IMG/VR virus record: IMGVR_UViG_3300025543_000049
Location: 1 to 46,932 of that record
Source: a virus
Length of the DNA stretch: 46,932 nucleotides
Strand: one strand, 5' to 3'
A program made the position numbers and the translations under genes. This document shows positions 1 through 46,932 of this stretch, one piece after another; the stretch's first letter is position 1, and the number at the start of each line of letters is the position of its first letter. A model generated the notes under the pieces. It was not told the origin of the DNA. It saw nothing but the letters and a program-made list of their open reading frames with translations, and did not search any database.

Positions 1-1
1 G

Positions 2-250
2 TTTGTTGGCGGGGCAATCAACAGATTGGCAAGTTCAAAATTAGCCAATGGCCAATCAATGCCGGCAGGTGGTGAAAACACCAAGCCTCCACCTCCAACA
101 TTAGCATCAAACACTCTCCCAACATACGTGCCAACAAAAATGACTATCAGCATAACATTGTTGCCGGTTGTGAGTCGTCAAGCACAAAGCCAGCGATTCA
201 GTGTACGTCAGTATGCCAACGGTGACTTGCTCAAAGGAGGAATGTGGTAA
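2..250 (+). CDS. Baseplate / tail-tube junction protein, C-terminal fragment (partial)
   Basis: The frame is open from the first codon of the window and ends in TAA at 248-250, so only the last 82 residues are present. The tail PTKMTISITLLPVVSRQ followed by FSVRQYANGDLLKGGMW looks like the C-terminus of phage tail-tube cap or baseplate-junction proteins (T4 gp48/gp54 type). This is similarity from memory and not proven. The stop overlaps the next start as TAATG, which indicates translational coupling to the gp53-like gene. An internal TTG at 26 opens the same frame but is not a credible start, because coding potential continues upstream to the window edge. What is seen: frame and tail motif. 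What is inferred: function. Confidence 0.5.
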   Translation, partial: FVGGAINRLASSKLANGQSMPAGGENTKPPPPTLASNTLPTYVPTKMTISITLLPVVSRQAQSQRFSVRQYANGDLLKGGMW

Positions 251-549
251 TGGCAACTTACAATGCAACCAGCCCATATGCAACCACTGGCTACAGTCAA
301 TTCTTTTTGGACACAATGGTCAACAGACCAATACCCAAGCAAAGTGATGATTTGTTGTTTGTTATCAATCAAACTTATCAATATCGTCCAGACCTGTTGG
401 CTTTTGACTTGTACCAAAATAGCGGATTATGGTGGGTGTTTTATCAACGCAACCCAAACACATTGACCAAGCCGCCGTTGGATTTTGTAATGAATACCAA
501 TATCTATATTCCTAAATTGAGCACACTGAGATCAGTGTTGGGGTTCTAA
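250..549 (+). CDS. 53: Baseplate wedge protein gp53-like
   Basis: A 99-residue protein. The block YRPDLLAFDLYQNSGLWWVF, followed by a proline-rich stretch and a closing IYIPKLSTLRSVLGF, is the signature of the gp53 / LysM-like wedge family that helps lock baseplate wedges together. It is much shorter than T4 gp53, matching the compact versions in other myoviruses. I chose ATG 250 and not GTG 244, because the Shine-Dalgarno AAGGAGG at 234-240 is 9 bases before 250 and only 3 before 244. The previous stop overlaps at TAATG. Position at the head of the hub/spike/gp25/gp6 series agrees with the call. Confidence 0.75.
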   Translation: MATYNATSPYATTGYSQFFLDTMVNRPIPKQSDDLLFVINQTYQYRPDLLAFDLYQNSGLWWVFYQRNPNTLTKPPLDFVMNTNIYIPKLSTLRSVLGF

Positions 550-552
550 TCA

Positions 553-2070
553 ATGGCAACTGCACAAGAACTTCAAAGTGAGTTGGCATCAAAGACGGCA
601 GAGTCAGATAGATTATTCAATGAATCTACCGCCTTCTACGAAAAAGGAGAAGCTCTACGTAGTCAATTATCTGCATTAATACGTCAAAGCCGTGTGGGCC
701 TTAGCAATGAACAAATTGCAAACATAACCAGTCAGCAAGACGCACTGCGACTGGAAATAAGAACCGTGACTGATAAAGAGGAAGCATTGGCTAGACAAGC
801 CGCTCAACTGGCCAGAGAGGTAAAACAGTTAGAATTTGATTTAAAAAAAGCACAGCAAGATGCAGCTGCCAAAGAAGCAGAACTCGACAATACACCGGGC
901 AGTGCCGGCAGCGGCGCGCCAACACAGTCACCAGAGTTGCCGCCTGCCAGTGTCAACGAACGGCTCGATACCCAACAAGCGGCTGCGTTAGCAGGCGAAA
1001 CAGAAACTGGGACTAACCCTCCTGTAAAAAAACTAACAGAAACACAAAGTGTATCCCCCGATGACAGCAATGCTGACCCGGGTGTTATAACCAGTCCGTA
1101 CTATGCACCTGGCACTGGTGCTGACACAGCCGACCCATCACCGCCAACTGCAGGCGGCACTCCTGGAGTTGGTGCACAAGGCGAAGACGGACAAACAGCC
1201 ACCAACACAACAAGAATTCTCAATTCGTTTAACAAACAACCGTTTGCACCGCAACCAAACGTGCTGGATCAATACGCCAGTTATACATACAACATTGGAT
1301 GGTATTTGTTAAAGCCCAATGCATACGCAGAAATGCAAAAAAGTCACAAACCAGTGTTGAGCAACTATAGTTTGTTGATACAAAGCGGTGGTGCAGCATC
1401 TGATTTTGGCGACATAAAAAATAATATTGTGGGACGCAGTCCGTTTTTTAAAAACGATTACTACATTGACAATTTGAAAATTGAAAGCACAGTAACTGGC
1501 AAAGGCAGTAACCTAGCACACAATGCAAATTCGTTAGAATTCACTGTGACAGAACCTGCTAACATAACATTGATTGACAATTTGTGGAAAGCAGTAAAAG
1601 ATCAATATCAAAACACAGAAGTTCCGTATTCTACTGCATTTTACGCATTGGTTATTAGATTTTATGGTTATGACGAAGAAGGAAAAATAGCACAAGCAGC
1701 AAACAACAATGTTGTGGTTGAAAAAATTATACCTTTTAAAATTGCCGATATTAGCTTTTCGGTTGCTAATAAATTAGTTGAATACACTGTCAAAGGCACA
1801 GCAATTCCCTATCTGGTCGGCTTTGGTGCCAATTTGGGTGTGGTAAAATCAAACATTGAAATTTCTGGGGCGACAGTAAAAGATTTGCTGACCAGTGGTG
1901 TGGTATTAGCAGAAGTTTCACCGTCGGATGGCAGAAAAACTTCTACAGTGCCCGATGGCAGACATTCTAGATTAAATGCATCAACAGACCCTCGATCCAC
2001 AACTTACAATCCTGAACTAGCAGCCGATCAACTGTTGAACTCCGCTGATCCTTATATAGGAGGAGCATGA
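553..2070 (+). CDS. Putative baseplate hub protein 1 with coiled-coil N-terminus
   Basis: 505 residues in three parts. Residues 1-110 are rich in Ala, Glu, Gln and Lys with heptad-like spacing and should form a helical coiled coil. Residues about 110-215 are a low-complexity Pro/Thr/Gly/Ala linker. Residues about 230-455 form a compact domain beginning DQYASYTYNIGWYLLKP and containing NDYYIDNLKIEST and a beta-rich RFYGYDEEG segment. I do not recognise a named family. Its place directly before a second structural protein and the gp5-like spike suggests it forms part of the hub, the position held by gp27 in T4. It starts three bases after the gp53 stop and ends one base before the next gene. 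The hub role is inferred from context only. Confidence 0.5.
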   Translation: MATAQELQSELASKTAESDRLFNESTAFYEKGEALRSQLSALIRQSRVGLSNEQIANITSQQDALRLEIRTVTDKEEALARQAAQLAREVKQLEFDLKKAQQDAAAKEAELDNTPGSAGSGAPTQSPELPPASVNERLDTQQAAALAGETETGTNPPVKKLTETQSVSPDDSNADPGVITSPYYAPGTGADTADPSPPTAGGTPGVGAQGEDGQTATNTTRILNSFNKQPFAPQPNVLDQYASYTYNIGWYLLKPNAYAEMQKSHKPVLSNYSLLIQSGGAASDFGDIKNNIVGRSPFFKNDYYIDNLKIESTVTGKGSNLAHNANSLEFTVTEPANITLIDNLWKAVKDQYQNTEVPYSTAFYALVIRFYGYDEEGKIAQAANNNVVVEKIIPFKIADISFSVANKLVEYTVKGTAIPYLVGFGANLGVVKSNIEISGATVKDLLTSGVVLAEVSPSDGRKTSTVPDGRHSRLNASTDPRSTTYNPELAADQLLNSADPYIGGA

Positions 2071-2071
2071 T

Positions 2072-3766
2072 ATGGCAGATGTACGTAAATTAAACGAATC
2101 AGCTACTGCCGCATACAATGCGTCAAATGAATTTTCAGGAATGGACGAACAATACAGTTCGCCGGCTGCTGCACCAGCATCAAATCCACCCAAGGCAAAT
2201 GCTGCACCCAGTGTAAGTAAAAATGTTGCAGTCGGCCTTATTGCCGCACTAAACAAACAAGAAGCTGATATGGTAAAGGATGGCCCCTTTACAAAAGCTA
2301 ATGTGTACAACATAGAGTTTGCTCCTGCTATTCTCGGAGATGCTCGTGTTGTCAAAGGCGGCAAGCCTAACAAATCTAAGACACCAATGCAACGGTCCAA
2401 GAACCCTGCAGACAAGGTCAATCCTAAAAGTAATTCAGCTGATTACGATGTAAGAACATTTAGCATTACTGCGGGCACACCAATTGTAACAGTGCTGGAT
2501 GCTATATTAAAAAACAGCAGTTACATCACTGACCAAGCAAACGTAATAATTGATGAAGTAACACAAGAAACAAAGCCGCAAAAACCGCTAGGCGATTTAG
2601 CATGGTATAAAATTTCTGTTCAGACTACTCCCATTGAATTTGATCCCGGACGTAGAGATTTTGTGTACAACATCAAATATGTCATTAGTACATACGGCAT
2701 CAACGACATGAACAGTGAGTTTTATCCTGAGGCAAGATTACGCGGCCGACACAAAAGTTACAAATACTGGTTCACTGGTGAAAATACGCAAGTGACACGG
2801 TTTGAACAACAGTTTAATAAATTGTACGCAGTGACATTTACTAATCCTGACACACTATCAAGAACTCGTGCTGCAACAAATCATAGAGAAAGTCCTACTT
2901 ATGTGTATCAAGCAGCAGTGGGCAGCAGTAGCAGTCAAGGTGCCGAAGGCAAGTCTAATTCAATAGGTGCGTCGGCAGCTGATTACTTGTATAGTCCAAC
3001 AGATATTGCTAGGACTCGTATAGGATTAATTGGTGATCCTGCGTGGTTACAGCAAGGAGAGTCGTCAACCGGGATAGATTCTTTAAACTTTAATTTTAAT
3101 CCTTTTGAGCCAGACGGTGCAATAAACTTTGACGCACAAGAAATTATTTTTGACTTGCAATGGAATCCCGGAGTTGATTATGATGTAAATGGCACAGGGT
3201 TAGCAAATCCAAATGTTGGACAAGATCCACAAGCAATTTACACTTACAAAGCTGCAACCGTTACTAGCACCTTTAGTCGCGGAAAATTCGAACAAGAGTT
3301 AACTGGTGTGTTAGTGCAATTGCCGTTGCCCGAAGACAAAAAAGCAGTTAATGGAAGTACATACGACGACGGACCGTTAAGAGCAGTTAGAGCAGCTGAG
3401 GGGAATAGACTAGTAGCCGGGGATAGACCGGCAGCAGGGTCAACAGCACAACAAGTCAGAGATGCCGAAGTTTTAAAAATCAACGAAGATGCTACAGCAG
3501 CATACAACGCATCAAACGAATTTTCTGATATTGATCCTCTCGAAAACTCAGTACAACTACCATCCATCCGTCCGTTTACTCCGGGCGAACCCGATAGCAC
3601 CTCGGCCTTCAATGCAGACGATCCAGAAGCACAAGTGTTTGTACCGTCGTTTGCACCTCCGCCTAAATTACGCCCTTCTGCTGCCTCAGACGTTAATTCA
3701 GCAGTAAACGCAGATGATCCAGAAGCACAAATTTTCAATAACCAGCTAATGTCTAAAGACGATTAA
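2072..3766 (+). CDS. Putative baseplate hub protein 2 with duplicated peptide motifs
   Basis: 564 residues. A folded central domain (about 50-430) contains FTKANVYNIEFAPAILGDAR, TPIVTVLDAILKNSSYITD and AWYKISVQTTPIEFDPGRRD, a beta-rich arrangement that I associate with phage hub or ring proteins. The N-terminal tail and the C-terminal 100 residues are disordered-looking. They share the 12-residue peptide ATAAYNASNEFS (residues 11-22 and 474-485), and NADDPEAQ occurs at 514 and 546. The start has a strong AGGAGG about 10 bases upstream. The spike gene follows after 9 bases. Together with the previous gene it may make the hub below the gp5-like spike; this is inference from synteny. Confidence 0.5.
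   Translation: MADVRKLNESATAAYNASNEFSGMDEQYSSPAAAPASNPPKANAAPSVSKNVAVGLIAALNKQEADMVKDGPFTKANVYNIEFAPAILGDARVVKGGKPNKSKTPMQRSKNPADKVNPKSNSADYDVRTFSITAGTPIVTVLDAILKNSSYITDQANVIIDEVTQETKPQKPLGDLAWYKISVQTTPIEFDPGRRDFVYNIKYVISTYGINDMNSEFYPEARLRGRHKSYKYWFTGENTQVTRFEQQFNKLYAVTFTNPDTLSRTRAATNHRESPTYVYQAAVGSSSSQGAEGKSNSIGASAADYLYSPTDIARTRIGLIGDPAWLQQGESSTGIDSLNFNFNPFEPDGAINFDAQEIIFDLQWNPGVDYDVNGTGLANPNVGQDPQAIYTYKAATVTSTFSRGKFEQELTGVLVQLPLPEDKKAVNGSTYDDGPLRAVRAAEGNRLVAGDRPAAGSTAQQVRDAEVLKINEDATAAYNASNEFSDIDPLENSVQLPSIRPFTPGEPDSTSAFNADDPEAQVFVPSFAPPPKLRPSAASDVNSAVNADDPEAQIFNNQLMSKDD
2102..2137 (+). repeat. 12-codon repeat, copy 1
   Basis: Encodes ATAAYNASNEFS near the N-terminus of the second hub-like protein. 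The copy at 3491-3526 encodes the same 12 residues; the six base differences are all in third codon positions. This pattern suggests the peptide, and not just the DNA, is conserved. Confidence 0.85.
3491..3526 (+). repeat. 12-codon repeat, copy 2
   Basis: Second copy of ATAAYNASNEFS, in the flexible C-terminal tail of the same protein, 30 of 36 bases identical to 2102-2137 with only synonymous differences. It is preceded by INED where the first copy has LNES, so the similarity extends a few residues upstream. Confidence 0.85.
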
Positions 3767-3775
3767 GGATAAACA

Positions 3776-5290
3776 ATGGCAGATAATATTCAACGAAACA
3801 AAGGTGTAGCATCTAACTACAAGTTTGATCGCGGCGGCATGTCCGCAATATTTGGCCCATTTGTTGGCGTAGTAAAAAACAATGTTGACCCCACTAGACA
3901 AGGTCGTTTACAAGTGTTTATTGAACAGCTTGCTGGCACCAATCCAGAAGACGAAACCTTATGGCGCACTGTCAGCTATTGTTCGCCATTTTACGGAGCC
4001 ACTCCACCGCAACCAGGTAAAAAAGGTTCAACCGATACTGTTGGCGGATACCTAGACGGAAACCCACAAAGTTACGGCATGTGGTTTACTCCACCTGATC
4101 TTGGAGTTAGTGTATTGTGTTTCTTTGCAGGCGGCGATCCAAACTTGGGTTACTATATGGGGTGTATTCCTGATCAAGGAATGACACACATGATTCCAGC
4201 TATTGGAGCAAGTACAAAATTTGATTTACAAAATAGCGATCAAAAAAGTTATTACTTGGGCGCAACAGTACTGCCAGTTACTGAAATCAATCCAAACAAC
4301 GAACAGATTGACGACAACCCGCAGTTCTATAATCAACCAAAACCAGTACATAGTTTTTTAGCAGCCGAAATGTTCCAACAAGGCACATTGGCAGATCCAC
4401 AACGTGGTCCCATCAGTTCAACAAGTCAACGCGAAAGTCCTAGTGCAGTTTTTGGAATCAGCACCCCGGGTCGTGCGGTATACAACGGCGGTGTTACCGA
4501 AGCCGATATTCAAAAACGTATTGCAGACAATTCTCTTACATCAAGTGACGTAAACGTAATTGGACGTCGAGGCGGACATAGTCTTGTCATGGACGACGGC
4601 AATATTGAAGGCAAAGACAATCTTGTGCGTGTCCGTACCAGCGGCGGTCATCAAATCACAATGAGCGATGATGGTAATTTTTTGTACATCATCCATGCCA
4701 ATGGACAGGCATGGTTAGAGTTAGGACAAGAAGGCACACTGGATGTGTACGCCACAAACTCTGTGAATGTGCGTACTCAGGGCACAATCAATCTGCATGC
4801 AGATGAAGATATCAATATGTTTGCTGGAGGTAAAATCAATATGAAAAGTGCAGGCGGCACAACCATTGAAACTGAAAAGAAATTGACGCTGTTAAGTACC
4901 GAAGAAACTATTATGTATAGCAAAGCTCGCATTGCTGTTCGGGCCGATGGCAGTTTGGCTTTGGTAAGCAGAAAAGGATCGTGGAATGCCGGCTCTGACA
5001 TGACGTTACAAGCCGGAGGCATTGACCTCAATGGTGGATCAGCAGAAAATGTAGAACCACCAAAGAAATTAGAAAAACGAGTAATGCCCAACACAGAATT
5101 TAATCAGGCAACAGGTTGGCAAGTTGCACCTGTCGGATTAGAAAGTATTGTGACACGGGCACCCACACATGAGCCTTGGCCGTTCCATAACCAAGGTGTA
5201 AGTGTTGAAGTAAAAATGGAACCAGGACAACCGTCGACCCCGCCAAATACAGCATCATTGCCACCAGGATTTAAAGGAACAGTATCATAA
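3776..5290 (+). CDS. 5: Baseplate central spike, gp5-like (OB-fold plus beta-helix), no lysozyme domain
   Basis: 504 residues. Residues about 25-150 form the gp5/VgrG OB-fold: GPFVGVVKNNVDPTRQGRLQ, then PPDLGVSVLCFFAGGDPNLG. A linker follows, then from about 260 a repetitive beta-helix needle: GGHSLVMDDG, VRVRTSGGHQITMSDDG, and short DVYATNSVNVRTQGTINL-type strands to about 420. This is the membrane-piercing spike at the tip of the tail tube. T4 gp5 carries a lysozyme domain between OB-fold and needle; nothing with that pattern is visible here, so peptidoglycan cleavage must come from another protein or be absent. SD-like AAGGA precedes ATG 3776. Family assignment is strong; absence of the lysozyme is by inspection only. 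Confidence 0.85.
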   Translation: MADNIQRNKGVASNYKFDRGGMSAIFGPFVGVVKNNVDPTRQGRLQVFIEQLAGTNPEDETLWRTVSYCSPFYGATPPQPGKKGSTDTVGGYLDGNPQSYGMWFTPPDLGVSVLCFFAGGDPNLGYYMGCIPDQGMTHMIPAIGASTKFDLQNSDQKSYYLGATVLPVTEINPNNEQIDDNPQFYNQPKPVHSFLAAEMFQQGTLADPQRGPISSTSQRESPSAVFGISTPGRAVYNGGVTEADIQKRIADNSLTSSDVNVIGRRGGHSLVMDDGNIEGKDNLVRVRTSGGHQITMSDDGNFLYIIHANGQAWLELGQEGTLDVYATNSVNVRTQGTINLHADEDINMFAGGKINMKSAGGTTIETEKKLTLLSTEETIMYSKARIAVRADGSLALVSRKGSWNAGSDMTLQAGGIDLNGGSAENVEPPKKLEKRVMPNTEFNQATGWQVAPVGLESIVTRAPTHEPWPFHNQGVSVEVKMEPGQPSTPPNTASLPPGFKGTVS

Positions 5291-5291
5291 T

Positions 5292-5819
5292 ATGGCCAAG
5301 TTTACTTTTAATCTTCCCAATGGAAAGCTATTTACATTAGAAGCGCCAGCTGGAACTACCGCTGCCCAAGCTGAACGAGTTTATCTTGAGCAGTTGGCAG
5401 CAGGCGCATTTATTGGTTTAAGTGCCGGCGATGTGTTAGAATCGCCAACCACCACTGGTGTACAGTTTGCATTGTCAAGGCTTGACAGAGGGACAGCAGG
5501 TGTTCCGAATATTCCGTTATTGGCCATTTATAATGATGGTATAATTTCTTCGTTGCCAACGCTGGCCAACGTTCCGATCAACAACGGCATTACTGTTTCT
5601 GATTATGTTGACACATCTGTTGTAACTGAACCAATTGGTCCGCTATCTGCTACACAAGTACAAGCAGTGATGGCAGCGGTAGCCGCAAGTGTATGCCAAC
5701 CTGCTGACGTGATCACCAATGCACTCGGCGTTGGCAAATACGGGTTTAATGCAGAACAACTCGAAGCCGCAGGTTATTTAAAACCTGGCGTCGCGGCTAA
5801 ATTTTTACAAGGACCATAA
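5292..5819 (+). CDS. Putative baseplate protein with YGFNAEQLEAAGYLKPG motif
   Basis: 175 residues. The N-terminal 45 residues (FTFNLPNGKLFTLEAPAGTT) resemble small beta-grasp-like segments seen in phage structural proteins. The middle is Val/Thr/Pro-rich. The C-terminus carries GKYGFNAEQLEAAGYLKPG, a helix-turn motif I associate with phage baseplate or peptidoglycan-contacting proteins. It starts one base after the spike stop. Its own stop overlaps the next ATG as TAATG, so the two genes are probably translationally coupled. I cannot name a family. Its position between spike and gp25 suggests a virion role near the hub. Confidence 0.5.
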   Translation: MAKFTFNLPNGKLFTLEAPAGTTAAQAERVYLEQLAAGAFIGLSAGDVLESPTTTGVQFALSRLDRGTAGVPNIPLLAIYNDGIISSLPTLANVPINNGITVSDYVDTSVVTEPIGPLSATQVQAVMAAVAASVCQPADVITNALGVGKYGFNAEQLEAAGYLKPGVAAKFLQGP

Positions 5820-7153
5820 TGGCTTACGATAGAGAAGAAGATATTGCAAAAGTATTGGCCAGTAATCCAGGGATGACTCGTGCGGAAGCAGAAGCGCAAA
5901 TTGACCGTAATACGGCACTAGTTGGCTCAGGTCTAATGAATCCAAGTAATTTTACCAGCGTATTGGGCAGTCCCAGCGTATGGACTGGCAAAGACGGTGT
6001 AGCCGGGGTAACTGCGTTGCTGTCAAATCCAGCACTACAAGATAAAGTTCAATTTGGACTTATGAAAAACAGTTTTGATACGTTGGTTAAGACTGGACAA
6101 ATTGTAACACCTTCGACAGATACAACAGCACCCATTGGACAATTGTATGATGCAGCAGCCAATGCCGGTAAAAATTTAATATCAATGAGCGCCGGGCTTG
6201 CGGCAGCGCCCAAGGTACTAAGCAATTTCTCTAGCAGCGGGTTACAAAATTCATTGGCGTCGTTAAAAGACAAAGCAACCAGCGCTCTTGATAATATAGG
6301 ATTGGCTGCCGGCACCGGAGTTGGTAGTTTAGGCTCGACAATAAGCGGCAGTATTGATTCTGCTGTGAATTTATTAAATGATCCCAATGCACCACCATAC
6401 ACAGGCGACGATCCTATTATTAGAGCAAGACTAGGATTACCTGCTGTGGGACAAGTTGGCCTAGATGCCTTTGGTGGCCCCAGTTCAGCAATAGCGGCCA
6501 ATAGCGGTGCAGCAGACCTCGGCGGATTGTTGGCCAATGCTAGTAAATTTGGTGTGGACACAGCAGTTGAATGGGCAAAAGGAGCAGGAAATTCTGCACT
6601 TGATGCAGTCAATGGTATTGCCGACGGCATAACATCGTCTATAGATGGCATTACCAGCGGCTTGCAGTCTATACCTGGATCGTTGTCGGGCCTTAAAGGC
6701 AGCGCAGAGGCATTGGCAATAAGTTTAAAACCCCAAATGGATTCATTGGCCAAACAAGGACAATTTGCAGTTAATTTTAGTGATTTCAAATTGCCAGCCG
6801 CTGTAGCAGGTGTTGTACCGGCTGCAGGGTTTAAAGCAACTGTTGATAGATCAACATTGAATTCTGCATTTACCAAACTGGTGGGCAGTGCTAAAATAGC
6901 TGTACAAGGATTTAGTCCGCAGGCAATTGATAATTCTACATTAGAAAAAGCAGGCAATCAAGCCAAGAGCATACTCAGCGGGGCGTTTCCCGGCGGCCTT
7001 GATAGTTTACAAAGTCTAGGCGCAGGACTTGACAGAGGTGTTAATGCGTTAGGCGATCCTAACGCACCCCCGTACACCGGCGACGATCCTATTATTAGAG
7101 CAAGACTAGGATTGCCACCTGTGAATGAGTTAGACGACAGTGACTTTGCCTAA
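5819..7153 (+). CDS. Putative baseplate-associated protein with duplicated 21-residue motif
   Basis: 444 residues, rich in Ala, Gly, Ser and Leu. The N-terminus begins with a UBA-like acidic helix (REEDIAKVLASNPGMTRAEA). Residues about 45-105 contain GSPSVWTGKDGVAGVTALLS and a Leu-rich helical repeat. The rest is low complexity and probably helical. A 21-residue motif beginning DPNAPPYTGDDPIIRARLG occurs at residues 188-208 and again at 413-433, the second close to the C-terminus. I know no function. The TAATG overlap with the preceding gene, and the closely spaced gp25 gene downstream, place it in the baseplate operon. It may act with the 175-residue product as a spike- or wall-associated component; this is inference. 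Confidence 0.5.
   Translation: MAYDREEDIAKVLASNPGMTRAEAEAQIDRNTALVGSGLMNPSNFTSVLGSPSVWTGKDGVAGVTALLSNPALQDKVQFGLMKNSFDTLVKTGQIVTPSTDTTAPIGQLYDAAANAGKNLISMSAGLAAAPKVLSNFSSSGLQNSLASLKDKATSALDNIGLAAGTGVGSLGSTISGSIDSAVNLLNDPNAPPYTGDDPIIRARLGLPAVGQVGLDAFGGPSSAIAANSGAADLGGLLANASKFGVDTAVEWAKGAGNSALDAVNGIADGITSSIDGITSGLQSIPGSLSGLKGSAEALAISLKPQMDSLAKQGQFAVNFSDFKLPAAVAGVVPAAGFKATVDRSTLNSAFTKLVGSAKIAVQGFSPQAIDNSTLEKAGNQAKSILSGAFPGGLDSLQSLGAGLDRGVNALGDPNAPPYTGDDPIIRARLGLPPVNELDDSDFA
6380..6442 (+). repeat. 21-codon repeat, copy 1
   Basis: Encodes a 21-residue segment starting DPNAPPYTGD and ending RARLGLP. The copy at 7055-7117 differs at seven bases, all synonymous. A run of 35 bases in the middle is identical. 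Confidence 0.9.
7055..7117 (+). repeat. 21-codon repeat, copy 2
   Basis: Second copy of the 21-codon element of 6380-6442, 12 codons before the stop of the same gene. Identical protein, seven synonymous base changes. The end-of-protein position suggests a docking peptide. Confidence 0.9.
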
Positions 7154-7172
7154 AATACAAGTAAATACAACT

Positions 7173-7547
7173 ATGACAACATTCAGAGGTTTCAACACAA
7201 TAGGACAAACAAAGAAATTTACTTTGGTAGATTTTGAGTTGGTCAAGCGTGATCTATTAAATGCACTCAATATAACACAAGGGCAACTTGTTGGCCGTCC
7301 TGGGTACGGAACCATGATATGGAGTTACATATTTGAAAATCAAACACAAGACACAGAACGTGCCATACTAGCAGAAATACAACGAGTAGCCAGCTTGGAT
7401 CCAAGAATTTATTTGCAATCTGCCAACATGTACCCGCAACTGAATGGTATATTGATCGAAATTGAACTGATGTTGGTCCCAGGGCAAACAACTGAATTTT
7501 TATCTTTGTACTTCGACCAACAAACCGCCAGCGCAAGCTACGCATAA
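7173..7547 (+). CDS. 25: Baseplate wedge protein gp25 (GPW/gp25 family)
   Basis: About 124 residues, the usual size of gp25, a wedge subunit related to the sheath-initiating protein of contractile injection machines. The family pattern is clear: FTLVDFELVKRDLLNALNI, then GQLVGRPGYGTMIWSYIFEN, then IYLQSANMYPQLNGILIEIE. I chose ATG 7173 (MTTFRGFNTIG). A GTG at 7140 in the same frame would add 11 residues and overlap the upstream gene by 14 bases. Neither start has a good Shine-Dalgarno, so the longer form remains possible. It sits between the 444-residue gene and gp6, as expected for the wedge set. Confidence 0.85.
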   Translation: MTTFRGFNTIGQTKKFTLVDFELVKRDLLNALNITQGQLVGRPGYGTMIWSYIFENQTQDTERAILAEIQRVASLDPRIYLQSANMYPQLNGILIEIELMLVPGQTTEFLSLYFDQQTASASYA

Positions 7548-7570
7548 ACATAAACTGGGCGGTTTATTTT
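7522..7570 (+). terminator. Possible intrinsic terminator after gp25
   Basis: AAACCGCCAG at 7522-7531 can pair with CTGGGCGGTTT at 7555-7565, with one bulged G. ATTTT follows at 7566-7570. The arms straddle the gp25 stop and enclose a 23-base loop, longer than typical, so strength is uncertain. It lies immediately before a late-promoter octamer, which fits a transcription-unit boundary. Confidence 0.35.
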
Positions 7571-7573
7571 CGC

Positions 7574-7581
7574 CATAAATA
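7574..7581 (+). promoter_or_regulatory. T4-type late promoter octamer upstream of gp6
   Basis: CATAAATA matches the T4 late-promoter consensus TATAAATA at seven of eight positions. It lies in the only intergenic gap of the baseplate wedge block, 19 bases before the gp6 ATG. The same octamer occurs before the fibre gene at 26252. The function is inferred from T4 and cyanophage late transcription. Confidence 0.55.
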
Positions 7582-7600
7582 ATCTACAAGATGGATTATT

Positions 7601-10600
7601 ATGGCAAAAACTACTAGACAAACCGCAGTATTTGGAGTTGAAGATTGGAAACGAATCTATCAAACTTACCGCGAAGCTGACTTCCAAAGCTATGACTTTG
7701 AAACTCTCCGCAAGAGCTTTGTTGATTATGTACGATTGTACTATCCAGAAACATTCAATGACTACATTGAATCATCAGAATTTATTGCCATACTAGATGT
7801 AATGGCATTTATGGGCCAGTCATTGGCCTTCCGTACAGATTTAAACACTCGCGAAAATTATTTAGACACTGCTGAACGTCGTGACAGCGTGGTCAAACTT
7901 GCAAACTTGGTAGGTTACACCCCCAAGCGCAACACCGAAGCCAACGGATATCTCAAAGTATTTTCAATACAAACAACAGAAAATGTCATTGACTACAACG
8001 GCATCAACTTGGCCAACATTACTGTTAACTGGGCCGACCCCACAAACTTTGACTGGCAAGAACAATTCAATGCCATTATAAATTCTGCACTAGTAAACAC
8101 TCAGCGTGTTGGCCGCCCTGGTAATAGAACAACAATTCAAGGTATTCGCACAGATGAATACACAGTCAACTTGGTACCAGGATTCCTGCCTGTGATTCCA
8201 TTTAGTGCAGTGGTTGATGGTGTCAACATGCCGTTCGAAGCTGTGAGTGCCACTGCCACCGGATTACCTGCAGGTGTAGAGTATGTTTACGAACCAAGCC
8301 CACAGCCCAACGGACAGTTTGGCATGCTGTTCCGAAACGACCAATTGGGTTTTGCGTCTGCTGACACTGGTTTCTTCTTTTATTTCAAACAGGGCGTATT
8401 ACAGAATCAAGATTTTAATTTGCCTGAGCGCATTGCCAACCGCGCAGTCAACGTCAACATTGAAGGTGTAAACAACACAGATCGCTGGTTGTATCAGTTG
8501 GACAACGTTGGGAATATTGCCCGCGAATGGGATTATGTCGAAAGCGTTTACACTGCCGCGGTTGAACAACAAGAAAACCTGCGTCCTATATATTCAGTTG
8601 CCAGTAGAGCAAATGATCAAATTACATTGAACTTTGGCGACGGCGTTTTTTCCGAAATTCCTGTGGGATTTTTCCGTTCTTATGTTCGTTCATCAAATGG
8701 ATTGCAGTATATTATCAATCCAGAAGAAATGCAAAATGTGATTTTAAGTATCAGTTATGTTAGCCGCACTGGCCAATTAGAAACACTGACAGTTACTTGT
8801 GGCATCACAGCACCAGTGAGCAATGCACTTGCTCGTGAAACGATCGACGAAATCAAGCAACGTGCCCCGGCTCGTTACTATACGCAAAACCGTATGGTCA
8901 ACGGCGAAGACTACAACAACTTTCCGTTTACTGCCTACAATTCAATTATCAAATCCAAAGCACTCAACCGTGCATCAATTGGTACAAGTCGCTATCTTGA
9001 CTTGGTTGACAACACCGGCAAGTACAGTTCTACCAATACATTTGGCAGCGACGGTGCGTTGTACGAATCAAACGAATTGCCAACATTTTTGTTTAGCTGG
9101 TTAACAACCAATGACATCAGTGATGTGCTTTCTAATCGAGTCGAGCCGTTGATAGCAACAGAAGCTGCCAAGCAATTTTATTATGCAAATTTTCCAAGAC
9201 CATCATTAACTGCGTTGGCAGTCAGTTGGAATCAAAGTACAACATTGGCCAATGAGACAACTGGTTATTTTAAAAATACCGCCGGGAATCCTGTGCCAGT
9301 GGGCACATATTCCAGCAACAATATGCAATATGTGCAAATTGGCAGTTTGATTAAATTTAGATCCCCAACTGGTTATTACTTTGATGCCAACAATAGATTG
9401 GTATTGGGCACACCCACAAGAGCAGACGAAAAATTGACTATTTGGGCTTCTGCTACTGCGGTATATCTTGATGGAACCAATCAAGGCCGAGGCAACTTCA
9501 CCAATGGTCTAGGTCCAGTTGTGCTCAACAACTATGTTCCAACAAATGCACAATGTGTTGAAGTTATTCCTTTGTTTGTAACTGATTTAGGAACAACTGT
9601 TAAACAAAATGCACGGTCACAGATTGAACTATACCGCAATTTTGGTCTAGGTTACAATAACTTAACCAACACCTGGTATGTGATCACTGCATCAAATCTT
9701 GCAGTCAATGCTGCCTGGAGTCAGGATTATGCACAAGACACGTCAGGTGCCAACCTTGATGCAAGTTGGGTTGTACAGTTTGTCACAGATGGCGAGTCGT
9801 ACACAGTAACAACACGAGCACTCAACTACTACTTTGGCAGCGTTCTCGAAACACGATTTTTCTTCTACGGCGACGAGCAAGTGTACGACAGTCGCACAGG
9901 AACAGTTATTCGTGATTTTGTAAGAGTGTTGAAAACAAATAGCCGCCCTGATTCAAACTTGCCACTCGACAGCGATGTTACAATGCGTATTATTGCACAA
10001 CCAGTGCTGTCAGACGGCTATGTTGATGACTATCAGGTATTGGTATCGTGGCAAGACAAAGATGCCGATGGCGTTCCTGATAATCCAGATTTCTTTGACG
10101 AAATTGTTGCTCCAGATGTGGCTGCAACTACCAAATTGGTATTCTTCCAAAAGATTGTGGACTTTGATAATCTTGAGCGTTATGTTTTGGTTGCATCAGG
10201 AATTGTCAATGACCAGTATGCTACATTAGATGATATCACATTAGAAAAAGCTCAATACGTTGTTGGACAAGTTTTCTATGCGTACACAGACAAGTTATTT
10301 TATATTTTAAGTTTGACCGCATCTGGAACAACTGCATTGGTAGCAACAACAGAATATCAAACTCGTGTTGGTCGACAAGATTTATACTTTCAGTATCGTC
10401 ACAACAGTGCATTGACCAATCGCATTGATCCTGGCTCAACAAACATCATTGATTTGTATGTGGTAACGCAAGACTATTATACTTCTTATAGAAATTATAT
10501 TCAAGACTCTACCAACACAGTGGCAGAGCCAATACCCCCCACAATTGATCAGCTAAGTACAGAGTATGCAGGATTACAAAATTATAAAATGATCTCGGAC

Positions 10601-11014
10601 AACATGATTGTGAATCCTGTGAAGTTTAAACCATTGTTCGGTGCCAAAGCAGCCGAACAATTACGAGCAACTATCAAAGTTATTCGTGCTAGTAATTCAA
10701 CTGCATCTATCAGTGAAATTAAAAGCACTGTGGTAGCCAACTTAGATGCGTATTTTGCAATTGAAAATTGGGACTTTGGTGATGTATTTTACTTTTCAGA
10801 ACTTTCAGCATACTTGCACCAACAAATGGGTGACATTGTGAGTTCTGTTGTATTGGTTCCGCTAAACCCACAAAAGAGTTTTGGTGATCTATACGAAATT
10901 AGATCAGCACCTAACGAGATATTTGTCAACGCTGCCACAGTGGTCGACATTCAAGTTATCGAAGCATTAACAAGTACTAACCTTAGAACTGCCCCAGGCA
11001 GCGGAGTAATTTAA
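7601..11014 (+). CDS. 6: Baseplate wedge protein gp6
   Basis: 1137 residues; T4 gp6 is about 660, so this is an enlarged version. The N-terminal 120 residues match the gp6 signature of marine T4-like phages closely: YPETFNDYIESSEFIAILDV, MAFMGQSLAFRTDLNTRENY and DTAERRDSVVKLANLVGYTP. Gp6 forms the inner ring that joins neighbouring wedges. Residues about 330-450 contain the later conserved core (ITLNFGDGVFSEIPVGFFRS, then ARETIDEIKQRAPARYYTQN). The extra length appears as beta-rich insertions in the C-terminal half. It follows the late promoter at 7574, and its stop overlaps the ATG of the giant gene (TAATG). Confidence 0.9.
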   Translation: MAKTTRQTAVFGVEDWKRIYQTYREADFQSYDFETLRKSFVDYVRLYYPETFNDYIESSEFIAILDVMAFMGQSLAFRTDLNTRENYLDTAERRDSVVKLANLVGYTPKRNTEANGYLKVFSIQTTENVIDYNGINLANITVNWADPTNFDWQEQFNAIINSALVNTQRVGRPGNRTTIQGIRTDEYTVNLVPGFLPVIPFSAVVDGVNMPFEAVSATATGLPAGVEYVYEPSPQPNGQFGMLFRNDQLGFASADTGFFFYFKQGVLQNQDFNLPERIANRAVNVNIEGVNNTDRWLYQLDNVGNIAREWDYVESVYTAAVEQQENLRPIYSVASRANDQITLNFGDGVFSEIPVGFFRSYVRSSNGLQYIINPEEMQNVILSISYVSRTGQLETLTVTCGITAPVSNALARETIDEIKQRAPARYYTQNRMVNGEDYNNFPFTAYNSIIKSKALNRASIGTSRYLDLVDNTGKYSSTNTFGSDGALYESNELPTFLFSWLTTNDISDVLSNRVEPLIATEAAKQFYYANFPRPSLTALAVSWNQSTTLANETTGYFKNTAGNPVPVGTYSSNNMQYVQIGSLIKFRSPTGYYFDANNRLVLGTPTRADEKLTIWASATAVYLDGTNQGRGNFTNGLGPVVLNNYVPTNAQCVEVIPLFVTDLGTTVKQNARSQIELYRNFGLGYNNLTNTWYVITASNLAVNAAWSQDYAQDTSGANLDASWVVQFVTDGESYTVTTRALNYYFGSVLETRFFFYGDEQVYDSRTGTVIRDFVRVLKTNSRPDSNLPLDSDVTMRIIAQPVLSDGYVDDYQVLVSWQDKDADGVPDNPDFFDEIVAPDVAATTKLVFFQKIVDFDNLERYVLVASGIVNDQYATLDDITLEKAQYVVGQVFYAYTDKLFYILSLTASGTTALVATTEYQTRVGRQDLYFQYRHNSALTNRIDPGSTNIIDLYVVTQDYYTSYRNYIQDSTNTVAEPIPPTIDQLSTEYAGLQNYKMISDNMIVNPVKFKPLFGAKAAEQLRATIKVIRASNSTASISEIKSTVVANLDAYFAIENWDFGDVFYFSELSAYLHQQMGDIVSSVVLVPLNPQKSFGDLYEIRSAPNEIFVNAATVVDIQVIEALTSTNLRTAPGSGVI

Positions 11015-14000
11015 TGGCAAAAGTGAGAACGGTAGATTTCTTACCTGAAATATTTCAAACATCTACAAACAAGCAGTTTTTGGCTGCTACATTAGATCAA
11101 CTGGTTCAAGAACCAAAATTTAAAAAGACACAAGGTTTTGTTGGCCGTCGTGTTGGCCCGGGCGTTGACGCCAGCAGTCAATATGTAGTCGAGCCAACAA
11201 CTGACCGCCGAAACTATCAGTTAGAACCTGGTGTTGTTATGTTGAAGACTGATAGTGACACAGTCGAAGATGCCATTACATATCCTGGCATCAGTGATGC
11301 GCTGGCCACTCAAGGGGCGTTTACTGACAACAGCGATCGACTTTACACCAGTCAGTATTATACATGGAATCCACAAGTTGACTTTGACAAGTTTGTAAAC
11401 TTTAGTCAATATTATTGGTTACCAGCAGGGCCGTCATCTGTTGACGTAGGCGCCACTGCTATTCCACTAACAGCCAATTATACAGTTACACGAGCAAATG
11501 GCGTATACACTTTTTCTAACTACACCACAAACAATCCGGCCATTACTCTTGTTCGAGGCGGCAACTACACATTTAATGTAGCACAAAACAATAAAGAATC
11601 GGTAAATTTTCGTGTCACGTCAACTGGCATATCTGCATACGTAATTGACTATGTGCCAAATCCGGCATTGACACTGATTCGTGGCAACACTTATGTCTTC
11701 AACTTAAACCTTGATGTAGCATCGCCTTTTTGGATTAAATCTGCTCCTAGTCAAGGCACAGGCGATCAATACAACACAGGCGTAAGTCGCAACGGATCAC
11801 AAACTGGAAATATTACATTTACTGTTCCACAGGACGCACCAGATAATTTGTACTATGCCAGCGAAACGCAATTCAACATGCAAGGAACATTTGCAATTGT
11901 AGACGGCACACCTGGTACAGGACCCGGCTTTTGGATTCAAGCAGAACCTGGTGTCACTGGAACTCTTCCGTATGCACCCAACATCAGCAGTAGAGACGTG
12001 TTGGGTGTATCTAACAACGGTGAAGATCTTGGCACAGTCACATTTGATGTTCCATCGGCAACCGCACAAAGTTTTTATTATTCACTACCTAGCATCGGAT
12101 CAGTTGATTTAATAACTAATTTAAAATTTGAACAAATTAATAATCAATTTTTAACTGAGTTTTTGACACAAAATCCAAGTGGCATCGATGGCATTACCAA
12201 TTTAGATGGCCGCACAGTTGCATTTATTAATAATGCCGATCCTGACCAAGGCGGGTGGGATGTTACTACACAATTTGATCCGTTGATCAACACAGGCGGC
12301 GGCGTTGCCGGAGCCGGTTCTTTTGACAGCATTCCGTTTGCACAAGCAACGCCGTTGACTCAGGCACAACGTTACAGTGTATGGAGAATTGAATATGTTA
12401 CCACAACAGACGGCCAACAATACATTAGATTGAACAGCGTATTGTCTGTTGATAATTTGAACAAATTTAACATATTGTTTGGAACTGAATACTCAAATAC
12501 CGAATGGTATAAAAATGCCAACGGTGTGTTTGAACAGATTCCTTTGCTGACAGCAATTAAAGATGTTTTATATTACCAGGACGGCACTGACCCAGAAATA
12601 TTTGGACAGATACGAGTAATTGACCAAGATCAGGCTGCTACAATTTTTATCAGCGACATCATTGGACAACCTGCATATACCAGTCCGACCGGAGTAAAGT
12701 TTACCAATGGTCTTAAAGTGCAATTCCGCGGAACAACATTTCCTGCCAGTTACGAAAATCAAGAATACTATGTCGAAGGTGTAGGAACTGCAATTAAATT
12801 ATTACCAGTTGCTGATTTTATTACTCCCGAAACATATACACAAAGTGCAAGTGTTCCGTACGACAGCATTGGGTACGACGTTGGAAATTATGATGCCACA
12901 GACAATGCTCCGCTGGTTCCTGACTATTTGACAATTAATCGTGCCAGTCCTGATTTAAATGCGTGGACACGCTCTAACCGTTGGTTCCACGTTGATGTTA
13001 TCAATGCCAGTGCCGCATATAACAATACTGTAGCAGTGCTGAACAATGAATTCAGAGCCAAGCGCCCAATTTTAGAATTCAATGCTGGCACAAAATTATT
13101 TGGATTCGGTACACAAGGCAAACAGCCAGTTAATATTGTTGATTTTAATTCAACCGACGCATTTAGCAATATCAACGGCTCAATTGGGTACAGCACCGAC
13201 GGGTATACACTTATCACCGGCAGCCGCATTATTTTTGCCAATGACTCAGACTTACAAGTTCGTAACAAAATATACGAAGTGACATTTATTGAGCCCGACA
13301 CAGTTGATCCATTGATTAACCAACCTATTATAAATTTAACACCTGCGTATGATTCTACTGTACTTGTTAATCAAACTGTAGTTGCACTAAGCGGAATAAC
13401 TCAACAAGGGTTGAGTTATTACTTTGACGGTGTCAATTGGATACTGGCGCAAGAAAAGACTTCTGCCAATCAGGCACCTTTGTTTGATGTGTTTGATTCT
13501 GCTGGTGTAAGTCTCAGCAATCAAACATCATACCCCAGTAGTACTTTTGTTGGCAGTAAGTTATTCAGCTATGCAACAGGCACAGGAACAGCAGACCCTG
13601 TATTAGAATTTCCAATTCGTTACCTGAGTCTTGCCAACATCGGCGACATTGTGTTTGATAACAATTTATATACTGATACATTTAATTATGTAACCGGTAC
13701 CACTGGCGTTGTTGGCAATGTCAGTGATGGTTTTGTGTATCAATATGCTGATCGTGTTTTATATGCACGCAAAATTGGATGGGAAGTTGCTGTCACACCT
13801 AGTCAAATACGACAACAGTTCCAGTTTGTTTATGACGGACGCTCTTTACAATTAGACATTGTTGTTCCTGAAAACAATGTAGTCCCTGCAATTTTGTTGT
13901 ATGTGGCCAATGAGTTTGTGTTGCCCCAAGATTACACAGTCACAAGAAACGCAGCCACAACTGTGATTACGCTGAGTAAAATTTATGTTCCTGACTCTGT

Positions 14001-17000
14001 AATTGAAGTGCAGGTGTTAAGTGGCCAAGTTAGCAAAACGGGATTTTATGAAGTTCCTGTTAACTTGGAAAATAACCCGTTCAACGCAAACAGTCCTTCG
14101 TTCACACTTGGCACAGTCAGAACACATTACGAAAGTATTGCAGAAAATCTAATAAATTTCTCTGGCAGCATCAACGGCTCTAACAATACCCGAGACTTGG
14201 GCAATATCAGCCGGTATGGCACAACAATATTGCAACAAAGTTCTCCAATGACGCTGGCTGGCTTCTTTATGAGAGAACCCGAGTATAATATCTTTAAGTC
14301 ATTAGAGTTCAACGATAGAGAATACAATAAATTCAAGAATAGAATGTTAGAAAATTCTATTCTAAGTGAATGGGGCACATATACAACAAGTCAGATTCTT
14401 GATTCTATCATCACTGACATGAGTTTGGGCAAATCAAATGTAAACAGCTTTTTCTACAGCGACATGATTCCGAGTGGAAGTGTGTATACAGAAGTTGACC
14501 ATACTGTAACTCCAATTACTACTGGTGTGTTTGATACTGTTCAAACATACACATTTACATCTGCCAACTTCTTGGGTTTGTTGGTTTATCTAAACGGCAA
14601 TTTATTAACATTGAACCACGATTATACAGTGGCCACAGATGGACCACGTATTGACGTATCTGCAACATTGGCCGTTGGTGACATTGTCACCATCCGTGAG
14701 TACACCACAACCACTGGCAGTTTTGTTCCCAATACTCCCACCAAGTTAGGTTTATATCCAGCATTTAAACCTGAAATGTTCCTGGACACAAACTATGTCA
14801 ATCCCACAATGGTCATCCGCGGCCATGACGGCAGTATCACCGCTGCCTTTGGCGACATGCGCGACGATGTACTGTTAGAATTCGAACGTAGAATTTTTAA
14901 CAACTTAAAAACACAAGGCAATCCTGTGCCGCTTGTTGCCGAAGATGTAATTCCCGGCTACTTCCGTACAACCGATTACACTGCTGCCGAAATTACAAAC
15001 ATACTTGGTGAAAGTTTCTTGACCTGGGTTGGCCAAAACAAAATAGATTATAAAACTCAACAATACATCAGTAGTAACGAGTTTACATACAATTACAGCC
15101 AGGCCGGAGACAAACAAAAGAATCAACCGTTGCTTGGTGCATGGCGTGGAATTTACAGAGACTTTTACGATACATTAACTCCTGCTACCACACCATGGGA
15201 AATGGTTGGATTTAGTCAACAGCCCACCTGGTGGACCGGCCGTTACGGCCCTGTGCCTTACACAAGTGATAACTTGGTGCTTTGGGATGATATGCAAGCA
15301 GGATATGTCGCCGACCCTGCAGGACCTTATGTACTTGAAAAATACAAACGTCCAAACTTGTCAACATATTTTATTCCTTCTGGATCAGAAGGTGCATTGT
15401 TGTCACCACTACAAAGTGTAGTTGGGTCTTATGATCCTAATGCTTTCCGTAAGAGTTGGGTAGTCGGGGATGGCGGACCTGCCGAAGCTGCGTGGTGGAC
15501 AAGCAGTAGCTATCCATTTGCTGTTATGCGTTTACTAGCGTTAACACGCCCCGCAGAATTTTTCAGCTTGTTTGCCGACCGCGATCTTTACAAATACAAT
15601 GCCGAACTTGAGCAATATCTATACAACGGACGTTATAGATTAGATGCCAATGGCGTTCAAGTGTATGGCGGACATGTGTCTGCTGCTACCAATGGAACTA
15701 TTACGCCTGTTAGCAAAGCAAGTTACATTAACTGGATTGTAGATTACAATCAACAGTTGGGCATCAACTCAACTAATGCATTAGAGGATGCATTGGCAAG
15801 TCTTGATGTTCGCTTGTGCTGGAGAACAGCCAGCTTTACAGACAAACAATACCTCAAAGTATACACAGAGCGTTCTAGCCCTGATAGTCAGAACTCAAGT
15901 TTACTATTGCCAGACGAAAGCTACAATTTATTATTGTACAAAAATGTACCGTTTAGTTCTGTAGCGTACAGTGCTGTTATTGTGCAAGCAGTTGAGAATG
16001 GATATGCTGTTCTTGGATACAGCACCACTGACCCGTATTTTAATATTTTGGCCAGTCGCACCAATGGTCAATTACAAACAGTTGCATCAGGCGGCAGCAG
16101 TGTTCGTGTACCAAAACAATACACAACAGATGTTGTGCAAGTGCCATACGGGTTTGTATTCACAAATCAATCGTCAATGGTTGACTTTTTGTTGAGTTAC
16201 GGTCAATACTTGACCACCCAAGGATTAATATTTGGCGAAGACAGAGAAAACGGATATCCGCTTGATTGGCAACAAATGGCCAGAGAATTTTTATATTGGG
16301 CCAACCAAGGATGGGGTGTCAATAGCTTAATTAATTTAAACCCGGCAGCGACACAGTTGATTGCTGAACAACCAGGTGCGGTCATTGACAATGTCATGAT
16401 GCAAAACATTGAAAATATAATGTTGGATCAAAACCGCCAGCCGTTTGATGCTAGAAATTTAATTATTGAACGTTTAGAAAATAGATTCAGTGTAACCAGC
16501 ACCGACGGCCGAGCAATTGCGTATGCTAACTTGCGCTATACAAGTTACGAAAATCTTGTAATTCTCGACAACGTTAGTATTTTTAACGACTTGATATATA
16601 ACCCAACAACTGCTGCAAGACAAAGTCGTATCAACGTTGTAGCAATGACCACCACCGAGTGGGAAGGAACATTAAATGCACAAGGATTTATTCTTAACCA
16701 AGACAACGTGCAGAGTTGGATACCAAATCGCAAGTACGCCAAAGGCGAAATTGTAAATTTTAAAAACAACTACTGGTCTGCGCAAACAATCGTGCAACCC
16801 AAAAGAGAGTTTGCGTATTCTGATTGGATCAAGAGTGACTATACCAAAATACAAAAAGGATTGTTGCCCAACATTGCCAACAAAGCAGATCAATTGGCCA
16901 ACAGTTACGATACACAAACAGCTAACTTAGAGGGCGACAATGATTTGTTAAGTTATGGATTGATCGGATTCCAGCCACGAGACTATATGGTTGCGTTGAA

Positions 17001-20000
17001 TCTTGACGACACAAGCCAAGTTAATTTATATCAACAATTTATTGGAACCAAAGGCACAACGCTTGCTACTGAAATATTTACAGGTGCAAACCTTGGCAAG
17101 GAAGTTGCCGATTATCAAATTTACGAAAACTGGGCTATCCGTCGTGGAACGTATGGCGCCAACGCAAACCGTAGCTACTTTGAGTTGCAACTAAACGAAT
17201 CATTTTTACAGAGTGATCCTTCGACAATCCAAGTTATCAATGTTGGCGAAACAAGTGTAGCAAATCAGACTGTGTTCTTGAATGATGTATGGAGTCAAAG
17301 CTATAAATTAACATCGCCAAATATCCTCCCTACAACAACGTCCACGGTTACAGATACAGCCTTGCCAAGTGCAGGCTATGTAAACATTGACGATGTTGAC
17401 ATCACAGTATTTTCATTAGATGACCCAAGCACTATTGCAGCCGAGCTTGACAATGTCGGTGACGGCACACGTATTTGGGTAGCCAAAACAAACAGCTTTG
17501 ACTGGAATGTATATCGTGCAACACAAACACCAGGAAAAATTAATCGGGTAAGTGATAACCTTGACGGAACAAGTGTAGTTACATTCTCGGCAGTACACAA
17601 TCTGAATCGAGGCGATTTGTTGATTGTTCGCTTCTTCAACGAATCATTTAATGGTGTATACCGCGTGTTAACAACACCCAAGCCAACTACATTAACAGTG
17701 GCATATGCTTTCCCTAACGGTGGTCAAACCACTGCAACTGGATCTGGTTTAGCATTTTATCTTGACACAATGCGTGTATCGCAAGCAAGTGATATTGGCT
17801 CGTTATCATACGCCAATGACTTGGTGCCGGGCGCATTGGCCTGGGTTGACAACAACGGCGCCGGGTTATGGGAAGTATTAGAAAAACAAGATGTATTTGG
17901 CGATAGCCAGTCTTTATCACAATCTATACCTGTAGAAAATACCAGTTACGGCACAAGCGTTGCACAAACGTACAACAATCTTGGCGCATTGATTGGGGCA
18001 CCTGCTTATTTCAACGATTCAACTGGTACAGCAACAGGCGCAATATATCCTTATCAACGTGGCACAACAGGAACATACATAGAAGATAATTTATTGTTCT
18101 TGACTGCACCCGGAACATTGGGTTACGGAAACGATATTGATTTTGGCAATCAAACATGGGCAGTAGCAGGAGCAAGTCTCAGTGCCAGTGGTGTTGGATA
18201 TGCATCAATTATTAATAGAAGCGAGTCAGGTGTTTTTACACAGCCTCAGTTGCTAGTTGCACCAGACTATGCTGCCAGTGCAGGAAGTTTTGGTACGTCA
18301 GTTGCAATAAGCAAAGACGAACGTATTGTTTATGTCGGTGCACCTGCTGAAAATGCAGTTTATGCATACGGGCGTGTTGATTCGTCATTGCAGTCAGTTA
18401 CGTACACAGCAAATGGGGTAACACAACAATTCACATACGCAGACGATATTATTATTGATTATACGCAGCCAGGACAATTGGTAGTTGTTGTCAACAACAC
18501 TGCACAAACAGAAGGTATTGATTACACAGTAGGCGCAAGTGCAGTGCTGTTTACTACTGCTCCTGATTCTGGATTAACAATTGTAATTGCACGTCGAGAC
18601 TCGGTTCAACTTGACAATCAAGTTTACTACGGCGTAACACAAGATTCTACGTCTGGTTCCGGTTCACAAGCAACATTTACAGTTGACCGCACCCGCGGAA
18701 CATATGTTGTATCATTGACTGCTCCTGGATTAAGTTATGCACCCGGCGACACTCTCACAATCAATGCTGCCACCATCGGCGGTGGCACATCCCCGGCCAA
18801 TGATTTGGTTATCACAGTCGATACTGTGACTGTTGGTGGCATTGTGACATTTACACCTGCCGGGTCTGGTGTCAACAACACAACTAACTTTGATTTAGCA
18901 GAGTATTTGTATACTGCAACAACTACCAACTCGTTCACATTAACAGTTGACGGCGAAGTACAGCGTCCTTACATCGATTATACATTTACTGGCACAACAG
19001 TCACATTCGAAGCTGGTTCAAATCCAAGTCCTAGCGCCATCATTATGGCATCTGCCAACACATATTTTAAATACGTTGATAAAATTGACGGCCCGGCCGG
19101 CAGTGCTAACTTTGGTTATAGTGTTGCTGCATCAACTGATGGACGTCAAGTTGTAATTGGTGCGCCGACCACCACTGTCAGTACGTTAGAATCAGGCAGC
19201 ACATATGTTTACGATCGTAGCGTATTAAGATATCAAATTGGCACAAACGAAACTGCCACAACAACTTTTGCATTGCCATCAGGATGGATAACACCTGTTA
19301 GTGTATTAATCAATAACGTATTCTTGACCAATGCCGAACAATACATCAACGGTGGGTTTAATGTAGTTGGCAATGATGTTGTTTTGACCAGTGCTGTTAC
19401 ATTGGCAGTTGGCGACATTGTTGAAATTGAAAGCAACATATTCAATCAATTACAACAAATTGTAACTACATCAGACTGGGATACGCTAAATCAAACAGCA
19501 GACAACACGCCAATTTACCAAGCACAACTTGGGTGGGATGTAGATTTATGTCCGCAAAATTGTAGCGTATACTCTGGTGCTCCGCAAAACGTCAACAATG
19601 ACGCTGGCGCAGTACAGCGTAACGTTAACCAAGCTCGTGTATACGGAATAATTTCATCACCGATTGCAAACCCAGTATTGACAGCAGGTGATACAATCCG
19701 TGTTAACAATTACGAAGTTGCTGTACCAGCAATTCCTAACAATACTGTGGCTGGACTAGTTTCGGCAATTACTGCTTTGAACAACGGAATTGGTATTCCA
19801 AACGTTACAGCTTCTGTAAGCGACGATTTGTACTTTACTGCCAACGGTCTTACAAAAACATACGACATTGGCGTAACATATTCACAATATGACAGTTATA
19901 CGCCAGTTGTATATGCTGGCACTGTGTTGCAAACATTAAATGTCAACTACACATACAACAACAGCACTGGCATTGTTACATTTGCTAGCGTACCAGCCGA

Positions 20001-23000
20001 CGGAACTATAATTCGTGTGGTATCCGGCATATTGACTATCAGTGTTGTAAACTCTGCTGCTGCATTGCCAGGAACAAAATTAAATGTATTGCCTGGCCTA
20101 ACAGGCACAGCATTTGCTGATATTGGTTTTGTAAATTATTCATATACACAAACTATAACAAGTCCAAACCCAAGCCAGTTTGCCCGTTTTGGATCCAGCG
20201 TTACAGTTGATTCGACTGCACTTGTCTTGGTAGTCGGTGCTCCGAACGGCAACATGTACAAGCCAGTTACATTTGATGCCGATACAACTTACTTTGACGA
20301 CCGCAGTACAGTATTTTCAACTACAGTTACACAAAGTGGTGTAGCTTACACATTTGATTATTTGCCAAGTGCAACCGACACAGTTACTGACCCTGGCAAG
20401 TTTGTATTTGGCCAACAGTTGTACAACGACACAACCAACGAGCTCGACAACTACGGAACAGGTCTTAGTTACGTTACAGGTAAACTACTAGTTGGTGCAC
20501 CTGGCAACGATTTAGAAGATAGCCAGTTTGCTAATTTTGGTCAAGTTGTTGTATTTGACAACCCTGACCGCACACAAGCATGGGCAGTTAAACATCAGCA
20601 AACACCAGTGGTAGATGTTGCGTTGTTAAACTCTGTTTACATGTACGATAAATTAGAATCTCAGGTTACCAGTTATTTGGATTTCTTTAATCCATTGCAA
20701 GGCAAAATACTTGGTGTTGCTCGTGAAAATATTGATTACCTTGGCGCAGTGGATCCTGCAAATTATAGCAATGGCCCAGTTCGCAATGTTGGTAATCCAT
20801 GGAGCGCATCAAGAGTTGGTGAAATTTGGTGGGACACTAACTCAGTTCGTTTCATTGATCCAAATCAAGACGACATTGTTTACGCAAGCCGTCGTTGGGG
20901 TCAAACATTCCCAGGCAGCCGCATTGACATTTATCAATGGGTAGAAAGTGATGTAACACCTGCCAACTATACAGGCCCAGGAACTCCGTTGAGTTTCTTG
21001 AGTTATACCACTCGTGCTGAATTAAATTCTGAAAATATTTTTGCTACTCGTTATTATTTCTGGGTAAGAAATATTTCTACAGTCAATACTGTAGCAGGTA
21101 AAAAACTCAGTACTACTGCTATTGCAAACTATATTGAATACCCGCGTGCCAGCGGTATTGCATATCTTGCGCCATTGGATGCGAGCACTGTTGCAATATA
21201 CAACGTACTTGATTTGGTAAGTGCCCAAGACACAATCCTTCACATTGAATACGATCGTTTGGTCAACAATGACAATGTGCACCAGGAATATGAATTAATT
21301 GCCGCAGGACGCGAAAACAGTTTCTTAAGCGATAACTTATATTTAAAATTACAAGACAGTTTCTCTGGTGTCAACACAGTTGGTGCTGACGTACCCGACG
21401 CTGGACTAAGTCCAGCAATGCGATATGGTGTTGAATTCCGGCCGCGTCAAAGCATGTTTGTCAATCGCTTCTCGGCATTGGAAAATTATCTTGGTCGTGC
21501 CAATACTGTATTGGCACAGTATCCCATTAGTGAAACAAAGAGTTTTGCGTTGCTCAACAGCAGAGAGCCAGAACCATCAGCAACTACAGGCGCCTGGAAC
21601 AAGCGTGTTGCAGACTTAGATGAATTAAGTTATCAAAATTTAATTATTGTACCTTATGGATACAAGTATTTGGTAGCGTCAGATTCAAGCAATTCTGGAT
21701 TCTGGACAATTTACGAAGTTGGCACAGGATCGTTAATTGGATCAAAAGCATTAACGTTAATTCGTGTACAAAACTACGATACACGTCGTTACTGGAGTTA
21801 TATCAACTGGTACTTGCCAGGTTATAATAAAAATCTAAATCCAGTGGCTACAGTATCAAACTATTCTGGCCTATCCACACTGACATTAACTACAGCACCA
21901 GTTGGCGCTAGTGTTACAGTATCGAACATTCTGGGAACAGGTAAGTTTGAAATTTATCAACGCACTGAACTTGGGTGGGATCGCGTAGGGTTAGAAGATG
22001 GCACCATTGAATTCAGCGAGTCATTATGGAATTATACTGTTGGCAATTTTGGATTTGATGTTGAAGTGTTTGATGCCCAGTATTTTGACCAAGAACCAGT
22101 GATCGAAACTCGTAAAATTATTCAAGCAATCAACGAACAGTTGTTTGTGAACGAGTTGTTGATTGAGCGCAACCGTTCATTGACACTGATGTTTGAATAC
22201 ATAATGAGCGAAGTTGCAGCACCAGAATGGTTAATTAAAACAAGTTTGATTGATGTTGATCATAAAATCCGTGATTTGTTACCGTACCAGTTTTACAATC
22301 AAGACAACCAAGATTTTGTATTGAACTATATACAAGAAGTTAAACCTTATCATACACAAATTCGTGAGTTTAACTTGTCTTACAACGGTAACGATGCTTA
22401 CCCCGGTTCAGTAACTGACTTTGATGTACCAGCATACTGGGATGCAACATTGACTGTCCCAGAATTCATTAGTCCAGTTCTGTTGCCATACACGCAATCA
22501 ACGGCTGTCAGCAATACAAACTTCAATGCTGATACTCTTTCCAATTCAACATTGTGGGCACAATCTCCGTGGGACGAATGGTATGCAAATTACACATTGA
22601 GTATTCAAAGCGTTGTAATTACAAGCAGTGGTGCTGGATACACAGTTGCACCAACAATCACAGTAACCGGCAATTGTGTCGAACAAGCAGAAATGACTGC
22701 TATAATCAACGGAGCAGGTCAAGTAACTGGAGTCACAATTGACAATTATGGCAGCGGTTATACAACCACAGCCATAATAACATTCGTTGGTGGCAACGGA
22801 ACTGGCGCCGCAGCCGCAGCAACAATGGGCAATGATCTAGTTCGTCAGATCACCACCAGAATCAAGTACGATAGATACGAATACTCGTCTGATATCGTTG
22901 AATGGCAAGCAGGCGCAAATTACGACAATGGCACTCAGGTACGTTATTTAAATCGTGTATGGGAAGCCAACGCCGATGACAGTACAGGTATTCAAAGTGA

Positions 23001-25455
23001 CACCTTTGACCCAGATCAGTGGACAATAGTTAACCCTGCTTTGTTAAGTGGTGTTGATCGTACTATGGGATTGTATACTCCTACTGCCAACGAGCCTGGA
23101 TTGAGTTTACCATTGCTGATTGACGGAGTTGAATATCCAGGTGTACAAATGTTTGGAGTGGGATACGACCAATACCCAGGATTTGACTTGGCACCGTTTG
23201 ACACAGCACCTTTTGACAACTTGACATACGGCCCAGAAGGACGCCCAACTTACGATCAAACTATATTGGATGCCATTTACGAAAGTCCATATAACGATCC
23301 GTACTTGGGAACGTTGGCCACCAGCATCAACGCCGACGGCGGCGAATACATTGACACATATTCAAGTCATGCCCCAGAAGAATTAATACCTGGCAGCGAG
23401 TTTGATACACTTGATTTGCGTGTTTACACAACACCTGGTGCTGATTGGGCACGTGACGGTCATGGCTTCCGAATTGAAGTTATCAAATACAATGTAACAA
23501 CACTTCCAGAAACATTTAGTTTTGCCGGAGTAGCACCAGTGCCTGCCACTATGATTGTGACAAATCAAACCACTGGCTTATTATTACACCGTGATGTAGA
23601 TTACACAGTCGACTGGGCAGCCAGCACTGTTACAGTATTCAGCAGCGAAACAACCGTTGGCGATACAATTGTAGTTTCTTTATATGAAATTGGAGGCGGA
23701 AACCAGTTGCTCAAGCGTTCGTATAACGGCGCCGAAGTTGGCAACTCATTGGTAGTGCCGGTGCAGTTCTCATTGATTGAAGAATTTGCTATCTTTGTCA
23801 ACGGCAACTTGATTACCAATTACACTTATGCACAAGACGGTATAAACACATTGTTGACATTTATTGACACTTATACTGCTGATGATTACTTGATGATTGC
23901 AGCTATTGGTTTAACAACATTGAGTGAAGATAGTGCAACAATAGATTACAGTTGGTCAGTTCCGGTTACTCAAAATATTGCAGGTGTTACTGGGCAATAC
24001 AGTTACACGTTGACCAACAGCATGGCATACACCAACCCAGACAACGTGTACGTCACCATCGACGGACGCCGTGTCAGAACTGCTGCAGGCGCACAATATT
24101 TGGCTGATGGCACAAGTGAATATTTGTTGCCACAACGATTGGGATTTAGTCAAGCATTGATTGCTGATAACGAAGTTCGTGTGTACATGAACGATGTTCC
24201 GTTGATTCTTAATATTGATTACTTGGTAGAGCCGTATGATACTGAAACGCCACGTTCTGTGATATTTGCCACCACCCCATCGGATGGCGAAAAGATTTTA
24301 ATTTGTGTAACAACCAATGCACAAGCAGTAGTAACTGGCGACCAACTGTTGTTTAATCAGTATGGTGGTTTTGTACCAGCCAATGGTGAAACTGTTTCTG
24401 TAACAAGCTGGAATGACACTCGCCAACAAGATTTATTAACTCAAGTGTATGTTGGTCCTGTTGTGGGAACACAAACGCTATCAGAACCGTTTGATAATTT
24501 AAATTTTGATGTTGGTACAGTGATCAACCAGCCAGGATCATTTGACTATAGTGCAACACAAGCAGTGTCACTCAACAATTTGTTCTTGGATCATACAAAT
24601 ATAGATCCAGATCGATTGTTTGTTACATTAAACGGACGTGCGATATTCAACAACGTTGATTATACAATTGTCGACAACGAAATTATATTAGCAGGTGGAT
24701 ACACCTTATCAGTCACTGATACTGTGATGATTACAGAGTTTACATCAAGTGTTGCTCCATTGGCAATGGCATTCCGCATATTCCAAGACATGCGCGGGGT
24801 ACAAGCAACATATCGAATCACTGCTGCGACTACAACATATTTGACTCAAGCGCTGAGTGCAACAGACGATACAATTCATGTTTATAATGCTGCCGCACTT
24901 AACCAACCAAATTTAACTAGTAATATTTGGGGACTATTAACTATAAATGGTGAAAGAATTATGTACCGTAACCGTGATACTGTTGCCAATACTGTCAGTG
25001 GACTACGTCGCGGCACAGCAGGAACAGGTGCAGCCAGTCATGCCATAAACACAGATGTTTACAACATCAGTCGTGGTAATTTGTTAGAATCACAGTATCA
25101 AAACTACGTTGTGTCCAACGTGACTTATCCGTTAGAGTCTGGTATAAACTTAGGCGACGGAGTCACAACATCGTTTGTTGCTGCACTGATTGATGTGTCA
25201 GCTGCTGATAGCACTGTTGATATCGAAGCAATCGAAGTGTATGTAGGCGGCACATTGCAAACAGCGGGATACACAGTTACCAACGAAAACCCTGTAACTG
25301 TATTGTTTGATACTGCCCCTGCAGAAGGTTCAGAAGTTACTATTTTGGTTCGCCGCGGGGTAACATGGTATGCGCCAGGCGTTGGAACACCAAGCAACGG
25401 CGTTGCATTGCAAGACACTGACACAGATGCCGCAAGGTTTTTACAGGGCAAATAA
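11014..25455 (+). CDS. Giant 4813-residue baseplate/tail structural protein (gp7 position)
   Basis: One uninterrupted frame of 14.4 kb. The N-terminus (TVDFLPEIFQTSTNKQFLAA, then a KTQGFVGRRVGPGV block) resembles large marine T4-like baseplate proteins encoded after gp6, the place of the wedge initiator gp7. T4 gp7 is about 1030 residues. Visible modules: CBM5/12-like W-Y-V-W segments near residues 1900 (NRKYAKGEIVNFKNNYWSA) and 3960 (YDNGTQVRYLNRVWEA); FG-GAP-like propeller blades between about 2310 and 3185 (for example FGTSVAISKDERIVYVGAP and FGYSVAASTDGRQVVIGAP); a Gly-rich GYT...GSGYT beta module near 3865; and about ten short Ig-like modules with the pattern V-NG-L---DYT----I-F---GD-V-I. 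A SGLRRGTAGTGAASHA segment lies near 4670. It follows gp6 with a TAATG overlap. A host-contact or sugar-binding role is inferred from the modules. Confidence 0.75.
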   Translation: MAKVRTVDFLPEIFQTSTNKQFLAATLDQLVQEPKFKKTQGFVGRRVGPGVDASSQYVVEPTTDRRNYQLEPGVVMLKTDSDTVEDAITYPGISDALATQGAFTDNSDRLYTSQYYTWNPQVDFDKFVNFSQYYWLPAGPSSVDVGATAIPLTANYTVTRANGVYTFSNYTTNNPAITLVRGGNYTFNVAQNNKESVNFRVTSTGISAYVIDYVPNPALTLIRGNTYVFNLNLDVASPFWIKSAPSQGTGDQYNTGVSRNGSQTGNITFTVPQDAPDNLYYASETQFNMQGTFAIVDGTPGTGPGFWIQAEPGVTGTLPYAPNISSRDVLGVSNNGEDLGTVTFDVPSATAQSFYYSLPSIGSVDLITNLKFEQINNQFLTEFLTQNPSGIDGITNLDGRTVAFINNADPDQGGWDVTTQFDPLINTGGGVAGAGSFDSIPFAQATPLTQAQRYSVWRIEYVTTTDGQQYIRLNSVLSVDNLNKFNILFGTEYSNTEWYKNANGVFEQIPLLTAIKDVLYYQDGTDPEIFGQIRVIDQDQAATIFISDIIGQPAYTSPTGVKFTNGLKVQFRGTTFPASYENQEYYVEGVGTAIKLLPVADFITPETYTQSASVPYDSIGYDVGNYDATDNAPLVPDYLTINRASPDLNAWTRSNRWFHVDVINASAAYNNTVAVLNNEFRAKRPILEFNAGTKLFGFGTQGKQPVNIVDFNSTDAFSNINGSIGYSTDGYTLITGSRIIFANDSDLQVRNKIYEVTFIEPDTVDPLINQPIINLTPAYDSTVLVNQTVVALSGITQQGLSYYFDGVNWILAQEKTSANQAPLFDVFDSAGVSLSNQTSYPSSTFVGSKLFSYATGTGTADPVLEFPIRYLSLANIGDIVFDNNLYTDTFNYVTGTTGVVGNVSDGFVYQYADRVLYARKIGWEVAVTPSQIRQQFQFVYDGRSLQLDIVVPENNVVPAILLYVANEFVLPQDYTVTRNAATTVITLSKIYVPDSVIEVQVLSGQVSKTGFYEVPVNLENNPFNANSPSFTLGTVRTHYESIAENLINFSGSINGSNNTRDLGNISRYGTTILQQSSPMTLAGFFMREPEYNIFKSLEFNDREYNKFKNRMLENSILSEWGTYTTSQILDSIITDMSLGKSNVNSFFYSDMIPSGSVYTEVDHTVTPITTGVFDTVQTYTFTSANFLGLLVYLNGNLLTLNHDYTVATDGPRIDVSATLAVGDIVTIREYTTTTGSFVPNTPTKLGLYPAFKPEMFLDTNYVNPTMVIRGHDGSITAAFGDMRDDVLLEFERRIFNNLKTQGNPVPLVAEDVIPGYFRTTDYTAAEITNILGESFLTWVGQNKIDYKTQQYISSNEFTYNYSQAGDKQKNQPLLGAWRGIYRDFYDTLTPATTPWEMVGFSQQPTWWTGRYGPVPYTSDNLVLWDDMQAGYVADPAGPYVLEKYKRPNLSTYFIPSGSEGALLSPLQSVVGSYDPNAFRKSWVVGDGGPAEAAWWTSSSYPFAVMRLLALTRPAEFFSLFADRDLYKYNAELEQYLYNGRYRLDANGVQVYGGHVSAATNGTITPVSKASYINWIVDYNQQLGINSTNALEDALASLDVRLCWRTASFTDKQYLKVYTERSSPDSQNSSLLLPDESYNLLLYKNVPFSSVAYSAVIVQAVENGYAVLGYSTTDPYFNILASRTNGQLQTVASGGSSVRVPKQYTTDVVQVPYGFVFTNQSSMVDFLLSYGQYLTTQGLIFGEDRENGYPLDWQQMAREFLYWANQGWGVNSLINLNPAATQLIAEQPGAVIDNVMMQNIENIMLDQNRQPFDARNLIIERLENRFSVTSTDGRAIAYANLRYTSYENLVILDNVSIFNDLIYNPTTAARQSRINVVAMTTTEWEGTLNAQGFILNQDNVQSWIPNRKYAKGEIVNFKNNYWSAQTIVQPKREFAYSDWIKSDYTKIQKGLLPNIANKADQLANSYDTQTANLEGDNDLLSYGLIGFQPRDYMVALNLDDTSQVNLYQQFIGTKGTTLATEIFTGANLGKEVADYQIYENWAIRRGTYGANANRSYFELQLNESFLQSDPSTIQVINVGETSVANQTVFLNDVWSQSYKLTSPNILPTTTSTVTDTALPSAGYVNIDDVDITVFSLDDPSTIAAELDNVGDGTRIWVAKTNSFDWNVYRATQTPGKINRVSDNLDGTSVVTFSAVHNLNRGDLLIVRFFNESFNGVYRVLTTPKPTTLTVAYAFPNGGQTTATGSGLAFYLDTMRVSQASDIGSLSYANDLVPGALAWVDNNGAGLWEVLEKQDVFGDSQSLSQSIPVENTSYGTSVAQTYNNLGALIGAPAYFNDSTGTATGAIYPYQRGTTGTYIEDNLLFLTAPGTLGYGNDIDFGNQTWAVAGASLSASGVGYASIINRSESGVFTQPQLLVAPDYAASAGSFGTSVAISKDERIVYVGAPAENAVYAYGRVDSSLQSVTYTANGVTQQFTYADDIIIDYTQPGQLVVVVNNTAQTEGIDYTVGASAVLFTTAPDSGLTIVIARRDSVQLDNQVYYGVTQDSTSGSGSQATFTVDRTRGTYVVSLTAPGLSYAPGDTLTINAATIGGGTSPANDLVITVDTVTVGGIVTFTPAGSGVNNTTNFDLAEYLYTATTTNSFTLTVDGEVQRPYIDYTFTGTTVTFEAGSNPSPSAIIMASANTYFKYVDKIDGPAGSANFGYSVAASTDGRQVVIGAPTTTVSTLESGSTYVYDRSVLRYQIGTNETATTTFALPSGWITPVSVLINNVFLTNAEQYINGGFNVVGNDVVLTSAVTLAVGDIVEIESNIFNQLQQIVTTSDWDTLNQTADNTPIYQAQLGWDVDLCPQNCSVYSGAPQNVNNDAGAVQRNVNQARVYGIISSPIANPVLTAGDTIRVNNYEVAVPAIPNNTVAGLVSAITALNNGIGIPNVTASVSDDLYFTANGLTKTYDIGVTYSQYDSYTPVVYAGTVLQTLNVNYTYNNSTGIVTFASVPADGTIIRVVSGILTISVVNSAAALPGTKLNVLPGLTGTAFADIGFVNYSYTQTITSPNPSQFARFGSSVTVDSTALVLVVGAPNGNMYKPVTFDADTTYFDDRSTVFSTTVTQSGVAYTFDYLPSATDTVTDPGKFVFGQQLYNDTTNELDNYGTGLSYVTGKLLVGAPGNDLEDSQFANFGQVVVFDNPDRTQAWAVKHQQTPVVDVALLNSVYMYDKLESQVTSYLDFFNPLQGKILGVARENIDYLGAVDPANYSNGPVRNVGNPWSASRVGEIWWDTNSVRFIDPNQDDIVYASRRWGQTFPGSRIDIYQWVESDVTPANYTGPGTPLSFLSYTTRAELNSENIFATRYYFWVRNISTVNTVAGKKLSTTAIANYIEYPRASGIAYLAPLDASTVAIYNVLDLVSAQDTILHIEYDRLVNNDNVHQEYELIAAGRENSFLSDNLYLKLQDSFSGVNTVGADVPDAGLSPAMRYGVEFRPRQSMFVNRFSALENYLGRANTVLAQYPISETKSFALLNSREPEPSATTGAWNKRVADLDELSYQNLIIVPYGYKYLVASDSSNSGFWTIYEVGTGSLIGSKALTLIRVQNYDTRRYWSYINWYLPGYNKNLNPVATVSNYSGLSTLTLTTAPVGASVTVSNILGTGKFEIYQRTELGWDRVGLEDGTIEFSESLWNYTVGNFGFDVEVFDAQYFDQEPVIETRKIIQAINEQLFVNELLIERNRSLTLMFEYIMSEVAAPEWLIKTSLIDVDHKIRDLLPYQFYNQDNQDFVLNYIQEVKPYHTQIREFNLSYNGNDAYPGSVTDFDVPAYWDATLTVPEFISPVLLPYTQSTAVSNTNFNADTLSNSTLWAQSPWDEWYANYTLSIQSVVITSSGAGYTVAPTITVTGNCVEQAEMTAIINGAGQVTGVTIDNYGSGYTTTAIITFVGGNGTGAAAAATMGNDLVRQITTRIKYDRYEYSSDIVEWQAGANYDNGTQVRYLNRVWEANADDSTGIQSDTFDPDQWTIVNPALLSGVDRTMGLYTPTANEPGLSLPLLIDGVEYPGVQMFGVGYDQYPGFDLAPFDTAPFDNLTYGPEGRPTYDQTILDAIYESPYNDPYLGTLATSINADGGEYIDTYSSHAPEELIPGSEFDTLDLRVYTTPGADWARDGHGFRIEVIKYNVTTLPETFSFAGVAPVPATMIVTNQTTGLLLHRDVDYTVDWAASTVTVFSSETTVGDTIVVSLYEIGGGNQLLKRSYNGAEVGNSLVVPVQFSLIEEFAIFVNGNLITNYTYAQDGINTLLTFIDTYTADDYLMIAAIGLTTLSEDSATIDYSWSVPVTQNIAGVTGQYSYTLTNSMAYTNPDNVYVTIDGRRVRTAAGAQYLADGTSEYLLPQRLGFSQALIADNEVRVYMNDVPLILNIDYLVEPYDTETPRSVIFATTPSDGEKILICVTTNAQAVVTGDQLLFNQYGGFVPANGETVSVTSWNDTRQQDLLTQVYVGPVVGTQTLSEPFDNLNFDVGTVINQPGSFDYSATQAVSLNNLFLDHTNIDPDRLFVTLNGRAIFNNVDYTIVDNEIILAGGYTLSVTDTVMITEFTSSVAPLAMAFRIFQDMRGVQATYRITAATTTYLTQALSATDDTIHVYNAAALNQPNLTSNIWGLLTINGERIMYRNRDTVANTVSGLRRGTAGTGAASHAINTDVYNISRGNLLESQYQNYVVSNVTYPLESGINLGDGVTTSFVAALIDVSAADSTVDIEAIEVYVGGTLQTAGYTVTNENPVTVLFDTAPAEGSEVTILVRRGVTWYAPGVGTPSNGVALQDTDTDAARFLQGK

Positions 25456-25471
25456 TCAAGGTAAATAAAGT

Positions 25472-25609
25472 ATGAATCAAAATACAACACCACAACAGCC
25501 TGTAGCACCGGCCAAACCGCCCCAGGAAACTGGGACTATTTCTGTTGAAGGACACATTCGTATTTTTGACCCCAAAACCAAGGAAGTTATAGTGGAGAAG
25601 CGAGCATGA
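25472..25609 (+). CDS. 45-residue mini-protein resembling the N-terminus of the next gene product
   Basis: ATG at 25472, TGA at 25607-25609, overlapping the next ATG as ATGA. The first 22 residues are Pro/Gln/Thr-rich. Residues 22-44, with TISVEGHIRIFDPKTKEVIV, parallel the start of the 206-residue neighbour (AKIEGFVKIHDPATGEVLVD). The match suggests a partial duplication that keeps only the first beta strands. An AAGG lies about 10 bases before the start and a GTAAATA is close upstream. Tight overlap and preserved frame favour a real gene. Its function is unknown; it might cap or compete with the neighbour's N-terminal strand. Confidence 0.65.
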   Translation: MNQNTTPQQPVAPAKPPQETGTISVEGHIRIFDPKTKEVIVEKRA

Positions 25610-26226
25610 TAATTCAGCCAGGCCTGGCCAAAATTGAAGGATTTGTCAAAATCCATGATCCCGCCACTGGCGAAGTATTAGTGGATAAAAAGAACGCAAT
25701 CCATTACGAAAATATATCGTATGCAATGGCACAAACCCTTAGCAATAGAACATCTGCTCAAGGTGGCGGCTGGATATACTCAATGGCATTTGGCAATGGC
25801 GGATCTAGTGTAGACCCCACAGGTATTATTACATATTTGCCCCCAAACACAGTTGGTCAAAATGCCAATTTATACAACCAAACTTATTCTAAAGTAGTAG
25901 ATGATAATTCTGCTGCCAACACAGACACTGCCAATAACAAAATGCAGGTGTTACATACTGCTGGCAAGGTATATACGGATATTTTAGTGACATGTTTGTT
26001 GGACTACGGAGAACCAAATGGACAACAAGCGTTTGATAATAGCACAAATTTCAATGGTGAATATGTGTTTGACGAGCTAGGACTTAAAACATGGAACGGA
26101 AGTGCTACAGATTTGCGCTTGATTACCCATGTAATTTTTCACCCGGTACAAAAGAGTTTGAACAGACAGATACAAATTGATTACACGATTCGTATACAAA
26201 CTTTAACGAACCTTAGTGCGGCATAA
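25606..26226 (+). CDS. Virion structural protein (conserved phage type)
   Basis: 206 residues. Segments such as AKIEGFVKIHDPATGEVLVD, KKNAIHYENISYAMAQTLSN and a C-terminal RQIQIDYTIRIQTLTNLSAA recall conserved structural proteins encoded after the large wedge genes of marine myoviruses. I cannot give it a T4 gene number. The pattern is beta-rich with a small Gly-rich centre and no membrane segments. The start overlaps the mini-gene (ATGA), and the stop codon is embedded in the late-promoter octamer for the next gene. A role as a baseplate or fibre-attachment component is inferred from position. Confidence 0.6.
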   Translation: MIIQPGLAKIEGFVKIHDPATGEVLVDKKNAIHYENISYAMAQTLSNRTSAQGGGWIYSMAFGNGGSSVDPTGIITYLPPNTVGQNANLYNQTYSKVVDDNSAANTDTANNKMQVLHTAGKVYTDILVTCLLDYGEPNGQQAFDNSTNFNGEYVFDELGLKTWNGSATDLRLITHVIFHPVQKSLNRQIQIDYTIRIQTLTNLSAA

Positions 26227-26229
26227 ATA
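26222..26229 (+). promoter_or_regulatory. T4-type late promoter octamer upstream of fibre gene
   Basis: CATAAATA, the same octamer as at 7574, overlapping the stop codon of the 206-residue gene and 22 bases before the ATG at 26252. Recurrence of the exact octamer at two of the few gaps in the virion region supports a late-promoter role. Confidence 0.55.
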
Positions 26230-26251
26230 CAATTAACGGAGTAAGCTACAA

Positions 26252-27532
26252 ATGGCATATACAATTAACTTAACTGACGGTACAATATTTGCTACAGTTG
26301 CAGATGGAACCATCAACACTTCCAGTTCAATGATTCTGGTTGGTAAAAACTACGCTGGTTACGGTGAATTTTTAAACGAAAACGTGATTCACTTGTTGGA
26401 AAATTCTTCCAACACAACAGCACCCGGAGCACCATTAACTGGTCAGCTTTGGTGGGACAGTGCTAACGGGCTAATGAAAGTCTATAACGGCTCTCAGTGG
26501 AAAACAATTTCGTCTACCACTGCTCAAGCAAGCGCTCCTACAAACAACGTAACAGGCGATTTATGGTATGATACTGTTAATGCTCAGTTAAAAGTGTGGA
26601 CAGGTAGTGCGTGGCTATTAGTTGGCCCAGCATTTACATCTGGACAAGGCACAACTGGCGCCATTGCTGATTCTATTACTGACAACGTAGCAGTAAGTCA
26701 CGTTGTAATTAAATTGTTCGTAGAAGATGATATAGTTGGCATTGTCAGTAAGGATGCAGCATTTACTCCGGCAAGTAGTATTTCGGGTTACACAACAATC
26801 CGTCCTGGTATTACGCTGAGTACATTAGTTGGTGCACAAGTTCCTTTATTCCAAGGAACAGCCAGTGTTGCACAAACACTTGAAGGTTACGATCCCACAG
26901 ACTTCTTGTTAAAGAACGTAGCCGAAACAACAACTGGAACGTTTGCAGTATTAAACAACACCGGACTATCAGTTGGTTCTAACCAAGATATCCGTCTTGG
27001 TGTAGCTGGCACAACAGCAACGTTTTATAATCAAACCAACAACGGCAACATAACATTTAACGTTAACAAAAACAATGTACCAACCACTGTAATGACAATC
27101 AATGGAGCCACAGGCGGCATCAGTGGCACAAACATCAGCGCACAATACGCTGACGTTGCAGAACGTTTTGCAGCCGATGATGTAATGGAAGCAGGTACTG
27201 TGGTTGAGCTTGGCGGCGCCAACGAAATTACTCAAGTTACAGACGAACTAAGCGAAAAAGTGTTTGGAGTCATAAGTACACGAGCTGCTTACTTGATGAA
27301 CAGTCTTGCTGGATCCGACGACACTCACCCTGCTGTTGCAATGACAGGCCGCGTCCCAGTCAACACTGTTGGGTTAGTACGCAAAGGAGACAGATTAGTT
27401 TCTGCTGGTAACGGATTGGCGAGAGCCGCTGCCCCAGGAGAAGCAACTGCGTTCAACGTAATTGGTCGTTCATTGAATGACAAATTAACACAAGAACAAG
27501 GAATCGTGGAAGCTATTGTTAAAATTAATTAA
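26252..27532 (+). CDS. Tail fibre-like protein
   Basis: 426 residues. Residues 62-87 and 100-125 are two copies of a short module with G-LWWD----LKVY-GS-W (GQLWWDSANGLMKVYNGSQW and GDLWYDTVNAQLKVWTGSAW), common in phage fibre shafts. Residues about 220-295 are low-complexity beta. The C-terminal 130 residues start at AQYADVAERFAADDVMEAGT and continue with AVAMTGRVPVNTVGLVRKGD. This domain ends many T4-like marine phage fibre proteins and probably trimerises the fibre tip. A late promoter lies upstream and a weak Shine-Dalgarno (CGGAG) precedes the start. The fibre call is by domain pattern; receptor and exact location on the virion are unknown. Confidence 0.7.
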   Translation: MAYTINLTDGTIFATVADGTINTSSSMILVGKNYAGYGEFLNENVIHLLENSSNTTAPGAPLTGQLWWDSANGLMKVYNGSQWKTISSTTAQASAPTNNVTGDLWYDTVNAQLKVWTGSAWLLVGPAFTSGQGTTGAIADSITDNVAVSHVVIKLFVEDDIVGIVSKDAAFTPASSISGYTTIRPGITLSTLVGAQVPLFQGTASVAQTLEGYDPTDFLLKNVAETTTGTFAVLNNTGLSVGSNQDIRLGVAGTTATFYNQTNNGNITFNVNKNNVPTTVMTINGATGGISGTNISAQYADVAERFAADDVMEAGTVVELGGANEITQVTDELSEKVFGVISTRAAYLMNSLAGSDDTHPAVAMTGRVPVNTVGLVRKGDRLVSAGNGLARAAAPGEATAFNVIGRSLNDKLTQEQGIVEAIVKIN

Positions 27533-27557
27533 TTTTAACAACAGTAATGGTTAAAAT
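27532..27557 (+). other. AT-rich inverted repeat between fibre genes
   Basis: ATTTTAAC at 27532-27539 and GTTAAAAT at 27550-27557 are perfect 8-base inverted arms with a 10-base loop. The repeat begins at the last base of the fibre stop. It has no GC-rich stem or T-tract, so it is at best a weak terminator, pause or RNA-stability element. The rest of this 83-base gap shows only the Shine-Dalgarno of the next gene. Confidence 0.35.
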
Positions 27558-27615
27558 CACCCAGCGAGAATTATTCGCGTTGAAATTGATCAACTAATAC
27601 AAAGGGAAATATAAA

Positions 27616-28608
27616 ATGGCATATACAGCAGGTAGTACAATTTTAGCAACAGATTACAATGGATTTGTTAGTACAAACGGTGCAAACGTAAACGTAATCT
27701 GGGCAACCGGTACCGGAGACTCCGGTTATGGCGAGGCAGCATTAAGCACAGTGGCTGCTGCTGCAACTATCACAGCAACACAGTGGTCCACACTAAACAG
27801 TAAAATTACTTCAATAGCAAGCCATCAAGGCACTACCATTACCAGTAGAGCAAATCCAACAACAGGTGATACTATTGCAATTCTAGCAAATTTGGCCACA
27901 GATCTTTCTACTCTTCAGACCAACCGCGGCGATGCTGCTGCCAGCGGCGCAGAAACTGTTGCATTCAGTGGCACAACAAGCAAAACAACAAACACTGGGT
28001 CTGCTGATGCTGCCTGGACAATTACATTTACTCATACAGTGACTTTTGCAAGTGCTGATGCTGCACGTTATTTCTTCAACGCTGGCGGACGCATCAAATG
28101 GCAAACAAGTAAAACATCAACTGGCAATGATGGCGATGCTGAGTGGAACGACACTGCCAACACACTAGTTGGCGACATTTATATCACTGGTGGCACTGCT
28201 ACACAAACTATTGCTGGCAGTTCATATACTGGTACAACCAAAGTTGGCGGTACAGGTACACCAAACCAATTACAAACAAATGTAGGTTGGTATGATTTGA
28301 CCACAAGCGATACACAAATATACCAACAATACTCTGATACTGCTCCATACACCGGGCAATACATTGCTATCAACGCCAAGACAGCAGGTTCAGGAACACA
28401 ATTAATATTGACCACAACTTGGGTTGACCCAGGTGGCGATGCAGCACCAGGCGGCAACAACATCATTACAGGTGGTACAGCAACTGCTTCACCATTCTCA
28501 ACGTTTGGTACAGCACCTGCTACAGTGGTTACATTATTTGTACCAAGTGCCACTTACTTGACAAGTGCGTCATGGGGAACACCAACTATTGCAGCATCGG
28601 TTGCTTAA
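27616..28608 (+). CDS. Phage virion/fibre-associated protein
   Basis: 330 residues, rich in Thr, Ala and Gly. The first 80 residues have the pattern I-ATDYN-F-----VN-IW-TG-GDSGYG followed by ITATQWSTLNSKITSIASHQ. I associate this with phage virion proteins encoded beside tail fibres. The remainder is a beta-rich Thr/Gly-rich domain without recognisable catalytic residues. A good AAGGGA lies about 8 bases before ATG 27616. It is the last gene of the virion block, followed by a strong hairpin. It may be a fibre tip, a fibre connector or a decoration protein; these cannot be separated from sequence alone. Confidence 0.6.
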   Translation: MAYTAGSTILATDYNGFVSTNGANVNVIWATGTGDSGYGEAALSTVAAAATITATQWSTLNSKITSIASHQGTTITSRANPTTGDTIAILANLATDLSTLQTNRGDAAASGAETVAFSGTTSKTTNTGSADAAWTITFTHTVTFASADAARYFFNAGGRIKWQTSKTSTGNDGDAEWNDTANTLVGDIYITGGTATQTIAGSSYTGTTKVGGTGTPNQLQTNVGWYDLTTSDTQIYQQYSDTAPYTGQYIAINAKTAGSGTQLILTTTWVDPGGDAAPGGNNIITGGTATASPFSTFGTAPATVVTLFVPSATYLTSASWGTPTIAASVA

Positions 28609-28629
28609 TTAAACTGTAATTTTTTACCA

Positions 28630-28649
28630 AAAGGGCCTTCGGGCCCTTT
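28630..28649 (+). terminator. Strong UUCG-tetraloop hairpin terminator
   Basis: AAAGGGCC, loop TTCG, GGCCCTTT: a perfect 8-bp stem with the very stable C(UUCG)G tetraloop. A run of six T lies upstream and TACTTTTG downstream, so it could act in both directions, though every gene here is on one strand. It closes the virion block. Confidence 0.8.
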
Positions 28650-28675
28650 ACTTTTGTCCGTATTTGCTGTATAAT
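28647..28675 (+). promoter_or_regulatory. Sigma70-like promoter for the accessory operon
   Basis: TTTACT at 28647-28652 (four of six matches to the -35 consensus) and a perfect TATAAT at 28670-28675, with a 17-base spacer. The -35 overlaps the downstream arm of the terminator hairpin. Transcription would start about 7 bases after the -10, essentially at the ATG of 28683, implying a leaderless or near-leaderless message. No late octamer is present, so this operon may be read by host-type polymerase at another time than the virion genes. Confidence 0.55.
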
Positions 28676-28682
28676 AATTTTT

Positions 28683-28988
28683 ATGAACACTGAAGAATTA
28701 ATCAAAATTGGTCGCGCCCGTTTTGAACACGTGGCTGCACGCCGGTTACTCAAAGAAAAATACCAAGCCAAAATGCTGTTTGCTTACAACGGCGGCATGT
28801 GGAATGCTGAACCAACATTGTTGGTATTGCTTGCTACTGTATCTCCAGGGGATGCAGTTGTGTTGGACTTGTATGAAACCCCTATTCGGGTCAATCCAGA
28901 AGAACTGCGGGGTATTGCAATGCAGAGATGGCAAGAACAAATGAACGCATGGCTAGCTGAATACGAAGAAACAAATAAAACACGATGA
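28683..28988 (+). CDS. Conserved small phage protein of unknown function
   Basis: 101 residues, first gene of the accessory operon. The N-terminal helix (NTEELIKIGRARFEHVAARR) is followed by a short beta region (LFAYNGGMWNAEPTLLVLLA, VVLDLYETPIRVN) and a C-terminal helix rich in Gln and Trp (MQRWQEQMNAWLAEYEE). The pattern resembles small hypothetical proteins of T4-like marine phages, but I know no function. There is no Shine-Dalgarno, and the predicted transcription start nearly coincides with the ATG. The stop overlaps the next start (ATGA). Confidence 0.7.
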   Translation: MNTEELIKIGRARFEHVAARRLLKEKYQAKMLFAYNGGMWNAEPTLLVLLATVSPGDAVVLDLYETPIRVNPEELRGIAMQRWQEQMNAWLAEYEETNKTR

Positions 28989-29785
28989 CTGCTGGTGCAT
29001 TAATATTTGCGTTCAACAACAAGCACACTGATTATGTTGCAATGGCCAACTGGTCTGCTAAAAATATACAACGGCATTTGAATATTCCTGTTTGTCTTGT
29101 CACACGAGAAGAACCCGCTGCCGGGCATTCTTTTGATAAAGTAATACTTGCTGACCCAGCACAAGGCGGCACAAGATACTTTTCAGATTATGATTCAAAT
29201 GTGGTCTGGCACAACACCAATCGCATGGATGCTTATCAATTAAGTCCGTGGGAGCAAACACTGGTATTGGATGCAGATTATGTTGTTGCTGGTAATCAGT
29301 TATCAACTGTGTTACAAACCAACAAAGACTTTTTATGTTACAGATGGGCATCAGATCTAACAGGTTTGCGTACATTTGATGACTTAAATTATTTTGGCAA
29401 TAATCGTATGCCTATGTGGTGGGCAACTGTTATGATGTTTCGTCGTAGCACAGCAGTCGAATTGTTGTTTGATTCAATGCAAATGGTTCGTGACAATTGG
29501 ACACACTACAGAAATTTATATAAAAACAACACGCCCACTTACAGAAATGACCATGCTCTTAGTATAGCGTTAAATACATTAAACGGGCACACATTGCAAG
29601 TTGATCAAATACCCGGAACATTGGCCAGTATTACACCAGAACACAAATTGACACAACTATCACCGGACTCATATAGAGTAGACTTTTTTACTCCTGACAA
29701 AAAACCACGTTGGATCGTATTGGGTCAGGATTTCCATGCCATGGGCAAACAACAACTGGGAGCAATCGTTGCCAATTCTTGCTGA
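28985..29785 (+). CDS. GT-A fold glycosyltransferase-like protein (GT8-like)
   Basis: 266 residues. The N-terminus (GALIFAFNNKHTDYVAMANW) fits the nucleotide-binding start of GT-A enzymes. The VLDADYVV block (Asp96, Asp98) is a DxD motif for metal and nucleotide-sugar binding. A MWWATVMMFRRS segment is the expected later acceptor-side strand, and NDHALSIALN matches the helix that follows in GT8-like enzymes. It should transfer a sugar from a nucleotide donor in the cytoplasm; donor and acceptor are unknown. It overlaps the 101-residue gene by ATGA, and its 3' end overlaps the next glycosyltransferase by 50 bases. Confidence 0.7.
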   Translation: MTAGALIFAFNNKHTDYVAMANWSAKNIQRHLNIPVCLVTREEPAAGHSFDKVILADPAQGGTRYFSDYDSNVVWHNTNRMDAYQLSPWEQTLVLDADYVVAGNQLSTVLQTNKDFLCYRWASDLTGLRTFDDLNYFGNNRMPMWWATVMMFRRSTAVELLFDSMQMVRDNWTHYRNLYKNNTPTYRNDHALSIALNTLNGHTLQVDQIPGTLASITPEHKLTQLSPDSYRVDFFTPDKKPRWIVLGQDFHAMGKQQLGAIVANSC

Positions 29786-30509
29786 ACGTGGATATTTGAT
29801 CCCGGCTATCAACACCAACACAGTGGACTATGTTGCTTGTGCAGAACAACTGGCTTCTAGCATACGAGCATGGCACCCTGACGCCAACATAACTGTTTTG
29901 ACAAAAGAAATGTTGCCGTACGGCAACAAAGGTGGCTTTGCAAATGACTGGCAAGTGTTTAGAGCAAGCCCATATCGGCAAACAATCAAACTAGAAGCAG
30001 ACATGATTGTTGCCAGTCCCATTGACCACTTGTGGACCATGTTTGAACATCGAGATGTAGTTGTCAGTCAAGGCTGTAGAGACTTTTATGACCAGCCCAG
30101 CAACAACCGTCGTTACCGAAAACTGTTTGATACCAACAACTTGCCAGATGTTTATAACGCTATAACGTATTGGCGTGTAAGTAAAACAGCACAAGAGTTT
30201 TTTCAATGGGTAAGAAATATATTTGAAAATTGGACAGACTTTAAAACATTGTTAAAGTTCCCAGAGGAAACGCCGTCAACTGATGTTGTGTATGCCATGG
30301 CTGCAGATATTATGGGCAGAGAACAAGTGACGTTGCCTGTGGGATATGGGCCCAGCATGGTTCACATGAAACCTGGCGTTGTTGCAACACACACTAACAA
30401 TTGGACAAAAGAACTAGTATGGGAAAACACCAATCCCGGACTACGAATACAAACAGTGGCACAATGGGGATTTGTGCATTATCATAACAAAGACTGGAGG
30501 CTAGTATGA
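29736..30509 (+). CDS. Second GT-A glycosyltransferase-like protein
   Basis: 257 residues. The opening strand-helix (RGYLIPAINTNTVDYVACAE) and IKLEADMIV (Glu87, Asp89) place it in the GT-A class with an ExD variant of the metal motif. LPDVYNAITYWRVSKTAQEF is the usual mid-protein acceptor-pocket region. Sequence resemblance to the preceding protein is limited to the fold, so this is a divergent partner and not a recent copy. The ATG at 29736 gives a 50-base overlap with the upstream gene; a TTG at 29769 would reduce it and still keep the whole fold, so the start is uncertain. Substrates are unknown. Confidence 0.7.
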   Translation: MPWANNNWEQSLPILAERGYLIPAINTNTVDYVACAEQLASSIRAWHPDANITVLTKEMLPYGNKGGFANDWQVFRASPYRQTIKLEADMIVASPIDHLWTMFEHRDVVVSQGCRDFYDQPSNNRRYRKLFDTNNLPDVYNAITYWRVSKTAQEFFQWVRNIFENWTDFKTLLKFPEETPSTDVVYAMAADIMGREQVTLPVGYGPSMVHMKPGVVATHTNNWTKELVWENTNPGLRIQTVAQWGFVHYHNKDWRLV

Positions 30510-30778
30510 GTACAGAAGAAGACAAATTTAAACACAGCAAGCGTTTACAAAAACAAGAAAATGCTATTCATCGACAACAAGCAATTGCACTACAACACGG
30601 TGTTGATAAAAATCTAGTTGAAGATGAACCACATCGTTTTGCCAAGCATCATGTGATGGACGAGAATATTCCGCACAAGGCCAATAAAGAGTTAACTGCA
30701 CAAGAAAAAAGAATGTATCAAGATATAGATACACCCAACGATCGACACAGCAACGGCATACCACCAACTGATGTTTGA
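30506..30778 (+). CDS. Small hydrophilic protein of unknown function
   Basis: 90 residues, strongly charged and rich in His, Gln, Lys and Glu (KRLQKQENAIHRQQAIALQH), predicted helical and soluble, with a Pro-rich end (SNGIPPTDV). No motif recognised. The start overlaps the glycosyltransferase stop as ATGA and its stop overlaps the next gene by 8 bases, which supports translation as part of the operon. Confidence 0.6.
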   Translation: MSTEEDKFKHSKRLQKQENAIHRQQAIALQHGVDKNLVEDEPHRFAKHHVMDENIPHKANKELTAQEKRMYQDIDTPNDRHSNGIPPTDV

Positions 30779-31049
30779 TTACGATTACACCTGGAGCGAC
30801 TTTGTTGGCAACATTGGGGTTGTCATACTGCTCACCAGTTATTATCTTAATGTAGCTGGCAAAATAGACAGCAAAGGGTGGCAATATAATTTAGCTAATC
30901 TAATAGTGGCAGTTCTGTTAGGTATTAACTTGTACTACAAACCCAATATCAGTAGTATAATTATTGAAGCAGTATGGTTTATTATAGCGGCATACGGACT
31001 AGTTAGATATTATAAAATTAAGGTGCCAGACAATGAACGAAACTACTGA
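30771..31049 (+). CDS. Three-helix membrane protein, CBU_0592-like
   Basis: 92 residues with three hydrophobic segments: about 13-29 (GNIGVVILLTSYYLNVA), 41-56 (NLANLIVAVLLGINLYY) and 61-81 (SSIIIEAVWFIIAAYGLVRY). The pattern G-G-V---L-SYYL followed by N-----L-I-LYY--N--S-IIE--W--IA-YGL matches small bacterial membrane proteins of the CBU_0592 family, function unknown. It would sit in the host inner membrane. It is the only clear membrane protein of the window. It overlaps both neighbours (8 and 17 bases). Membrane location is supported by sequence; family call is from memory of the pattern. Confidence 0.65.
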   Translation: MFDYDYTWSDFVGNIGVVILLTSYYLNVAGKIDSKGWQYNLANLIVAVLLGINLYYKPNISSIIIEAVWFIIAAYGLVRYYKIKVPDNERNY

Positions 31050-31380
31050 AAATTTCTGGAAAGCCTGGGCAGAGCCTGTGCTTGAGACAGCACCTATATT
31101 TTTTAGATTGTATTATGATGACCAAGGTCGGCTATTATCTTACAGCATGGAACACTTGCCAGGTAATTACATAGACATAGATGCTGCCACATACCAACTT
31201 GGTTCACGAAATGTGCGTGTAGTTGACAGCAAACTTGTACACATAACGCCAAAGAAAACAGTTGCTAAATTAGTGCCCGGCGATACAGGAACACCTTGTT
31301 TGCCTGACAACATCAGTATTGTTGTTGATCAGCAACAACCCAACATCAAATGGAGATTGACATCGCATGAATCGGATTGA
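31033..31380 (+). CDS. Conserved hypothetical protein
   Basis: 115 residues, mixed alpha/beta and soluble. Two segments stand out: FFRLYYDDQGRLLSYSMEHL, followed by PGNYIDIDAATYQLGS, and VRVVDSKLVHITPKK. The start has AAGGTG about 8 bases upstream and overlaps the membrane-protein gene. The stop overlaps the next gene by 14 bases. No family or catalytic pattern recognised. Confidence 0.6.
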   Translation: MNETTENFWKAWAEPVLETAPIFFRLYYDDQGRLLSYSMEHLPGNYIDIDAATYQLGSRNVRVVDSKLVHITPKKTVAKLVPGDTGTPCLPDNISIVVDQQQPNIKWRLTSHESD

Positions 31381-32293
31381 CATTGCAGACCTTGACTGCA
31401 TTTACTTGACATACGACGAGCCACAGAAGGAAGAATTCTGGGTAAAGATTCGCAACATGGTTCCGTGGGCCAAACGTGTTGACGGAGTCAAAGGCAGTGA
31501 CGCCGCACACAAAGCAGCCGCGGCCGCAAGTGATACAGAACGCTTTGTCTTGATTGATGGCGACAACATGCCAGACCCTGAGTTTTTTAACTTGACACTG
31601 GAGTTGCCAGATGCACAGTGGGAATCAGCAGTGTTTCGCTGGAGAGCCCGTAATCATGTCAACGGATTGATGTACGGCAATGGTGGACTAAGTAGTTGGA
31701 CAAGAAAATTTGTCAATGATATGCAAACACACGAAGCCACAGATGGACGAACAGAAACAGAAGTAGAGTTTTGTTTTGACCCGTTGTATTGGGCCATGCA
31801 TGATTGTTATTCAACAACATTTCCAAATGGATCTGCGTTCCACGCATGGCGTGCAGGATTCCGAGAAGGTGTCAAGATGTGTTTGAATGTGGGCAAGAAA
31901 CCCACAGTAACCGAGTTTCGAGATCGTGTACATCAACGCAATCTCGACAACTTGACTGTATGGCACAATGTGGGCCGTGACGCCGAACACGGCATTTGGA
32001 GCATGGCAGGATCACGTATGGGCTCTTACATGACCATGCTGACAGACTGGGATTATCGTACTGTACAAGACTTTGCTGCACTTGAACAATTGTGGGACAC
32101 AGTCAAAGACACTGATCCAGAAATTGTACTAAGTAAAGTAGCAGAAGATCTCGGCACTCAGTTGGACTTGCCGATGGTATGGTTTGATGAACCCACTAGC
32201 AAATTCTTTAAACACCATTACCGCAGTAACTGGCACAACCGTGGCGTTGCTGTGAGAGAAATTGATGTAATACGAAAACAAGAAGGATGGTAA
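31367..32293 (+). CDS. Glycosyltransferase family 2-like protein
   Basis: 308 residues. The N-terminal 70 residues have a GT2-like layout: strand CIYLTYDEPQ, helix, VKGSDAAHKAAAAASDTERF and VLIDGDNMPDPE with Asp64 and Asp66 as the metal/nucleotide-sugar motif. WRARNHVNGLMYGNGGLSSW is a plausible acceptor-site region. The C-terminal 100 residues are helical. It overlaps the previous gene by 14 bases. One base separates it from the first radical SAM gene, where base composition changes abruptly to AT-rich. It is the third GT-A-type enzyme of the operon; donor and acceptor are unknown. Confidence 0.6.
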   Translation: MNRIDIADLDCIYLTYDEPQKEEFWVKIRNMVPWAKRVDGVKGSDAAHKAAAAASDTERFVLIDGDNMPDPEFFNLTLELPDAQWESAVFRWRARNHVNGLMYGNGGLSSWTRKFVNDMQTHEATDGRTETEVEFCFDPLYWAMHDCYSTTFPNGSAFHAWRAGFREGVKMCLNVGKKPTVTEFRDRVHQRNLDNLTVWHNVGRDAEHGIWSMAGSRMGSYMTMLTDWDYRTVQDFAALEQLWDTVKDTDPEIVLSKVAEDLGTQLDLPMVWFDEPTSKFFKHHYRSNWHNRGVAVREIDVIRKQEGW

Positions 32294-32294
32294 C

Positions 32295-33323
32295 ATGTAT
32301 CAACACGCAGAACTAGTACACTGGATGAAAAACAAAGAAGTTAAAAAATTTATTCCATCAAGTGTTGACATTGATTTAACTAACATCTGTAACCAAGATT
32401 GTTATTATTGTAATTCAGCAGAGCATCGTGCTTCAAAACCAATACAAAAAAAATACACTGAATATATTAAACTATTAGACCAATTAACCACATGGAGAGC
32501 ACATACCCCTAACAGCTTTGGTAGTTTGCACACTATTACATATCCCGGTGGCGGCGAGCCAACATTATTGCCAAATTATGAAAAAGTATTAGAGCACACA
32601 ATTGATCTTGGATTTTTAACTGCGTTAACAACAAACGGTACTAAATTAGAAAAACTAATTAATAATGTCAGTGTTGCAAAAATTAAAAAAATGGCATGGA
32701 TTGGTATAGATATTGATGCTGGAGAAGAAGAATTGTATGAAAAAATTCGAAGAAGTTTAACTAAAAAATCTCCATTTAATAAAGTTATGCAAAATGCTAA
32801 AGAATTAGTAAAATTAGGAGCTAATGTTGATTTTAAAATATTATTAAACGAACATAATAGTACACCTACTGCATTAAATGATATTTTTTTAAAATCTCAA
32901 GAAATTGGTATACGCCTTTTGTACATACGACCGACTGTTATTGGTAATACTGCATTTCCTTTTTCTGATAATACACTGATGCTAATTGACCAACTAGCGT
33001 TAAAATATCATGTTACGGTAAAATTAAATAAAAATAAATTTTTATCTAGAAATTATAATCGTTGCCATCAAATGTTTCAATTTCCTGTATTTTGCGCCGA
33101 CGGCGAAATCTATACATGTTGCGACAATAAAGGAGTTGACAACTTCTCCATCGGCCGCTGGGATCAGGGAGACTTTAGAGATATATGGCTTGGTCCTAGA
33201 CATTATGAAGTATATAATAAAATTAATACACATCTGTGTCACCCATGCCGTCCAAATGCTAGTAATATACAAATACAAAATATGTTAGACAATCCCCAAT
33301 TGTTGGAAACTTTATATCTATGA
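32295..33323 (+). CDS. Radical SAM protein with C-terminal SPASM-like domain (cassette A)
   Basis: 342 residues. Cys32, Cys36 and Cys39 (CNQDCYYC) are the CX3CX2C ligands of the SAM-cleaving 4Fe-4S cluster. GGGEP at 85-89 is the SAM-binding GGE motif. The C-terminal third carries further Cys (FCADGEIYTCCDNKG near 268-282, then HLCHPC near 316-321) in a SPASM/twitch arrangement for an auxiliary cluster. Such enzymes usually modify peptides or carbohydrates by radical chemistry. The gene opens an AT-rich block: the line 32641-32700 is 14/60 G+C. The next gene overlaps its stop by 4 bases. The substrate is unknown. Confidence 0.85.
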   Translation: MYQHAELVHWMKNKEVKKFIPSSVDIDLTNICNQDCYYCNSAEHRASKPIQKKYTEYIKLLDQLTTWRAHTPNSFGSLHTITYPGGGEPTLLPNYEKVLEHTIDLGFLTALTTNGTKLEKLINNVSVAKIKKMAWIGIDIDAGEEELYEKIRRSLTKKSPFNKVMQNAKELVKLGANVDFKILLNEHNSTPTALNDIFLKSQEIGIRLLYIRPTVIGNTAFPFSDNTLMLIDQLALKYHVTVKLNKNKFLSRNYNRCHQMFQFPVFCADGEIYTCCDNKGVDNFSIGRWDQGDFRDIWLGPRHYEVYNKINTHLCHPCRPNASNIQIQNMLDNPQLLETLYL

Positions 33324-33682
33324 GTGCATTTTTTCCTATTACCGAAATAGTAGATCGGTATTCTATTGCAAAATTAAAATTTAACAAAACGAAAAACAAT
33401 TTTGACGAATTACAGTTTTATCAAACTCAGATGAATTTGTATGATATTTTATGTATCAAGGACGAGTTAGAGCAGTTATACGAGATTCATTCTAATATAT
33501 GGGAACTTGAATCTCAATTAAAACGCGGAGTAGAGCATCAACTAAGTCTTGACGAAATAGGAAGGCGTGCCATCAAAATTCGAGATTGGAACAATAAACG
33601 AGTATTTCTTAAAAATAGCATGGCTATTAAATTAGGGCAAGGTAATATTACAGAAATTAAAAAAGACCACCTATCTGAATAA
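33320..33682 (+). CDS. DUF6165-like small protein (cassette A)
   Basis: 120 residues. ITEIVDRYSIAKLKFNK, a central ELEQLYEIHSNIWELESQL helix, and a closing RAIKIRDWNNKRVFLKNSM then GNITEIKK match the layout I recall for the DUF6165 family (E-ID--TIL-IK, then N--R--LK--IN, then EEK). That family is usually found in polysaccharide or nucleotide-sugar loci and has no known reaction. The protein is helical and soluble, has no signal peptide and has AT-rich codons like its neighbours. It starts inside the radical SAM stop and ends one base before the next gene. Confidence 0.6.
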   Translation: MSAFFPITEIVDRYSIAKLKFNKTKNNFDELQFYQTQMNLYDILCIKDELEQLYEIHSNIWELESQLKRGVEHQLSLDEIGRRAIKIRDWNNKRVFLKNSMAIKLGQGNITEIKKDHLSE

Positions 33683-33683
33683 C

Positions 33684-34640
33684 ATGTTTACTTTAATTTT
33701 ATCTGACAGAATAATCTATAATCAAAAAGAATTTTTAGATTTTTTAATTGCTAGTCAAAAAAATCCAATAAATATTTCCACTAATTCCGAAGGAGCATGT
33801 TTAAGTGCCTACGGAGTATATGAATTAATTGAACAATTTGAGTATTCTGATGTCACTATTTATACTTCTAATATGTTGGAGTTGCACAATCGTTATACCA
33901 TTAAAAAACAACACGGATTATTGTGGTTTAACATTAAAAAATGTGATTATGCAGACTCTCACATGTGGAATCAAACTAAAATTTTTGGTTGCTTTTATAA
34001 TCGACCTACGTGGTATCGCATTGGGCTGGCAGCCAATTTAGAATATAATTTTAAAGAAATATCATTAATAAATTTTAGACGAGACCCAATGGATGAAAAT
34101 CAGCGTAAGTTTTTTGATGTAAATCGATTATTTAAATATCACCCAGACAGTTTTAAATTGTTTAGTCAAGTAGTCGATCGGTGGCCTTGTACCCTTGAAA
34201 ATCATAATAATTTTCGTGTTGGAACATCAACAGATACATTAACTACTCAGTTATCAAGTTTCTATAAAGATTTTTTGATTGATATTGTTGCCGAAACATG
34301 GGTCGAAGGTACTACTTTTGCTCCAACGGAAAAAACAGTCCGTCCGATGTTGTTAAAAAAACCGTTCATTATATTTGCATCACAGGATTATTTGTGTTAT
34401 CTCAGACAACTAGGATTTAAAACATTCCAGACTCCTGAATCTACATTCTGGTCCGAAGATTATGATGGATATGAAGGCCGAGAACGATATATAAGAATAC
34501 TGGCACTAATTGATGAATTAGCCAAAAAATCTAAAACAGAATTAGAAGAAATGTACCAAGCCATGCAACCAATACTTGATCACAACTACAATTTATTAGT
34601 AACCCAAAGTTATAATAAGACAATAACAAAAATAGTATGA
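33684..34640 (+). CDS. TEK/LGF-TF motif protein, glycosyltransferase-like (cassette A)
   Basis: 318 residues. The C-terminal half contains FAPTEKTVRPMLLKKPFIIF, LRQLGFKTFQTPESTFWSED and an R-I-ALIDEL helix. The product of 38607-39674 has the same order: TEK, K/R-P, P-F/W-I, R-LGF-TF, E-D, R. I read the TEK block as resembling the donor-binding C-terminal lobe of some glycosyltransferases (the EK motif of GT10-like enzymes). That is inference; no named family is certain. The N-terminal 150 residues are unlike the paralogue. Strongly AT-rich. It follows the DUF6165-like gene by one base and overlaps the SGNH gene by 4. Confidence 0.55.
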   Translation: MFTLILSDRIIYNQKEFLDFLIASQKNPINISTNSEGACLSAYGVYELIEQFEYSDVTIYTSNMLELHNRYTIKKQHGLLWFNIKKCDYADSHMWNQTKIFGCFYNRPTWYRIGLAANLEYNFKEISLINFRRDPMDENQRKFFDVNRLFKYHPDSFKLFSQVVDRWPCTLENHNNFRVGTSTDTLTTQLSSFYKDFLIDIVAETWVEGTTFAPTEKTVRPMLLKKPFIIFASQDYLCYLRQLGFKTFQTPESTFWSEDYDGYEGRERYIRILALIDELAKKSKTELEEMYQAMQPILDHNYNLLVTQSYNKTITKIV

Positions 34641-35449
34641 TACTGGCTACAGATTCTTTGCCAACATATTTTACAATAGCAACCCCACAAAATAGTCATT
34701 ATGCAAAGGCAACTAATACATTTGATTTTACTAATAGAAACTCAGAAGTGTTAGTGATTACATGCGGGGATAGTTGGACATGGGGAGCTGATCTTACACC
34801 AAGCGATAATGAAGAATTTAGAGTAACTCATGCATACGGAAACATTGTTTCTGACAGACTGGGCGCTGATTGGTTAAATTTAGGGCAATCTGGATCTAAC
34901 AATTTTTTTATCGCCGAGCGAATTGAGGAGTTATCTAACATTATTCCATCACTAAATTATAATAAAATTTATCTAATTTGTACATTTACTGAAATTGGTA
35001 GATCATTTAATAGTCATCACGATGTATATCTTGATTATGTAAATTGGTTTAACAACAACTCAATTGATAATTTTTTAAATTTTCTTAATGCGGAATGTGT
35101 TAGAAGAATAAAACAGGTCGCAACAAAACATAACATTAAATTAGTCATTGGTACTAATTTTATTGACGCAGTTGGAATTGATGCAGACGTGCTATTGCCA
35201 TTGCCGTGGTTCCGATTACTGGACATAGACTGCCCGGTGAAAGGATATGCCGGAACTACCGGAGTAAAACGATTGCAATCAGTTACTGAATTTGTGAATG
35301 ATACATCATATAAAATTTGGATGAACGAGTTGATAGATACCTCTTACTATATTGATCAAGTATGTGCATCGCCAACATTAGTTACACAACATCCTCAATC
35401 ATCTGGCCATAAGATATGGGCAGAATACATATTGGAAAATATTAAATGA
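34637..35449 (+). CDS. SGNH/GDSL-hydrolase-like protein (cassette A)
   Basis: 270 residues. Block I is CGDSWTWG with the presumed nucleophile Ser46. Block II is LNLGQSGSNN near 85-95. Block III is represented by LICTFTEIGR, without the usual Asn. The C-terminal HPQSSGH (His252 to His258) is in the place of the catalytic DxxH, with the Asp not obvious. It is therefore an SGNH-type esterase, or a non-hydrolytic relative if the Asp is truly missing. Typical substrates of the family are O-acyl groups on sugars and lipids. It ends cassette A, and the stop overlaps the next radical SAM start by 4 bases. Confidence 0.65.
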   Translation: MILATDSLPTYFTIATPQNSHYAKATNTFDFTNRNSEVLVITCGDSWTWGADLTPSDNEEFRVTHAYGNIVSDRLGADWLNLGQSGSNNFFIAERIEELSNIIPSLNYNKIYLICTFTEIGRSFNSHHDVYLDYVNWFNNNSIDNFLNFLNAECVRRIKQVATKHNIKLVIGTNFIDAVGIDADVLLPLPWFRLLDIDCPVKGYAGTTGVKRLQSVTEFVNDTSYKIWMNELIDTSYYIDQVCASPTLVTQHPQSSGHKIWAEYILENIK

Positions 35450-36867
35450 ACAAAGGTGACGAAGTTAGCAAAGACTTTAAATCAAAGTTTTTAAGCGATG
35501 CTGAATTGATCAAAGAACAGTTGGACACTGTGAGTCCCAGCATGTGTTTGGCCAAATGGAAACAAGTCAGTCTACACCTGACCACCGGTCTCAACAACAG
35601 TTGCTATCATCCTCCGCTACATCGTATTCCTGTAGAAGCAATAGGTCGCAATCCCTCTGCACTACACAACACTGATTACAAAAAGCAACAGCGTAAACAG
35701 ATGCTGGAAGGCATACGGCCTGCAGAGTGTAGCTATTGCTGGACAATGGAAGACAATGGTAAACTAAGCGATCGCCATTATAGATCTGGTGAGCCATGGG
35801 CTGCCAAGGACTTTGGCAAGATTGTCAACGCTGACTGGGATGCTGACATTACTCCCAGCTATGTAGAAGTAAATTTCAACAATGCGTGTAATCTTGCTTG
35901 CAGTTATTGCAGCCCACAGTTCAGCAGTACATGGCAACAAGAAACAGATCGCCATGGTGCTTATCCTACGTCCACTCCGCACAATGCTCCAGAACATTTT
36001 ACAGGAGAACGCAAACCTATTCCAGTTCGTGAGGATAATCCTTATGTGGATGCGTTTTGGGCGTGGTGGCCTACACTATATCCAGAACTGGAACACTTCC
36101 GTATGACCGGCGGCGAACCTTTGATGGACAAAAACACATACAGAGTGTTTGACTATGTGTTGGACAATCCCAAGCCTGATTTGCACTTGAATGTGACCAG
36201 TAACTTTAGTGTAGACGAAAAACTATGGCAAAAGTATCTTGCATACACCAAACAACTGTGTCAAGAAGGTGTACTTGAACACTTTATGCAGTACATCAGT
36301 TTGGACGGATGGGGCGAACAAGCAGAATACATGCGTCACGGACTTGACTTTGACTTAGTATGGTCAAGAGTAAATCAATTCCTAACCGAAGTTCCTTACC
36401 GTAACAGCATTACATTTATTGTGACAATGAACAATCTAAGTGTTACAAGTTTGCCAAAACTGATTGCTGGCATACTTGATCTTAGAAAAAAACACAGTAG
36501 TACATATCAACGTGTGTGGTTTGATACTCCTGTGTTGCGTCAACCTGCTTGGCAAAGTTTACAACTGTTGCCAAAAAGTTATGTGGCACAGTTGGACAAA
36601 TTAAAAACTTCAATGCAACACAACATCGAAACAGAAGCGACCAGATTTCACGGCTTTAAAGATTACGAAATAGCCCGTCTCGATCGTGACATAGCGTGGA
36701 TGCGCAATGGACAACAGTTGGACAAAGAGTATTTGCAAACAAACAAAGCAGACTTTTATCGTTTCTTCAGCGAATCGGATCGTAGGCATGCAACAGAGTT
36801 TAATAAAGTATTTCCAGAAATGAAGTCATGGTGGGAAGAATGTAAATATTTGGCTAACAACTTATGA
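35446..36867 (+). CDS. N-terminal twitch radical SAM protein, paralogue 1
   Basis: 473 residues. Four Cys precede the core (34, 53, 95, 98; NSCYHPPLHR and AECSYCW) and form the N-terminal auxiliary-cluster domain. The core ligands are Cys148, Cys152 and Cys155 (CNLACSYC), and MTGGEPLMD is the GGE motif. This order matches the twitch-domain radical SAM group common in marine phages. It is closely related to the product of 39667-41016 across the N-terminal domain (NP-ALHN--KK--RK-ML-G-RPA-C-YCW--ED). Base composition returns to that of the virion genes (36061-36120 is 34/60 G+C). Four-base overlaps on both sides. The substrate is unknown. Confidence 0.85.
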   Translation: MNKGDEVSKDFKSKFLSDAELIKEQLDTVSPSMCLAKWKQVSLHLTTGLNNSCYHPPLHRIPVEAIGRNPSALHNTDYKKQQRKQMLEGIRPAECSYCWTMEDNGKLSDRHYRSGEPWAAKDFGKIVNADWDADITPSYVEVNFNNACNLACSYCSPQFSSTWQQETDRHGAYPTSTPHNAPEHFTGERKPIPVREDNPYVDAFWAWWPTLYPELEHFRMTGGEPLMDKNTYRVFDYVLDNPKPDLHLNVTSNFSVDEKLWQKYLAYTKQLCQEGVLEHFMQYISLDGWGEQAEYMRHGLDFDLVWSRVNQFLTEVPYRNSITFIVTMNNLSVTSLPKLIAGILDLRKKHSSTYQRVWFDTPVLRQPAWQSLQLLPKSYVAQLDKLKTSMQHNIETEATRFHGFKDYEIARLDRDIAWMRNGQQLDKEYLQTNKADFYRFFSESDRRHATEFNKVFPEMKSWWEECKYLANNL

Positions 36868-37922
36868 ATAAATTATATATACAAAGTACTGACCTAACCT
36901 CGTTGTTAATCGAACCAACTGGGTATTGTAATGCCAACTGTCCTCATTGTCCTCGATATACAGATGATGGATATCTTCACGACTACATTCCTGAAGAACA
37001 TTTAACAATAGACGCATTTCGACACGGCCTTAATCAAAAAAATCTTACAAATTTACAAGTGGTTAATTTTGCTGGTGCCACAGGCGACCCGATAATGAAT
37101 CCAAATATCGAAGATCTAATAGAATTTTTTAATTTTGTTCCATCTATTAGATTAGATACCAATGGCAGCATAAGAAATCCTGCATGGTGGAGTAGGTTAG
37201 CAAGATTTTCCAATTTAACTGTAGTGTGGTCAATAGATGGATTAGAAGACACAAATTGTTTATATAGAATAGGAACTGATTATCAAACAATTATTAGCAA
37301 TGCACAAGCATATATTTCTTCTGGCGGCAATGCTGTTTGGAAGTGTATAATTTTTAAACATAATCAGCATCAGATTGCCGAAGTTAAAAAAACTGCTAAA
37401 GCAATGGGGTTTAAAGGAATACAATTTGTCAAGGCATATGATTATAGATTTCAAGAACAAAAAGTATGGCCAGTGATGGTCAAAGGAACACAGTTACATA
37501 CTATTTCTCCAAGCAGTCTGTCAGAAGATGAAATAACAGCACACTCTGTAGATCCAACAAAAATACACGAGTCATCGGGTAAATTATCAAATATTTTATG
37601 TCCATGGATGAAAAATCGATCAGCATATATTAATCTGTTAGGAGAGTTAATGCCTTGTTGTATGATGACTCACGAAACGACTAACAATTATCCCGGAAGT
37701 ACCAAATTTAAAAATACAATTGGAAATTTTAAAAATATTTCGTTATACCATAATACCATGGATGAAATATTTAAAAATTATTACGGAAGTAATTTTAATC
37801 AATCGTTAATGGATGTAAACACTATGCAAGATGTCTGTGCTAAATCTTGCAAAAATGCAATCGTTGATAATTCAAAAATCATTGGTTTTCGAGTGCCAAC
37901 AAAAAATCATGACAACAATTAA
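36864..37922 (+). CDS. Radical SAM protein with C-terminal SPASM (cassette B)
   Basis: 352 residues. Core Cys22, Cys26 and Cys29 (CNANCPHC) lie near the N-terminus, so no N-terminal twitch domain is present. The usual GGEP is replaced by GATGDP (about 71-76), an odd variant. The C-terminal domain has Cys in LCPWMKN, ELMPCCMM and DVCAKSCKN, the SPASM pattern. It corresponds in position and architecture to the 342-residue enzyme of cassette A but is divergent. AT-rich (37741-37800 is 14/60 G+C). It overlaps the upstream gene by 4 and the SGNH gene by 14 bases. The substrate is unknown. Confidence 0.8.
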   Translation: MNKLYIQSTDLTSLLIEPTGYCNANCPHCPRYTDDGYLHDYIPEEHLTIDAFRHGLNQKNLTNLQVVNFAGATGDPIMNPNIEDLIEFFNFVPSIRLDTNGSIRNPAWWSRLARFSNLTVVWSIDGLEDTNCLYRIGTDYQTIISNAQAYISSGGNAVWKCIIFKHNQHQIAEVKKTAKAMGFKGIQFVKAYDYRFQEQKVWPVMVKGTQLHTISPSSLSEDEITAHSVDPTKIHESSGKLSNILCPWMKNRSAYINLLGELMPCCMMTHETTNNYPGSTKFKNTIGNFKNISLYHNTMDEIFKNYYGSNFNQSLMDVNTMQDVCAKSCKNAIVDNSKIIGFRVPTKNHDNN

Positions 37923-38610
37923 TAATATATTAGTAAATGGCTGTAGTTTTAGTCGAGGACCTATTGCCTGGCCTTATCATCTTAAAGATGTAGATGTAGT
38001 CAACTTGGCCTGTGCTGGTGCAGGCAACGACTACATATTCAATTCAACTATTGCAGAATTAAGCCATCGACAATATGATTTTGTAGCTATAATGTGGACT
38101 CAACCATCTCGTCTCGACGTTAAAGTAACCGACATAACTCAATTTAGTGACTCGCCGTATACTAGTGCATTTCAGTCTGCTTGCAATGACTGGGCAGAGA
38201 AAATAGTTGAACCAGTAAACGACCAAGACTATGTAGAAAAAGATTGGGTATACGGTTGTGGATTTTTAAATAAAGATCCAGCATTATTAAAAACAAAGTT
38301 GTTTGACCAAGTGTACTACTATCAAGACGACACTCAGTTTAATCATCTAACACTTGTAAAAATGATTGCTATGCAAAATACGCTAAAACAAATGGGTATT
38401 CCTTATTTGTTTACTTACTTCTGTGACTACGAGAATGACCTAGCAAAAATACCACACTTGTATAATATGTTAGATAAGTCTTGTATCTATAATAATGAAA
38501 ACATCTATACTATAACAAAAAACAACAATTGGTTCGACGATGACGGACTGCATCCCGGGATTCTAGCACATCAGCGTTGGGCTGAACTAATTGCACCGTT
38601 TATCAAATGA
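37909..38610 (+). CDS. SGNH-hydrolase-like protein (cassette B)
   Basis: 233 residues from ATG 37909. An ATG at 37831 would add 26 residues within the upstream gene; I reject it because block I should be near the N-terminus. Block I is VNGCSFSRGP (Ser13). Block II is NLACAGAGNDYIF. IMWTQPSRLD fits block III. DDDGLHPG has Asp212 and His215 as the catalytic DxxH. All expected residues are present, so this one looks active, unlike the cassette A counterpart. It is a likely esterase or acyl-transfer enzyme on sugars or a related small molecule. It overlaps the next gene by 4 bases. Confidence 0.7.
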   Translation: MTTINNILVNGCSFSRGPIAWPYHLKDVDVVNLACAGAGNDYIFNSTIAELSHRQYDFVAIMWTQPSRLDVKVTDITQFSDSPYTSAFQSACNDWAEKIVEPVNDQDYVEKDWVYGCGFLNKDPALLKTKLFDQVYYYQDDTQFNHLTLVKMIAMQNTLKQMGIPYLFTYFCDYENDLAKIPHLYNMLDKSCIYNNENIYTITKNNNWFDDDGLHPGILAHQRWAELIAPFIK

Positions 38611-39674
38611 TAAACAATCGTAAATTAATTGTTGATGTCAACTGCGGAGTGGTTAACGAACTCACACACTTTGTAGATGATAAATTTTACGACCTTGAAA
38701 AACATACTCTTGTGCCAAGCGCCGTATACCTAATAGGGTATGATCAAACTCGGCAGCATCTTGAAAAAATTGTAGAGTTAGTAAAAAATAATACTATAAA
38801 AGTTATTTTTACTGAACCAGTTGAAGGGTCTGATACTGCAATAAATCATTGTACAAATGCAGGAATACTTGATTTAATCAAGGAAAGAAAAGTATTATTA
38901 TTAACTGGCGGCGATGTGCCAGTTGAATATCCGCATTTAACATACGATATTTTTCTTACTAAAGTATTAGATTATAGCGAAAATATCAAAGCCATACAAA
39001 ATTATAAAGACAGCTACTCAACAGACAGACCTTATAAGTTTTTGTTTTTAAATGGGCAAGTTAGATATCATAGAAAATATATGATAAACCAACTGTCGGC
39101 ACTGCTCGATACCGCCTTATGGAGTAACTTAGACGCTGGAAATGGTCCTATAAAATTATTGGAACAACAATATGAACTTGGTCGATTCAACGTTGACTTT
39201 CCTATAACTGATAAAAATGTAAAAAGTAAATTGTTTGGAACTGGGATATGGGGAGATATAATACTAAGCCCAAAACAATATACCGATACTTATTTCAGTT
39301 TAGTAACAGAAACAGTACACAAATATCCGTACAGTTTTAGAACAGAAAAAATTTGGAAACCCATTGCCATTGGGCATCCTTGGATTGCAGTAGCCAATCA
39401 AGGATTTTATAGAGATATGCGTAACCTTGGATTTCAAACTTTTGGACATGTGATTGATGAAAGTTTTGATTTGATAGAAAACAATCAAGATCGATTAGAA
39501 AGAGTCAGTCAACTTGTCCGGGATCTATGCCAACAAGACCTTGCAAGTTTCTTAAATGAGTGTTATAATGTATGTAAATACAATCAACAACATCTTGCCG
39601 AAATGCGAATAAAAGTTCGGTCCGAGTTTCCTAAACGCTTCCAACAGTTTGTAACCAACCATATCAATGAATGA
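38607..39674 (+). CDS. TEK/LGF-TF motif protein, glycosyltransferase-like (cassette B)
   Basis: 355 residues. The C-terminal 130 residues (SFRTEKIWKPIAIGHPWIAV, then MRNLGFQTFGHVIDESFD and an R--RVSQLVRDL helix) match the cassette A protein at 33684-34640 in motif order and spacing. The N-terminal part contains KFLFLNGQVRYHRKYMINQL, a plausible binding region absent from the other copy. A glycosyltransferase-like reading of the TEK block is inference. AT-rich codons. It overlaps the SGNH gene by 4 bases and the following radical SAM gene by 8. Confidence 0.55.
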   Translation: MINNRKLIVDVNCGVVNELTHFVDDKFYDLEKHTLVPSAVYLIGYDQTRQHLEKIVELVKNNTIKVIFTEPVEGSDTAINHCTNAGILDLIKERKVLLLTGGDVPVEYPHLTYDIFLTKVLDYSENIKAIQNYKDSYSTDRPYKFLFLNGQVRYHRKYMINQLSALLDTALWSNLDAGNGPIKLLEQQYELGRFNVDFPITDKNVKSKLFGTGIWGDIILSPKQYTDTYFSLVTETVHKYPYSFRTEKIWKPIAIGHPWIAVANQGFYRDMRNLGFQTFGHVIDESFDLIENNQDRLERVSQLVRDLCQQDLASFLNECYNVCKYNQQHLAEMRIKVRSEFPKRFQQFVTNHINE

Positions 39675-41016
39675 TTTAGATTTTAAACATCAAGTATTAG
39701 ATACCAAAAGCGCCAGTTTTTGTGCTGCCAAATGGTACAACGCCACCATTTGGTTAGGTAGTGGCATGACCACAAGTTGTCATCACCCACCAGCACACAA
39801 AGTTGATGTACAAGAAGTAAAGTTTAATCCCAAAGCATTGCACAACAGTTTGCAAAAGAAAGATGACCGCAAGAAGATGTTGGCAGGTAAACGTCCTGCA
39901 GGGTGTGAGTACTGCTGGAAGATCGAAGACATGGCAACTGATGCCGTTAGCGACCGTGTTTATAAAAGTAAAATATATCCTTTAGTAGCACTGGATGATG
40001 CTTACAATACTCCTTACACAGAAGATGTAAATCTTCGCACACTTGAAATTGCGTTTGACCGAACGTGCCAATTTGCTTGTAGCTATTGCAATCCTGCTTT
40101 CAGTAGCACTTGGGTCAAAGATATCAAACGTCATGGTGCTTACACAGCCCTTGAATCTGACGGACGAAATCACTTTACACATGCTCACGACAGTGCTCAG
40201 TTGTTCAAGTACGGTGAAACAAATCCGTATGTAGAAGCATTCCACAAATGGTGGGAATCCGACCTGCATAAGACATTGCAAGAACTGCGAATAACCGGCG
40301 GCGAGCCAATGATGTCAGGTGAGACTTGGAAACTAATTGATTGGTTTAACAAAAACAAAGGTAAGAGCACCACACGTTTGGCAATCAATAGTAACTTAGG
40401 CGACGGTGTTGACGTAGATAGACTACTGCATTCAATTGATGGTGTTTACGAATTTGATGTATATACTTCAAATGAAAGTGTTGGTGCACAAGCCGAATAC
40501 ATTCGCGACGGACTCGACTGGGACCTATGGTTAGCCAATATGGAAAAACTCGCATCAAGCGGGAAACTACATTGGTTACACGTGATGTGCACAATTAATG
40601 CATTGTGTCTTGACAGTTTGCCTGAATTCTTAGACAAGCTACTAGACATGAAAAGCAGATATACCAGAGATTTTCCCATGTTTACCTTAAATATTTTAAG
40701 ATTTCCTAGTTTCCAATCACCGCTGGTGTTGCCATCCGAAATAAGAACAAAATACAAAAACAAATTAGAACAATGGCTTGAAAAAAATAAAAACAGTGCA
40801 TTGTTACACGAACACGAAATTAATCATGTACAACGGTTAATTGATTATTTAGATGTTGTTAAAACTCCGCATTCGGACTCGTTCGAGATGCCAAAATTAT
40901 TAAATGATTTTAAACAGTTTTATACTCAGTATGATCAACGAAGGAATAAAGATTTTGGAAAAGCATTTCCTGATTTAAAAGAATGGTATGACAGCTTACA
41001 AATACAACAGCAGTGA
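39667..41016 (+). CDS. N-terminal twitch radical SAM protein, paralogue 2
   Basis: 449 residues. N-terminal cluster Cys at 19, 38, 80 and 83 (TSCHHPPAHK, AGCEYCW). Core Cys134, Cys138 and Cys141 (CQFACSYC). RITGGEPMM is the SAM-binding motif. It aligns by eye with the product of 35446-36867 over the whole N-terminal domain and into FSSTW-K---RHGAY, so the two are gene duplicates separated by cassette B. The last 100 residues are helical and more AT-rich in the DNA. It overlaps the next gene by 29 bases, more than elsewhere in the operon. The substrate is unknown. Confidence 0.85.
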   Translation: MNDLDFKHQVLDTKSASFCAAKWYNATIWLGSGMTTSCHHPPAHKVDVQEVKFNPKALHNSLQKKDDRKKMLAGKRPAGCEYCWKIEDMATDAVSDRVYKSKIYPLVALDDAYNTPYTEDVNLRTLEIAFDRTCQFACSYCNPAFSSTWVKDIKRHGAYTALESDGRNHFTHAHDSAQLFKYGETNPYVEAFHKWWESDLHKTLQELRITGGEPMMSGETWKLIDWFNKNKGKSTTRLAINSNLGDGVDVDRLLHSIDGVYEFDVYTSNESVGAQAEYIRDGLDWDLWLANMEKLASSGKLHWLHVMCTINALCLDSLPEFLDKLLDMKSRYTRDFPMFTLNILRFPSFQSPLVLPSEIRTKYKNKLEQWLEKNKNSALLHEHEINHVQRLIDYLDVVKTPHSDSFEMPKLLNDFKQFYTQYDQRRNKDFGKAFPDLKEWYDSLQIQQQ

Positions 41017-42271
41017 TTTAGTAAAACCAACGGAGTTAACAGAACGCGAAGAATTTCTATTAAAAGATTCTAAAACGTTTTGTATCTATCCTTGGATACA
41101 TGTACACGCATATCCAACAGGCGAAGCATATCCTTGCTGTCATGCCGAAATGAACGTGGGACAAATTGGCAACTGCAAAACAAACACACTAGCAGAAATT
41201 TGGAACAGTCCTGAGCAACGACAACTGCGAGTTGATATGTTGACTGAGACACCCAATGCTGCTTGCGGTCGATGTTACGAACAAGAAGAGTCTGGATTCT
41301 TTAGCGGTCGTCGAAGTGCAAACAAGCATCACGGACATCAAGTCAACCGGGTAAATGCCACTGACAACACTGGACACACTGAGCAGTTTGAAATGACATA
41401 CTGGGATTTGCGGTTCAGTAACTTATGTAATTTAAGTTGCAGAAGTTGCGGCCACATCTTCAGCAGTAGTTGGTACAAGGATCAAACTGTGTTGGCAGGT
41501 CCTGCATGGGCAAAACAAAACAAGCCATTAAACTATGCTGGCCGCTTTGCCACCGACATGTGGGAACAACTGATTGAACATATCGATCATGTGGAGCAAA
41601 TTTACTTTGCAGGCGGCGAGCCCTTGATGATGGAAGAACACTACTTGATTCTAGAAGAACTAGAACGCAGAGGACGATTTGATGTTAGACTAATATACAA
41701 CACCAATTTTACACAAACACGTCTTAAAGATCGCACTGTGTTTGATTACTGGCGAAAGTTTGACAGTGTAGCAGTTGGTGCAAGTTTAGATGCAGCTGGC
41801 GCACGTGGAGAGTATATCAGAAAAGGTACCGACTGGGCTGTGGTAGAAGCGAACCGTCGAGAAATGATGGAGATATGCCCCAAGGTAGACTTCTATATTA
41901 GCCCCACACTAAGCATTATGAACGCAATGCATTTACCCGACTTCCATAGAGACTGGGTAGAAAAAGGCTTGTTGAAGCCGCAAGACCTTAACGTAAATAT
42001 ACTACAAGATCCTGCTTATTTGCGAATTGACATTGCAACAGCCGAATACAAACAACAAATACAAACCAGATACGAAGAACATTTAGAATGGTTACGCCCA
42101 TTGGACCATTTAACTCGTGCCACAGTTGGTTTTGAAAGTGCTATTACATTTATGAACAGCACAGACAATACACATTTGCTAGACACATTCTGGCGCAAGA
42201 CACATGAGCTAGACAGCATACGCTACGAAAAGCTATTAGACGTAATACCCGAATTGAAAGCACTTACATGA
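40988..42271 (+). CDS. N-terminal twitch radical SAM protein 3
   Basis: 427 residues. The N-terminal auxiliary domain is a full SPASM-like unit placed in front: FCIYPWIHVHAYPTGEAYPC (Cys32, Cys50, Cys51), LAEIWNSPEQRQLR, and Cys93/Cys96 (CGRC). The core ligands are Cys147, Cys151 and Cys154 (CNLSCRSC) followed by FSSSW. FAGGEPLMMEEHY is the GGE motif, and SVAVGASLDA fits the barrel strand that follows. It groups with the next two genes and not with the HHPP-type paralogues. The start is well inside the previous gene. The substrate is unknown; such enzymes elsewhere act on peptides or sugars. Confidence 0.85.
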   Translation: MTAYKYNSSDLVKPTELTEREEFLLKDSKTFCIYPWIHVHAYPTGEAYPCCHAEMNVGQIGNCKTNTLAEIWNSPEQRQLRVDMLTETPNAACGRCYEQEESGFFSGRRSANKHHGHQVNRVNATDNTGHTEQFEMTYWDLRFSNLCNLSCRSCGHIFSSSWYKDQTVLAGPAWAKQNKPLNYAGRFATDMWEQLIEHIDHVEQIYFAGGEPLMMEEHYLILEELERRGRFDVRLIYNTNFTQTRLKDRTVFDYWRKFDSVAVGASLDAAGARGEYIRKGTDWAVVEANRREMMEICPKVDFYISPTLSIMNAMHLPDFHRDWVEKGLLKPQDLNVNILQDPAYLRIDIATAEYKQQIQTRYEEHLEWLRPLDHLTRATVGFESAITFMNSTDNTHLLDTFWRKTHELDSIRYEKLLDVIPELKALT

Positions 42272-43482
42272 ATATACCGCACGATACATTCTGCGTGTTA
42301 CCTTGGATCAGCTTAGAAGCCAGTCCCGTCGGCACTGTACGCCCATGCTGTTTGGCAATGGATGAGATTGAAGACGACAACGGAGACAAGTATAAATTAG
42401 CAAACACTAGTCTAATAGAAATACAAAATAGTCAAGCAATGCAAACGTTGCGTGAAGATTTTCTTGCTGGTAAAAAGCCACAAAATTGCCGTCGTTGCTG
42501 GAATGAAGAACGAGCCGGTCGTACCAGCAAACGCATGCATACACTGGACAGACTCAAACACATGATTGACGAAAATGTGTCATGGTCCACGGATGCTATG
42601 CCGTTGATGTTTCTTGATCTCAAACTGGGAAACATTTGCAACTTGAAATGCCGTATATGCGGATCGTGGAGTTCAAGCCAGTTTGCAGCAGAAGAAATCA
42701 AGTTCAATAAAAAAGAAGAGACCCGCGGCAGCTTTGCTTATAAAATGCTCAAGGATGGTGCATGGCCAAGAGAAAGCGCAGAGTTTTGGGATGACTTAGA
42801 CCAGCACTTGGACAACATACGTTATATTGAGTTCACTGGTGGTGAACCTTTCATGATCAAAGAACACTTCCAACTGCTACAAAAACTAGTGGATACAGGT
42901 CGTGCAGGCCAAGTTGAAATACATTACAATACCAATGGTACACAGTACCCTGAGGAAGGCGAAGCAATTTGGAAACATTTTAAACATGTTGAAATTGCAC
43001 TAAGCATTGACGATGTTGAAGGTCGTTTTGAGTATCAACGTAGCAATGCATTATGGTCAGAAGTAGTTGCAAATACAGAACGTTTCCGTCAACTACGCAG
43101 CCGCAACAACAATATCACATTGCAAGCATGCTGTACTATCAATGTGTTCAACGTGTATTATCTTGAAACAGTGGCCAATTGGTTAGTGCAACAACAGTTT
43201 GATTTTATATACTGGAACATGATGCATGATGCTTATTATTTTAGTATCAGCACACTGCCGGAAGCGGCCAAAGCAGCAATCACCGAAAGATTGACCACAG
43301 CCAATGTGCCTGATAAAATCTTAAAAGAATTTGTCAGTGCCGCAGAGTTTATGAATCGCGGCAACAGTTTAGACGGCCAGTTGTTGCGAATGAATCTACT
43401 TGACCTTGACCGTAAACGTCAACAGAACTTGGCAGATATAGAACCAGAATTTGCAGCATTGATCGACTATGTCAAAGCCTGA
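42268..43482 (+). CDS. N-terminal twitch radical SAM protein 4
   Basis: 404 residues. N-terminal domain Cys9, Cys27, Cys28, Cys74 and Cys77 (DTFCVLPWISLEASPVGTVR, CRRC). Core Cys124, Cys128 and Cys131 (CNLKCRIC) with GSWSSSQ after it. EFTGGEPFMIKEHF is the GGE motif. It has the same architecture as the genes on both sides, and the PW-I-L--SP-G--RPCC element is shared with them. The tail LADIEPEFAALIDYVK is a shared C-terminal pattern in this set (compare LDVIPELKAL). It overlaps by 4 bases upstream and 14 downstream. Confidence 0.85.
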   Translation: MNIPHDTFCVLPWISLEASPVGTVRPCCLAMDEIEDDNGDKYKLANTSLIEIQNSQAMQTLREDFLAGKKPQNCRRCWNEERAGRTSKRMHTLDRLKHMIDENVSWSTDAMPLMFLDLKLGNICNLKCRICGSWSSSQFAAEEIKFNKKEETRGSFAYKMLKDGAWPRESAEFWDDLDQHLDNIRYIEFTGGEPFMIKEHFQLLQKLVDTGRAGQVEIHYNTNGTQYPEEGEAIWKHFKHVEIALSIDDVEGRFEYQRSNALWSEVVANTERFRQLRSRNNNITLQACCTINVFNVYYLETVANWLVQQQFDFIYWNMMHDAYYFSISTLPEAAKAAITERLTTANVPDKILKEFVSAAEFMNRGNSLDGQLLRMNLLDLDRKRQQNLADIEPEFAALIDYVKA

Positions 43483-44773
43483 TATCAAGCCGGACACGTT
43501 ATGTATGGCGCCGTGGACTCACACTTATCTGAGTCCGCAAACAGAACGTAGACTGTGTTGTGCCAGCCGCGAACCTGCACAAAATTTTGAACAGTACATT
43601 GATACCAGCGCAGGCACAGGCAAATATATTCCCGTCACACTGGACCAACATTGGAACAGTGAGCACATGCGAAGTGTACGCCGTCGTATGATGGCAGGCG
43701 AAACAATTCCAGAATGTGATGTATGCAACAGCAAATTGCTAAACACTGATGTTTACCGTAGCTATTTCTGGGCAATGTTCAAACATAAGTACAACAGCAT
43801 TTGGGAAACTACTGATGCTGATGGCAGCACAAGCATGCTGCCGGTCAGTTGGGATTATAGGTTTAGTAACTTGTGTAATTTTAAATGCCGCATGTGTGGG
43901 GATATGTTGAGCAGTTCGTGGGAAAGCGAACAACGCCAGCATAATATGATCAACTGGTCTGATCCAAAAAACAATTGGATGCAGCCAGCAGTTAGAAAGG
44001 ATATAGCGGCGTTTCAAGACCAACAAATTGAAGCAGAGTTTGCTTCGGCAGTAGAGCAACACCGTATAGAGGAAGTGTACTGGGTCGGCGGAGAACCACT
44101 CATGTATGAACAGCACTGGCGCTATATGAATCGCATTGTTGAACTTGGTGACGGCCCAAGAGTATATGCACGATATAACACTAATTTGTCTCGGACTAGC
44201 TACCGGGGTATTGATCTATTCGATAATATTATTAATAATCTACGCGACTGGCAAATATGCGCAAGCCTCGACGGAACGGGCCCGATTGGCGAATATATTA
44301 GAACAGGCCTTGACTATAGTAGCTGGCGCAAAAACTACGATAGAGCAGTTACGGCAAGCACTCACAGAAGACAAACAAGAATTGACTTCACACTCACCTT
44401 GCCTGGAATGTTCGAAGTTGGGAACATTGTGCGACTTGCACAAGAAACCAACACAGACATCTTAGCCAAGGTAGTATTTGCTTTCACGCCGGACATTGTG
44501 ATGAGCCCACTGGCCTTGCCCAGGCATTTACTTGATCCTTGGATTGATGAACTGGTAACTACTTGTTCAGGAGCAATGCAAGATGTACTGATGCAATTAA
44601 AGACTCGGCCTACGTTTGAAGAACAATGGCCAGACACATGGAAACAAGGCATTGCCAACGGCAAGCGCCGCGTATTAAAGTTAGAACAAATTCGCGAAGA
44701 TAAATTTACAATGGCTGATATACTGGCCGGACGCTCTGAAATATTAAAGTGGTGGAATCAAATTGACTGTTAA
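43469..44773 (+). CDS. N-terminal twitch radical SAM protein 5
   Basis: 434 residues. N-terminal domain Cys12, Cys30, Cys31, Cys83 and Cys86 (LCMAPWTHTYLSPQTERRLC, CDVC). Core Cys136, Cys140 and Cys143 (CNFKCRMC), then LSSSWESE. WVGGEPLMYEQHW is the GGE motif. It is the last of the three consecutive SPASM-first enzymes. The first codons overlap the previous gene by 14 bases. The stop overlaps the TTG start of the following unknown gene by 11. A forward alternative frame of 109 codons at 44136-44465 lies wholly inside and is a shadow. The substrate is unknown. Confidence 0.85.
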   Translation: MSKPDIKPDTLCMAPWTHTYLSPQTERRLCCASREPAQNFEQYIDTSAGTGKYIPVTLDQHWNSEHMRSVRRRMMAGETIPECDVCNSKLLNTDVYRSYFWAMFKHKYNSIWETTDADGSTSMLPVSWDYRFSNLCNFKCRMCGDMLSSSWESEQRQHNMINWSDPKNNWMQPAVRKDIAAFQDQQIEAEFASAVEQHRIEEVYWVGGEPLMYEQHWRYMNRIVELGDGPRVYARYNTNLSRTSYRGIDLFDNIINNLRDWQICASLDGTGPIGEYIRTGLDYSSWRKNYDRAVTASTHRRQTRIDFTLTLPGMFEVGNIVRLAQETNTDILAKVVFAFTPDIVMSPLALPRHLLDPWIDELVTTCSGAMQDVLMQLKTRPTFEEQWPDTWKQGIANGKRRVLKLEQIREDKFTMADILAGRSEILKWWNQIDC

Positions 44774-45845
44774 AATTGTATTGCGGAATCCGCTGAAGCA
44801 CAGCGATCAAGTTGACTATACCGTAGTACCAGCTGACAACGCACTTGCTCAAGACTGGATACCTGCATTAAAAACATTGTTGCAATCTAATAATCTATTG
44901 GAAAAAAACTTTTGTTTTATGGGCTTTCCTAAAACAGCTCGCACACTTGAGTATTTGTGCAACGAAGCAAATTTGGCTGCCAAAGTTATTAATAACTTTT
45001 TTGATGATTACACAATCGAAGAAGTACTACGCCCGGAAGACTGCGTAGCATTTGATTACGCAGATAACGGTCCCAATCACGAAGTGTTTAATCGATTACA
45101 CAACCACTTTGAAGTGTTGCAAGGCACAGTAAGCAATCTAAGCAGTTATTATCATCGTGCTGACTACAACACAAAGTATGCTATAAGACAGCTCAACAAT
45201 ACGTGTCACGAAATGGAAACACTGATTCTTAGTCAGCGCAAGTTAGCAACCAATCCGTATTGGGTACGGCCAAGTCAAATCACTACATTTTTAGCAGCAC
45301 CACGTTACGATCTTAAATCAATACATAGATCAGGATTTACTATAAACGGTTATGATCGTGTGCTGGGCGGCGTTTACATGCACTGGGCACAGATTGGTAA
45401 AACACTATTTGAAGTATTCCGCGACGAACATGCGCCAGTGCTAACCGACACAGTATGCGAAGCTATTACAGAATTAAAGTACTACAGCGGCGAGTTTGAC
45501 ATAGAATGGGGTAATGATATAGTGTACGGTGGCAACGCTCCGTGGCACGATGCAGAACAAGATCGATTCCGAGAATGGCTAATTGCCAACGGTCGCGACC
45601 CAGAAGATAACTCACTGAGCTTAGGATACTTGCCGATTGGACAAGTGTTGTTACAACAAAGTTTTGGCACAACCGATTACCAAGCCATTTGGGATATACT
45701 GGGTTCGCATTTAGATATATACAAGATAGAAATAGATGGTATCAGCAGTACATTTGACTACTGCTGGACAGATGAAGACTACAAACAACAACAAATTGAC
45801 ATGATGCGCCCGGGCTATGACTATTCATCAAGGAAAACAATATGA
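44763..45845 (+). CDS. Unknown 360-residue protein coupled to the radical SAM genes
   Basis: The start is a TTG at 44763, overlapping the previous stop; no ATG or GTG lies close enough to replace it, and the product (TVKIVLRNPLKHSDQVDYTV) reads as a genuine N-terminus. It is soluble and mixed alpha/beta with many aromatic and His residues (SSYYHRADYNTKYAIRQLNN, NGYDRVLGGVYMHWAQIGK). The C-terminal half contains EWGNDIVYGG and SLGYLPIGQVLL. I recognise no family. Its fixed place between five radical SAM genes and a carbamoyltransferase suggests it works on, or carries, their substrate; this is inference. Its stop overlaps the next start (ATGA). Confidence 0.65.
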   Translation: MTVKIVLRNPLKHSDQVDYTVVPADNALAQDWIPALKTLLQSNNLLEKNFCFMGFPKTARTLEYLCNEANLAAKVINNFFDDYTIEEVLRPEDCVAFDYADNGPNHEVFNRLHNHFEVLQGTVSNLSSYYHRADYNTKYAIRQLNNTCHEMETLILSQRKLATNPYWVRPSQITTFLAAPRYDLKSIHRSGFTINGYDRVLGGVYMHWAQIGKTLFEVFRDEHAPVLTDTVCEAITELKYYSGEFDIEWGNDIVYGGNAPWHDAEQDRFREWLIANGRDPEDNSLSLGYLPIGQVLLQQSFGTTDYQAIWDILGSHLDIYKIEIDGISSTFDYCWTDEDYKQQQIDMMRPGYDYSSRKTI

Positions 45846-45943
45846 ACTGGATTAAAAACTTAATTAACCGTATTCGATTAGAAATACGCTATCGCAAAAA
45901 ACTTAAAGAACTTCGTAAACGAGATCCTTTCATCTACAAATGA
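45842..45943 (+). CDS. 33-residue basic peptide
   Basis: ATG at 45842, TGA at 45941-45943, with ATGA overlaps at both ends, so reading is locked into the operon. The peptide begins MNWIKNLINRIRLEIRYRKK and ends RDPFIYK. It is an amphipathic, Arg/Lys-rich helix with a defined aromatic end. It is too short for most gene callers. It could be a docking peptide for the carbamoyltransferase, a membrane- or nucleic-acid-binding helix or a substrate of the radical SAM enzymes. It has no Cys, Gly-rich leader or double-Gly site, so a classical RiPP precursor is doubtful. Confidence 0.65.
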   Translation: MNWIKNLINRIRLEIRYRKKLKELRKRDPFIYK

Positions 45944-46932
45944 CATTAAAAAAGTACCTGGGCATTAGTGCAGGATTTCATGATGCTGCTGTCAGCATGA
46001 TCGATTCGGCCGGCAACATACTATATGCTGGCCATGCAGAACGTTACAGCAAGCGTAAAAATGATGCTCATTTAAACGACGACATGGTTTCGGCAGCACT
46101 GGCACACGGCACACCTGATGAAGTAGCGTATTATGAGCGGCCGTGGGTTAAAAAAATACAACAGCTTTATTCAGGACAGTACAGTGAAGCATTTGACACT
46201 AACTCTTTTACTCTTGGTCAGTATCTCTGTAAACATTTATCTCCTGGACAAAATCTCAACACTTTACTCGGTGTTAGACACAGTTATAACAATCATCACA
46301 AGTCCCATGCCGCCGCTGGATTCCAAACCAGCCCCTTCGAAAAAGCAACAGTGGTTGTAATAGATGCAATTGGCGAATTAGATACAATATCGATGTGGGG
46401 TGCAGAATATGATAAACATGGTCAAGCAGTATATAAAAAACTTTGGGTACAAAATTACCCACATTCAATTGGACTGTTCTACAGTGCAATTACCAAGCGG
46501 TTGGGCCTGCACCCATTGGACGAAGAATACATAACCATGGGCATGGCTGCTTATGGCAGGCCAGCATGGGAAGATCATTTGAAGCATGCGCTGATCGACA
46601 ACGAGTGGGATGCGACATTTAAAGAAAATTTACATATGGGCTTGCCTGACACTTTTCTTAAAGATGCTGACAATTATGATATTGCTGCCAGCGCACAACA
46701 ACTGTGTGAAAATTTGATATACAATGTCATGCGACGTGCTAGAGACTTTGGCTGGAGCGATAACCTTGTGTACATGGGCGGCGTTGCACTAAACTGTAGT
46801 GCCAACAGAAACTTAGGAGACTATTTTGATAATATTTGGATCATGCCTAATCCTGGCGATGCCGGTAGTAGCCTTGGTGCTGCTGCTCTGGCGTTTGGCG
46901 GCAGGATCTCTTGGAACAATGCTTTTCTTGCC
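45940..46932 (+). CDS. NodU/CmcH-type carbamoyltransferase, N-terminal part (runs off the window)
   Basis: 331 codons are present with no stop; family members are usually 550-650 residues. GISAGFHDAAVSMID at 8-22 is the N-terminal family signature. HHKSH (His119, His123) and IDAIGE (Asp142) are the conserved metal-site residues. YPHSIGLFYSAIT and YITMGMAAYG follow in family order. GGVALNCSANRNL and PNPGDAGSSLGAA are the nucleotide-binding motifs. These enzymes move a carbamoyl group from carbamoyl phosphate, through carbamoyl-AMP, to a hydroxyl on a sugar, an antibiotic or, in some phages, a modified base. The start overlaps the peptide stop as ATGA. The acceptor is unknown. Confidence 0.9.
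   Translation, partial: MTLKKYLGISAGFHDAAVSMIDSAGNILYAGHAERYSKRKNDAHLNDDMVSAALAHGTPDEVAYYERPWVKKIQQLYSGQYSEAFDTNSFTLGQYLCKHLSPGQNLNTLLGVRHSYNNHHKSHAAAGFQTSPFEKATVVVIDAIGELDTISMWGAEYDKHGQAVYKKLWVQNYPHSIGLFYSAITKRLGLHPLDEEYITMGMAAYGRPAWEDHLKHALIDNEWDATFKENLHMGLPDTFLKDADNYDIAASAQQLCENLIYNVMRRARDFGWSDNLVYMGGVALNCSANRNLGDYFDNIWIMPNPGDAGSSLGAAALAFGGRISWNNAFLA

Follow-up and report, generated by a model that had tools for sequence, protein, structure and literature searches.

The window analysed here, a 46,932-nucleotide stretch of viral DNA, contains two AT-rich blocks (A, 32295-35449; B, 36864-39674), both of which carry genes for a radical SAM enzyme, an SGNH protein and a TEK-motif protein. Do these blocks represent one functional unit acquired repeatedly from an AT-rich source, with an N-twitch radical SAM paralogue following each, as the original prediction had it, or does another arrangement account for their resemblance? 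The genes concerned are listed below.

31367..32293, + strand: GT-A-fold protein, 308 aa; backbone, left border of slot 1 (fold model and Foldseek)
32295..33323, + strand: rSAM-A, radical SAM with SPASM-like C-terminus; slot 1 cargo (PF04055 E 1e-14; GC 31%)
33320..33682, + strand: 120-aa helical-looking protein, partner of rSAM-A; slot 1 cargo (DUF6165-like below threshold only)
33684..34640, + strand: TEK-A, predicted GT-B glycosyltransferase; slot 1 cargo (hhalign to TEK-B; GC 31%)
34637..35449, + strand: SGNH-A, SGNH-hydrolase-like; slot 1 cargo (GDSWTWG and NxGxSGxN motifs; GC 34%)
35446..36867, + strand: NTW1, N-twitch radical SAM; backbone, border of slots 1 and 2 (NF033640 325 bits)
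36864..37922, + strand: rSAM-B, radical SAM with SPASM-like C-terminus; slot 2 cargo (PF04055 E 7e-8; GC 33%)
37909..38610, + strand: SGNH-B; slot 2 cargo, inserted with rSAM-B (60% identical partner in locus L120)
38607..39674, + strand: TEK-B, predicted GT-B glycosyltransferase; slot 2 resident (AlphaFold model)
39667..41016, + strand: NTW2, N-twitch radical SAM; backbone (NF033640 310 bits)
40988..42271, + strand: TW3, N-twitch radical SAM; backbone (NF033640 400 bits); adjoining slots 3 and 4 empty in the window
42268..43482, + strand: TW4, N-twitch radical SAM; backbone (NF033640 348 bits); slot 5 after it empty in the window
43469..44773, + strand: TW5, N-twitch radical SAM; backbone (NF033640 285 bits)
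44763..45845, + strand: 360-aa protein, no family assigned; backbone by conserved position; slot 6 after it empty in the window
45940..46932, + strand: carbamoyltransferase (NodU/TobZ type); backbone (PF02543 129 bits); cut by the window end

Composition and borders of the AT-rich blocks

Gene by gene, the seven genes of the two blocks have a GC content of 31-36% and a GC3 of 0.21-0.31, and the immediate neighbours of both blocks lie at 39-47% and 0.36-0.44. Except for one 279-bp gene at 30771 (35.8%), the block genes have the lowest GC in the window (Mann-Whitney p = 1e-6). Leave-one-out codon usage favours the block class in 6/7 block genes and 0/25 others, SGNH-B being neutral, and a 500-bp GC profile is stepped, falling at 32.3 kb and 36.9 kb and rising again at 35.4 kb and 39.7 kb. 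The single-line G+C counts of the original prediction (14, 14, 34 and 24 of 60) are exact, and its two AT-rich blocks are borne out by all of these measures. The composition switches at gene borders, as had been proposed, but the 4-base overlaps said to accompany the switches are confined to 35446 and 36864; block A begins 1 base after the 31367-32293 gene, and the overlap at 39667 is of 8 bases. The start of SGNH-B is better placed, as a correction, at 37909.

A constant backbone with variable slots

Across 77 clusters (90 loci), the GT-A-fold protein, five N-twitch radical SAM genes, the 360-aa gene and the carbamoyltransferase stand in the same order, and the cargo between them varies from phage to phage (about 80 related viral loci). 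All five N-twitch genes of the window (35446, 39667, 40988, 42268, 43469) score 285-400 bits against NF033640 (N_Twi_rSAM), above its curated whole-protein cut-off of 170 bits; rSAM-A and rSAM-B, at 49.5 and 31.5 bits, fall below it and are not members. The two paralogues first noticed are therefore both N-twitch enzymes, but they are only two of five in a row, and instead of following cassettes they belong to a constant backbone that holds cargo in its gaps. The locus is multi-slot, with hypervariable cargo, in a lineage of very large uncultured water phages that has freshwater and marine relatives.

Counted by cluster, slot 1 is filled in 56/76, slot 4 in 11/56, slot 5 in 22/52 and slot 6 in 8/37; slot 2 is filled in 61/67, mostly with the resident TEK-B. 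As a control, five upstream junctions showed extra DNA in only 3/346 cases, and the junction of TW5 with the 360-aa gene was interrupted in 0/46. The comparison with sister phages that the original prediction had called for shows the same borders empty or otherwise occupied: slot 1 either lacks cargo or holds other genes in L008-L014, the closest relatives of the window, and among those with about 92% identical NTW1 DNA, it is empty in L009-L012 and holds one other gene in L008. Where an "empty" slot 1 still shows a gap of 59-126 nt, the gap in some cases reflects the choice of start codon: in the sequence, the right-hand gene begins immediately behind the stop (e.g., TGGTAA-GTGCAAAATAAAGG in L009). 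The last ~45 nt of NTW1 differ from the near relatives, placing a break at its 3' end relative to L008 and L009. Neither a recombinase nor an attachment site turned up at the slots.

Among the backbone proteins, the GT-A-fold protein is 64-95% identical in 38 aligned sequences; its fold model (pLDDT 87.7) matches best, by Foldseek, the PBCV-1 capsid glycosyltransferase 2p6w (E 5e-4), with VIA Z values of up to 8.8. The 3' end of its gene (CAAGAAGGATGGTAA) carries a ribosome-binding-like AAGAAGG, and CAAGAA occurs at the gene's end in 56/70 sequences, compared with 36 expected from its codon usage. The 360-aa protein has no Pfam or NCBIfam match. In relatives that reach far enough, the locus adjoins tail-region genes. 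The carbamoyltransferase gene is present in 8/8 long relatives, and 13 relatives of 183-353 kb contain 8-21 N-twitch matches each.

When the whole region was compared as DNA with 50,697 phage records, nothing matched. Since the NTW1, TEK-A and TEK-B proteins also had none in isolates at E 1e-5, these phages have no cultured close relative. The "Moraphages" (PMC12619734) were considered as their lineage and not equated with them; radical SAM is absent from that text.

Cargo proteins and cargo transfer

The commonest cargo classes are TEK (GT-B-fold glycosyltransferase), radical SAM and SGNH. Both radical SAM proteins of the blocks had been called C-SPASM enzymes, and their C-termini are indeed SPASM-like, but they score 19.0 bits (rSAM-A, residues 257-318) and 17.1 bits (rSAM-B, 246-312), just below the PF13186 cut-off of 21.5. 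rSAM-A, whose relatives are 58-67% identical in 16 viral loci, does not qualify as a prokaryotic viperin (NF038283, 62 bits against a cut-off of 180), despite a PADLOC pVip match at E 2.6e-21; the only PADLOC matches were its viperin-like ones and a weak one of NTW1. A search for its bacterial source found no relative in 84,980 species genomes, a weak result given a 14-sequence profile with two usable short patterns. The 120-aa protein lies beside or near rSAM-A in L104-L108 and L112-L115 (48-65% identity). Its earlier label, DUF6165-like, does not hold: it has no match to PF19662 at E 0.1, and its relatives reach 11.2-12.4 bits, below the cut-off of 27.

TEK-B is predicted, from an AlphaFold model of pLDDT 93.7, to adopt a GT-B fold over its whole chain: all entries in its VIA list are GT-B enzymes (Z 10.8-13.3 over residues 1-355), including 8xsg (13.3), the GT10 fucosyltransferase 2nzw (12.6, within 1 of several other GT-B families) and T4 BGT (12.2), though Foldseek gives only E 6.5e-3 or worse. 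The TEK motif may resemble that of GT10 fucosyltransferases. A TEK sequence search of solved structures returned no match. The profiles of TEK-A and TEK-B align at E 1e-41 (hhalign). A pattern search of viral contigs with TEK-A found nothing, though relatives exist in loci obtained otherwise. Single-linkage cargo family F0 counts 91 TEK proteins rather than 93 members, two SGNH-A-type proteins having been joined to them by a spurious link that shows as a 4.4-unit branch. In the TEK tree, TEK-A falls in the slot-1 clade, and slot labels change 5 times, compared with 32 for shuffled labels; TEK genes mostly keep their own slot and do not, as a rule, move freely between slots.

SGNH-A aligns with SGNH cargo set A5. 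The profile of this set matches TesA-type thioesterases (E 7e-10), and the consensus motifs GxSFTxG, NLSxxGxSN and DxxHPxxxGH place it in the SGNH superfamily. SGNH-B alone has no Pfam match; it groups with slot-1 SGNH genes (SH-aLRT 95-98). Further cargo of relatives matches epimerase/GDP-Man dehydratase, UDP-glucose dehydrogenase, Stf0 sulfotransferase, DegT aminotransferase, AMP-ligase and S-AdoMet synthetase.

Cargo moves directly between phages. In L047 and L049, a multi-gene slot-1 cargo of 3375 bp is 86% identical in DNA, compared with 70-74% for the backbone. The rSAM-A/120-aa pair is found again both in this slot of other loci and in viral contigs that are unrelated, and L120 carries the rSAM-B/SGNH-B pair at another position, bounded there by the 14-nt repeat ATGAATCAAATTGA; L120 holds the sole close viral relative of rSAM-B that was found (64%), with an adjoining SGNH-B partner (60%). 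Together with the differing slot 1 of L008-L014, these observations uphold the exchangeability of the cassettes.

What does not survive is the idea that one unit of radical SAM, SGNH and TEK genes came repeatedly from an AT-rich donor, which we consider highly improbable. Both blocks are AT-rich and contain the same three gene classes, but the partners are not sisters: aligned in pairs, neither the two radical SAM proteins (rSAM-A, rSAM-B) nor the two SGNH proteins (SGNH-A, SGNH-B) resemble each other to a meaningful degree, and TEK-A and TEK-B are distant (29% over 90 aa). Pairwise comparison likewise rules out duplication of block A from B. Moreover, TEK-B is a long-term occupant of slot 2, standing alone there directly after NTW1 in L008-L014; L008, in which NTW1 runs directly into TEK-B, is an empty site for rSAM-B/SGNH-B. 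Block B is therefore a two-gene insertion (rSAM-B, SGNH-B) before a resident gene. As to the donor, the cargo of 153/161 filled slots exceeds its flanks in AT content, but cargo GC tracks that of the carrier phage (slope 0.81, r 0.57, n = 161), so that no single AT-rich donor is needed, and the resident TEK-B stands at 34-36% GC without recent transfer.

A possible glycan product and its place among known islands

What, then, does the locus make? We think it somewhat probable that it is a hypervariable tailoring locus of uncultured jumbo myovirus-like phages whose slots serve to vary a glycan, probably on the virion. The backbone lies directly downstream of tail genes, and its stop/start junctions act as slots in which 1-6 cargo genes come, go or replace one another and leave no scar. 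At the left end, cargo begins at the stop codon of the preceding gene or beside it; at the right end, the following gene retains its own start, which would keep translation coupled. Exchange would most likely proceed by homologous recombination between co-infecting relatives, through backbone genes or microhomology at their ends. The cargo would provide TEK glycosyltransferases, SGNH hydrolases/acyltransferases and extra radical SAM enzymes, to which relatives would add sugar-nucleotide enzymes, a sulfotransferase and an aminotransferase. A protein of the phage, with a tail or capsid component as the most plausible candidate, would thereby carry a modified glycan or another small-group decoration. 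Surface chemistry would then be particular to each phage, which may bring host-range variation or escape from recognition or from rival phages. In a more specific and more tentative form of this proposal, the locus would act as a "serotype" locus, in which a constant five-N-twitch assembly performs possibly new chemistry on sugars or proteins and the slot genes re-specify the product, yielding a phage-specific virion surface.

Glycan chemistry is suggested by the predicted GT-B fold of TEK-B, the likeness of the GT-A backbone protein to a virus capsid glycosyltransferase and the sugar-enzyme cargo. Against it stand the N-twitch radical SAM enzymes, which have no known reaction, and the fact that auxiliary-cluster radical SAM enzymes often act on peptides instead of sugars. 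SPASM/twitch enzymes commonly modify peptides, and weak matches to peptide-maturase models would fit enzymes that crosslink, methylate or otherwise modify a phage protein without any glycan; we regard this as quite unlikely, since glycosyltransferase-fold and sugar-nucleotide enzymes dominate the cargo. Modification of phage DNA appears less likely still. Radical SAM, glycosyltransferase and carbamoyltransferase genes do occur in DNA-hypermodification pathways, and the TEK-B model has the T4 DNA glucosyltransferase among its close folds (Z 12.2), which also speaks against a glycan on the virion. However, the locus lies in the tail region, and thymidylate-synthase-fold enzymes, the usual source of 5-hydroxymethyl-pyrimidines, are absent (PF00303 in 0/8 long relatives, whose completeness is unproven).

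The locus might instead change the surface polysaccharide (O-antigen or capsule) of the infected host, thereby excluding competing phages, which we consider unlikely. Loci of the O-antigen or capsule type are classically AT-rich, which counts for this reading, as do cargo classes like those of O-antigen gene sets. The lipopolysaccharide genes of pelagimyophages and cyanophages have been proposed to change the host surface and exclude competitors, and both the pelagimyophage host recognition cluster (PMC7029224) and the capsular modification clusters known in jumbo phages (PMC7824862) have been interpreted in this way. The position beside tail genes argues against it, as do the families sought in the eight relatives of 300-353 kb: initiating sugar-phosphate transferases (PF02397), Wzx-type flippases (PF01943) and GtrA (PF04138) occur in 0/8, which, with the missing thymidylate-synthase-fold enzymes, favours a virion target, although absence is weak evidence because the completeness of these genomes is unproven.

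If glycan variation on the virion is correct, these phages would vary their surface coating much as bacteria vary O-antigens: the pathway would stay constant, and the enzyme genes at set positions in it would be exchanged. A role would be found for one of the densest known viral sets of radical SAM genes, and the chemistry of the N-twitch family would gain an entry point; the slots mark where new glycan-tailoring enzymes may be sought.

The closest parallel is found in the Campylobacter phages CP220 and CPt10, in which a central block with five radical SAM genes and a putative amidinotransferase differs between otherwise similar phages and has been called an interchangeable module; in CP220 it directly follows baseplate-type genes and has nucleotide-diphospho-sugar transferase domains close by, and the 11-12 radical SAM genes of all kinds in these phages were called highly unusual (PMC2853527). 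The present locus likewise has a variable radical SAM region near structural genes, but there the whole block is replaced between two phages, whereas here the five N-twitch genes are constant and the gaps vary; sequence similarity to CP220 is weak (rSAM-B, 21-22%). The pelagimyophage host recognition cluster and the cyanomyophage hyperplastic region are hypervariable islands that lie within the structural region and carry glycosyltransferases and genes of lipopolysaccharide type (PMC7029224, PMC3037559). Our locus shares with them its hypervariable tailoring cargo and its position adjoining tail genes, and it displays the variable tailoring cargo, adjacent tail genes and conserved flanks of surface or host-recognition islands; it differs in that slots are fixed at named backbone junctions in 77 clusters and tail genes are not shuffled. 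Known high-turnover loci of 1-5 kb between two conserved genes have a similar layout, but their cargo is anti-phage defence rather than tailoring enzymes. No description of tandem N-twitch (NF033640) arrays as a phage backbone was found in the literature searched, and the locus adds another form to the known hypervariable phage islands.

Slots in a constant radical SAM array

In the related loci (partial contigs with mechanical gene calls; handles such as L008), the backbone order GT308 (a GT-A-fold gene, 31367..32293 in the window), NTW1 (35446..36867), NTW2, TW3, TW4, TW5, 360-aa gene, and carbamoyltransferase gene is constant, with all eight visible in 40 loci, and the genes between its members vary from relative to relative (NTW1 through TW5 are N-twitch radical SAM genes). 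A relative of NTW1 is encoded in 417 viral stretches, of which the best 80 were sampled; the 90 loci with NTW1 form 77 clusters at 97% nucleotide identity. Because sampling was limited to the nearest 80, the slot frequencies apply to the window's lineage only.

Backbone junctions and the clusters in which they are filled (gap of at least 300 bp)
Slot 1, GT308/NTW1 (window 32295-35449, block A: rSAM-A, 120-aa protein, TEK-A, SGNH-A): 56/76
Slot 2, NTW1/NTW2 (window 36864-39674, block B: rSAM-B, SGNH-B, TEK-B): 61/67
Slot 3, beside TW3: 3/56
Slot 4, beside TW3: 11/56
Slot 5, after TW4: 22/52
Slot 6, after the 360-aa gene: 8/37
TW5/360-aa gene junction: 0/46

Five control junctions lying immediately upstream within these loci were scored likewise, and extra DNA of 300 bp or more occurred in 0/63, 0/67, 1/70, 0/71, and 2/75 cases. 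Therefore, the insertion hotspots are specific to the radical SAM array rather than general to the region. Where a site is empty, the right-hand gene begins right at the stop codon of its left neighbor or within a few bases of it, and the inserted genes (cargo) are spaced as tightly. AAGAAGG lies within the GT308 end, where CAAGAA occurs in 56 of 70 clusters, compared with 36 expected from GT308's own codon usage (p = 6e-7, uncorrected for relatedness); any cargo would be translatable if a ribosome-binding site lay within the left gene. In slot 2 of L054 there is one more NTW2-like gene fragment (77% identical), apparently a backbone gene duplicated into the slot.

Clustering of 256 cargo proteins yields three dominant families, each present in several slots: TEK (predicted GT-B glycosyltransferases; 91, two mis-joined proteins removed), radical SAM (34), and SGNH (29). 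These are the same three classes that the original prediction had seen twice in the window. Other cargo includes NAD epimerase/GDP-mannose dehydratase, UDP-glucose dehydrogenase, Stf0 sulfotransferase, AMP-ligase, DegT aminotransferase, B12-radical SAM, and S-adenosylmethionine synthetase; sulfotransferase-like, oxygenase-like, and methyltransferase-like cargo was labeled by eye only, with no Pfam match. A complete S-adenosylmethionine synthetase gene in slot 6 of L021 (L021:20110-21195, between the 360-aa gene and the carbamoyltransferase gene) presumably feeds the radical SAM enzymes. In slot 1 of L024, L056, L066, L072, L034, L047, L049, and L075, some cargo (SGNH, DegT aminotransferase, nitronate-monooxygenase-like) is antisense within the otherwise one-strand operon.

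Composition and relationship of the two blocks

The two blocks are indeed AT-rich, as had been claimed: their seven genes have a GC of 31-36% and a GC3 of 0.21-0.31, against 39-47% and 0.36-0.44 for direct neighbors, all four earlier single-line G+C counts are exact, and codon usage sets six of the seven apart from every other window gene. Across the loci, 153 of 161 filled slots hold cargo that is AT-richer than the backbone genes on either side (mean, -4.9 points), although relatedness among the loci makes the sign-test p of 7e-36 an overstatement. The proposed AT-rich source fares less well, since a single outside donor would give a flat line of cargo GC against carrier GC, and we observed a climb with a slope of 0.81 (r = 0.57; slope 1.04 for slot 2). 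Therefore, the AT offset looks like a lasting property of the cargo gene pool, as is likewise seen in bacterial O-antigen loci, and is not sufficient to demonstrate recent acquisition. A small, likely multi-membrane-spanning protein encoded in the variable stretch before GT308 (30771-31049) is fairly AT-rich too (35.8%).

Nor do the blocks represent one repeated unit, since their matching members are not close relatives and TEK-B stands alone in slot 2 of near relatives. Specifically, rSAM-A and rSAM-B share 22% identity over 119 residues (E = 0.03), pairwise comparison of SGNH-A with SGNH-B gave no significant match, and TEK-A and TEK-B share 29% over 90 residues, being homologous by profile (E = 1e-41). 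In L009-L014, TEK-B is the sole slot-2 gene and overlaps the NTW1 end; in L008, NTW1 runs directly into TEK-B, inside which the contig ends. In the window, the 1.74-kb pair rSAM-B/SGNH-B is wedged exactly at this junction. NTW1 of the window and of L008 match up to ~45 nt before the stop, after which the tails differ (KYLANNL in the window versus EYHARQS), and the window tail resembles those of other lineages, e.g., L030, L045, L052, and L054, a pattern that fits recombination inside the NTW1 3' end.

Exchange of cargo

The suggestion of exchangeable cassettes is borne out by shared cargo on diverged backbones, pair recurrence, and discordance between rSAM-A and the backbone. L047 and L049 share slot-1 cargo with 86% identity over 3375 bp, against 70-74% for their backbone genes. 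The rSAM-B/SGNH-B pair was found once more, in L120 (64% and 60% identity; GC 33% and 29% in a locus of 42%), between h115 and GT308; there, the insert (L120:5980-7775) carries ATGAATCAAATTGA, the GT308 start, at both ends, as if it had captured that start. Slot 1 of L104 and L105 again holds the rSAM-A/120-aa pair, which also occurs outside such loci, in L106-L108 and L112-L115; L104 has TEK-A as well, in the window's order. rSAM-A is nearer to L104 (67%; NTW1, 64%) than to L041 (53%; NTW1, 76%). In trees, TEK lineages are mostly confined to one slot (5 label changes versus 32 shuffled), and slot fidelity is weaker for SGNH (9 versus 11.5); SGNH-B of the window clusters with SGNH genes from slot 1. 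Therefore, phages mostly trade cargo like for like, between corresponding slots, with some cargo moving between places.

Predicted target, carrier, and known systems

TEK-B has a confidently predicted GT-B fold (pLDDT 93.7), with Z scores of 13.3 to an Actinobacillus glucosyltransferase, 12.6 to a GT10 fucosyltransferase, and 12.2 to T4 DNA glucosyltransferase. The best Foldseek match of the GT-A-like GT308 is the PBCV-1 major capsid protein glycosyltransferase (E = 5e-4); its VIA Z of at most 8.8 over about 140 residues tells only of a "nucleotide-sugar-type fold". In eight relatives of 300-353 kb, all of which have the carbamoyltransferase, no match was found to the enzymes that lipid-linked host polysaccharide or 5-hydroxymethyl-pyrimidine DNA would be expected to require. 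In relatives reaching that far, tail-region genes (4813-aa protein, Peptidase_G2-type protein) precede the island. Because of these unmatched enzymes and the adjoining tail genes, the virion is the favored target of the predicted tailoring locus; glycans on mycobacteriophage capsid and tail-tube subunits (as summarized in PMC12619734) provide a precedent. In the window, the 4813-aa protein, probably a giant component of the tail or baseplate, is a single open frame (11014-25455), conserved next to the island in relatives extending that far.

Since NTW1 relatives occur in contigs of up to 353 kb, the window probably comes from a jumbo phage. The baseplate-hub-like gene (3776-5290) shares 28-39% identity with its counterparts in jumbo myoviruses, Atu_ph07 and PA5oct among them; no close cultured relative was found of the virus record of which the window is a 46.9-kb fragment. 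Thirteen relatives, IMG/VR contigs of 183-353 kb (L022, L032, L033, L036, L037, L058, L060, L062, L073, L081, L083, L087, and L094), contain 8-21 N-twitch family matches each, most outside the island; therefore, the array belongs to a wider expansion within the lineage. Three of these matches, possibly copies in decay, hold stop codons. Cultured phages with tandem TW3-related genes are represented only by Vibrio phage K566 (L125; OZ196521.1, 161548-165950; 22% identity, four places in the record), which may open N-twitch chemistry to laboratory study.

A constant N-twitch array anchoring several slots was not found described in the literature searched. Already on record are the interchangeable radical SAM modules of CP220/CPt10 (PMC2853527), the pelagimyophage host recognition cluster with its radical SAM cassettes (PMC7029224), the cyanophage hyperplastic regions with LPS gene clusters (PMC3037559), and the two-anchor hotspots of P2/P4.
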